This document shows, piece by piece, positions 1 to 64,000 of a stretch of DNA of 64,000 bases (position 1 is its first letter; each line of letters opens with the position of its first letter). Source of the DNA: Notolepis coatsorum (Eukaryota; Chordata; Actinopteri; Aulopiformes; Paralepididae). The position numbers and the translations under genes were made by a program. The stretch spans positions 34,251,119 through 34,315,118 of the forward strand of contig OZ020593.1 of the NCBI GenBank assembly GCA_963971535.1, read 5' to 3'. The notes beneath the pieces are model-generated. The model saw nothing but the letters and a program-made list of their open reading frames with translations. It had not been told where the DNA came from and ran no database searches.

Positions 1-1222
1 TGGATTTTGGAGGACCGAAGCAGAAACAATATCAAGTCCAGGGCAGGGCTGCCTGCATTATGCCGGTGAGTGTTGTGTTTTAATAATAATAATAATACAT
101 TCGATGTATAATACACCCGCTGTGGTGCTTAAAATCAAATGCACCCTACTGATCTCGATTTATAATGCGAGCACCTGCATTAAAATCAAATTACTGATCT
201 GTTCATGTGTAATGCACTGTCTGAGAGGCACTTTATAATAGAAAAAAGACAGTGCAAACATGTATATGTCGTTTTTTTTTTACAGTTAAAAAATGTTCAC
301 TTATCATTGGCCCGCCACACAATGGCTTGGGGAAAATTCGGCCCGTGGGCAAATCTAATTGGCGACCCCTGGTCTAGAGGATTATTCTGACCTCCACCGG
401 CGCTTCACATTTGGGCTTCCTCGGGGTGTAGTGGGGCTTGCCTGCTCCACGGTTGTGGCAGGCAGGTGAGCCTCAGAGGCGCCCGGAGGAGAGTGTGCGT
501 CGCTGGGCAGTTCCCCCGCCAGCGTTGCTCTCCGGCTGTGCAGCTGGATACTATTGCCACGAGAGGCAGTCGGCTGGCCAACGGTCTCTCTGGGTGGGTG
601 GTGTCTTGCAACACGGGCTCTCCGCCTCTGCTCGATGACGTCAATTGGCGGTGAGCGGCGGGGGCGGACGGTCTAAACAGATGTGTCAGTTGTGCGGGGT
701 CGGCTGCTCAGGCATACGGCCCGCAGAACAGTCGGCTCCAGGCGAGAATTCCTCCGTTACCTCTCCATCACGTCCGAGATACAGGCCTGGCCGTTAGCTT
801 GTAGCTAGCCGTTAGCCGGTAACGTCCTATGGAAAATTGGAATTGCATGGAGGGGACGGGGGGTTCTTCTTTGACGCCCCATGAAAACAAAGGCTTTGTT
901 TTCCTGGGAGCCCCGATTCCGAGTCTGGGTTAGAGTCCCAAGTCTCCGAGGAGGGATGCCCTCTGCCATCCGCACTGGACGTTGGCCCCCGCCTTTCAAA
1001 AAGAAAGTGGGTTGTGCTTCCCAGCGCGAGGGATGCAAGCTTGCACGTTTTTTATCCCCGACCTCATGGCAGCAGCGGCCCGCATAAAACGGGGCTTCGC
1101 TGCCGACGCCACTGTATCTCTGGCAACGCCGTCCTGTGAGGGAGGCGGTGTTGTCTGCCTTTTTTTCTTTGGGCTAAAGAAGAGGCAGTCGGCTGTCTGA
1201 AGTGACCAGGCCGGGATCATCC
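1..1222. other. Unassigned non-coding stretch
   Basis: No gene or recognised transposon. GC-rich between about 400 and 1100. Short motifs of the AGCCGTTAGC / GCTAGCCGTTAGC type occur near 790-820 and recur near 1515-1690, so both places may belong to one dispersed repeat. Short open frames on both strands show no domain and overlap one another. Confidence 0.4.
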
Positions 1223-1481
1223 CTATGTTCCCTGGGTCCTATGTTCCCCGGGTTCTATGTTCCCCGCTTTGATTGATTAATAGATTGAACATTTTATAAA
1301 TTTGTATTATTTTATTAATTATTAATGTCCGCCTTGTTTCGAACGGTTAAGCTTAGGCCCTCTTTCGAACTGGTTAAGGTTAGAGTTTGGAATCAAGGCT
1401 GGTGGTCTAAAATGTTCGATCAATCAATCAATCAAAGCGGGGAACATAGAACCCGGGGAACATAGGACCCGGGGAACATAG
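1223..1481. mobile_element. Foldback MITE with long inverted arms
   Basis: The left arm starts CTATGTTCCCTGGGTCCTAT and the right arm ends with its near reverse complement. The arms each carry three spaced copies of a CTATGTTCCC-like motif and run inward through a TTGATTGATT block to a short centre. The centre (about 1335-1395) contains TTAAGCTTAGGCCCTCTTTC followed by GGTTAAGGTTAGAGTTTG, which recurs in the foldback element near 52060. No coding capacity, so non-autonomous. Superfamily is not determinable because no clear target-site duplication is visible. Confidence 0.7.
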
Positions 1482-2710
1482 ACATGCTCCCACCAGGCCT
1501 GCATCACTACATTACACAGCTTCAGTAGTAGCCGGTAGCTAACAGTGTGTGAGGGCTAGCCGTTAGCTTGCTGTTGCGTTAGCCGGTAGCTAACGGTAGG
1601 CCTGTGAAGGCTAGCCGTTAGCTTGGTGCTAACCGTCAGCCTGGAGTTAGTCGTTAGCTTGTTGCTAACTGTTGGCGATAGCCGTGGGGAGGTAGCGGGC
1701 CCTGAACACTCTGATTCGGCCATTCGTCCTGCGTCCGGGGGTCAGGTAGGACACGTTACCACTTATGCCCCAGTCCCCCCCAAATGTTTTTGGTTAATAA
1801 CACAAAGTGTCCCTCCTAGGGGGGAATGTTTTTGTTTAACAAAACGTGTGTTTACTTCACTATATTTTGGGGGATACGACGTGTGCTATATAAACCCACA
1901 GCTACAAATGCTGGGGGCGCCTTCTTGCTTGGAGTTTGTGCAGATTTCTCTGAAATATGCTTGGTTGCTGTTGTGTATAACTTGCAAGCCCTGTGTTCTA
2001 GCACTTAGACGGGGCTTATGTCCTTTCCCTCTACCTAAACCAGTGTTTTTTTCTTACGTGGTAAGAGTGAACTTGACGGCTTCATTGTATGATGAGGGTT
2101 GTGTGTGTTTCATGAAATACATTTTTAGGTTAAAACGTAGCATTTGAGTCCGCAACTGGTGTGCTATTGTTAGCTTACAGAGTTATACGTATGTTACATA
2201 TGAACCAAGGACTTTTTGGTCCCTTTCTTCAGTCTGTTATTTTTTCTTTGCTTAAGGGTAAAGGTAAAAAAAAATAGCAGGTGGCAAGTTTTTTCGCACC
2301 TAAGCCAGAGTCGTGGATAAAGCCAGTTTTTTACACAAATCGGCTGAGAGATAGAATAAACCCCCCCCCCCCCCCCCCGGATATAGTTATATCTTTTACG
2401 AAACTGATTGGCCGGGAGGTTGTGCCTTTCTACCTATCAATTTCCCTGACGAGGGTGTTCTTTCTCTCGTCACAGGGAGGGGGGGGGGGGGGGGGATTTC
2501 CCTGTCTCCCACACCAAATTAGGATAGGTGGGACACGGGATTCCCCCGGCCATTTGAAGACGTCACAGGCGTGTTTTCTTATTGGCCAAGAGATATGTCC
2601 GTGAGTTACAGGCCGCTGTCATTGTAAAGGATAGGGGATGCAATGCAGTTGAGACTATTGGTTCTTCTGTTCTGCTCCCTACCAGTAGTGTATATTGGGC
2701 CGTTTTGAGT
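1482..2710. other. Unassigned stretch with homopolymer C and G tracts
   Basis: No convincing gene. Contains a C tract near 2360-2380 and a G tract near 2478-2495, which are polymorphic or error-prone in fish assemblies. A 174-codon open frame at 1623-2147 has low-complexity hydrophobic composition and no domain I recognise. It is treated as chance. Confidence 0.35.
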
Positions 2711-2890
2711 TTTCAGAGCCTCCTCAGAGAGTTTCAGAGCCTCCTCAGAGAGTTTCAGAGTCTCCTCCTCAGGGAGTTTCAGAGCCTCCTCCTTAGAGAG
2801 TTTCAGAACCTCCTCCTCAGGGAGTTTCAGAGCCTCCTCAGAGAGTTTCAGAGCCTCCCTCTCAGTGAGAGAGCCTCCTCAGAGAGTCTT
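2711..2890 (+). repeat. Minisatellite, 21-24 bp unit
   Basis: Repeated unit AGAGCCTCCTCAGAGAGTTTC with 3-bp expansions (CTC inserts). At least eight degenerate units in a row. An open frame runs through it only because the unit length is a multiple of three. Confidence 0.85.
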
Positions 2891-3335
2891 AGTCTACTTA
2901 GTCCAATTGTTACATTGCTGTCTTCCCCTCTTACATAAAGAGCAGAATTGATGCGGTTGTTATTCCCAGGCTCGTCGTATGAGAGCCTGTGTCTGTGTCT
3001 CTAGTACCGGCTTCCTGCTGCTTGTCCCAGACAGCGAGGGGAAACATTGTGGGGCTCTTTCTTGTTAGAAATTCGCCGGCACTGTTCTCGGGTTCTTTAC
3101 GAGCATACACGCTGTTTCATAAATCAGCGTTTGGTGTTACGAGACCGATCAGCGCTGGCCCAGGGTGTTTTTTAATGATTGAATCCGCTTTTTGGGACCG
3201 GCGCGCCTTGGATCCTCCCCGGTATTCTGATGGTTGTAGGAGACCTCAGCGGGTACATCTGTCGGGCTTTCCGCTTTGCTCCACTCTTGTGTTCCAATAG
3301 AGCAGAGTGCAAAGCTATACGGAAAATAACGAAGG
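2891..3335. other. Unassigned stretch
   Basis: No recognised feature. A 103-codon open frame at 2989-3300 has no domain I recognise. The end of the stretch (about 3290-3320) carries CCAATAGAGCAGAG, which is also found next to the right arm of the following inverted-repeat element. Confidence 0.3.
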
Positions 3336-3605
3336 TTATCCTATAACCCTAGTTATATAAGTATAGCGAGTGCTCTGCTCTGACTCACTGAGGACCCCAC
3401 GTGTCTTCCGTTTCGGCAGTGAAAGACTGGGGAAGGAGCTGGTAGTATGGCCATGGCCCGCTTATGTGTGAGCGGATGTGGGCGTGGCCAGGCAGGTAAG
3501 GAGCGTGCATGTGGTTGAAAGGTTTCATGATAGCATATGATTAAAGGGACAGTTCCAATAGAGCAGAGCGCTCGCTATACTCATATAACTAGGGTTATAG
3601 GATAA
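3336..3605. mobile_element. MITE with ~46-bp terminal inverted repeats
   Basis: The left arm (3336-3382) starts TTATCCTATAACCCTAG and reads through AGTATAGCGAGTG to CTCTGCTCT. The right arm (3560-3605) is its near-perfect reverse complement, ending CTAGGGTTATAGGATAA. The roughly 175-bp interior is non-coding. This is the structure of a non-autonomous DNA element. I cannot assign a superfamily. Confidence 0.7.
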
Positions 3606-3609
3606 TGTT

Positions 3610-3877
3610 TGTTTCTTTGTGACATCTGTTACTTTGAGAAAAGTGCATATACCTGTATGATCTCTATAAACTGATCATTAAGATGACTCTAACTTTTCAT
3701 TAATTCATTCATTTTATTTTGTTTAACTAAACACCTTACAGAGAGGGCGGCTATAGTGATCTCGACCAAATTCAGAGCATTGCTGGACATGTGAGGCCAG
3801 GTCCTTGTTAACATTACAAGCCAAAAGATAAGTACCTGTGATAATTCTCTACCATGAACAAGAATTGGCAAAGCAAT
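3610..3877. repeat. Dispersed repeat F, copy 1
   Basis: Shares a run of similarity with 7737-7930: TTTGTGACATC, the block GTGATCTCGACCAAATTCA, then GTGAGGCCAGGTC and ACATTACAAGCCAAAAGATAA occur in the same order in both. Continues into the inverted arms that flank the V-SINE, so it may be the left part of a larger element. Confidence 0.6.
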
Positions 3878-4354
3878 GGGTCTCATTCTCCAAGGACTTA
3901 CGACAAAAAGGGCTTTCTCTTAGGGCCATTTGAGACCTTTTCGGGCCGAATGGGGGCAGCGGTGGCTTAATGGTTAGAGAAGCGGGTTTGTGACCGGAAG
4001 GTCGCCGGTTCGATCCCCGGGACCGGCAGGAAAAATCTTGCGCTGAAGTGCCCTTGAGCAAGGCACTTAACCCCCAACTGCTCCAGTGGAGTTGCTCAGT
4101 GGCCAATGGTGTCAGACTGTGGTTGTACTGGGCAGCTCCCAGGTGTGAATGGAACTGTGTGAATGTGAAGCAGGGCGTAGCTAAAAAAGACCATCTGTGC
4201 TCAGCGAACCTACCCTGGGTAAATAAAGGTTAAACAATATATAATTAATATTATATTATAATATATTGTCTATATTCATGTCTTGCCCGAAAAGGTCTCA
4301 AATGGCCATAAGAGAAAGCCTTTTTTGTCGTAAATCCGTTGGAGAATGAGACCC
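3878..4354. repeat. 70-bp inverted arms flanking a SINE
   Basis: The left arm 3878-3946 starts GGGTCTCATTCTCCAAGGAC and ends GAGACCTTTTCGGGC. The right arm 4285-4354 is its reverse complement with a few mismatches. The spacer is almost entirely a V-SINE. Probably a foldback element whose loop was hit by a SINE. Confidence 0.75.
3951..4240 (+). mobile_element. V-SINE-type SINE (tRNA-derived head)
   Basis: The 5' part is tRNA-like: GGCAGCGGTGGCTTAATGGTT resembles an A box, and CCGGTTCGATCCCCGGG matches a B box. The central core GTGCCCTTGAGCAAGGCACT is the conserved domain of vertebrate V-SINEs. The 3' end is an A/T-rich tail (AAATAAAGGTTAAACAATAT). It has no coding capacity and depends on a partner LINE for movement. 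It lies between two inverted arms. Confidence 0.85.
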
Positions 4355-4436
4355 AATGTCCACACACAATAACGCCCAATGGCCACACAGTAAAGGTTTG
4401 GGGTGTAAAACACCATACACAAGTCTATTCACGCTC

Positions 4437-5307
4437 TTAACACTTTCAGCGCCAGCAGGGGGCGCACGATTTAGTGCTTGAATGCCCAGCATCCACGTCA
4501 ATGTTAGCGTTAATAACGCCTAATCTTTTTCCAGTCAACATTGTCAAAGCGGATTGTTTTTTTATCGGTTCATTTCCGTTTTATAGCATTTTGAAAAGCC
4601 CTTGTTTTCAAGGAAAATAAAAAGATTCCGTGATAAACGCCCTGTATTGGAATATTCTAGAACGTTGTCATTTTTCGGCCTATTTATAAATCGTTTTCAA
4701 ATAAACGCTAGATTATCGATAGTATATGTGTACGTATGCACGGTGGGGCCGCGAGCTGAAAAACGATTCTCTTAGTTCCTGATTGCTCGCACAGCCACAC
4801 AGCCACACACATAGGGGAAAAGCTTATATCTCCGTGAAAACATGTCTGATTATCCTAAGACTGGTAAAATAGATTCCTTACCTGAGATCAGATGTTATCC
4901 AAAAAGATCATTCCAATTCCTGATCGCCATTCCAAAAATCGATCGCTTTTATTGATCCAACGCTACATACTTTAAACACATATTCCACGCTGTTCTGATG
5001 GTCCACAATGAATCCGATCGGCTCGGGGTACATGCCTGAGAAGTAAAATGTGGATTCCGGATTTTTCTTTTCTCATCCATTTTCATTGAGTCCATTCCAA
5101 AAGGGTGCATTACCATCTGGGAGACGATAGGGGGCGGTTTTTTCACATCTGAGCTCCTGATGGGGCTGGTTTACCAACGGGAGACTCCGTTGATGAAATA
5201 TGAATTCAGAGCGCTAATAAAAAAATAACACGCAAATTGTCGTGGTGGGCATTCAGGGGGCGGGCTGATAACACGTGTTATGTCGTTTTGGGCATTCAAA
5301 GTGTTAA
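4437..5307 (+). mobile_element. TTAA-flanked (piggyBac-like) non-autonomous element A1
   Basis: Flanked by TTAA on both sides (4437-4440 and 5304-5307). Terminal inverted repeats read CACTTTCAGCGCC on the left and the complement of CACTTTGAATGCC on the right. TTAA duplication with such termini is characteristic of piggyBac-class elements. The roughly 863-bp interior has no transposase. Internal blocks (AAATAAACGCTAGATTATCG and GGTAAAATAGATTCCTTACC) recur in other copies near 9.9, 48.4, 51.9 and 59.1 kb. Confidence 0.75.
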
Positions 5308-7340
5308 CTATGAGCCACTCAGGTTTGACACTCTGGTGACAGACAGTCACAGGGCTAAACATGCACTCAACTAAATGCCATTATTATGTTTTTGTTTTTT
5401 ATTTATTTCATTTCATGAGATCAATGATTTGTTTTTGTTTTATGTTGTTTCTATTTATATGTTCGAAATAAAGATTTCAAATCAAATCAAGCTCTGCCTA
5501 GCAACTGGTATGAACTCATTCAGCACCAGCATGTACCCCCATCCCTGTTGTCTCTGGGCCAGCTTTTCGTGACCGTTTTCGCGATATTTCATGATCTTTG
5601 CAGAGCTATTGTATATTCTATATTATGCTATGGAGACAATAGTATGGCTCATTTGACAGACACTATTTGTAGTACAACATGTAAAAAAAAAAAAGTTTGT
5701 TTCTACATACCTTCATTCGTTCACAATTCCAATATAAACATTGCCTCGTTTCACTCCAATCCAAGCTGATTTCCTGGAACGCGAGTTACAGAGCGTTTTC
5801 TGCGGGTATGCGTAAATCAGGTTTTTCGCTCACCTGATACACATTATTTCCAGGTCAAAGGTAAACACATTGTTTCTTTACAAAGCCTGGGGGGGGGGGG
5901 GTCGTTTATCCAAAGCGATCATATAAGCGCATTTTTTATGATGGAGTTTTGGTAAAGTACACATAAAAAAAACGTTACCTTTGTTTTAGATGTACTCCAT
6001 TTCTCACGTCGAGTCCAAACGTGTCTTGAATCAGAACAGGATCAATACATATACTCTAGGAAGTGGGGAAAGTGCAACAAAATGGATAAAAAGGCTGTAT
6101 GCTGCTGCCCTGAGCTATGAAACCCAACCAATGCGGGATTGTTGGACCAACGAAATACACCGGGCAGAAGGCAGGAATATATTCAATGTTATCCCAACAG
6201 TTCTTATACTCCATGGGGCATATTCCAACAGTTTACTGATACTCTAGTGGTCCATAGTCACCGGAGGGGGGGGGGGAAAGGTGCACGTTAAAATGACAGT
6301 TCCTATATTAAAGCAGGGAGGGGGGTTGAATGGGGAGCACTGTCCTGTCAAATTGTGACATTAATTTAAACAGTGATGATTCCAGCTAGACTATTACAGT
6401 CTTGGTTTATACTTCATACTGCCATGCTGGCAAATTTGCATTTATTAGATTCACAAGAACCGGACATTTAGGGAGTCATGTTGTTGTCTGTTGAGTGGAA
6501 TGAAACTTTGAGGAGTTGTTGTGCTATAACCTCAGAAACTCTAAAGCCATCGTTTTTCGATTTGCGACTTTAATCCCAAATTAGGAAGCCACCATGCAAT
6601 TAAACATTAAACGCCGCAGGGGCCTCCCAAACAAACCTCCTATCTCTAGTGAGACATTTTATAATTCTTAATGTGCTAAAACACCTGATAGTAGAAACAT
6701 ATTTAACTTCCAAGTCTTGAAAAGGGGATATTTCTGCTCCCCATCCGTCACCGGATCCAATTTCTTGTTAAATCCTCACTGACGTTTAATTATTCTGACC
6801 TCCCTCTTGAGGAGTAATGGGTTCAATCATCGAAAAAGGTCTCCAAATGCGATGTTATTCCCTGGACGTTAATTGCGCTTGTGGGGATTTATTTGCTTAT
6901 TTTCTGTTCACATTATATAGTTTGTACTGCAGTAAACAATCCATATGTATCCCTTCAATTCAGCCGTGTTTCTTCCGGGCACAACACAGAAATTTGAAAG
7001 TCAAATTGCTTTCTAGCTCATGAAATCCACAAAATATACCGCTGTCAGCGCCCCCATGCCGGTGTGAAATGGCAAGGGCTCCAAAGTAATGATTTCATTT
7101 AAAACAATACCGAGCCTTTGCCCACAAGTGACATCAATTATATCAGGTCATCGATGTGTGTTATGTAAACAAAACAAAAGCCATCTCTCAACCGATGCGA
7201 GCGATTCAACGTTCAAAGTGCCATCCCGCCTGTACTGCAGTCCAGCATGTGTCTTTTGACGACCGGTGGTCACGCAGCGGTATGTGTGTGACTGACTGGC
7301 CAAAGTATCAGACATCTGAAACACAGGAGCAGCTGCCTCC
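5308..7340. other. Unassigned stretch
   Basis: No gene recognised. The end of a LINE-like 3' tail (ATAAAGATTTCAAATCAAATC) is visible near 5465-5490. A G tract lies at about 5889-5900, followed by sequence weakly like the interior of the TTAA-flanked family. The rest is AT-rich with only short chance frames. Confidence 0.35.
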
Positions 7341-7373
7341 ATGAAAGGAGGTCAGACCATGTGCCTGTCTGTG

Positions 7374-7432
<59 letters not shown>

Positions 7433-7560
7433 CCTGCATGCGTGTTCACACAGACCATGTGCCTGTTTGTGTATCAATGTGTGTGCTCATGTGCGCGTGC
7501 CTGCATGCGTGTTCACACAGACCATGTGCCTGTCTGTGTATGTGTGTGTGTGCTCACGGA
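7341..7560. repeat. TG microsatellite with adjoining minisatellite
   Basis: An uninterrupted TG run occupies about 7378-7428. After it, a longer unit containing CACAGACCATGTGCCTGT and TGCGTGCCTGCATGCGTGTT is repeated about three times to 7550. The open frames here are translation of the dinucleotide (alternating Cys/Val) and are not genes. Confidence 0.95.
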
Positions 7561-7736
7561 CCATCGGGCAGCAAATAGTCAGTTGTCGCCTTTTTAACCC
7601 TAATCAAAGGCGAGCTTTGACACAAAGTGCCTGTGAGACACAAATACACCCTCGGACACGCACACTGCAGCTGGGATCCTATAGTGATGAGTGACAATTA
7701 TACAGCCTTTGTAACAGCATTTCCAGTTTTCAATCA

Positions 7737-7930
7737 CCATTTCTTTGTGACATCCGTCACTTTTTGAAAAGCGCTATATACCCGTATAACACCTTACACA
7801 GGTGATCTCGACCAAATTCACAGCATTATGGGGCATGTGAGGCCAGGTCATCCAGTCTAATAACATTACAAGCCAAAAGATAAGTGTGTACATGTGATAA
7901 TTATCCATCATAAACAAAATTCTCCATCAC
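7737..7930. repeat. Dispersed repeat F, copy 2
   Basis: Collinear with 3610-3870: GTGACATCCGTCACTTTTTG, GTGATCTCGACCAAATTCA, GTGAGGCCAGGTC, ACATTACAAGCCAAAAGATAA. This copy lacks the inverted arms and SINE that follow copy 1. Confidence 0.6.
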
Positions 7931-8878
7931 ATTGACACCAATTAACCCGATGGTAATCATATTCTACAAAATGGAAAATATCCCCATGTATCCATTATCT
8001 CCAGTTCATTGGTTTAACCATCATCGTCATCATGCTGGTCTGCTGCTGTGATGTGTTGCTGCTGCCCCCAACTGCTGGAGACTTGTGCATATGGTGTGTG
8101 AAACATGCCAGTGGTTTGACAGTAAACAATGTAAATACTAGTATTTTAATTAGATGGCAGCTGCCGGGTTACTGTATTAAACCTTTTGTGGATCCATGGT
8201 GACCTTGAATGTCAGCTTTTTATTCCCCCCCCCCCCCCCCCCCCCCCACAGAGAACCCAAGATCAGAACTTCATCAATGCTTCTCCTTGCTTCATAACTA
8301 CCACAAGTGAATGAAAATATGGGGGGGAATAAATATGGGTGTTTTTCCCAATTGTCATTGTCCACTCATAGCCACTCACTGAGTATAGCATCTGGCCTTT
8401 TAATGGCCACTAAACATGAAATGTTCATAAAAAACGTATCCAATTTGATTATGGCCATTTTGGACAGTGGCCTAGGTGCTGGGCAGTGACATGGCCCGCA
8501 GAAGAAAAAAAAGAAAAAAAAAGTCCCCATAAGGACAGTAGGGAGGGGTGGGCCCGAGATGTGCACGTTGGACACCCGAAGCGGCAATATCACTACGCCA
8601 TCTGTAGTCAATCCACGGGAACTTAAGCAGCGCCATTTATTGCACATATGATTGCTGGGTGGCATGCTGTTTATTTTACAAGCCATCTGCTCTGGAGAGG
8701 TGAGGAGAGATCTGTGAAGGAAACAAGTGACAGGCTTGCCTCAACACCGTCACACATTAAAATTCACTTTACTTTAGATGGATAATTATTGTTGTATTTA
8801 TTGTTGTATTGTTTATTATTGTTGTATTTATTATTGTTGTATTATTTATGAGTGTTTAGCCGCACATCCCAGGGCTGG
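7931..8878. other. Unassigned stretch
   Basis: Contains a C tract at about 8226-8247 and an imperfect TTGTTGTATTTAT repeat at 8788-8847. No gene or recognised mobile element. Confidence 0.4.
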
Positions 8879-9368
8879 TGTTACAGCCACAGCCAGGGCT
8901 TTTCTCTCCCCTGTCTGTCAGCAGGTCCCCACGTCCATATATGGGTCTCCTCCTGTTTCGCCTCACCATCATCCCTCCCACCTGTGCCTGGCTACCATGG
9001 AAGTCATGGTACCAGGATAAGAGGCCAGCACCCCTGCCACGTCCGAGTGTTGTTTTAGCCTCACGTGGTATTAGGACTCTTCTCTGGACCTCTATACAAT
9101 ATATATATATATAGTATATGATTTGTGAGCTCTGAAACCTGCGTCATCTTAACCCCTGTTCTCTGACATCATCCGCCTGCACTCACCCACGTACCTCACC
9201 AGCCTGCACTGCACCTACCCACGTTGCCCGTTTGTCTCTCCCCCCGCTCCCTGCTCTTCATCACCAGCCCCCTGCCCCTTGTCCTTCCCTGGCTTCATTA
9301 AATATCCTAAACCACCTCATTCTCCTGTACCAGTGTTCTGCTCTTGGGTTCTCTACACCCCCATAACA
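8879..9368. mobile_element. Possible solo LTR (~490 bp)
   Basis: Starts TGTTACAG and ends CATAACA, giving the short inverted TGTTA/TAACA ends of an LTR. The flanks GCTGG (left) and GTTGG (right) would be a 5-bp duplication with one mismatch. An AT-rich TATATATATA box lies near 9098 and an ATTAAA-like poly(A) signal at about 9298. No internal region follows. Gypsy-type is possible but unproven. Confidence 0.4.
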
Positions 9369-9606
9369 GTTGGACTGGCATACTGGGCATTTTCCCATGG
9401 GGGTGTGACATAATTGAATTTATAATTTAACCCTCGAGTCACCCTTGTCGCAGTTCTGGTCAAATGGGTTAGGGTTAGGGTTTTCTTCACGTGTGTTTGT
9501 GGATAGCGTTGCCTAGATGTGATGTATATGCCAAAAAAGTAGCTCAGTATCACATCTTGGACTCACATTACAATAATCCATGTTTGTTTTTTAAAAACAA
9601 TCACTA
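9369..9606. other. Unassigned stretch
   Basis: No recognised feature. A short GGGTTAGGGTTAGGGTTTT tract at 9464-9484 resembles telomere repeat but has only two full units. Confidence 0.3.
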
Positions 9607-10040
9607 TTAACTCATTCAGAGCCACGCCCATATGACCAAATTAGGTATAGCGTGCCAGCACTGAAGTCAATGGGAGGACGGGGATATTTGTGAACGCTTA
9701 AACTATATCTTAAATCATGGCTATGGGTCTAATACACCCGTCGCTTATCAATGACTTGCTTGCAGTCAACATGTACGAAACGGATAGTTTTTTCATCGGT
9801 ACATTTCCGTTTTATACCGTTTTGAATACGAGTATAGTTTTGGAGATTTCTAGTAATTCCAGAGAAATCCGCGATAATAGCCCTTTAGTGGAATACACAA
9901 AACACTTTGTAATTTTTCGGCTGATTTATGAATAGTTTTCAAATAAACGCTATTCAAATAACGATTATCCGTGCCTTGGTCAGCGCTAACGGCATGCACA
10001 CACACACACACGCTCCGATGGCGGAGAAAGGAACATCTGA
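9607..10040 (+). mobile_element. TTAA-flanked element A2, left part
   Basis: The left terminus after TTAA (9607-9610) is CTCATTCAGAGCC, a variant of the A-family inverted repeat. The interior (TCTAATACACCCGTCGCTTATCAATGAC and AAATAAACGCTATTC) matches the copy at 51.6-51.9 kb closely. The copy stops at a second TTAA-led terminus at 10041, so its right half is missing. Confidence 0.6.
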
Positions 10041-10235
10041 TTAACACATTGGGTGCCATGCATTATGCCCATCTTTACCACCCTCTGCCAGCGCTGTAAC
10101 CCTATGGAGTGGCTCAGCTTCTTTGCAGGGCTATAACTTTTTAAATATTATAGCTATATCGACATTACTATGGCCCGTTCAACATCGGGTATCTATCGTT
10201 CAGGATGTGGGAACGTAAAGTAAAGTAGAGTAAAG
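10041..10235 (+). mobile_element. Left end of a second TTAA-led element (A3)
   Basis: TTAA at 10041-10044 is followed by CACATTGGGTGCCATGC, a good A-family terminus. Only about 190 bp remain before the BEL-derived sequence starts. The last 25 bases are a TAAAG-rich stretch that forms the junction. No matching right end was found. Confidence 0.5.
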
Positions 10236-10523
10236 TAAAGTCGTGTCAGTTCCCTCCTGGTCCCCACCGTGAGCTTGGTCAGTTACATTAGAACCCACTA
10301 GGGCCTCTGTGGTCGGGGTATCCTGGTTGATAGGGTCGGACATAATTTTACTTTCTACTTTTACCGCGTTTACCGTTTGTAGAAGGCTAGGTAGTATACT
10401 GGCAGCGTAATCCTCTAAGTACTGAGGTGGCTGCCGTCTACGCTGCGGGCGTTCTACTTTAGGAGGACCGTTTCGTGGAGTGTTCATCATAGGCCATTTC
10501 AATATTAATACCACTATATTAAT
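10236..10523 (-). pseudogene. Truncated second copy of BEL gag N-terminus
   Basis: Encodes the same roughly 90 N-terminal residues as the full gag at 16-18 kb (MMNTPRNGPPKVERPQRRR and onwards), then breaks off at 10236 into TAAAG repeats. It lies outside the downstream LTR. This is the expected product of recombination between LTRs of two tandem or sister copies, followed by truncation. Confidence 0.85.
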
Positions 10524-10558
10524 ATTACACTAATTACCATCCGGCTCGAAGGACCAAT

Positions 10559-11907
10559 TGTAACTGAGGGGTACAATTCCCTGACTGTATTGATAAGTAT
10601 GGTATCATTAAACCACTACCGCTTTATGTACTTTAACTACTGGCCATACAGTACACGATATCTAAATATGATGAACACTTTCCACAATGAAATCGGTTCC
10701 AGTCAAAGGTAATAATCAAATATTTAATGGAGCAAAAGGTACATAGAATATTTATCTTACATTTATCATTTGAATGCACTTGTAAGGCAAATGAGTACTC
10801 GTAGGCAAATCAACACTGAATGTCCAATCTCTGGTTACGCAGGAAGCAAGTATACAACCTGGCTCTTAGGGAATTATATCTATGGTACACTTAATGATAT
10901 AGCGGGATATTCTGGAGGGGGTCCTCCCGGTTGTAAGCCGGTAGGGGGGGTAGGAGAGCCGTCGGTAGTAGACCGTCTGGTCAACGATATCTATGGAGAC
11001 TTCAAGTACAGAAGACAGTGCAATAGACTCTTGATCCGCAGATGAATACACCTTGGTTCTCTTGTAGGCTGTAGCTCCACAATGAAGAAGAAGCTAGGCG
11101 ACCTCAGTCTCTCTGAGCGCCGACTCAACTTGACTCCTCTCGGGGGTAAATCCAACACTCACAGGCGTCGGCGATTATCCGCTCCACAAATCACAGTACC
11201 AAAGCAAATATATATTCCAGCCGCATAGGGCTCAGCAGTCGTCGGGTAGGTAATCCAGTGTACATGTCCCTCGGTCCTCGCCTAGATCTCCTCGGATGAA
11301 AGCGCCATGTGGTCGGCCCAAAATGGATAAGACTAGATAACACGAGGAAGCGTTGGAGATACTGGTCACTTTAGAACTCTAACCGCACGATGCACCATAC
11401 ACGATAGACTATTATTACTTGATAGAAATACGTCGCACTCGACGGTACAGTGCCAAACTCTGACAATTCAGTTATTAATTCGCACGAGGTCTCAATGCTA
11501 TTCTAAGGCCAAACAGGCCATACTTCACCGCACGTCGTATCGTGGGTGAGGCTTCACGTTCTGTTACTAAGTTGGGAAGAAGGGTAAGGGGCTTCTACAT
11601 TTACTTGCGCCATATTTATATGCACGGTGAACAAATAGTGCCACTCTCATTTCGGTAGCCGTATCCCTGAGCGGAGCCGGGGCTAGTACGGACATGTCTC
11701 GTCGGTACCTTTGAACTTGACCAGCCCCTGGCGCCTGGTCCTTTGTCCAATAAGAGAATGAACTATTATGGGCTATAGTAGGCTAAAGGGATATTCCGTG
11801 CATATGTACAAGGAATATACAAGGGATATCAAACGACATACAAATACTATTCAATCTATATCCATAAATAAATATATATATTCGGTTTAATCTGATCCTT
11901 CGTAATA
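10559..11907 (-). repeat. BEL downstream (3') LTR, 1349 bp
   Basis: On the minus strand it begins TATTACGAAGGATCAG (TGT mutated to TAT) and ends CAGTTACA. It aligns end to end with 18292-19652. Visible differences are few single-base changes, a 2-bp gap near 11334 and a 10-bp gap near 11722. Confidence 0.92.
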
Positions 11908-11922
11908 GCCGCCCCCTAATTA
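11908..11922 (-). other. BEL polypurine tract
   Basis: On the minus strand the sequence immediately before the downstream LTR is TTAGGGGGCGGC, the position and composition of a plus-strand priming tract. Confidence 0.6.
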
Positions 11923-12000
11923 GTCCCACCTAATTAGCTAAGCAGAGACAGATTAACCGCACTGTCCACTACTCAATGTCTGCTGTGAGGGTCAGTCAGT

Positions 12001-13113
12001 TCACAAAGTCATGGGGTCATGGTCGTCATCGATAGTATCGGGGAGCCTTGGCAGTTCTATTAGCCTCGCCACGGGTCGGGTGTAGGTCCGCCCTTGGACG
12101 AGCACTTCAGCTGCTCGGACCTTTCCATCGGCACCGGTGATCACTTTTCTTACGCGGCCAGCCGGCCACATAGCTCGGGGTAGTGACTGGTCGATAATCA
12201 TGACGACTGTTCCTTCTGTCAAATTGTCTCTCTCTTTCACCCATTTCTGGCGGGTCTGTAGAGACGGTAGGTAGTGGAGTAGGAAGCTGTTCCAAAACTT
12301 GTCAGCCAATACTTGACTGTACCTCCACATTCTTCGGCCGTTCGCTTCTTCAGGCCTGTACATTGTCTGGGGTAGCGCGGGGTCCAGCCGCCCCATCAAG
12401 AGTGTGTTGGGGGTGACTGGGTCGACATCTGCTACATCACTTGAGACGTAACCGAGGGGCTTTGAGTTCAATACTCCCTTGATCTCCGTGAGGACTGTCA
12501 TTAAGACTTCTTCCGCCACGGTCTGGGCCCCAAGCACGGCGTACAGGGCTGTCTTTATAGAACGTACTTCTCGTTCCCAAGTTCCACCGAAGTGAGGTGC
12601 GTTCGGGGGATTAAACTGGAAGTCAATCTGGGATGGAGCGAGGTGGGTCTTAAGTTCTGGGCCCATAGCTTGGAAGCTCTCTCTCAGCTCTCTTTCTCCG
12701 CCTTTGAAGTTTGTCCCGTGATCAGACAATAATGTAGACGGTTTTCCTTTCCGTGATGTGAATCTTCGGAAGGCCATAAGGAATGAGTCTGTGCTCATGG
12801 TTGGAAGGAGTTCGATATGTATCGTTCTGGTGGTCATGCATTTGAATACAATACCCCACCGCTTCTCGGTTCCTCTTCCTTTCTTTATATACAGCGGGCC
12901 GAAACAGTCCATACCGGTGGAGTGAAAAGGCTTGTCGCCGAGTCGGAGGCGACAGGGAGGTAGGTCAGCCATCCGGGGTATACTGGGCTGGGCTCGCCAC
13001 TTACGACAGTCTAGACAGGTTCGCTGGAAGCGCCGCACTGCTTCTCTCCCTTGCAGTATCCAATAACGACGTCTGATCTCCGCGAAGACTCTCTGCCCCT
13101 GCGTGGTGCACAT
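12001..13113 (-). pseudogene. pol: BEL pol C-terminal part: integrase
   Basis: The 370-codon frame has the integrase core. It shows a CLDCRKW zinc-binding half, a first Asp in GMDCFGP, a second in LLSDHGTNF, and the Glu in GGTWEREV, giving a DDE triad. The C-terminal part (LPRAMWPAGRVRKV) resembles the DUF5641-type tail of BEL/Pao integrases. The His part of the HHCC finger lies in the overlapping frame 13001-13756, so a frameshift separates the two near 13090. All catalytic residues are present within this piece. It would insert the cDNA into the host genome if produced as part of an intact polyprotein. Confidence 0.85.
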
Positions 13114-13756
13114 CCTCGTCGTATTTCTTTATGATCAGCTCTGTGACCTTGTGTCGGCTGTTCAAGACTATCGGGTACTTGACGTCATCCGGTAAGTCTG
13201 GGGCTCTCCGCAGACGACCACCCACTCTGATTAGACTATGGGCGTCGCTCTCGGGGGCTAGGTGGAGCAGTCTGCTGTCTGATGGGACGGGCTTTGCTCC
13301 CTGTAGACAGTCTAGCTCATCGGGGAACGAGTCTCTCTGGGCTCGTTGTAGTAGAAGAAGTTCTGCTTCTTCGTAGTCAGCTGCTGAAATGTCAGTCGTG
13401 GGCTGAACCTCTGGGTGGTGCCACAGAAATGTCTTTAGCTGCGCACTCTGTAGGGTGAGGCAATCGTCTATGTCGGGGTCTGTGGAGACGAGTGTGTTCA
13501 ATCCACAGAACATAGGTTTCTTGTTTTCGGCCTCCTCTTTATTCGCCTCCCGTGGGGTGGGTGTAGGCCACTCTTCTTCGGGGAGCTTGAGAAACTCTGG
13601 TCCGTCACTGTAGAGGTTGTGACGGGTGAGGTCATCCAGGGACATTCCCCGGGTGATGACGTCAGCTGGGTTGTGTTTGGTGTCCACATACCTCCAGCTC
13701 GCTACTTCTCTTGAATCTCGGTGACTCTGACTCCCACGAAGACCTTGTATCTGCAC
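13001..13756 (-). pseudogene. pol: BEL pol middle part: RNase H end to integrase finger
   Basis: The frame begins in the RNase H C-terminal region, includes the BEL/Pao signature YVDTKHNPADVITRG, and ends at the integrase His pair (KKYDEDVHHAG). It overlaps the upstream pol frame near 13700-13756 and the integrase frame near 13001-13113, both in different phases. Two small indels have therefore split pol into three frames. The usable part is about 13095-13710. Confidence 0.8.
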
Positions 13757-16266
13757 GAATCAGACCGGATCCATGTGAGTACTGTCGTGGAGTCTGACCA
13801 CAAGATTGTTCTTTGCACCGGGATGGTGAGTTCACGTTGGATTAACGTGGCGAGCTGCGCTCCTGCTAGGGCTGCGCAGAGCTCTAGACGCGGGATAGAT
13901 TGTTGCTTTCGTGGGGCTATTCTTGAGCGAGCCAGGATGAAAGCAGTATGTATTTCTCCTCCCTCCTCTCGGGCACGCAAGTAGGCCACCGAACCGTAGG
14001 CTACTTCGGAGGCGTCGCTGAATACGTGCAGGTCCATCTTGCATGTCTCTGGCCTCACTGTGGGTGGGAAGTAGCTGCGGCGTATGTTAACACCTGGGAG
14101 TGAGCGGAGTTCCGTCTCCCACTCTCTCCATGTGGATGCAAGGTGTTCGGGTATGGGATCGTCCCAGCCCTGGTCCTTGTCCCATAGCGCTCTTACAATC
14201 ATCTTTGCCCTGGTGGTGTAAGGTAGAATACATCCCAACGGGTCATATTGTCTGGCGAGTGTTCTGTATACACTCCGTCTGGTGGTCGGTATTGCCGTCG
14301 ACCTTCCCTGCTCCTTGGTCAGGGGTTTGTGTCTATAATGGAGCGAGTCTGTTTTGAAGCGCCAGACTAGTCCTAGTGTCATTTCTTGGGCTTCTCCTGG
14401 GATGGTCGCCATCCAGGTCTCGCTGCTCGCTGCCTTGTCCTCTGGGGAGAGGCTGCGCAATACTTGCGGGTCGCTGCTGGCCCACTGCCTGAGATCAAAG
14501 CCGCCTTTGATCAGGGAGGCGCGGAGCTTGAGTAGAAGAGCCTCGGCTTCTTCTGGCGTCGAGACGCTTTGTAAACAGTTGTCCACGTAGAAACTATTTG
14601 TCACACTTTGTCGGACCTCTTCATCTGCTGCTGGGTCCTCTGCGACGTGTTTTTGTAGTGCAAACGTAGCACAGCATGGGCTGCATGTGGTTCCGAAAGG
14701 GAGGACTTCCCATTGATAGATGGCTGGTTGCTCATCCCCGATCCTCTCTCTCCATAGGAACCGCAGCAGGGGCTTGTCCTCCTCCACTAGTCTCACCTGC
14801 AGGAACATCCCTTCGATGTCGCCGCTGATGGCCACCTGGTCCTGGCGGAAGCGTAGTAGCACGCCTAGTAGAGAGGGGCCGAGTGTTGGGCCGGGCAAGA
14901 GCTCTTTATTCAGATTTTGTGATCCGATCTGGTAGCTGCAGTTAAACACAATACGATCCTTGCCGTTGTGGTGGACCTTGTGGTGCGGCACGTACCATGA
15001 TTCGGTCGTCTGATCGGCCTCTTTAATGTCAATTTTCTTTATGTGTCCCGCTGTGATTAGCTTGTTAATCTCAGCGCGGTACACAGTCTCTTGAGCGGGG
15101 TCTTTGGCTAGGCGCCGCTCTGTGTTCAATAGATACCGCTCCGTCGCTTCTTTTGTGGCGTGAAAGGTGGGCATTCCCTCTCGCCTCAGGAGTGGAGTTG
15201 CGTATCTCATCACTCCGTTGACTGTGACTCTCTTTGTCCCTTGCTCGAGGAGGGCTATAGCGTAAATATCTATCTTAGAACGAATGTCTTTCTTTTCGTT
15301 CTTAAAGGGCATTGTCTCTAGTGTCCATAGCCTCTCGACATGCTGCAGGAGAGTGGTGTCTTCTTCTGTCACTCTGGAGTGGAGGCAGCTAGTGGCTGCT
15401 GTTCGGTTAAGAGACTTGGCGAGGGGGCCTTGTAATGTCCATCCTAGGCGGGTCTCGACTGCTGCAGGACAACCTCTGGGTCCTGTATGGACCCGGTCTA
15501 TCGGGACTATGAGGTCTGCATGGTCGGAGCCTATCAGCAGGGTCGGGGTGGCACCGTCTATGAGCGGGATAGGTAGTTGACGCAGGTGCACATATTTATC
15601 CATCAGCTTGGCGATGGGGTAGGTGTACTGCGATAGTCCTATTTCTTGGCTGGTGAAAGCATTAGTAATCCTATACCGTCTCTCTGGCTGCCCGCTTGCT
15701 GCGATAGTGAAGGAGACATTCTCGCCCTTTATCGTCTTTAGATCTCTTCTTATTGTCCGAATCGTCATCTGGTTTTCGCTCCCCCGCAGCCCCAGCTGGG
15801 CCGCAGCGGACGCGAGGAGAAGGGTCTTCTCTGACCCGTCATCAAGGACGGCGTAAGTGTCCATGACCTTATCTTGGTAACTCAGTGTTACGCGGACCAC
15901 CTTTAAGAGCACCTGGGCGCCCCCGCTGCTAGCGGGGTCAATGTACATAACACTTGCCTTTGTGCTGCTGGATGGTGCAGGCTTTCTTCTGTTACTGTCG
16001 TGTAGGACATCTAGGTGGGCTCCGTCACACCGACTACACCTCTTCTTTAGGCGGCACTCGGCTGCCATGTGACTGCGCGCACATCGGTAACAGCGCCTGT
16101 TGGACTTTATCCAGTGACTCACTTCTTCAGCGGTCATCTTCTTGAACAGGTCACATTGTGACAACCAGTGTTCCTTTTCGCAGTACGGGCACACCATCTT
16201 CCACTTCTCTTTCATCGAGGGGGTACTGTGGTTCTTGCTGCTCGGTACTGATTCTGATTGGTGCAT
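13702..16266 (-). pseudogene. pol: BEL pol N-terminal part: zinc knuckles, protease, RT, RNase H
   Basis: 854-codon frame. Zinc knuckles lie at about residues 26-90 (CPYCEKEHWLSQC, CYRCARSHMAAEC, CSRCDGAHLDVLH). The aspartic protease active site is AVLDDGSE near residue 140, in the DUF1758 context typical of Pao. The RT has SGDIEGMFLQVRL and the catalytic box as FYVDN near residue 559, where many RTs have YVDD. RNase H begins HVFSDASEVAYGS and has IPRLELCAAL and LWSDSTTVL. It stops just after RNase H owing to a frameshift. The frame also differs from gag, with which it overlaps by about 115 bp, by either a further indel or a programmed shift. Confidence 0.9.
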
Positions 16267-18223
16267 GAGTCACCAATCTTCGGCCATCGTTTGCTCTCCT
16301 AGGTCCCTCTCTGGAGCTTGGTGTGCTCCGCACGAACGTATCCAACCGTAGGCTGCTGACTTCTCTCGCCAGGAAGTCGGCTAGGTCTAGGAGGGATGGC
16401 TCAGGACCGTTAGGATCACTGTGGTCTCTTTGCCGCCTGAAGCGCTCCTGTCGGGCGGGCGGCAGCTTCTCTAAAATCCTCTCGACATTCGAGTTTGCGT
16501 ATAGTTCGTGCATACCCTTTTCTCGTTGCGCCCCCAGCATCCCTACCAGGGATTGTACTTTGATAGACAGGTCGTCTAGTGAGCGATTGTCTGTTGCTGG
16601 GGGTAGGCGGTCAATATGCCTTATCTCTTGTATTACGTAATCCCATATGCGTCCATATCTTTGGTCTAGTGCTGCTAGAGCCGCTGTGTATGGGGTAGTA
16701 GAGGTGGCATAGGCCAGCGCTATGTTGTGCGCTCGGGGCACCTTCAGGTGCTTCAATAGGATAGCATACTTGTGGCGTTCATCAGCTACGTCAACCATCA
16801 TTGTCTCTAAGCACATCCGTAACTCCGTGTACTGTGCTCGGTTCTCATGGGTGAAGTCTGGAAACGTCGGTGTGCCAATGTATGACGCCGTAGATGGCTG
16901 GCACATCGGTGAGTGTTGGAAGAGAGGCCTCCTAGGCGAGTCTCCTCTTACGCCTCTCCGTGGGCTGGTACCGGCAGGGTACCATGGCCCGCGTATCCAG
17001 GTGCTATTCCTCGGGACTGGTTGTGCGTCATGCTCACCCGTGAATAGAGTCGGGGGTCTGTAGCGCAGAGCCGCGGGGGTAGAGCCTGGGCTGTACTGGA
17101 CCTCCTGGTCCCGTGGAGTTCTGTGCTGCTGTCGGGCTTGACTCTCCTCCTCTCCCTCTTCTTCTTCCTCTGTCAGGTCCTCTAGATCCTGTAGTCGTCT
17201 ATTTAGCCTCTCCGCGGTGTATACCGTTCCTTCCTTGTAGCTGGGTCTCACTGGGACCGGTCGGGGAGGGAGTTCGGAGGGGGGTATAGGCTCTCTCTGG
17301 TGGTCGGGCTCAGGGTCGCTTAATCGGTTAGGGGAGGGTGCCCTTGACCCGTGTCTTGACGAGGCCCTGGAACCCCGTGTGGAGGGAGGGGGTGTCGCCC
17401 TGGCGATCAGCTGCTCCATTAGCTGCACTTGTAATCGGTCGCGCTCGGCTTCGCGCTTGGTGAGAGCGATGTCGCGCTCTGCTTCGCGCTTGGTGAGAGC
17501 GATGTCGCGCTCTGCTTCTCTTTGGGCAGCGGCGCGCTGGGCTTCGGCGGCGGCGCGCTGGGCTTCGGCGTGGTCTCTTACCATATTCTCTTCCGTCTGA
17601 AGGCGTCTAATCTCTAGACGTATACGATCCTCGTCGCTCCGTTGCTGCGCTTGGAGGCGTTCTCTTTCCATGGAAGAATGTTCGCGCTCACTAAGCGTCT
17701 GTGCTTGGAGCCGATCGCGCTCTGTGGAGGCTGCTAGGCTGGCGAGGAATGCCTGTGCCAGCATCTTGTCCGCCTCGCTGGGGGAAGACGCTGGTTGAGG
17801 TGATCCGCTCCTGGCAGTACTCGTTGGGGATGCGTTCTCCTGCGGGGAGTCCTGGAGCTCTATCTCCTCGGCGCTCTCCTCATCTTGTTCCGTGCAGAGT
17901 TCCATCTCTGGAGGGTTGTCTTCCTCCCGGAGCTCTCCGGGGACTACTTCTTCGGTCTTGGCGGGGGGTAAAGTCGTGTCAGTTCCCTCCTGGTCCCCAC
18001 CGTGAGCTTGGTCAGTTACATTAGAACCCACTAGGGCCTCTGTGGTCGGGGTATCCTGGTTGATAGGGTCGGACATAATTTTACTTTCTACTTTTACCGC
18101 GTTTACCGTTTGTAGAAGGCTAGGTAGTATACTGGCAGCGTAATCCTCTAAGTACTGAGGTGGCTGCCGTCTACGCTGCGGGCGTTCTACTTTAGGAGGA
18201 CCGTTTCGTGGAGTGTTCATCAT
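16151..18223 (-). CDS. gag: BEL gag
   Basis: About 690 codons from the first ATG (18223; the open frame extends a few codons further up without ATG). The N-terminus is basic (RPQRRRQPP). The middle is Glu/Arg-rich with tandem REAERDIALTK units and strong coiled-coil character. The C-terminal third (TPTFPDFTHENRAQYTEL, then ILEKLPPARQERFRRQ) resembles the DUF1759 capsid region of BEL/Pao Gag. No premature stop. The zinc knuckles are in the next frame and belong to pol here. It would build the intracellular particle. Its first ~95 codons are duplicated at 10236-10523. Confidence 0.85.
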   Translation of the reverse strand: MMNTPRNGPPKVERPQRRRQPPQYLEDYAASILPSLLQTVNAVKVESKIMSDPINQDTPTTEALVGSNVTDQAHGGDQEGTDTTLPPAKTEEVVPGELREEDNPPEMELCTEQDEESAEEIELQDSPQENASPTSTARSGSPQPASSPSEADKMLAQAFLASLAASTERDRLQAQTLSEREHSSMERERLQAQQRSDEDRIRLEIRRLQTEENMVRDHAEAQRAAAEAQRAAAQREAERDIALTKREAERDIALTKREAERDRLQVQLMEQLIARATPPPSTRGSRASSRHGSRAPSPNRLSDPEPDHQREPIPPSELPPRPVPVRPSYKEGTVYTAERLNRRLQDLEDLTEEEEEGEEESQARQQHRTPRDQEVQYSPGSTPAALRYRPPTLFTGEHDAQPVPRNSTWIRGPWYPAGTSPRRGVRGDSPRRPLFQHSPMCQPSTASYIGTPTFPDFTHENRAQYTELRMCLETMMVDVADERHKYAILLKHLKVPRAHNIALAYATSTTPYTAALAALDQRYGRIWDYVIQEIRHIDRLPPATDNRSLDDLSIKVQSLVGMLGAQREKGMHELYANSNVERILEKLPPARQERFRRQRDHSDPNGPEPSLLDLADFLAREVSSLRLDTFVRSTPSSREGPRRANDGRRLVTHAPIRISTEQQEPQYPLDEREVEDGVPVLRKGTLVVTM

Positions 18224-18270
18224 AGGCCATTTCAATATTAATACCACTATATTAATATTACACTAATTAC

Positions 18271-18289
18271 CATCCGGCTCGAAGGACCA
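18271..18289 (-). other. BEL primer-binding site
   Basis: Two bases after the upstream LTR end, the minus strand reads TGGTCCTTCGAGCCGGATG. It starts with TGG, the complement of a tRNA CCA end, and contains TTCGA like a T-loop. A second copy sits at 10538-10556 after the downstream LTR. I do not assign the tRNA. Confidence 0.75.
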
Positions 18290-18291
18290 AT

Positions 18292-19652
18292 TGTAACTGA
18301 GGGGTACAATTCCCTGACTGTATTGATAAGTATGGTATCATTAAACCACTACCGCTTTATGTACTTTAACTACTGGCCATACAGTACACGATATCTAAAT
18401 ATGATGAACACTTTCCACAATGAAATCGGTTCCAGTCAAAGGTAATAATCAAATATTTAATGGAGCAAAAGGTACATAGAATATTTATCTTACATTTATC
18501 ATTTGAATGCACTTGTAAGGCAAATGAGTACTCGTAGGCAAATCAACACTGAATGTCCAATCTCTGGTTACGCAGGAAGCAAGTATACAACCTGGCTCTT
18601 AGGGAATTATATCTATGGTACACTTAATGATATAGCGGGATATTCTGGAGGGGGTCCTCCCGGTTGTAAGCCGGTAGGGGGGGTAGGAGAGCCGTCGGTA
18701 GTAGACCGTCTGGTCAACGATATCTATGGAGACTTCAAGTACAGAAGACAGTGCAATAGACTCTTGATCCGCAGATGAATACACCTTGGTTCTCTTGTAG
18801 GCTGTAGCTCCACAATGAAGAAGAAGCTAGGCGACCTCAGTCTCTCTGAGCGCCGACTCAACTTGACTCCTCTCGGGGGTAAATCCAACACTCACAGGCG
18901 TCGGCGATTATCCGCTCCACAAATCACAGTACCAAAGCAAATATATATTCCAGCCGCATAGGGCTCAGCAGTCGTCGGGTAGGTAATCCAGTGTACATGT
19001 CCCTCGGTCCTCGCCTAGATCTCCTCAGATGAAAGCGCCATGTGGTCGGCCCAACCTGGATAAGACTCTAGATAACACGAGGAAGCGTTGGAGATACTGG
19101 TCACTTTAGAACTCTAACCGCACGATGCACCATACACGATAGACTATTATTACTTGATAGAAATACGTCGCACTCGACGGTACAGTGCCAAACTCTGACA
19201 ATTCAGTTATTAATTCGCACGAGGTCTTAATGCTATTCTAAGGCCAAACAGGCCATACTTCACCGCACGTCGTATCGTGGGTGAGGCTTCACGTTCTGTT
19301 ACTAAGTTGGGAAGAAGGGTAAGGGGCTTCTACATTTACTTGCGCCATATTTATATGCACGGTGAACAAATAGTGCCACTCTCATTTCGGTAGCCGTATC
19401 CCTGAGCGGAGCCGGGGCTAGTACGGACATGTCTCGTGGGTACCTTTGAACTTGACGCCAGGGGCTGGTCCCCTGGCGCCTGGTCCTTTGTCCAATAAGA
19501 GAATGAACTATTATGGGCTATAGTAGGCTAAAGGGATATTCCGTGCATATGTACAAGGAATATACAAGGGATATCAAACGACATACAAATACTATTCAAT
19601 CTATATCCATAAATAAATATATATATTCGGTTTAATCTGATCCTTCGTAACA
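18292..19652 (-). repeat. BEL upstream (5') LTR, 1361 bp
   Basis: On the minus strand it starts TGTTACGAAGGATCAG and ends CAGTTACA, with canonical TGT...ACA ends. It is over 99% like 10559-11907 by eye. It contains a palindromic GGCGCC...GGCGCC block near 19456-19482 that has lost 10 bp in the other copy. Promoter and polyadenylation signals are expected here but cannot be placed precisely. Confidence 0.92.
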
Positions 19653-19992
19653 GAAGTCGTGGGTGGTAATCTGGCGTTGTGGACAGCGACGCCTACAGGT
19701 CAGGTTTGGGCGCCTGCTCAGCGAAAGGCAGGAAGGGGTGGAGGCAGCGTGACCTTCCACGCGTTACACTTCACCAATGAGAGTCCTCGCTGCCAGGTGA
19801 AAAGAGAGCCGCTGGCTGTCTCCGCATGTGTCGGAGGAAGCATGTGGTAGACTTCAGGGTTCCCTTGTACCGACCAGTAGGGGGAACATGTGCACAACAA
19901 CCAGGTAGGGGAGGGGGGGAATTAGCATAACGATTAAATTGGGATGGGGAGAAAAGGATAGAAAATCAGGTGGAGAAAAAGAGGATACATTT
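19653..19992 (+). mobile_element. SINE family S, copy 1 (5' part missing)
   Basis: Matches the SINE bodies at 31.8-32.2 and 34.9-35.35 kb: GGCGTTGTGGACAGCGAC, CCTACAGGTC, CAGGTGAAAAGAG, TGTCGGAGGAAGCATGTGGT, AAATTGGGATGGGGAGAAAA and an A/T-rich tail. It starts exactly at the BEL LTR end, so the BEL event or a later deletion removed its tRNA-like head. Confidence 0.8.
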
Positions 19993-21216
19993 TTTTTTAA
20001 ATAAAAATAAGCTAATTTAGGTCAAATACCCCATTCTCGCTGTGTTATTGCCGGCCTGGTCCTCACCCTCCGCTCCCAAACACTTGTGAATTTGTGAATC
20101 ATTCACAGAATGGTCATTGAAAATGAGCTAGCTAGCTACCCAGCTAGTTGATTCGCAAGGACAGCCTAGCTAGCTCATTCGCAAAGACACATCTGCAACA
20201 TAGGTAGTGAGCTAGCTCATGAGCTAGCTAAGTCATCTTTGCGAATGAGCTAGTGGGGTACCCAGCTAATTAGAAAATTGGAATAAAAGCTAAAATGGCT
20301 TGCCATAGTCAAGGGCACTCCAAAACGGGGGATAGGCCAGGGGGATTGGGTCTCTCTCTCTCTGGTGCCCAAAGCCCTATACTCTCACAGTCTGCCAATT
20401 CTGGATTATGATTATTACAGGCGCTGGTGCTATGCATGAGCATACTACTTGTTTAATCCAGATAAGATAAATACAAATGCTGTACAACATCTGCACATGA
20501 TAATCAGATGTCTATTACCTCCACATAGAAGTGTTTCTTGTGCTGTTCTTTACATTGCACTGTTCTCTCATATATGTTTCTGAAATATCTCATTACACAT
20601 CAAGACATCGTTTTCTTACTGCATCAGTCATAGGCCTTGATATCATCCCCAAGTCATAACATACATAATCAACTTTTCACTATTGTCATAATTTTCTTTG
20701 CTGCTTTTTTAATGTAATCTGAATAATGTGTTTGATTATAATAATAACACTTGTCTTGCAAGTGATTCATACAGCATGTCAGATTTAATCAGTTGTCAGT
20801 GTAGGGGAAATAGCTCTAATGACAATATAATAATGACACTTGAGACAATCTGCATATTTGATTAGCGTCATTATAAATTGGTGTGCCTTGAGATTATGGT
20901 TTGCCGCTTGGACCCAAAACGTTTGGGAACCACTGCTGCAGAACTGAGCTGAATTTGGCAATCTACAGTACCAGGATACCAGGCAATGGGTGTACAGTAT
21001 AGTGCAATAATGCGTGTCAGTAGTATGTGAGGAGGGGACTAGAGGGAGGAGTTCAGAGTCCTAGTGGACATGATCTTCTTTGATCGCTTTACAGTTCGGT
21101 GAGGGAAATTGATGGGAATTTATAATACATCAGTTGGAGTAGTGATCTAGGATCAGTCTTCTGGTCTCTTGACCATACACCTCCCTATGATTTATTTACC
21201 AATCTGGTCTCCAACT
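19993..21216. other. Unassigned stretch
   Basis: AT-rich DNA without a gene. It includes a GCTAGCTAGC-rich palindromic cluster described separately. Confidence 0.35.
20125..20270. repeat. Palindromic GAGCTAGC cluster
   Basis: Several inverted copies of AATGAGCTAGCTAGC occur. TAGCTCATTCGCAAAGAC at about 20172-20190 is mirrored by GTCATCTTTGCGAATGAGCTA at about 20231-20252. The tract could form a hairpin and looks like a small foldback repeat. Confidence 0.65.
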
Positions 21217-21457
21217 TTAACACATTCGGGGCCATTGGGATGCGTCTAATAAATCTCTAGAGCAGTGGTTCCCAAAGTCGGGGTCGCGACCCAAAGGTGG
21301 GCCGCGAGCAGCCACGGATGGGCCGCGAGATGATTAAAAAAAAATTAAAAAAAAAAAAAAAAAAAAAAAAGATTTTGTCAGGCCACTGAACTTAGAAGCA
21401 GGCCAGGACAGTGTTTCTAGTTGTATTCTAAAATTCTATTCTATTGTATTCTAAAAT

Positions 21458-22860
21458 GTGACTATATGGTTTTATATTAACTTAATAAATCGCCCTCCAG
21501 GTCCCCTCGATCACTTCATAGATGAGCTGGACATGCTTCTAAGCTCCTTACCGGAAGATGGTACCCCGCTCCTTCTATTGGGCGACTTCAACCTGCCTGA
21601 CTCATCTCAGTCGGTCCCAGTGGTCTCCCTCCTACAACAATTTGACCTGACTCCCACTGCCATGCCTCCCACCCACAAAGCAGGCAACTCCTTGGATCTC
21701 ATATTTTCCCGTAACTCCAGCATCATTAACACCACGGTAACTCCCCTACATGTATCTGACCATTCCTTCATATCCTTCTCACTAACTCTCATGCTTAACC
21801 GAAAGGTCTTCACCCCAACTCAAACCGTCTCACTCAGACGTAACCTGGCCTCCCTATCCCCCTCCACCCTCTCCTCTGACATAATATCCGCTCTACCTTT
21901 GAGTGACACCTTCTCTGCTCTCCCCACAGAGATGGCAACCTCCACCCTCCTCTCAGCCCTTGCAACCTCCTTTGACAAGCTCTGTCCCCTCGTTGAGAAA
22001 CCTGCCCGCCGTTCCCCACCCAGTCCATGGCTGACGGATGCAGTGAGAGAACAAAGACAGGTCCTGAGAGCGGCTGAGAGGAAGTATAGAAAATCACGCC
22101 TCACTGCTGACATCGACACATATCACAACCTCTTGTTAACATTCTCCAAAACCATTACTAATGCCAAAGCTTCTTTCTTTCACCATAGGATCGAGGCCTC
22201 TGCCAAGAATCTTCGCAAACTGCATGCTACCATGTCCTCCCTCCTCACTCCCCCCCCACCCCCTCCTCCCTCATCTTTTTCTGCCGAAGACTTTGCGATC
22301 TTCTTTGAGGAAAAAGTGGAGAACATCCGCAGCTCCTTCTCCCAACCCCCACCCATTCCAAACGCTGAATCGAGAACCTCATCCTTCACTCTGTCATCTT
22401 TCTCTCCCATTACAGAAGCCGAGACCCTGACACTGGTAACGTCGAACCGTCCGACTACATGCCAGCTGGACCAGCTACCCTCCCCACTCCTCCAGACCAT
22501 AGCACCGGACATCCTCCCATTCCTAACTGCAACCATCAACTCCTCACTCAACTCGGGGGTGGTCCCCACCTCCCTAAAACAAGCCAGAGTCACGCCCCTC
22601 ATAAAAAAACCAACCCTGAACCCCACCGTCATAGCCAACTATCGTCCTGTCTCTCTTCTCTCCTTTCTTTCTAAAACACTTGAACGTGCTGTATCCAACC
22701 AACTTACTGCTTATCTCTTACAGAATGACCTCCTAGACCCCAATCAGTCTGGCTTCCGGACTGGCCACTCCACAGAAACGGCCCTCATTGCGGTCACAGA
22801 GGCACTTCACTTAGCAACAGCGAAAGGCCTCTCCTGTCCTGATTCTCCTAGATCTATCTG
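21458..22860 (+). pseudogene. L2-type ORF2, part 1: endonuclease end and RT start
   Basis: The endonuclease shows LLLLGDFNLPD and HVSDHSFISFSL, the C-terminal motifs of APE-type nucleases. After a linker, the RT starts with VTPLIKKPTLNP, NYRPVSLLSFLSKTLER and QSGFRTGHSTETAL, the last being highly characteristic of L2/CR1-group LINEs. Near 22830-22860 the phase changes and the open frame to 23071 continues as nonsense. The first ~10 codons of the frame come from the hAT host sequence, not from the LINE. Confidence 0.85.
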
Positions 22861-24147
22861 CAGCCTTCGACACAGTCAACCATCAGATCCTCCTCGCGGC
22901 CCTCGCAGGAATGGGAGTGGCTGGATCTGCGCTGACATGGCTGACATCATACCTCAACGACCGCTCCTACCAAGTGTCATGGAGAGGGACTCTGTCGGCC
23001 ACCCGCCCCCTCCGGACGGGTGTCCCCCAGGGCTCGGTCCTAGGACCCCTTCTCTTCTCCCTCTACACTAAATCACTGGGTAACATTATCACGTCTCATG
23101 GCTTCTCATATCATTGTTATGCCGATGATACTCAACTCTTCCTCTCCTTCCCTCCCTCAGATATCCACGTCTCTGAGCGGATCTCGGCCTGTCTGTCCGA
23201 CATCTCCGCCTGGATGACGACCAACCACCTCAAACTGAACCTAAGCAAAACAGAATTGCTCCACCTGCCGGCCAAATCCTCCCCCCTGACCGACCTCTCC
23301 ATCACAGTCGAGAATGCAGCTGTGACCGCGTCCCCGACCGCCAAGAACCTTGGTGTTGTCCTCGACGACCAGTTGAACTTCTCTGCTCACATCGCAGCGA
23401 CAACCAGAACCTGCAGATTCCTCCTGAGCAACGTCAGAAGGATACGCCCCTTCCTGACAAAAGAAGCCACCCAACTCCTCATCCAATCAACAGTCATCTC
23501 CCGCCTCGACTACTGCAATGCACTGCTAGCTGGCCTCCCGGTCACTGCCACCAAGCCTCTTCAACTCATTCAAAACGCAGCGGCCCGCCTGATATCAAAC
23601 CTACCGAAGTCGGCCCATGTCACCCCACTTCTTAGGGACCTGCACTGGCTCCCCATTGCTGCACGTATCCGCTTCAAGGCCCTCGACCTAGCATACCGTG
23701 CAGCAAAGGGAACCGCTCCTGCCTACCTCCGGTCAATGGTCTCTAACTACACACCCTCAAGACCTCTACGCTCTGCATCTTCTGGCCGCCTCAGACCTAC
23801 TCCTATCCAAGCTCCCGGAGGGTCATCAAAGAGAAGCCGCCTATTCTCAGTCCTTGCCCCACAATGGTGGAATGAACTACCCATCCCAGTTAGGACAGCC
23901 GAATCCCGTCCAATCTTTCGCCGTCGACTAAAGACTCACTTCTTCAACCATTATCTGAAATGATTAAAAAAAACTGTCATGCACTTGTCCTAATAAACTA
24001 ACCTACACTGTAACACGCAACACTTGATGAACATTGTTACTCAGCTGATAGAGTTGTACCCTTCTTGCTGTCTTGTCGTACAGAACTTGTAAGTCGCTTT
24101 GGATAAAAGCGTCAGCTAAATGACTAAATGTAAATGTAAATGTAAAT
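21487..24147 (+). mobile_element. L2/Maui-type LINE, 5'-truncated
   Basis: It begins inside the endonuclease domain and ends with the tail TTTGGATAAAAGCGTCAGCTAAATGACTAAATGTAAATGTAAATG, which is typical of fish L2-like LINEs. It was inserted into a hAT element. About 2.66 kb remain of a roughly full ORF2 without its start. Confidence 0.85.
22860..23963 (+). pseudogene. L2-type ORF2, part 2: RT palm and C-terminus
   Basis: Continues the RT in a new phase: PQGSVLGPLLFSLY, then the catalytic CYADDTQLF, then LGVVLDDQLNFSAHI and SRLDYCNALLAGLP. The C-terminus ends TWWNEL-like (PQWWNELPIPVRTAES) and HFFNHYLK. It is complete to its normal stop at 23961-23963. One frameshift plus the missing 5' end make the copy non-functional. 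Confidence 0.85.
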
Positions 24148-25417
24148 AAACAAAAACAAAAAATCTACTTATTTCAACGAACATTTCAAACTAAATAACA
24201 GATTATGCACATAAAATGCTGAAAACAACCGAAGCAACAATAGTATTTTAATGAGGCTATTATTATTATCATTATTATTTTGCAACAAGTTAGCCCTCTC
24301 ATAAATAGCACATATAAATGAATAACTAACTTGAACTAACTTAATAGGATTGAAGTGATATTTGGCTTAAAAAAGTGGCCGCCTGACAAAAAAAAAATAA
24401 AAAAAAGCCAGACAATGTGCATTGGGCCGCGGCTCTCTGACGCCTTATTTTCTGGGCCCCGGCCTGAAAAGTTTGGGAACCCCTGCTCTAGAGGACCGGC
24501 AAATGTAAACAGACGTGGGGCTGTTTGTAGAGCTAAATCTATACTTTATAGTATTGCTATCTGTCCATTCTCATTGTCAATTGAGACCATAAACCGTCCC
24601 TTCAAAATGGCTTAAAGAAAAAAATAATTCATCAATACGTTCTCATTTTATAGCGCCGTGAATATAAGCGTGATACGGGATTTCGGCTAGGATATTTCCT
24701 GGAAGGCGAGATAAACGGCTAATAGCTACTACCGTTATATCCAATGGCATTTCCGTTATACATATGCTACAGAAATAACTCAAACTGCATATGATCGGCA
24801 CGATCCTCAAGCATGTATGCATGAAAGGGGGGGGGGAGGGGACGTCGTTTCTGATTATTGATTACCAATAACCTCATTAGCCTCATTCATTGATCGGATG
24901 GATGGCTATCAAAACAAGGCCCGATCGGGATGTACTTTACGTGAAGAAGATCTTACCGTGGGCCGGTGGGATCCCCCCGAGAATTTCCCTGTTATCAATC
25001 GCCATCTGGTAGATCGATATGTCCATTGGCTGATGATAAATCCCCTTATTGCATAGTGAAATCTGCGATCCAAAACGTAATCCAAGCTACAGGCTGCACA
25101 TCCAGAATCGAGCTAACTGACAACTTCATTGAAAGTCAAAATAAATAGTCCACCGTTCAGCCATAGGGCACACTCCATTATCGCGACAGCGCCCCTAAGA
25201 GGATCTGGCCGGTAATGCACGTTGGCGAATTCAAAGAGTAGGGTAAATCTGCAGTGCCGCTCGGCGACCTTGAATAGGTTATTAAAATGGAATAAAGCCA
25301 AAACAACCTTCCCACGGACATGTCCGTGCTTCTGTCCACAACGGGTGGAATCGAATCACGGAGATATCCGTGCTTGGGCGGGATTGTGTTAAGTAGCATG
25401 ATAAATTCATGGTATAT

Positions 25418-26128
25418 TAGGGGAGAACGGGGGACGTTGTCACATGGGTAGGTTGTCACATTAATTATATTTCACCACCAGAGGGTCCTGTCCATAGATA
25501 TATATAGAACACTAGATAGCTTGCCCGTGCTGCCGGCCAATGCAGAGCGACGTCACTGAACCGCCGCCATCTTGCCAGGGGCAGCCTTGAGTGAGAGTGA
25601 GTGAGCTGCACAGACAAAAATACTCATAACTCACTGAAATATTGACGGATTTACAAACGGTTTGGTTTATTACAAGCATTATTAACGTGGCTATGATTCA
25701 AGCTGTTTGTAAAAAAAAAAACATCTTTAAAAAAAAAGTATGCAGTATCATAACTACATATTTGATGTTTATAGCAAACCAACCCGTTTGTAAATCCGTC
25801 AATATTTTAGCATTGCATCAATGCAATTAAACTTTCAAATTTAGTTCTGCCTTCTTGTCTTCTTTTTAAGATTGTTAAAACACATGGTGACAACCAACCC
25901 CATAGTGTGTGACAACCATCCCCATGATGGGGTTGGTTATCACAATGTGTCAGAGTGTCTTTGATAGGTGATTAACTCTTTGTTACAATACGTTGGAAAA
26001 TGAGAGGGATACACATTTCAAGCCAACATCTTAAGCTTCAATTTAATGTAGGAATGACTATTGAAAGATGTTTTGATGATAATTCACACTAAAGTAAAAA
26101 GTGTGACAACTATCCCCGTTCTCCCCTA
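25418..26128. mobile_element. MITE with GGGGAGAACGGGG termini
   Basis: The left terminus TAGGGGAGAACGGGG and right terminus CCCCGTTCTCCCCTA are inverted. Subterminal GTTGTCACA motifs are repeated inverted at both ends and in the middle (GTGACAACCATCCCC). Interior is non-coding. The superfamily is uncertain. Confidence 0.7.
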
Positions 26129-27549
26129 CTTGCCAACAAATATAGCACAATGCCACAGGTAATTTGCCTGTGAATACAAGCCAAGGTCTAACTTATAGGG
26201 ACTTTATCCATTGTCATCTTGTTAGCAAAAAAACATTGCTTCTGCAAATATTTGCCCATCTTTTGAAATCATAGAATAGATGTAATACTGTATAGGCCAG
26301 TGTTGTTTCCACAACTCTCATTCTCTGCTGCAGTGAGCATTATCCGTGGGTCAGGATCTTTGGTGTTTAAAGGCCAACAGGTTAACAGTTACTCTTTATA
26401 AATATATGGTCAATTGTGTTGTCATCTTACAAAACATTTTCCCCACGGTGCGCAGGACTGCTGCCGGGGGCAGTGTGCGGCAAATTGGGATCACTCACCC
26501 ACCCACTCACTCACGGACGATCTAGCAGGGGCTTTTTGATGGACACACGTGCAGGTCTGCATGATTTCCTGCTTGTTTTTATTTGCATGACGCCCACAAG
26601 TCCATTTAGAGACTGGAGTTCAAAAGTTCAGTGCATAAAGAAATCTCCAAATAGACAGTTTTATTTTATTTTATTTCGCACCAATTCAGAAAAAAACAGT
26701 AAAAACATCGACCATGACAGAAAGTATATAAAGGTGCTGAGTAGAGGCAAGAGACCCAGATGGGCCTATACGGGGCCTCAACTCATTAAATCATTGGATT
26801 AAAAAAAAATAAACAAGAACAAAAGTAAAGTGAAATAAGTTCATAAAACAATTTTCATAATATTAAGATAATAATAAGATAATAATAATGATAACAATAA
26901 TACTCAAAGTAATAATAATAATAACAAAAACAACAACATTAATAATTAGTCTAAACAAATTAACATGAAACTGTAAAACAAAGTGACATTAATGGTTTTA
27001 TGAGATTGAAACTATTCATTTAATAATGTATATTTAAGCTTGGATTTGAGTGATGAAATATATTACCAAAAATGTCAGAGCTAGCATACACACAGTTTCG
27101 ATGTCAAACAGCAACTTGACACACAAGGGTGGATTCTACGACTACATGTTCCAGTTATAGAGCCACACAGGTCATGCACATGTTTTACACTCAAGCATTT
27201 TACTCATTACAAGCACCGGGCAAAACATGCACTCAAATAAATGCCTGTGTTTACACAATGACAATGAACTCTGTGGCTACATGTGTAGAGCTCTGGACTC
27301 ATGATCGGAAGATCACCGGTTCAACCGGTGCCCCCCCGCCCCTGCTGCAACTGTGGTCTAGGAAAGAACTCTCCCTCCCTCCATATCGCGCAGACGCACT
27401 ATCCTTGTGCCTTGTTGATCTGCAGCGGACTAACATACGCTTGTCTCAAGATATACTGTAGTCGACATGTTTCAACAAATGTACATGCCTGTTTGAATTT
27501 ATATGTACCATTATTACTGTCAAAATGTAATGATTGTGAAATCTTTTGT
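26129..27549. other. Unassigned stretch with LINE-tail-like and tRNA-like pieces
   Basis: 26640-26790 looks like an inverted 3' end of a LINE (T-rich tract, then CAGATGGGCCTATACGGGGCC). 26830-26960 is an AATAAT-rich low-complexity stretch. 27285-27335 (GAGCTCTGGACTCATGATCGGAAGATCACCGGTTC) resembles a tRNA B-box region, probably a SINE remnant. No gene. Confidence 0.35.
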
Positions 27550-28024
27550 TTAAAGGCCAACCTTCATGTTGTATTTTTGTTCAATAAACAATGTGGACTA
27601 GGCCAACGGTGACTTTCATGAAGAAGGGGAAAAAAAGTATTGAAATTGACCCAGTTTTAGCGTTTTTATCAAACATTTTGTCTGCCCAACACAACACAAT
27701 CAAACGTGGATATTTTAATCAATGGTTCATAACGTGCGCGTGTAATCGAAATGATGTCGTCACAACAGGTGCAGGGCACCAGGGGGCTCAGAGAGTCACA
27801 CACAGCTAGTGGCAGGCACTGCAGGCAGAGAGCCTTGCTACTACTAGCCGAATTAAAATGTATCTGTTTCACCTAACAACACTATTGCTCCGTGATCATA
27901 GCCATCCATCTCTAAAGCTAACCACTATTTGTAAAAGCCACAACCACGTTACCATATTTGTAATAATGTAAATCATTGTGTCGTTGTAGCCATGGGCGGA
28001 GTTTATGGGGGTGCAGGGGGTGCA

Positions 28025-28060
<36 letters not shown>

Positions 28061-28062
28061 AT

Positions 28063-28172
28063 ATTATTTTTATTTTAATAAAATTATAATAATTGTGAGA
28101 AACAAATCTGAATTCTATTATGTTTTGTTTTACAATACATTCATTTTATAGTAGTAATCATGTCACATTATA
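28063..28172. repeat. 110-bp direct repeat, left copy
   Basis: Starts ATTATTTTTATTTTAATAAA and ends GTCACATTATA. Identical by eye to 31135-31244, on either side of the transposase region. Confidence 0.9.
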
Positions 28173-28365
28173 TTATTTTCGTAATGACTTGTGACGGAAG
28201 TGAGTCAGTCAGACAGACACGCAGCAGGTGGTAACCTTGCGTGTCATAGGCGGAGTTTGAACTTGAACTAACCCACCTCTGACCTCTTCCTTCCTAGTAC
28301 ACAAGTCACACGACCTACCTTACCTGTAGTATTGGAAAACGACGTTTTGAAAACGTAAAGTAAAT

Positions 28366-30941
28366 ATGGATATCCGTAAATTTCTAAAGCCGCGGCCTCC
28401 ACCCGCACCCCCGCACAAACAAAAAGAGCCACAGCCGCTGCCTCCACCCGCACCCCCGCACAAACAAAAAGAGCCACAGCCGCGGCCTGCTCCACCCGTC
28501 CAGCAGCAGCATCACCCGCCAACAACGAGCACCGGCGCCACAGCTGCTACCGACCCCGTAGAAGAGTCACCGGCGCTGGGGTCTCCAGCAGAGAGGCAGC
28601 TGCCCCGCCTGCCCCCCGCACCCCCAGCAGAGCAGTCACAACCACCGTGTCCGGGCAGTTTGGACACAACAAACCCGCCGCCCCCCCCCCACCTGCCCCG
28701 GGGCCATCAGTGGAGGTAGTGGATCATGGTGATCTTGGGGAAAAACACGGCTGTCCAAAGCAGCCTATCTTACAGCAATTCCCCACAAAGTTAATAGCAA
28801 AAAACAACGTTCATTTTCCACCTTCTATTACGAGACGCATGCGTGGATGGAATATTCCGTTTTAAAGGATGCAGTGTTTTGTTTTGCCTGCCGACACTTC
28901 CAGAATGACAGCAACGTCGTGGACTCATTTCGTAATACCGGCGTGAGTGCCTGGAATAAACTGGGCTCGAAACTGGATAAACATGCGATATCCGATGCCC
29001 ATAAGAGTTGCATGATTAAATGGGATCACTTTAAAAAGAGTGCATCTTCAGGGTCTATTGCAGCTAAACTTTCAGAAAGTCACAAAGCTACTGTAGAGAA
29101 GAACAGGTTGTATCTGTCCAAAGTTGTTGATATTATTAGGCTATTGTCTAAACTTGGATTGCCTTTCCGTGGACACAGGGAGGGGATAGATTCAGAAACA
29201 CGGGGCAATTTTATTGAGGTGTGCAGCTTCTTCTCTAAATATGATAAAGGATTTGAAAGCATGCAGACAACTTATTTTAATTCAACAAGCCCAGAATTCC
29301 AGAATGAAATAATTGATATCTGTGCAAACTTGGTTTATGCAGATATTGCAGAAACAGTACAGAATACTGGTTTCTTCAGTATTATGGCAGACGAGGCCAG
29401 GTCCTCTAAAACGGAATAATTGTCAATTTGTTTAAGATACGTTGAGCAGCTTGAAATCAAGGAGCGTTTTCTGTGTTTTATTGATTGCTCAGCATCTCGT
29501 GGTGCAGCTGCTATAGTGGACGCTATAAACACAGGACTGGAGATGGGTGGTTTAAAAAACATCACAATTGTTGCTCAGAGTTATGACGGCGCCTCCGTAA
29601 TGTCGGGTCACGTTTCAGGCGTGCAGCAGCGCATCAAAGAGACCTATCCGTACGCAGTCTACATACACTGCTTGGCACACAAACTAAATCTGGTGCTTGT
29701 TGAGTCTTGCACTGCCAACCGCAGCGTGAAAACATTCCTGAATGTCATTGATAAGCTGTACTGTGTATTTGCACAACCGTCAAATCACCATAGATTTATT
29801 GAAATCCAGAAATCTCTGAATTTGAAGCAAACTGAGATTGTACAGCCCAGTGAAACGAGATGGGCATGCAAGTGGAAATCTGTGCATGCGGTTAAGACCC
29901 ACTATTCCGCTATTATAGCCTGCCTCAAAGAAATTAGTGAAGAGGGAGGAAGGTGGTCTCCTGACGCCACTGGCCTTTATGAACACTTGACAAGAATGTC
30001 ATTCATTACATGTCTCATTGTATTTGAAGGCATACTGCGTACGATTCATGTTACGCACAAGTGCCTACAGTCCACCAATTGCACACTCTCCGAAGCTGTA
30101 GGATACACTAACAATCTGAAAGCGCACTTCAAATCTCAGAGGCAGACAGATGCATGGAGCGACGTGTGGGAATCAGTCAAAACGTTCTGCAAGGACAACA
30201 ACGTGCCTGATGATGATGATGCAACCCAAACTGCTGTTGACCCCGATGCAGCGACAGCACCCAAACGTAAACGGGCCACGAGACCTCCCACTGCCCTCGA
30301 CAGTTATTTGGTTACGTCTACTTTGGGCCAAAGGGAAATGCATGAAACTGAACGTGACAGTGCAGTAGTGACTGTGACAGTGTCAGAGGGTGACACTGAC
30401 ACAGCAGAGAGACACACACACACACCTGGATTTCATCACCAACACCTATTTCTACCTGTACTGGATACTCTCATCAGCGAACTGGACAGGCGATTCACAG
30501 GAGAGGCAATACCACTTGCACAGGCATGTGCAGCAGTGTTTACATGTGACAAAAAAGGAATCGAACCTCTCCTGGAAAAATATGCACAGCCGCTGAAAAT
30601 CAACCCTATTCTGGTTGGATCAGAGATGGATCTTGTAAAGGCGTCTTGTGACAGTTGTTTCACTTGATCATCTTAAAAAGACTGTTACAAAGGGCAGCTA
30701 TCCAAATCTGTACAAGTTGCTACAGTTGGCACTCACTCTACCCATTGGATCTGCTACCACAGAGAGAAGTTTCTCTGCCATGAGAAGGATCCGAAATTGG
30801 CTGCGATCAACAATGGGTGATAAAAGGTTTTCTTCTCTGTCCATTCTGAACATTGAGAATGATATAACGGCAAAGCTGGAACCGGAGAAGATTGTGGACA
30901 TTTATGATGGACGCAAAAAAAGGCGCCTGACTCTCCACTAG
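28366..30941 (+). pseudogene. hAT transposase, TTF/ZMYM type, broken
   Basis: It starts MDIRKFLKP, followed by a Pro-rich N-terminus with a tandem APPHKQKEPQP unit. A TTF-type zinc finger follows (ETHAWMEYS, then DAVFCFACRHF). The DUF4371-like core has LGLPFRGHRE, IMADEARSSKTE and YDGASVMSG, then CLAHKLNLVLVE. The C-terminal dimerisation domain is LPIGSATTERSFSAMRRI through IYDGRKKRR. Breaks: phase changes near 28650-28690, near 28830 and near 30650, and one in-frame stop at 29417-29419. The domain order is complete, so the copy was once autonomous. Such proteins bind element ends and cut and paste the DNA in the nucleus. Confidence 0.85.
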
Positions 30942-31134
30942 GTGAGAGAGAGTTTGTTTGTACAGCCTTTGACAAGACAACCTACTGTATGCATACGTGT
31001 GCGCGGCTGTGCGCTTGGCAGAGTGTTGCACAGTATTGTTATTTTTGTATGTCATGTTTGGTACAGTAAAGTGGTCTAGTGGAGCAGCAATATACTTGTT
31101 GTGGTCTTTTTATTTTAGTATTTCCTTCTTCAAG

Positions 31135-31244
31135 ATTATTTTTATTTTAATAAAATTATAATAATTGTGAGAAACAAATCTGAATTCTATTATGTTTTGT
31201 TTTACAATACATTCATTTTATAGTAGTAATCATGTCACATTATA
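31135..31244. repeat. 110-bp direct repeat, right copy
   Basis: Identical by eye to 28063-28172. Lies after the transposase and before the terminal foldback. Confidence 0.9.
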
Positions 31245-31379
31245 AGGCGAACCTTCTGTAGTGTGGCAGTGAAAGGGTTAACGCACAGCCAAGCACCACC
31301 ATTCGCAGCAGCAGAATGCCCTGCGGATAGTACATTGTAATGCTTGTACAAAGCCACTTATTCTGAGATGATAATTAAT

Positions 31380-31639
31380 GTATCTGGATAACCAATGCAC
31401 GGATTTTGTCGAGGCAGGTAGCGTTATTTCGGGAAAATTGATATCCATAGTCTTGTATATTTTTCGTCCACGAAAAATGGAGGCTGTAATAATTATTATT
31501 GCTCGAGAGTCTCTATGAATAATAATAATTAGAGCCTCCATTTTTCATGGACGAAAAATATACCTGACTATAGATATCAATTTCCCCGAAATAACGTTAC
31601 CTGCCCCGACAGAATCCGTTCATTGGTTATCCAGATACA
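31380..31639. repeat. Foldback with ~120-bp arms inside the hAT element
   Basis: The left arm starts GTATCTGGATAACCAATG and passes ATATTTTTCGTCCACGAAAAATGGAGGCT. The right arm is the reverse complement with scattered mismatches and ends CATTGGTTATCCAGATAC. The centre is near 31510. Probably a separate MITE, or a subterminal hairpin of the element. Confidence 0.85.
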
Positions 31640-31761
31640 GATGAATTAGCATCTTAGATACCTAAATAAAATAAAAAAAGGTCAAAAAAATCGCGCATGT
31701 ATAGTTCGTCAAGCAGTCGCACCCCCTGGCGTCAAGTTCAAACTCCGCCTATGGTTGTAGC

Positions 31762-32210
31762 GCTCGCCACAAATGCGGAGACGCTGGGCTTGCCTGTTCG
31801 AGCCCAGCGCTCCACATTGCTTTCAGTTTAGCTGGTCGTTCATACTAATACACATTGGCCATATTAGGGGGTGGGAAACTGATGGGTGGGGATCGGGCGT
31901 TGTGGACAGCGACTCCTACAGGTCGGTTGGTGCGCCTGCGCAGTAGAATCAGGAAGTGTCGGGGGCAGCGTGAGCCTCCCACGCGTTACTCCTCGCCACT
32001 GAGAGATCGAGCTGCGCAGGTGAAAAGATGCGACTGCTGTTACCTCAAGTACCGGAGGGGACTTGTGCTATGTATGACTTAGTCCACATTACAGTCGGCT
32101 TGTGGGAGGCAAGAAACAGCGTTCGTGACAGGGGAGGGTTGAATTGGATGATACGAAATTGGGATGGGAGAAAATATAGAAAAATGGGAGAAAAAGTGGA
32201 TACAAAAAAA
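31762..32210 (+). mobile_element. SINE family S, copy 2
   Basis: The body matches S copies 1 and 3 (GGCGTTGTGGACAGCGACTC, CGCCTGCGCAG, CAGGTGAAAAGA, AAATTGGGATGGGAGAAAA). The head keeps only the tRNA 3' half with a B box (CCTGTTCGAGCCCAGCG). A 17-bp duplication ATCATTGTGTCGTTGTA is found at 27972-27988 and 32211-32227, showing insertion into element B. The hAT element later landed across the SINE's left boundary. Confidence 0.88.
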
Positions 32211-32275
32211 ATCATTGTGTCGTTGTACATATTGTGTATACACCGTTAGAAGCTAACATAGCTTAGCTTGGTAGC

Positions 32276-32641
32276 TATTGTGCTAACAACATATCCCGAC
32301 GTCCGGCTCGCTGGCCGGCATGAACGCTCGACACAAAATGGTTCTCTCCTCTCTGTACACCCCCGTCCCAACGGGTACCCTGCCGGGGAGCCCATGGACG
32401 CGACATCGGCCGGCAGCCGTAGGGTGCTCGAGCCCGCCGTAACGCTAGTGGTACACGATAGCTATGAGCTAACTAACGCTACAGGCTCAAACACCCTACG
32501 GCCGCCGCTGTTGTCGCGTCCACAAGCTCCCCGGCAGGACACCCGCGAGAACGGGGGCACACAAAGAGGAGAGAACCACCCCAAATCGAGCACTCATGCC
32601 GGCCGACAAACCGGATGCCGCGGCACGTTGTTAGCACAATA
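32276..32641. repeat. ~160-bp-arm palindrome in element B1
   Basis: The left arm starts ATTGTGCTAACAAC and contains TGGTTCTCTCCTCT, CCTGCCGGGGAGC and GCAGCCGTAGGGTG. The right arm is its reverse complement with mismatches and ends GTTGTTAGCACAAT. Copy 2 of element B has only left-arm-like sequence here, so the palindrome is specific to copy 1. Confidence 0.8.
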
Positions 32642-33090
32642 GTAGCCCACTGTGATGCACCGAGTGGGCCACCATTGATCAACATGCAGCGACGTGTAGC
32701 TTGCATGATGCGTGTGCAGTGCTTTGCCACACACGTCTGAGAAGAGGACCTGCACATGATTTTACTCGTTCCCCAAACTCCTCTTCATGCCCCGATCTCA
32801 AATGGTTCACGACAGTAGACATAATGCTAACGTTAGCCAGCGCCATATATCGAGTAGTACTATGACCCGGACGGGCATAAGGCATACGTTTCCTGAAGTG
32901 ACGTCACGGCCGTGCTAGCGTCTGATAAGCTTTTAGATTCGGCTCATTAATATGCACCTGTTGTGACGTCGGCGTTTGATAAGCTTTTTTGATTCGCGCG
33001 TGCATGTTATTCGTGCGTGGACCTTCGGAGTGGCATTTCCGGTGTCAAATGGAAAAAAATAAATAATGAAATTATATACCAATGATTTAT

Positions 33091-33336
33091 TATATATCGC
33101 TTTTATCCAAAGAGCTTTACAATTTGTTACTCACATTTTACCCATTCACTCACATATTCACACACCGACGGCGGAGGCAACCATGCAAGGTGCCAACCTG
33201 CTCATCAGGAGCAATTAGGGGTTAAGTGTCTTGCTCAAGGACACATCGACACGCTGCCCGGGAGGAGCGGGAATCGAACCGGGAACCTCCGGATTGCCAG
33301 ACGACTGCTCTCCCTCATGATCCACTGTCGCCCCAT
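33091..33336 (-). mobile_element. V-SINE-type SINE, minus strand
   Basis: On the plus strand TTAAGTGTCTTGCTCAAGGACAC is the reverse of the V-SINE core, and GGGAATCGAACCGGGAACC is a reversed B box. The head ends CCACTGTCGCCCC, and the 3' tail (TATATATCGCTTTTATCCAAAGAGC, reversed) lies at the left. It truncates the right end of element B1. Confidence 0.82.
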
Positions 33337-34084
33337 GTATGTATGTATGTCACCGAATTTCCGCAAGGGGATTAATAAAGTTCATCCTCCTTATCCTTAT
33401 CCTTAGTATGCAACAAGTCGTTAGTGAAATAGTCAAAGCCTTTGTTATGCTAAGATGCTACTCGCATTCGTCAATAATAGGGGTGGGAATCACCAGTTTC
33501 ATCACGATACGATATTGATTCTTTGGACAACGATACGATATTATCCGATATCACACAGTCTGCCACAATACGATACAATATGATTAGATTCAGGTGCATG
33601 CGATCGATATGAGATGATATTGTATGCCCATTTAACACAATCAGTAACATTTAAATCAACAAAAAAAAAGGCAATGGAAATATCATTTGACATTTTTATT
33701 TTTGAGCTCTTCCAGACATTTAAATGAAAAACAATCTATTGTTTTTAATACAAATAGACCTCCTGTTCACTGTTTTTGGTTCGTTTTTCTTTTTTTTCCG
33801 ATATTAATATCCTATTCACTGTCACAGAGCTGTATTTTGGCTGGAAAAGGCATATTGGGAGTCCGATGGTGCAGTACTGGCCAGATCCTGTTAGTGGGGC
33901 TATCCTGAGAATGCACCCTCCTTCCCAGTCCCCACTTCTCTCTGCCTATGGCTCTGGGTTAGCTTGTTAGCTTACGCTAACGTAACGTTATCTTCGATCT
34001 TTAACAAATAAGAAATACAGTGAAAAGCGATTGAGTGTATTATTACTATTATACAAAAATAAGCATATAAATTGTAAACATAAA
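33337..34084. other. Repeat fragments, otherwise unassigned
   Basis: 33350-33410 (GAATTTCCGCAAGGGGATTAATAAAGTTC plus repeated CCTTAT) looks like a LINE 3' tail. 33480-33620 is rich in CACGATACGATAT motifs after GGGGTGGGAATCACC. This is the look of a known class of fish DNA-transposon ends, but no second end was found. No gene. Confidence 0.4.
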
Positions 34085-35640
34085 TAACTATATTAACCAA
34101 CTGTTAACCATAGCTGCAGTTACACAGTACACAATTGTGTCATCAGCATACAAATGGGCATGCCATCCATACAAAGAAGAAACAATATCATTAATATAAA
34201 TTGTAAAAAGGACAGGACCCAAAACTGAACCTTGTGGCACACCTTTAGTCATGGCCAAGAATTCAGATTGTGCTTGACCTAACTTCACACACTGCCGCCT
34301 AGAAGATAGATAATCCTGAAACCAGACACAGGCATTATCATCCAACCCAATGTTAGATAGTTTCTTTAGAAGTAAGTAGTGATCAACTGTATCAAATGCT
34401 TTTGATAAATCAACAAAGAGGGCAGCACAATGTTTCTTCTTATCTAATGCTGAAATAATGTAATTTGTAACCAAAGTGATGGCTGATGTTGTACTATGTT
34501 TGGCTCTAAAACCAGATTGTTAAGAACTAAGTATGGAGTTAATTGAAAGGTAAAATGTAAGTTGTTTACTTACTAGTGTTTCCAGGACTTTATCTAGGCA
34601 AGGTAGCCTGGAGATAGGATGATAATTATCTAAGTTATCCCTATCACCTCCCTTATGTAAAGGAATCACCCGTGCAGATTTCCAAACTAGAGGAAATCTA
34701 CCTGATGAGATAGAGAGATTAAAAATATAAGTCATCTGTTCAGCGATAACTGGTGCAGCCAACTTAATAAAAAAAAGACTCTAAGTTATCCTCACCTGTA
34801 GAACACTTTGCATCGATTGAAAAGCATCAAATACAGCTGACTGTGTAAAAGGTTGAAAGGAGAAATGGGGGCGGTTAGGTGGCCGAGCGGAGATTGCGTT
34901 CGTCACCAGCCCCGGAGCTGAGCTGGATTTGCCTGTTCGAATCCAGCTCACAGCTCCGGGGTTGTCACCAGCTTGGCTGGCCGTCTGCACTGATACAATT
35001 GGCTGTATCAGAGGGTGGGAGAAGCTGGCGGGGTGGGTCCGGGTCGTTGTAAACAGCGACTCCTACAGTTCGGTCGGGGCGCCTGCTAAGCGCGGATTGG
35101 ACGTGAGGGGGATAGTGTGGTCCTCCCACACGCTACGCCCTCTCAATGAGAATCCGCGCTGCCAGGTGAAAAGAAGCGGTGATTGGCTGGACGTGTGTCG
35201 GAGGAAGCACGTGGTAGCCTCCACTCTCCCAGATGATCTGACTGTGGGGGGTAAGTGCGCAGCGACCAGGAAGGGACTTGGAATTGGCATACGACTAACA
35301 TTGGGATGGGAGAAAATCGGAGGAAAAATGGAGGGGGGAAAAGACCAAAAAAAAAAAGGAGAAATGGGAAGTGACACCCACAGGGTACAAACAATCAGAA
35401 TCAACAGGACAAGGTCCATTATAGTTCCTATTAAATAAATTACCAGCCTCTGCAAAATGCCTATTGAAGGCAACACAAATTGCACTCTGCTCAGAGATCA
35501 CACAGTTTTCAACTTGAATATGAGAGGGTAAAGAATTAGATGATTTTATTTTGTTCACATTCACCACACTCCAAAATTCTGCCGGATTAGAGTATGAGTT
35601 TGTAACCAACTCCAGATAGTAATCAGTTTTAGATTTTCTT
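34085..35640 (-). pseudogene. LINE reverse transcriptase fragment, split by a SINE
   Basis: Minus strand. The linker upstream of RT is at 35370-35609. After the SINE, the RT continues with FPLVWKSARVIPLHKGGD and ISRLPCLDKVLETLV. It has one in-frame stop near 34520, then LFVDLSKAFDTVDH, GVPQGSVLGPVLF and the catalytic LYADDTIV. The sequence ends soon after, so the C-terminus and 3' UTR are absent. It belongs to the CR1/L2/I-type group of non-LTR elements; the exact clade is unclear. Confidence 0.82.
34870..35354 (+). mobile_element. SINE family S, copy 3 (most complete)
   Basis: The tRNA-like head has GGTTAGGTGGCCGAGCGG (A-box region, like Leu/Ser tRNAs) and GCCTGTTCGAATCCAGCT (B box). The body carries TTGTAAACAGCGACTCCTAC, GCGCCTGCTAAGCG, CCGCGCTGCCAGGTGAAAAG and GGAGGAAGCACGTGGTAG, and the tail ATTGGGATGGGAGAAAATCG plus A-run. 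A 14-bp duplication AAAGGAGAAATGGG lies at 34856-34869 and 35355-35368. About 485 bp, long for a fish SINE. Confidence 0.88.
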
Positions 35641-38600
35641 ACTACTGCAGTACATTTGTTCCTAATTTGTCCTGGTTCCTGGTTATGTCATGGACCAGAT
35701 GGACATAGGATGGACCAGATGGCAAATAATCAAATAATTGGAATATTCTTTTTGGAATACCACCGACCACAGGTAAGGACAATCTGACGTCAATTTCAGC
35801 TTGATCGTGCAAGGTTATCATACCCATCCCCCTGATCGGCGTGTGTTGTGGTAATAACGAATAACGTTACTGGCAATCAAATAATCAGAAACGACGCCCC
35901 CCCCCCCCCTTTCATGCATTCATGATGAAACATAATACCTATTTTATAGATTTGATTTGGAAATAGTAGTGTCCAGGGACGAAACGCCAATGGTTTTAGT
36001 AGAATTCACGTTGCGCCCTATAGCCAGCCTCCCAGGAATTAGCCCGGATCATTCCGAAATTATACTTATATTCACCACGGGATAATGCGTGAACGTATTC
36101 ATGAAAACATTTGTAGTAGCTTCCTAGCTTAATCTATCTATTCTATTCTGCTCTGCGTTGTGTTAAACCTTAAAAAGCTCTTGAAGCGTACTATATCTAC
36201 AAATGCAGATAACCAGGAAATGGTTTTCTGCTCGTTACCAACAGAGGACACGGCACGGCGGTTTGAAGAAAGCGAGGTCGGAGCAGTTTTGAAAAATCCG
36301 TTGGTTTAATAAAAAAGGATTTCATTAAATTACAAATCAAATATTTGAAAGAATCACTTGCAATAAAATCTGATAGAAGATCTCACTATGCCGAGATTTA
36401 TCAGACTTTAGCCTAAATATTCAATATAACCTAAAAAGCTTGTAGCTTCTAAGCAGCTGCTCGTTCTTCGTTCTTCAATGATGTTTTAGGATGCCGTCTC
36501 TTCTGCTGTGGTCTTCTTTGTCTGGTGGAGGAAGAGTGTGTATTCGCTGTTGTTTCCTGTCTCTCGTTCGTGGGGATTGTGTCTGTGTCTCTCTGTGGAG
36601 CTGGCCATATTCAAATCTAGACTCCGCCCCTAATTTTACGACAAGCGGGCGTATCCGTCTAACTCGTACCGAGCTTTCTAATTGGAGAAACACTCGCTTT
36701 AGCTCTCAATAGGCTAATCCACTACAGTGACGTCTGGACTGAATTTATTAGTGGGTGTTTTCCAACAGTTTCAAGTTGCCCCTACTGGGCACAAGAGGGG
36801 GGCCGAAGGCCAAAAGGGGCAACAGATATACCTCTTTGATCTTACTCTATTTCTGCTGCCTTTTGTTTAAAGGGATAGCAGGCACCACACCTGGTGTTTA
36901 TTCTCTACCCTTCCACAAAAGGCTTCCTGGGAGCTTGTTTGTTTGTTTGTAGACCCAATGTCTGGCGCCTTAAGGCCGTTTTGAGTATATCCTGTATATT
37001 CAACCTCACAGACCAAATGTCTCCTAGATGTTGTTTGATCTTAAAACTGTAAAACCACACAGCTGCTGATTTTATCCCCTTCTTAGGAGATAAAACAGCC
37101 ACTGTCTTCTGATTGAATTAGCTTACTGCTTACTGCATTCCCCCCACCAGGAGATTGAGATAGCCAGCTGCGTTCTCATTACAAAGTGAGAGGGTGATTG
37201 ATTTGTCTGCATTTTCTAATCTTGTGTTGTGCATTTATGTGGTGTATATTACCTTTCCTTATTTCCGCCATTCTGTGATCCCTGGGGTGCAATACATTTT
37301 ACACAGATTGGTTGACAAAACTACCACACATTTATTCTTTTTTGCAATTTGAACGGAAGATAGTTACTGTCAAATTACCATGGTATTGTATCCATAGCTA
37401 TAATATAAAATATAGATTTAGCTCTACAAACAAGGTGACGCACAGTGAAACTATGTAATGGAAAGCCTCCTACGGACTGACGTGGATGCTGATGAGCAGA
37501 GACAGGCGTGGGGAAATACTGGGAATACTACCTGTTTCAGACACACAGGGCAGAGACTGAGTCTAACACTGTGTATTCTCTGTGTTCATTGGGCCGTCGT
37601 GAGACCTCAGTCTTCAGATATTGCAGCTCTCCACCCAAGGGTGAACTGTTCTCTCAATGCTGGGCTGTCATTATAAAGTGCAGGGCTCTCCCCATTATCT
37701 CCTCGCACACCTATGAGAGACTTGGAAAAGTAATAATTATACTCAATCCAAACCACCCACAGCTGGGCCCACTCATTCACCAATTAGTCATCTCTCACAG
37801 TCCTGAGCGCACAGCTATGGTGGGAGGAGACACAGGGTAATTCCAAGGCAATCCAACAAGGCAGGGCATATTATAGGCAACAACAAAGAATAAAAACAAC
37901 ATGGAATAAATCCTGTAAATCCTGAGTGTTGAGAGCTCGGTATACACTGGGTACTCGCCAACATAGACAGTGAAAATGCTCTGTTGATGATGCTGTCTGC
38001 TGCCGCTCAGCGAGGTGTATCTGGTGTGTCCCAACTAAATAAAGACTAATTAGGCATGGGGGAGGTGCTTCAAAACACTGAAATTGACTTAAACATAAAT
38101 TATTTCCATTGTTTCAAGACTACACAAATTATATGACAGATAGGCCCGTAAGATTTCAAACAAACCATGATTCTGTGTCACAACTCGAAAAGTAGTATTT
38201 TAGGGTGTGCCCATAAAAATGTTTTCTTGTTTTGATTTAATTAATGGTCCAGAGTCACTGGCTTTTCTTTTTTTTTATTCTTCAGCATGTTGACACTATG
38301 AATCCAATAATACGTTTAATTATTAATACTTTTAAGTTGAATTAAAATCCTTATTTATTCCTATAGTAGTTTTAATAATCCTTTTTTGTATTCAGCATGA
38401 ATGTGGTGTCGGAAATGATGGGATATTGATAGGAGTTTCCAAATGTTCTCCTATGCCGTGTATCGGGGATATTGATGCTAATGGTACATTTGTGACATAT
38501 CTTTCACATCGGGAAATGATAAATATTGTTTTGGAATTAATCATGGTCCACTGACATACAATAGAAAGTTATGGGCGGTAGCCTACTACACAGGGTTGAT

Positions 38601-39029
38601 GACATAGAACTATACAGAAACTCAGAGAGCATACAGGCAATCAGCTGCCGGTAGGAACTGCAAATTAATTATGAGCATGATAAGGTTGTTGGTTATAGTA
38701 TGTCATTATTAATGCATTAAACTGCTGCTCTGCCAAAAGCATGCTGTATCTGTTTAGCTGGCAGCTGTAAGCCCCAGCACAACTATGGGCCAATTGCCAT
38801 CATTTGAGTGCCACTTTTGCTGAAATGTTTGCTGTGATTGACTCCTGATAATAATCTAAGCAACAACATTGTAACTACTGTAACTTAATGATACAGATAT
38901 GCAGCAGCCATACATGTATGACTTTAAATTAATGTTATATTTTTAAGTGTAGACTAAGGTTACATCAGAGATAATTCTTTCAGAAAGTAATTATCCGCTC
39001 AATGAAAAACCTTCAGCGCATTATTCTGG
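35641..39029. other. Long unassigned stretch
   Basis: 35745-35935 resembles parts of the TTAA-flanked family: GGAATATTCTTTTTGGAATACCACC is like 48.2 kb, and GAAACGACGCCCC...TTTCATGCAT is like 24.8 kb reversed. The remaining 3 kb contain no gene or element I recognise. Open frames are all below 115 codons, overlap on both strands and lack domains. Confidence 0.4.
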
Positions 39030-39144
39030 CTACAAGAATCAAGAGGTTTATTTGTCACATACATACCAGGGCATACAGTGAAATGTGGGTGGTCATGCAA
39101 TAATAAAATAGACATAGAAAAAAAACAGGTAAGACATAAGATGT

Positions 39145-39546
39145 GTCTGCTTTTAGTCAGGCAGCCTTTTCCGTGAAGAGCAGCCCACACCTGGAACAGT
39201 CTGCCAACACGGCTCAGGGAGTATCAAAGATACATTTAATTTAAATCGAACTTAAAATCATGGTTGAGAGATGGTCAAGTGTGCAACCATTTTAACTGAG
39301 GGGTTGTGATGTATTGTAATGTATTTTTAATGTATTTATTTTAATGTATTTTAGTGTTGTAACCTACTGATTCCTACTGTGTTTTAATTATTGTACTATG
39401 TCTTAATTATTGTAGTGCTCATGTCACCTGCCCCAGAGACTACAGTTGAGAATTTGCCAACCTGGCTAAACTGGCATATTTACAGTAACATTTTCCTTAA
39501 TATGCACTGTCTCTGTATTTTAAACCAATAAATACAAAATGTGCAT
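39145..39546 (+). mobile_element. LINE 3'-end fragment
   Basis: Plus strand, starting in the RT C-terminus (an AAHTWNSLPTRL-like motif with stops, then FKSNLKSWLRDGQVCNHF-like), followed by a 3' UTR ending ACCAATAAATACAAAATGTG. The duplication AAAATAGACAT lies at about 39106-39116 and 39551-39561, showing insertion into the Rex1 3' UTR. Confidence 0.7.
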
Positions 39547-39749
39547 GATAAAAATAGACATGCTAAATTCCTGAGAGGGCACTGGTTCCTATGTACACTA
39601 CTATACAATATACAATTTTAACTCTGTCATTATTATACTTAATGTATCTATTATCTAAACTATATTATACAAGAACCACATCTGTTCTTTCCTTAAAGTG
39701 ACTTTTTATATACCTCATTCCTTTAAAGTGACGTTTCATTATTTAAATC

Positions 39750-39980
39750 AAATCAAATCAAATGTATTTGTAAGGCCCGACAACACACGTTAATGTCCCC
39801 ATGGGCCGGACACGTCTTCTTTAAACAAGTCAAGAAGAAACATCACAATAAATCAAGAACAACACAAAAACACCATAAAGTCCAAAAGAAAATTATAAAT
39901 AAAATAAATGCAACACTCCCAGACATACCCCACGCGAAGGTAAGGACAAACTCACTAAAACCTAGCAAAAGTGACATTTA
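39750..39980 (-). repeat. Tail repeat T, copy 1
   Basis: Begins with AAATC units (reversed LINE-like tail), then GTATTTGTAAGGCCCGACAAC, CCATGGGCCGGACAC, AAGTCAAGAAGAAACATCAC and ACACTCCCAGACATACCCC. Matches 51071-51265 closely. Likely a LINE 3' end in minus orientation. Confidence 0.75.
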
Positions 39981-40194
39981 AAGTGACATTTTGTTTAAAG
40001 TGATAGTTTAAAGCAGTTGCAGCATGAATGCAAGCTGTTTCGCCTTTTTCACCACAGAATCCATGTGTGTTAACCAGAGATGTGGACTCGAATCACATGA
40101 CTTGGACTCGAGTCAGACTCGAGTCACGAATTTGATGACTTTGGACTTGACTTGACCAAATCAAAAAAGACTTGCAACTCGACTTTGACTTTAA

Positions 40195-41328
40195 AGGCCC
40201 ACTTGCATGTTGTATTTTTGTTCAATAAACAATGTGACTAGGCCAACGGTGACTTTCATGAAGAGGGGGAAAAATATTATCGAAATTGACCCAGTTTTAG
40301 CGTTTTCATCAAAAATGTTGTTGACCCAACCACAACCACCACGCACGTGGATATTTTAATCCATGGTTCATAACGTGCGTGTGTCATCTTAATGATGACG
40401 TCACACCAGGTACAGGGCAGCAGGGGGCTCTGAGAATCACAGGCAGGTGGTGGCAGGAAGCAGAGCCTTCTTGCTATTACTAGCCGAGGATCTACAGTAG
40501 TATCTGTTTCACCTAACACTAGTGCTCCATGATCATAGCCATAAATCTCTAAAGCTAACCACTATTTGTAAAAGCCACAACTACGTTACCATATTTGTAA
40601 TAATGTAAATCATTGTGTCGTTGTACATATTGTGTATATAACGTTAGTAGCTAAGTTAGCTAGCTTGGTAGCCAGCATTCTCGAAACTCCTAACATGCCC
40701 CGATTTAAAATGGTTCTCTCCTCTTTGTATACCTTTGTCCTCACAAACGAAGTATTCTGCCAGGGAACATATGGACACAACAGTTAGTAGTAGTTATAAG
40801 GTGTTTGAACTTGTAACGTTAACGTTAGTTAGCTAATAGCTATCGTGGTAGCCCGTTTTGTGACTGTGATGCACCGAGTGCTATCCGAGGGGCTGCTATC
40901 GTATCAACATGCCGTGACGTGTAGCTTGCTAGCCGGCATGATTCGTGTGCAGTACTTTGCCCCACAGGTCTGAGAAGAGGACCTGCACATTTTACTCGTT
41001 CCCAAAACTCTTTTACATGCCCTGATTTAAAATGGTTCACGACAGTAGTCATAATGCTAACGTTAGCGGGGTAACGTTAGCCAGAGCCATATAGCCAGCG
41101 GTATTATGACCCGGACGGGCATAAGTTACCGGCAGTGACGTCACGTCACTGATAGCGTCTGATAAACTTTTTGATTTGCTCCATACATGTTATTCGTGCG
41201 TGGACCTTTTTAACCCTTTCTGAGTGGAATTTCCGGCGTCAAATGGAAAAAAATAAATAATGAAAATAGATACCAATGATGTAAACTACCCATAATTGAA
41301 GAGTAGGGTTTAACCTGCAAGTTGGCCT
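40195..41328 (+). mobile_element. Non-autonomous element B, copy 2 (complete)
   Basis: TTAA at 40191-40194 and 41329-41332. Inverted ends AGGCCCACTTGCA and TGCAAGTTGGCCT. The interior is non-coding and collinear with copy 1. It contains TAGCTAAGTTAGCTAGCTTGG and ACATGCCCCGATTTAAAATGG. TTAA flanks suggest a piggyBac-type mechanism; the termini are unlike family A. Confidence 0.75.
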
Positions 41329-41781
41329 TTAACACCAATGACTCGTGACTTCACTTGGACTTGAGCCTTTTGACTTGAGAAGACTTGATACATTCCCCCA
41401 TGCCCAACGATTAAAAATTATGTTATTAAATGTGCCGTGAATTAATAAATTTCCAGCAAATAGACATTTCATTCACGCAGCCGGCTCCTGTGTCACCTGC
41501 GGAGATAGTGGGCGTGTTTTGTTTACTTGTTAGACTGTCATGGCGGCACCCAGCGTACACATGATATTGGATATCCTCACTATTTCTCTTTTGTTGAGCA
41601 CAAAGAAAATAAGGTTTTAGTTAAATGTAAATTGTGTCTTGGCTCAAAGAACCTATCTACTGCCCACTTTGTGTGAAACAATCAATTTGCACGAGAGAAG
41701 AAGTGACGTTACGAACGTTAATAACGACGGATTCAGTGGAAAATTATACCAAAGATTGCTTCGTTTGCTTATAAAAACTAC

Positions 41782-41895
41782 ATGGTGGTGGTCAACAAAA
41801 AACGAATTGCAGTATGCAAAACGTGCGGCTCGAAAATCACAGATGGAGAAGCAACAACTTCCAACTTCGTTCGACATTTGAAGCTGCACAAATCG
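41782..41895 (+). pseudogene. BED zinc-finger exon of a hAT (ZBED-type) transposase
   Basis: 38 codons from ATG, with the frame open further upstream. The reading includes AVCKTCGSKITDG and SNFVRHLKLHKS, giving the C-x2-C and H-x4-H pattern of a BED finger, which binds DNA at element ends. It is followed directly by GTAAGT, a perfect splice donor (41896-41901). The next exon should hold the catalytic domain. Instead a LINE follows within about 25 bases and no hAT core is found downstream. Confidence 0.75.
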
Positions 41896-41919
41896 GTAAG
41901 TAACTTGGCTTGCTATTGA

Positions 41920-43560
41920 TTGATTGATTGAAAATGTTATTAACAGATTCCAGAATGGGTACAGTACAGTACAGCTCAATACACACAATTGTTAAGGGGA
42001 TGCAGACCAGAGAAAGACTTTCGTCTTGTTTACATCAGGGTCCCCCATTTTTCAATTCATCATAACATAAATGACATACATGACATTATGTATGACAGTA
42101 CTGCTACATCTATACATTCATGACATACCAGATTTGCAAATACAGTACTGTTTGTGATACAAAAATAGTCTAAAAAAGAGAGTATATATATACTTGCATG
42201 TAATTTTAACCACCTTGACTGTTAGTTTCATTATGCATTATGTGTTGAGTACTGACTTTTAATAATTTTTGTTTTGCAATAATAAAAAAAATATAAAAAA
42301 AAAAAAAGAGAGAGTATATACATTTGACGTAGAAACTGTACATTGGAGGTGGGGGGGGGGGGGGTTGGGTAGGTGGGGTGGAGGAAACTGTACAACTGTA
42401 CAAGCAAAACTACATATCGGAATATCGACAAAACCATACTTGGTTCTAAGAAGAGGGCCTCGTGTATTCTTGGGTTAGGTAATTTACTGTACATTGGAGG
42501 GGGTTGGGTTAGGACATTTACAAGGGCCAGTTTCGAATTGCAGTCTCCCGTAGGTGTTCTTTGAGAGTGGTTTTGAAAGTGGGTAGTGATTCACATTCCT
42601 TTACAGCTTTGGGTAGGGCATTCCACATTGATGTGGCATAATTGCGAAACGTGTTTAGTCCCTTGTTTGAGCCGAATCTGGGTTTAACATGATTTGTGGA
42701 GCTCCCTCTGGTGTTGTGGTTGTGGTATTCACTGACCTTTGGGAAGTATTTTGACATGTACATGGGTATCTTAGTCGTGTAGTGTATCTTGTAGACCAGG
42801 CCCATTGCAAGTTGCTGTACTCTGTCTTCTACTCTAAGCCATCCTAGGTAGTCAAAGTGGGGAGGGGTGAGGTGGGTTCTAGGAGTAAGGTCAAGTAGTA
42901 GTCTGACCAGTTTGTTTTGTGATGTTTGTAATCTTGTTTTTAGTGCCTTTGAGGTACTTTGGTACCATGAGGTGCAAGCATAGTCGTAGTACCTTTGAAT
43001 GAGTGCTCCTGCCAGAGTCTTCAGGGTATTCTTGTTTACCAGAGAGGAGATCCGGTACAAGAATCGAGTTCGTTGGTTGACTTTTTTTTATTACATTGGA
43101 TGCCATTTTGTCACAGGAAAGATTTGCCTCTGGGTATGTAATTTCGTCTTTCCTTGTGACAATATTGTCACCCACTGTAACTGAGAAGCCGTCGGTCTTG
43201 CTGAGTTTGTTATTTGATCCGAAGAGAATGGACCCAGGTGTAATGATAGTTTGTTATCAGCGAGTCAGGTGCAGATTCTGCCGAGTTCTGAGCTGAGGGT
43301 TTTTTCAACCTGTAACTTGTTGTCAAAGACCAGCAGGGCTGAGTCATCCGCGAACAAGAACAAGTTGCAGTCACAAGCTAGCTACAGTAGTTACCGTAAA
43401 CCAATGAGCCATCGACACAGTCAGTGTGGTAACGTTATCATTACATCCTAGATTGATACACGGCTGGCTAGGCAGTTGGTAGTCATAGTCTTGTCTTATA
43501 AAATAAAACAATCAGCAATGTCTCGGTTGATGAATGGCCAGCAGTACTGCTGCTCCTTAA
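41920..43560 (-). mobile_element. LINE H, 3' part
   Basis: Minus strand. The 3' tail is ATTG units (41920-41932), and the 3' UTR includes AGATTCCAGAATGGGTACAGTAC and TGTTTACATCAGGGTCCCCCA. The RT C-terminus follows. The same 3' UTR occurs at 43566-43680 and 63065-63300. Position 42345-42365 is a G tract. Confidence 0.8.
42518..43060 (-). pseudogene. LINE H reverse transcriptase C-terminal region
   Basis: 180 codons. It contains LAGALIQRYYDYACTSWY, LQTSQNKLVRLLLDL, LGWLRVEDRVQQLA, HNHNTRGSSTN and ATSMWNALPKAVKE, the thumb/C-terminal hallmarks of a group of non-LTR elements common in fish. No RT catalytic motif is in this piece. Upstream (to about 43400) the frame is broken, though the RTRFLYRISSLVNK-like continuation is visible. 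The stop at 42518 looks natural. Confidence 0.8.
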
Positions 43561-43565
43561 TTATT

Positions 43566-43680
43566 TTTTATTGATTGACATTTGTATTAACAGATTGCAG
43601 AATGGGTACAATACAGTACGGCTCAATACAAACAATTGAAAAATACTTTCATCATTGATCCAAGGTAGAGAGAGAGAACT
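43566..43680 (-). repeat. LINE H 3'-UTR fragment
   Basis: AACAGATTGCAGAATGGGTACAATACAGTA and CTCAATACAAACAATTG match the LINE H 3' UTR at 41935-42000 and 63090-63150. A very short, 5'-truncated second insertion. Confidence 0.7.
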
Positions 43681-44315
43681 CGCACACAAATTAGGCCCTA
43701 CCTAATTATAATGCCTAATAAACTACCTAATATACAAAATGCAGAGATGCCTTGTCATTTCAGTACAGATTTTTTATACCCCAAAATGTATAGATATGAT
43801 TTTTTTTTATACCCCAAAATGTAGACTAGTTAGTTGAACCGAAGTCTGCTATTATGGATCATGTGCCATAGACTGTATACAGGGCAGGCAGACGTTAAAT
43901 AAATTATTGGTCCAAGTGGGAAGACAATATGTTGGCTATTGTTATCCTACTATTCAAATGGATGGTGATCCTTATTCTTTTTTTTCTCAATATACTCCTG
44001 AACTGGTTTTCTCAAGCAGCTCTTGCCCAAATGTATCTATTTGTGAGACTAACCCTGATTCTGAATATTATGACATTTATAGAAATTAGATTATGTTTTG
44101 CCAACAAGTTGATAATTTGTTTTTGGTGAAGCGCGTATTATGACTTGTTTAGGACTCGAAACTCAAAGGTTAGGACTTGGGACTCGACTTGGGACTTATC
44201 AGTCTTGACTTGGGACTTGACTCGGGACTTGCCTGTCTTGACTTGGGACTTGACTTGGGACTTGAGTACCAAGACTTGAGACTGACTTGAGACTTGCAAA
44301 ACAATTACTTGGTCC

Positions 44316-44895
44316 TCCTGTGATGTGGATTTCCAGGTACTTTAAACTGCTTACCCTGTCCACGATAGCCCCGTTTATCCACAGTGGCGTGTGTGTCCCC
44401 TGCTGTATTCTCCTAAAATCCACGATCAGCTCTTTGGTTTTACCAATGTTCAGGAGTAGGCTGTTATCCCAGCACCAGCGTGCCAGTTCATCAACCTCCT
44501 CCCGATAGGCCTTCTCGTCATTGTTAGAGATCAGCCCCACCACCACCACCGTGTCGTCCGCAAACTTCACTATGGAGTTGGAGCTGAACCTCAGCCACAC
44601 AGTCATGTGTGTACAGTGAATACAGCAGGGGGCTCAGAACGCAGCCCTGGGGGGACCCAATACTCAGGGTGATTTTGCTGGAGGTATGACCCCCCACCCT
44701 GACCGCCTGGGGCCTGTCACATAGAAAGTCCAGGATCCAGGCGCTCATGGCGGAGCTCAGACCCAGATCGATCAGCTTGTCAACCAGTCTGGTGGGGACT
44801 ATGGTGTTGAAAGTTGAACTATAGTCAATGAACTGTATGTCAAGGTGAGATAGGGTGTTGTGTAGTACTTGGGAGACAAGGCTGACAAGTGGCAA
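44316..44895 (-). pseudogene. Rex1 RT fragment
   Basis: Motifs match the intact Rex1 at 55-58 kb: IGSPQGCVLSPLLYSLYTHD and FADDTVVV with one extra Val, SLLLNIGKTKELIVDFRR, and PTRLVDKLIDLGLSSA. A phase change near 44590 separates the two halves. The 5' part of the RT and the endonuclease are absent. Confidence 0.88.
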
Positions 44896-45235
44896 TGAAG
44901 TTGTATCTAGACCCCTCTCATCTGACCTGTTTTCAGTTTATTCTCCCCACAAAAGTTATCTTGTCTTGAATATATAACAAAACACTATCACCATGTCCAC
45001 GATAAGACAATCAGACATGGAGGAAAAGAAACCATCCTGTTAACCATTACTTAACAATTTGGTGTTCTCTCTTCCAAATAATCCAGCCACGTATCCAGCC
45101 ATTCATGAAATTAAATTCCACACTTTACGATCCTCCTTAACCCCGGGAATAGGCGTGAATATTAATGATTTGTAAGACTGGCATTTAACAATGTAACGGG
45201 ACATGCAGCAGAAGTAGTAATCCTGGCCAGTTACA
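44896..45235. other. Unassigned stretch
   Basis: No gene or repeat recognised between the Rex1 remnant and the minisatellite. Confidence 0.3.
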
Positions 45236-45239
45236 CCCA

Positions 45240-45575
45240 CAGAACATGTGCGTGTGTGAGGGACTAGGGAGGGATAATGAGTGAGAGGGACTAGGGAGGG
45301 ATAAAGAGTGAGAGGGACTAGGGAGAGGTAAAGAGTGGGAGGGACTAGGGAAAGTTAAGAATGAGAGGGACTTTGGAGAGGTAAAGAGTGAGGGACTAGG
45401 GAGAGGTAAAGGGTGAGAGGGAATATGGAGAGTTAAGAGGGAGAGGGACTAGGGATAGGTAAAGAGTGGGAGGGACTATGGATATGTAAAGAGTGGGAGG
45501 GACTAGGGATAGGTAAAGAGTGGGAGGGACTAGGGATAGGTAAAGAGTGGGAGGGACTAGGGATATGTAAATTAT
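45240..45575 (+). repeat. Minisatellite, ~28-31 bp unit
   Basis: Unit of the form GAGGGACTAGGGATAGGTAAAGAGTGG with variants, about eleven copies. The last four units are the most uniform. Minus-strand open frames through it encode a PSPSHSLPI-like repeat and are not genes. Confidence 0.9.
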
Positions 45576-45697
45576 ATATAAATGACAATAGTGTACTTGT
45601 CCCACTTTCAACAATAAAACATAATTGCCAAAACAACAGCTTTGTCCTGCTCCAAACTATCGTTAATATATCTGCCTTTAAAAATGCAGTCGGTCAA

Positions 45698-45857
45698 CCT
45701 TACCTTTCTAGCAAGCATTCAACAGTTCAAACGTAGACCTTACCTTTCTATCAGTCATTACACAGTTCAAACATAGACCTTACATTTCTATCAAGCATTC
45801 AACAGTGCAAACATAGACCTTACCTTTCTATCAAGCATTCAACAATACAAACATAGA
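45698..45857 (+). repeat. Four-copy 40-bp tandem repeat
   Basis: Units start at 45698, 45737, 45777 and 45817 with ACCTTACCTTTCTATCAAGC, followed by ATTCAACAGTTCAAACATAG. Confidence 0.9.
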
Positions 45858-46377
45858 AGGAGCGCCGCCTGCCAGAGAGTTGTGCTCTACTGAGCACAGC
45901 TTTCTAGTTTGATAACTGTCCTGACATATCCAAGAGAAAAAAGAAATAAGCAGTCAGAACCAAATCAGAGCTTCTTTTTTATTTCCAACCAAAAAAGCGA
46001 ATTAATGCACGGAGGTCAGATACCCAAGAACACAAGTCAGAGAAAAGTCTAACATGCACATGAGGGCAGCATACGTCTACAGCTATTATTGTTGGTGAAA
46101 ACGGAGTTAGTCCTGTTTAAACTTGTAAGCAAGCTAAACTACAGGGTTGGGCCAAATTGAGCTGAACTAAAGAAAACTCTCCCACCAGCAATGCATGAAA
46201 CAAAGTGAAATTGCCCATACGAGCTCTTCAGGTGGGGTACGACCAATGCTTCGAAATCCATGAAAGGTCCCGGTCTCATTTCTAGAGCATAACATGTGAA
46301 TGACGCAAATGTAAAACAGTGCCCAAAGTTACCTTGCTTGAAGACATTTATTTGTATTGCTATTTTCTCTCATCCTC
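45858..46377. other. Unassigned stretch
   Basis: No feature recognised before the ATGT array. Confidence 0.3.
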
Positions 46378-46378
46378 A

Positions 46379-46477
46379 GTATGTATGTATGTATGTATGT
46401 ATGTATGTATGTATGTATGTATGTATGTATGTATGTATGTATGTATGTATGTATGTATGTATGTATGTATGTATGTA
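46379..46477 (+). repeat. ATGT microsatellite, left
   Basis: About 25 uninterrupted ATGT units. It directly abuts a LINE fragment that lacks its 5' end. Confidence 0.97.
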
Positions 46478-46890
46478 CAAGCTCAACCTCTTTCATGCAA
46501 CAGTTGAGTCTGTCCTTTTGTATGGCAGTGAATGCTGGTCCTTGAAGCCCACCCTGCAGAAGTCCTTGGATGGGTGCTACACCAGAATGATACGTGTGGT
46601 GCTCAACATCAACAGGGATGAGCATGTCACTAATGCAAACTTGTATGGGGGGTGCTAAAGGTGAGCGATAAAGTGGCAGTCAGGAGAATGAGGCTGGGTC
46701 ACTGCCAGAGACACCATGAGATGCCAACCAGCAAACTTGTGCTGTGGGAACCAACACACGGGCATCGATCACGAGGACGTCCCACTTTAACCTACGTGGA
46801 CGTACTCAGGAGAGATGTGGGAACAGAAAGCACCAACGAGCTAGCGAGATGCATGGAGGATCGGGATGACTGGAAGATAGATAGATAGAG
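46478..46890 (+). pseudogene. LINE ORF2 C-terminal fragment between ATGT arrays
   Basis: Codes for FHATVESVLLYGSECWSLK, SLDGCYTRMIRVVLN, then after a phase change near 46655 RRMRLGHCQRH, KLVLWEPTHGHRSRGRPTLTYVD and MEDRDDW. This is the post-RT C-terminal domain of a widespread non-LTR element type. There is no catalytic domain. It ends in GATA units and then a second ATGT array. Confidence 0.75.
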
Positions 46891-46898
46891 ATGTATAC

Positions 46899-46984
46899 AT
46901 GTATGTATGTATGAATGTATGAATGTATGTATGTATGTATGTATGTATGTATGTATGTATGTATGTATGTATGTATGTATGTAT
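46899..46984 (+). repeat. ATGT microsatellite, right
   Basis: ATGT units with a few ATGA variants in the first 30 bp, then about 14 perfect units. Confidence 0.95.
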
Positions 46985-47441
46985 CATACGCACACCAACA
47001 TGCCATGTTTCAATATCACCACTGATAGTACTAGCTTTTTACAAAACATATAGCTTCAGACCACTTTTATTTTTTTATTTTCTCAATGACAAGCTCATTG
47101 CTAAACTGCCGGTCTAATTCGTTTAGAATTGACTGCCAGTCTCTGGGGTTAGGTGTGGGGTTATGTGTGCTAAGGAAGCGATATCTGCTTGTGTTTCCCT
47201 ATTTGCCACATCTGCTGCACCAACCTGACGGGTTAATGAGGGGCACATATGTCTTGTCCTATTTCCCGCAATCAGCTCACTCAAGCCATTTTGACAGGAG
47301 GCAATTATGGACAAAAAATACTGAGGAGGCAGCGAAATTGCTTAGACACACTCATGCACACAGATATCTCTATCTGGAGGGTCAAACATGGTATAAGGGG
47401 ATATGGCTCAGTGCACCTGATCGGTGTGAGTTTTAGACTTA
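46985..47441. other. Unassigned stretch
   Basis: No recognised feature. The 116-codon frame at 47086-47436 has no domain. Confidence 0.3.
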
Positions 47442-47497
47442 CAGGGGCACTTCACCGAAAGACGCCGCCGATTTATTTTGCACACATTCAATTAGTT

Positions 47498-47719
47498 TGA
47501 CAGTTATTGAGAGTTAATGAGTTTGGATATCTCCTCCTGTGATGTCATCAGATGACAATTACAGCTCAATGAAATGATGTAGATGAAACAATAGATTGCA
47601 ATTTTTTTCCACCTACACCATTTCATTGAGCTGTAATTAACACAACACGGGGATTTAGTGTCCTCTGATGACATCACGGGAGGAGATAATCAAACTCATT
47701 AACTCTCAATAACTGTCAT
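47498..47719. repeat. Large internal palindrome of the MITE
   Basis: The left arm TGACAGTTATTGAGAGTTAATGAG..., with CTCCTCCTGTGATGTCATC and AGCTCAATGAAATG, is mirrored on the right, ending CTCATTAACTCTCAATAACTGTCA. Arms are about 95 bp around a centre near 47600. Confidence 0.85.
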
Positions 47720-47822
47720 ACTGGAATATGTGCAAAACTGTTTAGAGCAGTGGTTCTCAAACTTTTTACACCAAGTACCACCTGAGAACGTAGCTGGCTC
47801 TCCAAGTACCATATGACCGGCG

Positions 47823-48758
47823 TTAACACTTTGAGAGCCACTCACGGCTAATCTCGTGTTTACGATAGTTTCGTTGAAAGCCACTCACGAGATTTCTCGG
47901 AATTATTATTATTATTTTTTTTTAGCGATCTGAAATCATATTGCATCACGCGAGCCTACCCTAGCCTACCCAAGGGCCGCCGGCGATCAGATGTGAAGAA
48001 AGCGCCCCCTATTGTCTCCCAGATGGTAAATCACCCTTTTGGAATGGACTCAATGAAAATGGATGGGGGAAAAAAAATATTCCAGTCCACATTTTCCAGT
48101 CCACTGATGCAGCCGGGGTTACCAGAGTTCATTCTGGATCCTCTGAGCCCCGCGGATCATGAGTTCTACTGTATACACGTTAGATCTATACACTTATCGA
48201 TTTTTTCAAATGGTGATCAGGAATTGGAATATACCATTTGGATACCATCTGATGTCAGGTAAGGAATCTATGTTATCAGTGTTAGGATAATCAGACTCGT
48301 TTTCGAGGAGATATACGCTTTTTTGTGTTATGTGCTCCATCTGTTTCACTGTAAAATCCAAGAGGAAATGAAATCGGTTATTATCAGCGCGCGTCTCGAA
48401 CGTGAGTGCGTGCACGTATACTATTGATCATCTAGCGTTTATTTGAAAACGATTCATAAATAGGCCGACAAATGACAACGTTCTAGAATATTCCAGTAAA
48501 AGGCGATTATCACATAATGGGCTGTTTTTCACCTGAAAATGAGTGCTTTTCAAAATGCTCTCAAACGGAAATGAAGCGATAAAAAACCAATCTGCCTTGA
48601 CAACACTGACTGGAAAATGATTATTTGATAAGCGACGGGCAGATTAGACACAGCCATAATTTAAAACATAGATTAGGCGATATTAATGTTAACATTGGCG
48701 CCGATGGTGGCATTCAAGCACTGAGTCGTGCGGCCCCTGGTGGCACTGAAAGTGTTAA
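47823..48758 (-). mobile_element. TTAA-flanked element A6
   Basis: TTAA at 47823-47826 and 48755-48758. Ends CACTTTGAGAGCC and GGCACTGAAAGTG. The interior is in the opposite orientation to A1 and shares GCCCCCTATTGTCTCCCAGATGG and TTTTGGAATGGACTCAATGAA. These conserved blocks translate by chance into similar short frames. No transposase. Confidence 0.82.
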
Positions 48759-49002
48759 AATACAGTCTATTCAGCTATGCACAGTTCACGCAGGAGGCAA
48801 ATGTATTCCTAATACCATTATTTATTGTTAACTTTTGTCAGACACAGCCACAATGTACAAAGGGGTAGCACTAGAACTAGCAAACGCTTCCACACAACTC
48901 ATACAATGCAAGGGGCATTGAGAACATAATAACTAACATTCTCACATAGCAAGTGAGAAAATTAAGAACAACTGTATTTCAGCAAATGTACTTAATTCTC
49001 TC

Positions 49003-49055
49003 TCTCTCTCTCACACAGCGAGCAATTGTCCTTCATTCTCTCTCTCTCTCTCACA

Positions 49056-49089
<34 letters not shown>
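49003..49089. repeat. CT/CA microsatellites
   Basis: CT runs near 49003-49015 and 49039-49052, then CA from about 49056 to 49089. Confidence 0.95.
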
Positions 49090-49091
<2 letters not shown>

Positions 49092-49811
49092 TATTTTGTT
49101 ACAAAAACTAAATTTCCTGCATTCTGGTGCAGGGATTTTTGAATTTGTACCCTTTAAATGCCAGTGTTTGTGTTGGGCATCACAAATTATTGTAAAAAAT
49201 TAAATAAAACACATATTCAATAAACGTTAGAATTTTTACCCTTTAAATGCCAGTTTGTGTGAGGGCATCAAAAAACACAAAAAGTAAAATATTTTCAATA
49301 TATCAAATGCAAAGTAATTTTTTCTGGGGGGGATTATTACAGGCTAGGCATGTGTCAATGATTAGCAACAACACATATTTTGATTGATTTTTTGTAATGT
49401 CAGATTTAACACCAACTCTTTTCAGAAAAGTGGGAGTTTTTCTATTTTTATCTGACATAAAAAAAATATAAAAAAAATAAATGGTTATGATCAGGGCTGA
49501 AGTTGAATTAAAGATTTATGACTGTTTAGACTGCATTATTCTCTGTCACAGTGATCTCCTGGTTGTTCCCCACTTAGGTTATCTAACTATCGCGCCACCG
49601 CAACTAGAAACACTGGCCTGGCCTGCTTCTAAGTTCAGTGGCCTGACTGCAATTTTTTTTTAAATGTTTTCAAGTACCACCAGCAGTACCACCAAGTACC
49701 ACTAGTGGTACGCGTACCACAGTTTGAGAACTACTGGTTTAGAGCCTTGGGATATGTCTGAGAGGATGTGCAAAATAAATTGCTGTTGTATTTTCCGGTG
49801 AAGTGCCCCTT

Positions 49812-51070
49812 TAAGCTTGGGACGCGACGACTCAGCCTCTACCTCCCCACACCATCACCCTCAAGGAACTGTACTCGGCAGGCAGTGTTGTGGTAAATTG
49901 TACCACATAAATAAAGTCTGAATATCCCATTACTATGGTCGGCATATGGTTCTCTGGATCAACCATAGAGCATAAGAAAAATACCAACAAAATCAATACA
50001 GACAATGAAAAAATAAAATGCCTTCACAGTATAGCAGTTCTCCTTAGACCGATCTCTCGCTCCATCATCTACTCCAGTGGGGTCACACAGGTTCACCAAC
50101 AATATTGTTCCGTCTCAAGAGCGGCACGACCTTATCAATTCTCCTTCCGCGAAATATGAGGTTGCAACCGCAGCATGTTAGTACACTGACACGGTGTCGA
50201 CGCTGCTGCGGGAGAGAGCGGCATGGGAGAGAGATTAAGATTGCCTGTCATGCCGCTGACTTGGGTAGAGGTTGGGGTCATGAAGACATTCCAACCGCTC
50301 GTCTCCATCTCCGTGAGTGATCGAGTGACAAGGCAGTCCACAGATGACGCCGGCCGGTCATATATCAACCCCCCCCCCCACCCCCAACACTTTATCCAAC
50401 TTTTCTCCCCATCGAGGTGAAATCGACTTGAGTGTGATGTAGAAGGACGGGGTAGAAATGCCTACACTCAGCATCTCCCGACCTTGCAGGGTCATCAATT
50501 TGACACTAATGTCTCACGCTAATAGTCCCAAATGCATCCAGAAATGTGTTTCGATATAAAGAAATAATGATTTTGCACCTAGAAGAAAAAACCTGTTTGT
50601 GCCTGAAAGCCCTACATTATATGTAGGGTTTCCACATCAATACTGTTGTAAATTGAATGTCCCTACATTGCATTGATTTACAGGAGAAACAGGAGGCCTG
50701 TGAGAATGAAAAGATAATTGACGAGACTGCGGCAAGTCCGTTGGTGGCCTCTATATACAAACGGCAACAGGGTTTATGGGAAATGTGGTCTTATCATCAG
50801 GATTAGGCTGCCAATTGTTTCAGCAAAGGTATAATTTGTTTACTGTAATTATGCCAAGGTATCACAACCAATCTGTATGATGTGATACCTTGTGATTGTT
50901 GACAATTCTACTTGTAGGGGAGCTTTAATCTGAAAATGCCACTGTTGTGTTTCAGCTGTTAATCGTTATGGAATAATTCAACTCAAATGCTTTATTCGTC
51001 CCTCAATCGAAGCAGGTTTGCAACCAAGAGACCACAGCATAAAAATACTGTAAGTTAATTGGTGACACAT
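49812..51070. other. Unassigned stretch
   Basis: No gene recognised. A C-rich tract lies at about 50370-50387. Open frames are short and overlap on both strands. Confidence 0.35.
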
Positions 51071-51265
51071 AAATCAAATCAAATGTATTTGTAAGGCCCG
51101 ACAACACACGTTAATGTCCCCATGGGCCGGACACATCTTATATAGACAAGTCAAGAAGAAACATCACAATACTGTACATCAAGAACAAAACAAAAAACAC
51201 CATGAAATCCAAAATAAAATGTTAAATAAATAAATGCAACACTCCCAGACATACCCCAGCGAAGG
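51071..51265 (-). repeat. Tail repeat T, copy 2
   Basis: Matches 39750-39980: CAAATCAAATGTATTTGTAAGG, CCATGGGCCGGACACATC, AAGTCAAGAAGAAACATCAC, AACACTCCCAGACATACCCC. Confidence 0.75.
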
Positions 51266-52359
51266 TAACATCACTCAAGTCTTTCAAGTATTGTGAGCTG
51301 TGGCCTGCTGAGTGTAAACACCAACCAACATGTGTCAGCTACAATAACTATTTTCTGACAGTATTTTTCACATTTTCAGAACGCATTATGACCACCTGCC
51401 ATCAGAAAGTCTCGCTGAGTCATGGTCAACCCCACGCTAACAGCGGCTGGTCTGTTGTTCCATCATTTAATTTCTTTGCCGACAAAACCCTGCCTGTGCT
51501 TTAGCTTCGCCTATTTTATAAACCTAACCTATGCATTTAAAAAGTACTGAATCTCTTAACACATTGTGTGCCGACAGGGGGTGTGCTATTTATCGCTTGT
51601 ATGCCACCACTCTAGTCAATGAGAGGGCGAGCACATTTGCAAACGCATAAACTATATCTTAAATTATGGCTATGTGTCTAATACGCCTGTCGCTTATCAA
51701 TGACTTGCTTGCAGTCAACATGTATGAAACGGATTGTTTTTTCATCAGTACATTTCCGTGTTATACCGTTTTGAATACGAGTATAGTTTTGGAGAGTTCT
51801 AGAAAAAAAATAGATTTTGCAGGAATAGCCCTTTACTGGAATACACACAACACGTTGTCATTTTTCGGCCTATTTATGAATCGTTTTCAAATAAACGCTA
51901 GATTATCGATAGTATATGTGTACTATATGTGTAAAAATCGATTATCCATGACCTGGTCGCCTGAATACTTTCGACAACAAAGTCGTGTTTCCGCGTCTCT
52001 GATTGGCCAGGTCATGTGACATGTACACCCAATCGTGGGACTGCAAGTTTTTGGATGGTTAAGCTTAGGCGCTCTTTCGAAGTTGGTTAAGGTTAGAGTT
52101 TGTCTTAGAGCATGGCGATAGAACACCTGCCCTGATTCCAAACTCTAACCATAACCAACTGTGAAAGAGTCGCCTAAACTTAACCAGTGATAAACTAGGC
52201 ATTAGGTACAGTAGTTTGCAGGCTGTTCGACCCGGAAATAGGCGCAGAACTTGCCGTCCCACGATTGGCGCACATGTCACATGACCTGGTCAATCAGAGC
52301 GCAAAACTCGAACGGGGAAACACAAATTTGTTGTCGAAAGCACTGGCGGAGACCGTGGT

Positions 52360-52900
52360 CGAAAAACGTGCGCTTAAGTGCCCTTTTGAGTGAAAGAAAT
52401 TAGAGGATGTGCCCTATTGGTGCCCCCACGGTTGAAAAACGCGCGCTTAAGTGCCCTTTTGAATGAAAGAAATTAGAGGATGTGCCCTATTGGTGCCCCC
52501 ACGGTTGAAAAACGCGCGCTAAAGTGCCCTTTTGAGTGAAAGAAATTAGAGGATGTGCCCTATTGGTGCCCCCACGGTTGAAAAAGGCGCGCTTAAGTGC
52601 CCTTTTGAGTGAAAGAAATTAGAGGATGTGCCCTATTGGTGCCCCCACGGTTGAAAAACGCGCACTAAAGTGCCCTTTTGAGTGGCGAAAAATAGAAGGT
52701 GTGCCCTATTGGTGCTCTTCCAATGGTCTAAACTTGACCATGTGCCCCACGGTTAAGTAATATCACGCAAAAGTGCCCTTTTGAGTGAAAAAAATTAGAG
52801 GACGTGCCCTATTGGTGCCCCTCTGATGGTTAAACGTGACCATGTGCCCCCACAGTTGAAAACATTGCGCTAAATGCCCTTTTTGAGTGTTGAAAATGAG
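52360..52900 (+). repeat. 73-bp tandem repeats at the hAT left end
   Basis: The motif AAGTGCCCTTTTGAG starts at 52376, 52449, 52522, 52595 and 52668, an exact 73-bp period. Diverged longer units follow at about 52771 and 52866, with CCAATGGTCTAAACTTGACC inserts. It ends where the transposase frame begins. Confidence 0.93.
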
Positions 52901-52946
52901 AGGACGTGCCCATTGGTGCCCTTCCAATGGTCATGTGCCCCACGGC

Positions 52947-54854
52947 ATGGTAAGATGGAGCAACTTCAAACAGAGACCACTGGAAGAGGCTTTCAGGAGG
53001 GCAGACGTAGAATGCCAAGCCAAAAGAGAACAGGAACGACAAAGAAACAGGGAGCTAATGACAAGACTGGTAGACATCACATTGTATCTTGCACGGCAAG
53101 ATGGGGCGTTCAGGGGTCATGATGAAAGTGGTACATCTTTGAACAAAGGGAATTTCCTTGAACTTGTACAGCTACTTGCAAAATATGACTCCACCATCAA
53201 AATGCACCTTGATCAAATCAATCACATCCAGTCTCAACAGAAAAAACCACAGACATCACTGTTGTCCTACAAGACACAGAATGACATAATCAGTGCCCTT
53301 GCCACCTATGTCAGAAGAGTAATTCTCAAAGAAATGGAAGATTCCAAAATATTCTCCATTCTCTTGGATGAGACAACTGATGTTTCTCATGTCGAACAAG
53401 TGTCCTTTGTTGTTCGCTTTGTCCATCAGATGGAAATCAAGGAGATATTTTTACAAGTTTGTGATGTGAGTGGAACAAAAGCAAAATTATTGGAGAATGT
53501 TGTGATGACATTCCTTGAGGAGAATGGATTAAAAGTGGAAGACATCAGGGGCCAAGGCTACGATGGAGCCGCAAATATGAGCGGAAGCTACAGCGGTCTG
53601 CAGTCGCGAATTCAGAGCCACAATGAGAAAGCTTTATACGTGCACTGCCATGCCCACTGTCTCAACCTGGTCTTGGTGGAGAGTGCCAAATCAAGCCAGC
53701 ATTTTGTTCGGTTTTTCAATTTAGTTGAAAATCTGTACACTTTCATATCCAGATCTCCAAAACGCCACGCTGCGTTTGTGAAAATGCAACAGACCATGTA
53801 CCCTGGCCAAAGACTCTGTGAACTGAAAAGGCTGTCTGACACATGGTGGGCGTGTAGAGAAGATGCTCTGAGATCCCTGAAGAAGGTCCTTTCTGCTGTG
53901 GTGAAGCTGTTTCAGAACATGGCTGATAGTGATCCACCAGACTCTGCAGCAGGTGATGCCCGGATGCTCTTGCGTAGCATAGATTTTGAATGTATGCTAT
54001 GCATGGAGATTGCCACACCTGTCTTCAATGAGACTGCCATCGCATCTGCTTCACTTCAGAGAAAATACCTTGACTTGTCAGCATCATACACCATTGTGGA
54101 GGGAGTCATACAAAGAGTGAAAGCAATGAGGAAGGATGAGGAGTTCATGGTCCTTTTCTCAAAAGCAAAAGGGCAAGCAGAGGCAGCAGGCATTGAGGTG
54201 CCAGAAGAAATACCTGGACAAACAAGACGCAGGAAGGTACCTCAAAGGTACAGGTATAGCTCTCAATCTGCTACAGAGGACTACCAAGTCCAAGACTTGG
54301 AGGAGCACTACCGGGGAAAGGTGTTCTTTACCTTTCTTGTCATACTCTCCCATGAGCTACACCGAAGATTCAAAGGGAAGGATGACACGCCTACTGGGTC
54401 AATCCTATCAGGTCTTCACTGCCTTACCATCTCAAGTCACTGGAAGGGCATGACAAACGACACAGCTGCTGTATCTGTCAGAGATGTGTGCCAGTTTTAT
54501 GATGTAGAGGAAGAGAATGTTGTCACCGAACTCAAGGTATTCCACTCTTCATATGCTCTCTCCTCCAACAATGTCAAAGCTGCGCTTAAGTGCCTTAAAG
54601 ACAATGATGTGGAATCTGTTTTCCCAAATATAACCATGCTCCTCAAAACATATGCTACAATACCAGTGACAACTGCTTCAGTAGAGCGATCATTCTCTAA
54701 ACTGAAGCTGATCGAAACCCAGCTCAGAAACCGATGTGGGGAAAAAAGGCTCTCTGATCTTATGCTGCTTTCAATTGAGAGGGATATCCCAATTGATCAT
54801 AATGAGGTCATTGACATATATAAACAGAGGACCAAAAGACGAATTCTGCTATGA
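52947..54854 (+). CDS. hAT transposase (ZMYM/DUF4371 type), uninterrupted
   Basis: About 635 codons from the ATG at 52947. The frame is open back to 52887, with another ATG at 52896, but that part is tandem repeat. Order: Lys/Arg/Glu-rich start (RQRNRELMTRLVDITLYLA), GAFRGHDESGTSLNKGNF, then catalytic-core motifs ILLDETTDVSHVEQ and GYDGAANMSG, CHAHCLNLVLVESAK, WWACREDALR. The C-terminal dimerisation domain has IPVTTASVERSFSKLKLI through DIYKQRTKRR. No stop or frameshift. It lacks the upstream TTF-type zinc finger found in the relative at 28-31 kb; either an upstream exon was lost or the tandem array replaced it. It would cut and paste elements with matching ends. Confidence 0.82.
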   Translation: MVRWSNFKQRPLEEAFRRADVECQAKREQERQRNRELMTRLVDITLYLARQDGAFRGHDESGTSLNKGNFLELVQLLAKYDSTIKMHLDQINHIQSQQKKPQTSLLSYKTQNDIISALATYVRRVILKEMEDSKIFSILLDETTDVSHVEQVSFVVRFVHQMEIKEIFLQVCDVSGTKAKLLENVVMTFLEENGLKVEDIRGQGYDGAANMSGSYSGLQSRIQSHNEKALYVHCHAHCLNLVLVESAKSSQHFVRFFNLVENLYTFISRSPKRHAAFVKMQQTMYPGQRLCELKRLSDTWWACREDALRSLKKVLSAVVKLFQNMADSDPPDSAAGDARMLLRSIDFECMLCMEIATPVFNETAIASASLQRKYLDLSASYTIVEGVIQRVKAMRKDEEFMVLFSKAKGQAEAAGIEVPEEIPGQTRRRKVPQRYRYSSQSATEDYQVQDLEEHYRGKVFFTFLVILSHELHRRFKGKDDTPTGSILSGLHCLTISSHWKGMTNDTAAVSVRDVCQFYDVEEENVVTELKVFHSSYALSSNNVKAALKCLKDNDVESVFPNITMLLKTYATIPVTTASVERSFSKLKLIETQLRNRCGEKRLSDLMLLSIERDIPIDHNEVIDIYKQRTKRRILL

Positions 54855-55017
54855 CTCCCCCACCCACCATTCCATTGCAGCAATGGAGAGCCAGCACATA
54901 CAAATCTGTCCATGAAAATAACCAACATATTTTCATTAGAGGTGATAGAGGAGAGGACAGAGGATGGCAGGAGGGAGGAGTCAGGTGGTACAATATAGTA
55001 AGTTTAATGGAGAGAAT
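54855..55017. other. hAT sequence between transposase and Rex1
   Basis: A 3'-flanking part of the hAT element, purine-rich at the end (GGAGAGGACAGAGGATGGCAGG), where Rex1 inserted. Confidence 0.5.
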
Positions 55018-58000
55018 GGGGAAGTCAAGTCAAGTCAAGTCAAGAGTTTTAATTGTCACGGCATACAGGTATACAATGAAATGCGGGTGGTCTTGCCCGC
55101 AACGATGTGCAATACAGTGGTACATATAATAGAATCAAAAGAAGAAAACAACATTGTGCAGTAACAGGTAACAGGTAACATGGCGTGACATCTCGGTATC
55201 TGTACATAGTTATTTACAGAGCATATGGGACATGCTAGTTAGCTTTGGTAGTGCAATACACTGTTCCTGTTATTCTAATTTAAAGTGTCCTTTCCTTTGG
55301 CCATAAGTGTGCGTGTGTGCGTCATGAGTGTGTGCCCGCTCATGTTAAAGTGTTAAGTGGCTGCTCGTGTGTGAGCATGCACAGTGTGCGTGTCGTGTGT
55401 GTGTTCATGTGTGCTTGTGTGTGGACAGTTCAATGTTCTGAGCACTCAATGTTCATTGTTCATGGCTCTGATGGCCTGGGGGAAGAAGCTGAGCCTAAGC
55501 CGCTCTGTCCTAGTAGCTGGGGTTCGCAGGTGTCTGCCTGACCTCAGCAGCTGAAACAGGCTGTTATTGGGGTGGTGAGGGTCTTTCATTATCCTGCAGG
55601 CTCTGGATTTGCACCTCTTGTTGTATAGAACCTGCAGGGGGGGTAGTGCAATACCCGTGGTACGCTCGGCTGAGCGCACCACTCTCTGTAGGGCCTTCTT
55701 GTCCTGTGCCGTGCTGTTTCCATACCAGGCAGTGATGTTTCCGGTCAGGATGCTCTCTACAGCTCCTGAGTAGAAGGACTGGAGTATCTTTCCCGATACT
55801 CTGAACTTCCTTAACTGTCTCAGGTGGTAGAGACGCTGTTTCGCCTTCTTTACTACTGTGTCTATGTGTGTTGACCATGTCAGGTCCTCTGAGATGTGGA
55901 CCCCCAGGTACTTGAAGCTGCTCACCCTGTCCACGGTAGCCCCGTTAATCATCAGTGGTGTGTGCGTCTCCTGCTGTCCTCTCCTATAATCCACGATCAG
56001 CTCCTTGGTTTTACCAATGTTCAGGAGCAGGCTGTTGTCCTGGCACCAGCGTTCCAGTACCTCAACCTCCTCCCGGTAGGCCTTCTCGTCGTTGTCCGAG
56101 ATCAGCCCCACCACCACCGTGTCATCTGCGAACTTCACTATGGAGTTGGAGCTGAACTTGGCCACACAGTCGTGTGTGTAGAGTGAGTACAGCAGGGGGC
56201 TCAGAACACAGCCCTGGGGGGACCCGATGCTCAGGGTGATGGTGTTGGAGGTCTGACCCCCCACCCTGACCACCTGGGGTCTTTCGCTCAGAAAGTCCAG
56301 TACCCAGGCGCTCAGGGCGGAGCTCAGACCTAGCTCGATCAGCTTGTCCACCAGTCTGGTGGGGACTATGGTGTTGAACGCTGAGCTGTAGTCAATGAAC
56401 AACAGTCTCACATAGCCCCCCTTCTGACGGTCAAGGTGCGAGAGGGTGCTGTGCAGTACCTGGGAGACCGCGTCGTCGGTGGACCTGTTTGTCCTGTATG
56501 CAAATTGCATAGGGTCCATATCACTGGGGAGGGAGGCACAAATGTGGTCCTTGACCAGCCTCTCGAAACATTTCATGACCACAGAGGTGAGTGCCACCGG
56601 TCTGTAGTCATTTGGACATGCTGGGGAGGGTTTCTTCGGCACAGGGATGATGGTAGACATCTTGAAGCAGGCAGGGACCACTGACTCCGCCAGTGATTGA
56701 TTAAATATGGCGGTGAACACAGGGGCCAGCTGGTTGGCACAGGTCTTGAGTATACGTCCTGTTATGCCATCTGGGCCAGCAGCCTTCCTGGTGTTCACCT
56801 GCATAAATGCTCTTCTCACACTGTGTTCCGACAACGAGAGAGCGCCCCCCCCCCCCCCCCCCCCGCGGTTGCCCCCCCCCTCCACAACAGCCGGCGCGCC
56901 AGTGACGTCACTAGCCGGAGAGCCACTGTCTACACCAAACCGAGCGTAGAAGATGTTGAGCTTGTCCGCGAGGGAGGCGTCGTCGCTCCCCATTGAGGGG
57001 GCGCTGACTTTATAGTCAGTTATTGTCTTCAGTCCCTGCCATAATCCTCTTGTGTCGTTTTGTGCCATTTGTGTCTCCAGTTTATCAGCATATGTCCTCT
57101 TAGCAAGTTTGACAGCCTTGCGTAGAGTATAGACTGAAGCCTTATACTCCTCCATGTTTCCTGACTCTCTACCCAGGTTGTAGGCGGTGGTACGAGAGTT
57201 CAGAGCTGCTCTAATAGTGCTATCCACCCACGGTTTCTGGTTTGGGAAAATCCGCACCGTTTTCCTGGGGACAATACCATCGGCTATTGTTGTAATGTAG
57301 CACACCACTGTGTCTGCGAGCTCGCTGACGTCACTGGCGCTTCCTTTGAATACATCCCAATCCGTGTCTGCAAGCACGTCCTGGAGCGTGGCCTCTGATT
57401 CGTCGGTCCACTTCTTTGTCTCACGTGACACGACGGCGTCGCGCAATCTCTGTTGATATGCCGGAAATAGCAAAATGGAGTCGTGGTCGCTCGAGCTTGT
57501 GGACCCCGTTAATGGCGGAGCGGCTACTGCCTTGTATCCGGCTCTGAACGGGGAATAACAGTGGTCGAGTGTGTTTTTCCCTCTGGTGGAGCAAGCGATG
57601 TGCTGAAAAAAGGACGGCATCACTTTCTTCAGGTTGGCCTGGTTGAAATCGCCGGCTACTACCATCGCTGCATCTGGATGTTTGATCTGGTGTTTGTTGA
57701 GATGATCGTGTAGTTCTCCCAGCGCTTTGCCCGTATTCGCGTGTGGGGGGATATATACGGCGGTCATGACGACCGCGGAGAACTCCCTAGGGAGATGAAA
57801 CGGACGGCACAGAATAGAAAGATGTTCCATGTCCGGGGAACACGAGTTTGAGAGAACATGCACCCCCTCGGGATTAACCCAGGAATTGTTCGTGATGAGG
57901 CAGACCCCGCCGCCGATGGTCTTTCCTGAGGCAGCGGTACGATCTGCACGTAAGACTGTAAAGGCATCCGAGGGAGATACGCTTTTGTCCGGAGTCGCCG

Positions 58001-58420
58001 ACGTGAGCCATGTCTCCGTGAGACATAAGATGTTGATGTCTCTCATCTCCCGTTGGAACCGGACCCTCGCCCTTAGGTCATCCATCCTACCCTCCAACGA
58101 ACGGGCATTCGCCAGAAAGATGGATGGAATTGCTGGGCGGTAAGCAGCTCTTTTTAGTCTCAGTCTGATACCTCCACGTCTCCCTCTGTGTCTCTTCCGC
58201 CATTCTCCCGTCTGATTTCTGCTGGCCATTCTAGGTCAAAAGTGTCTCCGACCTCCTCTTTGAGCCCGGGGTTCAGGTCCATAAGTGTCTGACGGTCGTA
58301 TGACGTACCCGCCAGTGTTGCTTTAAATAAAAAAGTAGAAAAAACAAACATAGTAGCTAAAAGTGAGTACATCGTTGCGGAGCTAAAACCAGAGGCGTCT
58401 GACCGGGGTCGCGTCCTCTA
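55018..58420 (-). mobile_element. Rex1 LINE, nearly complete
   Basis: Minus strand. The 3' UTR is 55018-55445, ending in GACTT units (plus strand TCAAGTCAAGTCAAG). ORF2 is 55446-58229. About 190 bp of 5' sequence lie above the ORF, then a GA-rich minisatellite. It lies within the hAT element. Confidence 0.88.
55446..58229 (-). CDS. Rex1 endonuclease/reverse transcriptase
   Basis: 927 codons from ATG without interruption. The APE-type endonuclease occupies about residues 35-260: LCLTETWL, VVAGDFNQANL, STSSSDHDSILL. RT occupies about residues 490-750: STIIPVPKKPSP, DYRPVALTSVVMKCFERLV, QFAYRTNRSTDDAV, LFIDYSSAFNTIVP, SPQGCVLSPLLYSLYTHD and catalytic FADDTVVVGL. The C-terminus has KYLGVHISEDLTWSTHI and ends RAMNNEH. 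It nicks DNA and reverse-transcribes its own RNA at the nick. The length and intact motifs suggest recent activity. A polyglycine-coding C tract (about 56847-56862) in the linker may be length-variable. A separate ORF1 is not seen. Confidence 0.92.
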   Translation of the reverse strand: MASRNQTGEWRKRHRGRRGGIRLRLKRAAYRPAIPSIFLANARSLEGRMDDLRARVRFQREMRDINILCLTETWLTSATPDKSVSPSDAFTVLRADRTAASGKTIGGGVCLITNNSWVNPEGVHVLSNSCSPDMEHLSILCRPFHLPREFSAVVMTAVYIPPHANTGKALGELHDHLNKHQIKHPDAAMVVAGDFNQANLKKVMPSFFQHIACSTRGKNTLDHCYSPFRAGYKAVAAPPLTGSTSSSDHDSILLFPAYQQRLRDAVVSRETKKWTDESEATLQDVLADTDWDVFKGSASDVSELADTVVCYITTIADGIVPRKTVRIFPNQKPWVDSTIRAALNSRTTAYNLGRESGNMEEYKASVYTLRKAVKLAKRTYADKLETQMAQNDTRGLWQGLKTITDYKVSAPSMGSDDASLADKLNIFYARFGVDSGSPASDVTGAPAVVEGGGNRGGGGGGGALSLSEHSVRRAFMQVNTRKAAGPDGITGRILKTCANQLAPVFTAIFNQSLAESVVPACFKMSTIIPVPKKPSPACPNDYRPVALTSVVMKCFERLVKDHICASLPSDMDPMQFAYRTNRSTDDAVSQVLHSTLSHLDRQKGGYVRLLFIDYSSAFNTIVPTRLVDKLIELGLSSALSAWVLDFLSERPQVVRVGGQTSNTITLSIGSPQGCVLSPLLYSLYTHDCVAKFSSNSIVKFADDTVVVGLISDNDEKAYREEVEVLERWCQDNSLLLNIGKTKELIVDYRRGQQETHTPLMINGATVDRVSSFKYLGVHISEDLTWSTHIDTVVKKAKQRLYHLRQLRKFRVSGKILQSFYSGAVESILTGNITAWYGNSTAQDKKALQRVVRSAERTTGIALPPLQVLYNKRCKSRACRIMKDPHHPNNSLFQLLRSGRHLRTPATRTERLRLSFFPQAIRAMNNEH

Positions 58421-58424
58421 TCCA

Positions 58425-58700
58425 GGAGGGGGAGGGAGAGAAAGAGAGGGAGAGAAGGAGAGGCCAGGAGGAGAGGACAGGATGAGAGAAGGAGAGTAAA
58501 GGACAGGAGGAGAGGAGAGGACAGGAGGAGAGAAGGGGAGTATAGGAGGAGAGAAGGGGAGTACAGGAGGAGAGTAGGGGAGTATAGGAGGAGAGAAGGG
58601 GAGGAGAGGGCAGGAGGAGAGAATGAGAGGAGGGGGAGTACAGGAGGAGAGGACATGAGGAGAGAAGGGAAGGAGAGAGAAAGGAAGAAGCTCAACGGCA
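58425..58700. repeat. GA-rich minisatellite next to Rex1 5' end
   Basis: Units of about 20 bp such as GGAGAGAAGGGGAGTATAGGA, ten or more copies. Purine-only stretches may form unusual structures. Confidence 0.88.
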
Positions 58701-59539
58701 CTCGAATTAACTTTAACTGTTAAACTGTTTTATGAAATAAAAATGTTAAAGGTGTATTGTTCCCTGTGTGTTTTTATCATAGAGGTGTGGTTATACTATT
58801 AATCTGGATTGTCTATCTATGTTATTCTAATGTTAATCTTAATCAAGGATGAAGACTATTTCATCATACATGACGCATCATAGCTTTTTGCTTACTGATG
58901 GGGTCCCATGTTGTGCAGTAGGTGCCCTTTTTTTATTTTCGCCCCTGCCCTTCAAACAGCCTGAGTCCGCCACTGGTCGAAAGTATAGACGCGACCTGGT
59001 CAGTGCTAACGTCATACACGCACACACAGCCACACACACACACGTTGTGAAATATGTGAAAAAAAACATCTGATTACCCCAAAACTGGTAAAATAGATTC
59101 CTTACCTCAGATCAGATGTTCTGCAAAAAGATTATTCCAATTCCTGATCGCCATTCCAAATATCGATCGCGTTTATTGACCCAGCGTTAGACCTCGAAAC
59201 ACATAATCCACACTGTTTCCAGTCCCCTCAATGAATGCAATAGTCTCAGGTTACATGCCTGAGAAGTAAAATGTGGAATCCGGAGTTTTTTTTCCTCATG
59301 CATTTCCATTGAGTCCATTCCAATGGGTGCAATACCATCCGGGAGACGATAGGGGGCGGTATTTGCCCTTTTCAAGCTCAGAGACAGTCCCAATGATAAC
59401 GTGAGGCTGGATGGATGAAAAATTAATGGATATCGCTAATAAAAGAAATAACGATTAAATAACGAGATTTCTCGTTGTTGGCACACAACGCATGGCGGCC
59501 AACAACAAGATTTGTCGTCGTTGGCACACAATGTGTTAA

Positions 59540-59994
59540 GGGTGCTATTAATGCAGCGCAATCCATTCTTTGTGAATTCTCCCCTCAGTAGTACTAATTT
59601 ATATAATAGTACATTGTATATTACTATTGCAATTTACTGTTACATTTGCACTCTGGTTGGATGCCAAACCTATTTTGCTTGTACTGTACTTGTGCTGTAT
59701 AATGACAATTCATTTGACTCTAATCTAATCTATAAATTATATCAGGATAATGAGAAAAGAGAGAAAAGCACAGAGCTAATGTAAAAACCTGCATAAAATA
59801 CATGTAAAGACATTCTGCACGTGTGCATCAGAATGCTGCTTTTTATAATGTTAAAAGACAATGTATAATCTGTACACTATAATATATATATATATACACC
59901 AGTATATTTTTTTTGTTTCAAAAAAATAAACCAGTTCAACACAGGTAACCACTTTTGCTTCATTTCTTTGATGGCTCAAATGTATGCTCTAGTC
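59540..59994. other. Unassigned stretch
   Basis: AT-rich, no gene. A short TATATA run near 59883. Confidence 0.3.
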
Positions 59995-60298
59995 CAGTGG
60001 TTCCCAAACCTCTCCTCGAGACACCCCAGCCGTTCCATGTATCTGTTCAATTCCACCACCACCACACCTGATTCAACTCATAAAGGGCTAGTTAAGGCCA
60101 GGGGCGGAGCTAGGGGGTGGCTACTTGGGCTCAAGCCCTGAATGTTTTCTGAAAAGCCCCGAATCTATTTAAAAAAAAATTTAAAAAAAAATTGACAATT
60201 CATCATTGTTACATGAAAATATGTTTGCACCAGATTTAGCAGAAGCTCATTTCCATCTGTGGTCTATCCAGCTGCTAACTGTATTTGAGTGAGTTAAG

Positions 60299-60484
60299 TC
60301 TTGGTGTCATGGTAGACTCAGACCTAAGCTTTAAATCACAATCAACAAGTTGACAAAAACTTAATTCTTCCACCTTAGAAACATAGCATTTATAAATCAA
60401 AAGGACGCTGAAAACCAGATCCATGCCTTTATTTCAAGCCAACTCGACTACTGTAATGCACTCCTTACCGGCCTCCCGAAAAAA
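60299..60484 (+). pseudogene. LINE RT fragment
   Basis: With phase changes it reads LGVMVDSDLSFKSQ, FHLRNIA and FISSQLDYCNALLTGLPKK, the region after the RT catalytic motif in L2/CR1-type LINEs. Less than 200 bp survive. Confidence 0.7.
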
Positions 60485-60869
60485 TACGATGATAACTATT
60501 TTATTGCAATGCACTATTGCATTATTTTATTCTATTTTACTAACTATTTTATTGCACTGCACTATTTTACTTTGTATCAGTGAATCATAGACGCCTGGCC
60601 ATAAGAGCATTCGGAGCATCTCTGCTCTCCCACTATTGAACTTGGGGGAGCAAAGGTATGCTCTTGCTCCACCACTTTTTGATCATATGAAAAATATGAT
60701 ATATCCCCCCCCCATATATAAATCTAACCATAACTACGTTATGGTTAACTGAGTTTTATAGTGAAAAGAGCAGCTTTATTGGTCAAGATTGAAGGCTCTA
60801 TATTGCAGGGAATTGCACGTACAGGTTAATTAAATTCAAATCAAATCTGCAAAAAAAAATTAAAAAAAA

Positions 60870-60945
60870 AAAAAAAAAAAGGAAGGAAGGAAGGAAGGAA
60901 GGAAGGAAAAAAAAAAAAAAAGGAAGGAAGGAAAAAAAAAAAAAT
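60870..60945. repeat. A-tract and GGAA microsatellite
   Basis: A-runs alternate with GGAAGGAAGGAA blocks. Confidence 0.95.
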
Positions 60946-61172
60946 GCACCTATCTGGGCTAAGCCCCGGATCTCCTATAATCCTAAATCCGCCCCTGGTT
61001 AAGGCGAGACACCCCAGGTGAATAGGCAAATATACTTTTTTTTGTTGATTTTGAGATTTTGTTATATTTCGCTTCCTAAACATGTCTTCTATGAAACTAG
61101 TGACAATAAAACGTCAATAACACACATTTAGTTGTTTATTTTACTTCATTTTGCCTTATTGCATCCATAAAT

Positions 61173-61322
61173 GTGCACATATTTAATGGAAAAGTGCCTC
61201 ATTTGCATATATAAACATAAAATTCAGAAAACTTGCAATATCTTTTTTTCTTAGTTTATATGTACATAACAAACTGGGAAAGTTTCATAGTGATATCTAT
61301 TCAAATATTTGTTTGCCTATTA
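61173..61322. repeat. 150-bp direct repeat D, copy 1
   Basis: GCATATATAAACATAA, CAGAAAACTTGCAATA, then GTACATAACAAACTGGGAAA and GTTTCATAGTGATATCTATTC, in the same order as 61954-62104. Confidence 0.88.
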
Positions 61323-61396
61323 GGGGGTACTACACTGTACTACACTGTTACTACACTGTTTGTAGCCTGTGTGTAGTTCTGTTCAGTTCAATAACA

Positions 61397-61465
<69 letters not shown>
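61397..61465. repeat. ATT microsatellite
   Basis: About 22 perfect ATT units. Confidence 0.97.
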
Positions 61466-61467
<2 letters not shown>

Positions 61468-61953
61468 TTATCAGGCATGTGTTTAGGTTGTCAATTACTA
61501 ATGGTTTGATTAGGTATTGTGTTTGTAAATAGCTGTTTCAAAAAAAATTATGGCATTTTACAATACAGAACTTTGAAGGCATTTTCCCAAAAATGAGTTT
61601 TTATGCGTTTTTCTTACACGCAAGGGTAGACATGTACCATTCCATAGCACCTACAACACACACCATACTTTCCACATTTCTTCCTATATATACCCTGCAT
61701 CTTTTTACAGATGGGGTTTGTTGATATATCATTCATAGCCTGATTTATAGTACATTTAGACCCAAAAACATGGCGAAAATAGATTTTTTATGACTGTAGT
61801 TAGCATTTCCTGATTCATGGGATGATAAAAAGACATATCCACAATCCCTTCTGTAAATAGTTCACTGTGTTATGTGTCAACATAATGAAACCATTAAAAA
61901 AAATCTGGCATTATCCAATGTTGGTATTTATACCCAAACGTCATATGCAAATT

Positions 61954-62104
61954 AGTGCATATTTAATGAGGTAATGCCTATTTTGCATATATAAACATAA
62001 GATATCAGAAAACTTGCAATACATTTTTTCTAAGTTGTTATGTACATAACAAACTGGGAAAGTTTCATAGTGATATCTATTCAAATATTTATTTTGCCTA
62101 TTCA
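61954..62104. repeat. 150-bp direct repeat D, copy 2
   Basis: Collinear with 61173-61322 at about 90% by eye, same orientation, inside the hAT-like element. Confidence 0.88.
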
Positions 62105-62215
62105 CCTGGGGTGTCTCACCTTAAGTTGAATCAGGTGTGCTGGTGGTGGAATTTAACAAATACATTGAACGGCTGGGGTGCTTCGAGGAGAGGATTGGGA
62201 AGCACTAGTCTAGTC

Positions 62216-63060
62216 GATTTTGTGTTTTGAGCACAACGTTCATCATAGATCTAGCCTCTTTATTTTGCTCTCAAAGTGCACCAGATTGATGCATTTAACT
62301 TTAAAATGTACAAAAAAAAAATTACGGGGGGCATGGGGGCCGAGGTTCACCCACCACAGTCTCATAAAATCCTGTGGGAAACACTGAGCCTATCTATTAT
62401 AGACGATAGAATACTATGCATGCTCTTGTATACCGTTCCCCTCTATAATTATAAGTTGCCCACACAAGGTGTGTTGCCCAAGGTGGTGGAACTTTTTGGC
62501 AGAGAGTTCCACACATTTGACCACTGAGGTCTTAAAAAGCTAATATCTGTTGATTAAGTATGACAGGGCTAATTTACTGGCTGGCTCTTAACTGGTCATG
62601 GAACAGGATGCCTAGTGCAATTAGAATCTCCTTTGCATGTACTTGACAACAGTATAGATTAAGTGCTAGTGCCTCCTATTTAGCTGTATCTTTCTGCCAC
62701 CTCCATAGTGAGCCAATAATGGCCTCTAAGCAGACTATACAGTTCTCATTAAATCACGATTGCACACCCAATTAGGAGTCAGCGGGTAATAGCACTAATG
62801 CAGTAAATATACAGTAAGCAGTGTGTTGATCTGGCTCGCTATTTATATGCTGGTATTGCAACAAAGCTGTTGAGGTAGAGTTAAGGGCCCTCCGTTAAGG
62901 GCCCTCTGAACAGTAGTAAGAGTACATGGGGAGCGTTATCCTAACACTCCAGGGCTTGTTACAACTAGCCGGACTTCGGGGTAATTCCCTCTGTAAGGTG
63001 GTGACAGTAAACCAGTAAACCGTTCTCTCAAGGACTGGGCATTTATTTCCGTTTGCAGGG
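62216..63060. other. Unassigned stretch
   Basis: No gene recognised. Short frames only. Confidence 0.3.
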
Positions 63061-63404
63061 TTGACAATTGATTGATTGATTGATTGAAAACTTTATTAAA
63101 CAGATTGCAGAATGGGTACAATACAGTATAGCTCAATACAATAATTGTTAAGAGGATGCAGACCAGAAAAATACTTTTGTCTTGTTTACATCAGGGTACC
63201 CCATTTTCAATTCATCATGACATACAGATATACAGTACTGTTTCATCAAGACATTTATGACATAATATAAGACATACAAATATACAGTACTGTTTAAGAG
63301 AAAGAGATCATAAAATATATATGTACATTAGAAGGGGAAGAAACTACATTGGAGGGGGGGGGGGGTTTGGACATTTACCGGGGCCAGTTTCTAATTGTAT
63401 GTGA

Positions 63405-63475
63405 TATTTTTTTTTTGTATCTCTCTTTCTCCGATTTTTCTCCCCGTCCCAATTTAGTCGTTGTGCCAATTCTAT
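63405..63475 (-). mobile_element. SINE family S, 3'-tail fragment
   Basis: Reversed, the piece reads AATTGGGACGGGGAGAAAAATCGGAGAAAGAG followed by an A-run, the tail of family S. It sits at the deletion point within LINE H. Confidence 0.65.
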
Positions 63476-63479
63476 GTTT

Positions 63480-63975
63480 TTGTAGAATGCTACTATGTGT
63501 TCTACCCCATAATGCCCTGAGTGGGAGGGTAGTTTATTAACCAGTGTTGTGGCTATGTTTATAAAGAATATGTTTAGGTATTTGGCCACATCCAGTTTGT
63601 CTGTGATGAGAGTGTTTTCTGTCTTTATGTTCATGTTTGTAAATCTGGTTTTTAGTTTTTTGCTGCAGCCTAGTTGGTTGTTGAGTCATTTCCAAAGTTT
63701 GCTGGGTTTGTTTTTGTTTTCCTCGGTTTTGTCATTGATGAAATATTTTTTTGCGGTTCTGATCATGGTGTTTACGTCATTTCTTAGCTGTTTCTTTGAG
63801 TTTTTAGTTCAACCACGTGGGCTTGGAGTTCACTGTTTGAGCTTTTGGTAAGCTTTGTCTGACTTTTATGAAGTTCAGAGCATTTTTTGTCTCTGGTTTT
63901 CATAGCGGTCAGTATTTCAGTGTGCATCCATGGCTCAGCGCGATTTTTAACCCTGGTGGTTCTTAGGGGTGCCAT
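63480..63975 (-). pseudogene. LINE H linker region between endonuclease and RT
   Basis: Contains APLRTTRVKNRAEPWMHTEI and MKTRDKKCSELHK (63784-63975), then after frame damage NTLITDKLDVAKYLNIFF and NIATTLVNKLPS (63520-63634). This matches the usual layout of the inter-domain region of LINE ORF2. No catalytic residues are in the piece. Confidence 0.7.
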
Positions 63976-64000
63976 GTTGTTAAGTATTGTTGTGAATTTG

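Follow-up and report, generated by a model that had tools for sequence, protein, structure and literature searches.

A nest of four transposable elements was found in the window, the whole stretch of 64,000 nucleotides of Notolepis coatsorum DNA that was analysed here, and it is very probably the product of four independent transpositions at this locus, each by a different and unrelated system and each going into the element that preceded it. From the outside inward the order is A5, foldback, hAT and Rex1-like LINE (Table 1). Three of the four levels have empty sites in other copies from the 3.42 Gb genome of the same animal, the copies compared being the best-scoring among 475 to 4520 first-look candidates. 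These sites uphold the four-level nest and its order, both proposed in an earlier note, and the order of the outer three levels is also backed by divergence from relatives.

Table 1. Features of the nest, with positions in the window.
Feature	Position	Strand	Basis or remark
A5, TTAA-flanked piggyBac-like non-autonomous element	51556..59539	+	TTAA at each end; 17/17 terminal bases shared by the two ends
ATGTGTAC-TAT-ATGTGTA, possible footprint of an earlier hAT	51916..51933	+	inferred; two other A5 copies have inserts flanked by duplicates of this site
Left copy of foldback 9-bp duplication, GACCTGGTC	51950..51958	+	once or absent in A5 copies, never twice
Foldback main part, 382 of 391 bp, ending in hAT duplication GTCGAAAG	51959..52340	+	fold z -17.1; 39 other scored copies at 94-96%
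Left copy of hAT 8-bp duplication, GTCGAAAG	52333..52340	+	exact duplication
hAT transposon, ends CACTGGCGGA / TCCGCCACTG	52341..58975	+	terminal repeats 9/10; right terminus same in 16/19 other copies
73/103-bp tandem array within hAT left end	52357..52932	+	
hAT transposase frame, 655 codons, without N-terminal zinc-finger part	52887..54854	+	DUF4371 and hAT dimerisation domain
Rex1-like LINE, GTCAA-type tail	~55025..58424	-	missing at this place in 19/19 hAT copies; left joint uncertain by ~2 bases
Single reading frame of Rex1-like LINE, 929 codons, for endonuclease and reverse transcriptase	55446..58235	-	domain matches
GA-rich minisatellite of hAT, at Rex1 joint	58425..58690	+	directly next in 19 hAT copies without Rex1
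Right copy of hAT 8-bp duplication, GTCGAAAG	58976..58983	+	exact duplication
Foldback last 9 bases, TATAGACGC, beyond hAT	58984..58992	+	38/39 other copies end in these 9 bases, differing at 0-2 of them
Right copy of foldback 9-bp duplication, GACCTGGTC	58993..59001	+	empty A5 copies; foldback copies

Order of insertion

Divergence from the majority of relatives falls inward, from 4.8% in A5 (43/888 differences), a value that includes subfamily variation and stands beside a median of 5.1% for other A5 copies, to 2.8% in the foldback (11/386) and 0.4% in the hAT (4/717 and 0/256). The terminal branches measure 0.036 for A5, 0.019 for the foldback, and 0.006 and about 0 for the hAT. That the Rex1-like LINE is the youngest rests on its position and its open frame; in simulations at 1% divergence, the share of runs in which the frame stayed open was 4.9% when indels were assumed and 47% when stop codons alone were counted.

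Nesting by itself gives the order in which the elements entered each other and not that of their arrival at this locus, because a moving outer element can carry inner ones. The relative ages, which had been described as fixed, are therefore settled for entry, but not for arrival here. Since none of the inner insertions was found in any other copy examined, they most likely accumulated here singly, and we infer that all four events took place in situ and not as carried packages. A second copy of a sub-nest may exist outside the best-scoring copies that were compared.

A5 and the foldback

Without its inserts, A5 is about 0.94 kb long. Its first 301 bases have 39 other scored matches in the genome, and TTAA is present at the left end in 17 of 20 other copies. 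The TTAA flanks and matching terminal bases bear out the earlier reading of these ends, with the joint itself read from structure only. A5 is classed as piggyBac-like by the TTAA duplication at its ends; Kolobok is another TTAA superfamily. The nest would have begun when this non-autonomous element landed at a TTAA.

The foldback is 391 bp long, possesses the ends GCCTGAATA and TATAGACGC, and duplicates 9 bp (GACCTGGTC). Its inverted repeats form a hairpin that none of 100 shuffles equalled in the DNA folding score, which was computed on 51959-52341, one base beyond the main part. With the nest included, 37 of 40 foldback copies have 9-bp flanks matching at seven or more of nine bases (25 of the 40 exactly), and in the other three a recognisable 9-bp duplication is absent. 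Flank identity is 0.90 at the 9-bp register versus 0.18-0.39 in shifted registers.

Sixteen of 20 fetched A5 copies are contiguous across the foldback site and have no foldback there. The right-hand piece spans the site in L021 and L028, and the site is unreadable in L012 and L013 because the match is lost before it. Pieces like the foldback's inner arms lie within an insert of L012, without a foldback end, and no such end was found in any of the 20 A5 copies. Among the 16 contiguous copies, GACCTGGTC is single in ten, double in none and missing in six, one of which has ACCTGGTC and five another sequence. The foldback had been described as TA-flanked; these A5 copies and the foldback family place the 9-bp GACCTGGTC at its flanks instead. 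It would have entered the middle of A5 as the second element, with duplication of these 9 bp.

The hAT element

With the Rex1-like LINE inside, the hAT is 6635 bp long. It possesses short terminal inverted repeats, its transposase frame contains the hAT dimerisation domain (PF05699, E 4.3e-9), and its 8-bp duplication is exact, as first proposed. The left end was sought in eight other copies and found in one, where GTGTCTAT is present on both sides. In the nest, the hAT sits 9 bp in from the right end of the foldback, and not in its last 8 bases as had been thought, since nine further foldback bases follow the duplication. The foldback right end is reached uninterrupted in 38 of 39 other copies, and the right arm, once rejoined, aligns with the left arm without gaps through ATACTTTCGACAACAAA. 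When flanks were rejoined in the manner proposed earlier, the GTCGAAAG join held, but the TA join did not and is replaced by the 9-bp duplication.

Three frames upstream of the transposase frame gave no match to the N-terminal zinc finger above the curated score. The N-terminal part is readable in two longer hAT copies, in which the zinc-finger match is also below the curated score. The nest copy has lost sequence by deletion but is still a hAT by its ends. Because the zinc-finger part of the longer copies is missing, it was probably moved by the transposase of another copy, if the N-terminal loss came first. Its cut-and-paste insertion into the foldback would have been 9 bp short of the right end and would have made the 8-bp duplication. 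The left end of the hAT also resembles Rex1 coding DNA at 18 of 20 bases; we regard this likeness as chance, given that the hAT copy L091 suggests loss from the nest hAT of a short stretch directly after the first 10-11 bases.

The Rex1-like LINE

The element inside the hAT that the earlier note described as a nearly intact Rex1 is a LINE. Its single long frame combines an AP-type endonuclease and a reverse transcriptase, with matches to RVT_1 (E 4.8e-29) and Exo_endo_phos (E 8.2e-5, just below its curated score). The name Rex1 is retained from that note, and the element is known here by its domains and tail. All 19 hAT copies in which this place was read lack it. Another 39 hAT right-side matches begin at 58423 to 58449, 28 of them at 58425, and none extends into Rex1.

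No target duplication was found at the Rex1 joint. A 10-bp duplication, GGAGAGAATG, was considered and rejected because hAT copies put the Rex1 joints elsewhere. Contrary to the earlier claim, not every boundary of the nest is visible by eye, for the right Rex1 joint lies at the GA-rich minisatellite without a duplication and was placed via genome copies. Empty hAT copies suggest that the insertion deleted about 4 bp of the hAT. The LINE would have come last, copied into the hAT next to the minisatellite by target-primed reverse transcription, without duplication and with these few bases lost; the joints are read from empty hAT copies and the enzymology is presumed.

Alternative explanations

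The same nest could be drawn with the joints of the first reading, a foldback flanked by TA whose last 8 bases received the hAT, as TA is indeed present on both sides of CTTTCGAC...GTCGAAAG. However, foldback family copies run 9 bases further on each side with the 9-bp duplication outside (37/40), and a TA join would leave extra bases that are not seen in the A5 copies read; these findings refute such joints. Tried against the one close empty copy in the window, the TA join ranked 1010 among 1600 joins. A misassembly of separate loci is extremely improbable. The nest does contain a tandem array and a poly-C run, but a misjoin would not be expected to give exact duplications at two joints or flanks that resume the sequence of the interrupted family at three joints, and the window is free of any N.

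The order of nesting would differ from that of arrival if an outer element had brought inner ones as a pre-assembled package, for example a hAT that already contained Rex1, or an A5 containing the foldback. Nesting by itself is compatible with this, and the ends of A5 and hAT are intact, so that such packages could have been mobile. We nevertheless consider it unlikely: no foldback end occurs in the 20 A5 copies, no interruption is present in the other foldback copies with a readable right end (38 of 39), the 19 hAT copies have no Rex1 at the place, and a foldback interrupted 9 bp from one end would presumably be mobilised poorly. Four successive insertions at this locus remain the preferred reading. 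As a nest of ordinary transposons it is routine. It serves as a worked example: reading the boundaries by eye gave a wrong result at one level of the four, put the following insertion in the wrong place and overlooked the fourth, and family copies set these right.

Comparison with known systems and a possible target preference

In nested transposons of plants, nesting serves as a relative clock (PMC6911290), as it does here; DNA transposons and a LINE are mixed in the present nest, whereas the plant nests described there consist of LTR elements. Scans of viral contigs and genome contigs found no relative. The nest hAT shares the 8-bp duplication and short terminal repeats described for the hAT superfamily, e.g. 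Hermes, and GTCGAAAG fits nTnnnnAn; it differs from that description in its tandem array and in having no N-terminal zinc-finger part (PMC10368747). Rex1 / Babar elements, which a review relates to the CR1 clade, have an endonuclease, a reverse transcriptase and a short repeated sequence at the 3' end, as does the nest LINE. According to that review the endonuclease part is often lost; the nest copy keeps it (PMC6274825).

The foldback appears Foldback / Mutator-like by its inverted repeats and 9-bp duplication. Like Tm1, a Mutator/Foldback element of root-knot nematodes, it has long inverted repeats, occurs as small copies that are non-autonomous and duplicates mostly 9 bp of its target; however, its duplications follow a palindromic, GC-rich G N C C N G G N C, whereas the cited account of Tm1 reports no clear consensus (PMC3169594). 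Target motifs of the TIR elements treated in another study are palindromes, and that of the P element, GTCCGGAC, is GC-rich and similar in sequence to the foldback motif, although the P element duplicates 8 bp and the foldback 9 bp (PMC3276498).

In 2 of 20 A5 copies, ATGTGTAC is duplicated around two different hAT-like inserts. We tentatively suggest that the foldback family has a strong, P-like G N C C N G G N C target, and that A5 has been entered repeatedly via this site and via a hAT hot spot at ATGTGTAC, perhaps used before in the nest copy. If so, nesting here would follow sequence preference and not chance. The target motif of this high-copy foldback family and the repeated hAT target within A5 are by-products of the analysis that could be measured genome-wide, as a test of whether target preference underlies nesting. 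A 13-base match also exists between the A5 target and an arm of the foldback itself, and it may partly reflect the target motif.

Architecture of the nest

The nest is well supported as an ordinary one, with two joints corrected relative to an earlier note made from sequence alone. Its outermost element is A5, a piggyBac-like non-autonomous element, and its TTAA-flanked ends stand as first described. A5 holds a foldback, the foldback a hAT transposon, and the hAT a Rex1-like LINE. The genome compared comprises 3.42 Gb in 4787 contigs, and L-numbers denote copies elsewhere in it. The types of repeat present point to a ray-finned fish.

Features of the nest and other repeats in the window
Feature	Position	Strand	Remarks
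A5	51556-59539		TTAA at each end; 17 identical terminal bases
ATGTGTAC-TAT-ATGTGTA in A5	51916-51933		
Foldback (391 bp)	51959-52340 and 58984-58992		split by hAT
hAT duplication GTCGAAAG	52333-52340 and 58976-58983		either side of hAT
hAT	52341-58975		
73/103-bp tandem array	52357-52932		hAT left end
Rex1	about 55025-58424	minus	
Smaller nest	60099-60997		hAT-like element in another repeat
Uninterrupted copy of that repeat	62213-62090		
Diverged A5 relatives	4437-5307 and 47823-48758		TTAA at each end
A5-like copy	9607-10057		interrupted at 10041
A5-type end	21217		TTAAC...GCC
Pao/Bel-type retroelement pieces	12004-18262	minus	
Broken LINE	21455-23960		

The foldback and its target site

The foldback DNA folds with a z of -17.1, equalled by none of 100 shuffles. 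The TA flank first assigned to it has to be replaced by a 9-bp duplication: when compared with the most similar A5 copy within the window (near 9607), the TA join scores 14.5 and ranks 1010 among 1600 joins, whereas joins in the 9-bp register score 28-29. Of the other A5 copies that were scored, 39 in all, 20 were fetched, and none contains a foldback end. Sixteen of them align in one piece across the foldback site, where GACCTGGTC is single in ten, absent in six (one with ACCTGGTC, five with a different sequence there) and double in none. L021 and L028 are interrupted some 25 bases upstream by other inserts, and their right-hand piece spans the site; in L012 and L013 the match ends ahead of it, and an insert in L012 holds pieces resembling inner arms of the foldback.

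A total of 40 places, the nest and 39 others, all of which were read, were scored for the foldback family from 4078 first-look candidates. The elements end in GCCTGAATA and TATAGACGC, and their flanks agree in at least 7 of the 9 bases in 37 of the 40 copies, exactly in 25; the match is absent in L041, L061 and L064. When one flank is shifted by 1-5 bases, the identity averages 0.18-0.39, against 0.90 in register. In copies L030-L068 the duplications follow G N C C N G G N C, a motif that is both GC-rich and palindromic. Among the 25 sites with exact duplications, 20 carry G at position 1, 18 and 21 carry C at positions 3 and 4, 22 and 21 carry G at positions 6 and 7, and 17 carry C at position 9. 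Palindromy of these sites is 0.58, reached by none of 10,000 within-site shuffles, and that of 50 flanking 9-mers is 0.23. GACCTGGTC, the target in the nest, is fully palindromic about its centre.

In a Drosophila survey, elements of this sort have palindromic target motifs, that of the P element being GTCCGGAC (PMC3276498), like the site found here. For Tm1, a Mutator/Foldback family, the duplications are mostly of 8-10 bp, with 9 bp commonest as in this family, but without the clear consensus seen here (PMC3169594). The target behaviour of the foldback is thus of a known kind, since palindromic (P element) and 9-bp (Tm1) targets are already described. Among the titles listed in literature searches that did not include the motif itself, none refers to the present nest or to any foldback of fish having such a target.

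The hAT and Rex1 insertions

The duplication GTCGAAAG agrees with nTnnnnAn, the target pattern stated for Hermes (PMC10368747). Nine more foldback bases lie beyond it, so the hAT is not in the last 8 bases of the foldback, as had been claimed. Its insertion into the foldback is borne out: the right arm, once rejoined, aligns gap-free with the left, and the right end is uninterrupted in 38 of 39 other foldback copies, the exception (L041) being truncated. One of eight hAT left ends sought was found, with the 8-bp duplication GTGTCTAT.

The LINE possesses one 929-codon frame, which matches reverse transcriptase and, less strongly, endonuclease. From 475 hAT candidates, 19 of 39 other scored matches were read, and in all 19 the left joint continues into the GA minisatellite without Rex1, via GGGGAAGATAGGGAGGGGG or close variants, in keeping with the reported insertion. 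The 39 other matches to the right side begin at 58425 in 28 cases and within 58423-58449 overall. The joints are therefore placed, from these alignments, at about 55024 and about 58425. ATAG, present at the empty site, is absent here, and there is no duplication. Rex1-like pieces also occur in L084 (89%), in the transposase region between stretches matching 53174 and 53867, a different place from that in the nest, and elsewhere at the L070 hAT locus (75%).

The nest hAT transposase frame has 655 codons and lacks the N-terminal part, for which nothing upstream exceeded the curated score. Two longer copies that were translated (L089 and L092) have this part in frame, with a zinc-finger match under its own curated score. 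The tandem array takes its place in the nest, and six other copies share this form, with 3-9 units; the nest hAT was thus probably already non-autonomous when it moved. In neutral simulations of frame survival at 1% divergence, with assumed indels or stops only, the Rex1 frame stayed open in 4.9% and 47% of runs, and the hAT frame in 11% and 52%.

Order and age of the insertions

Nesting fixes the order in which the elements entered one another. None of the nest's inner insertions recurs in the other copies examined, the best-scoring ones only (foldback ends in 20 A5 copies, an interruption in 38 of 39 foldback copies, Rex1 at this place in 19 hAT copies), from which we infer that the events took place at this locus. 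Ages were measured as differences from the majority of relatives and as terminal branch lengths. A5 has 43 differences in 888 (4.8%; median of 16 others 5.1%; branch 0.036), a figure inflated by subfamily variation. The foldback has 11 in 386 (2.8%; 1.6% in 38 others, L041 dropped; branch 0.019), and the hAT 4 in 717 and 0 in 256 (medians 0.4% in 19 others and 0.8% in 16; branches 0.006 and about 0). The inward fall in divergence from A5 through foldback to hAT agrees with the outside-to-inside order. The earlier note took relative ages as fixed; nesting proves the order of entry only.

The same 8 bases, ATGTGTAC, stand on both sides of an insert with hAT-like ends in two of the 20 A5 copies, L021 and L028, the two inserts being different; this site is a candidate hot spot. 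At the same mid-A5 place the nest copy has the near-duplication ATGTGTAC-TAT-ATGTGTA and lacks about 25 family bases right after it, which looks like the footprint of a hAT excision and would then be a further and earlier event. The loss may instead be an A5 variant, since in L026, which has no footprint of this kind, much of that stretch is missing too.

Other repeats in the window

In the smaller adjoining nest, the hAT-like element has an exact GTTAAGGC duplication, and the uninterrupted copy of the host repeat matches the rejoined flanks save for a 14-base gap beside the site. The A5-like copy is interrupted by another TTAAC...GCC end, possibly of a further nested TTAA element or through a deletion. 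Pao peptidase, reverse transcriptase and weak integrase matches were found in the Pao/Bel-type pieces. The broken LINE matches reverse transcriptase and, weakly, endonuclease, in two frames.
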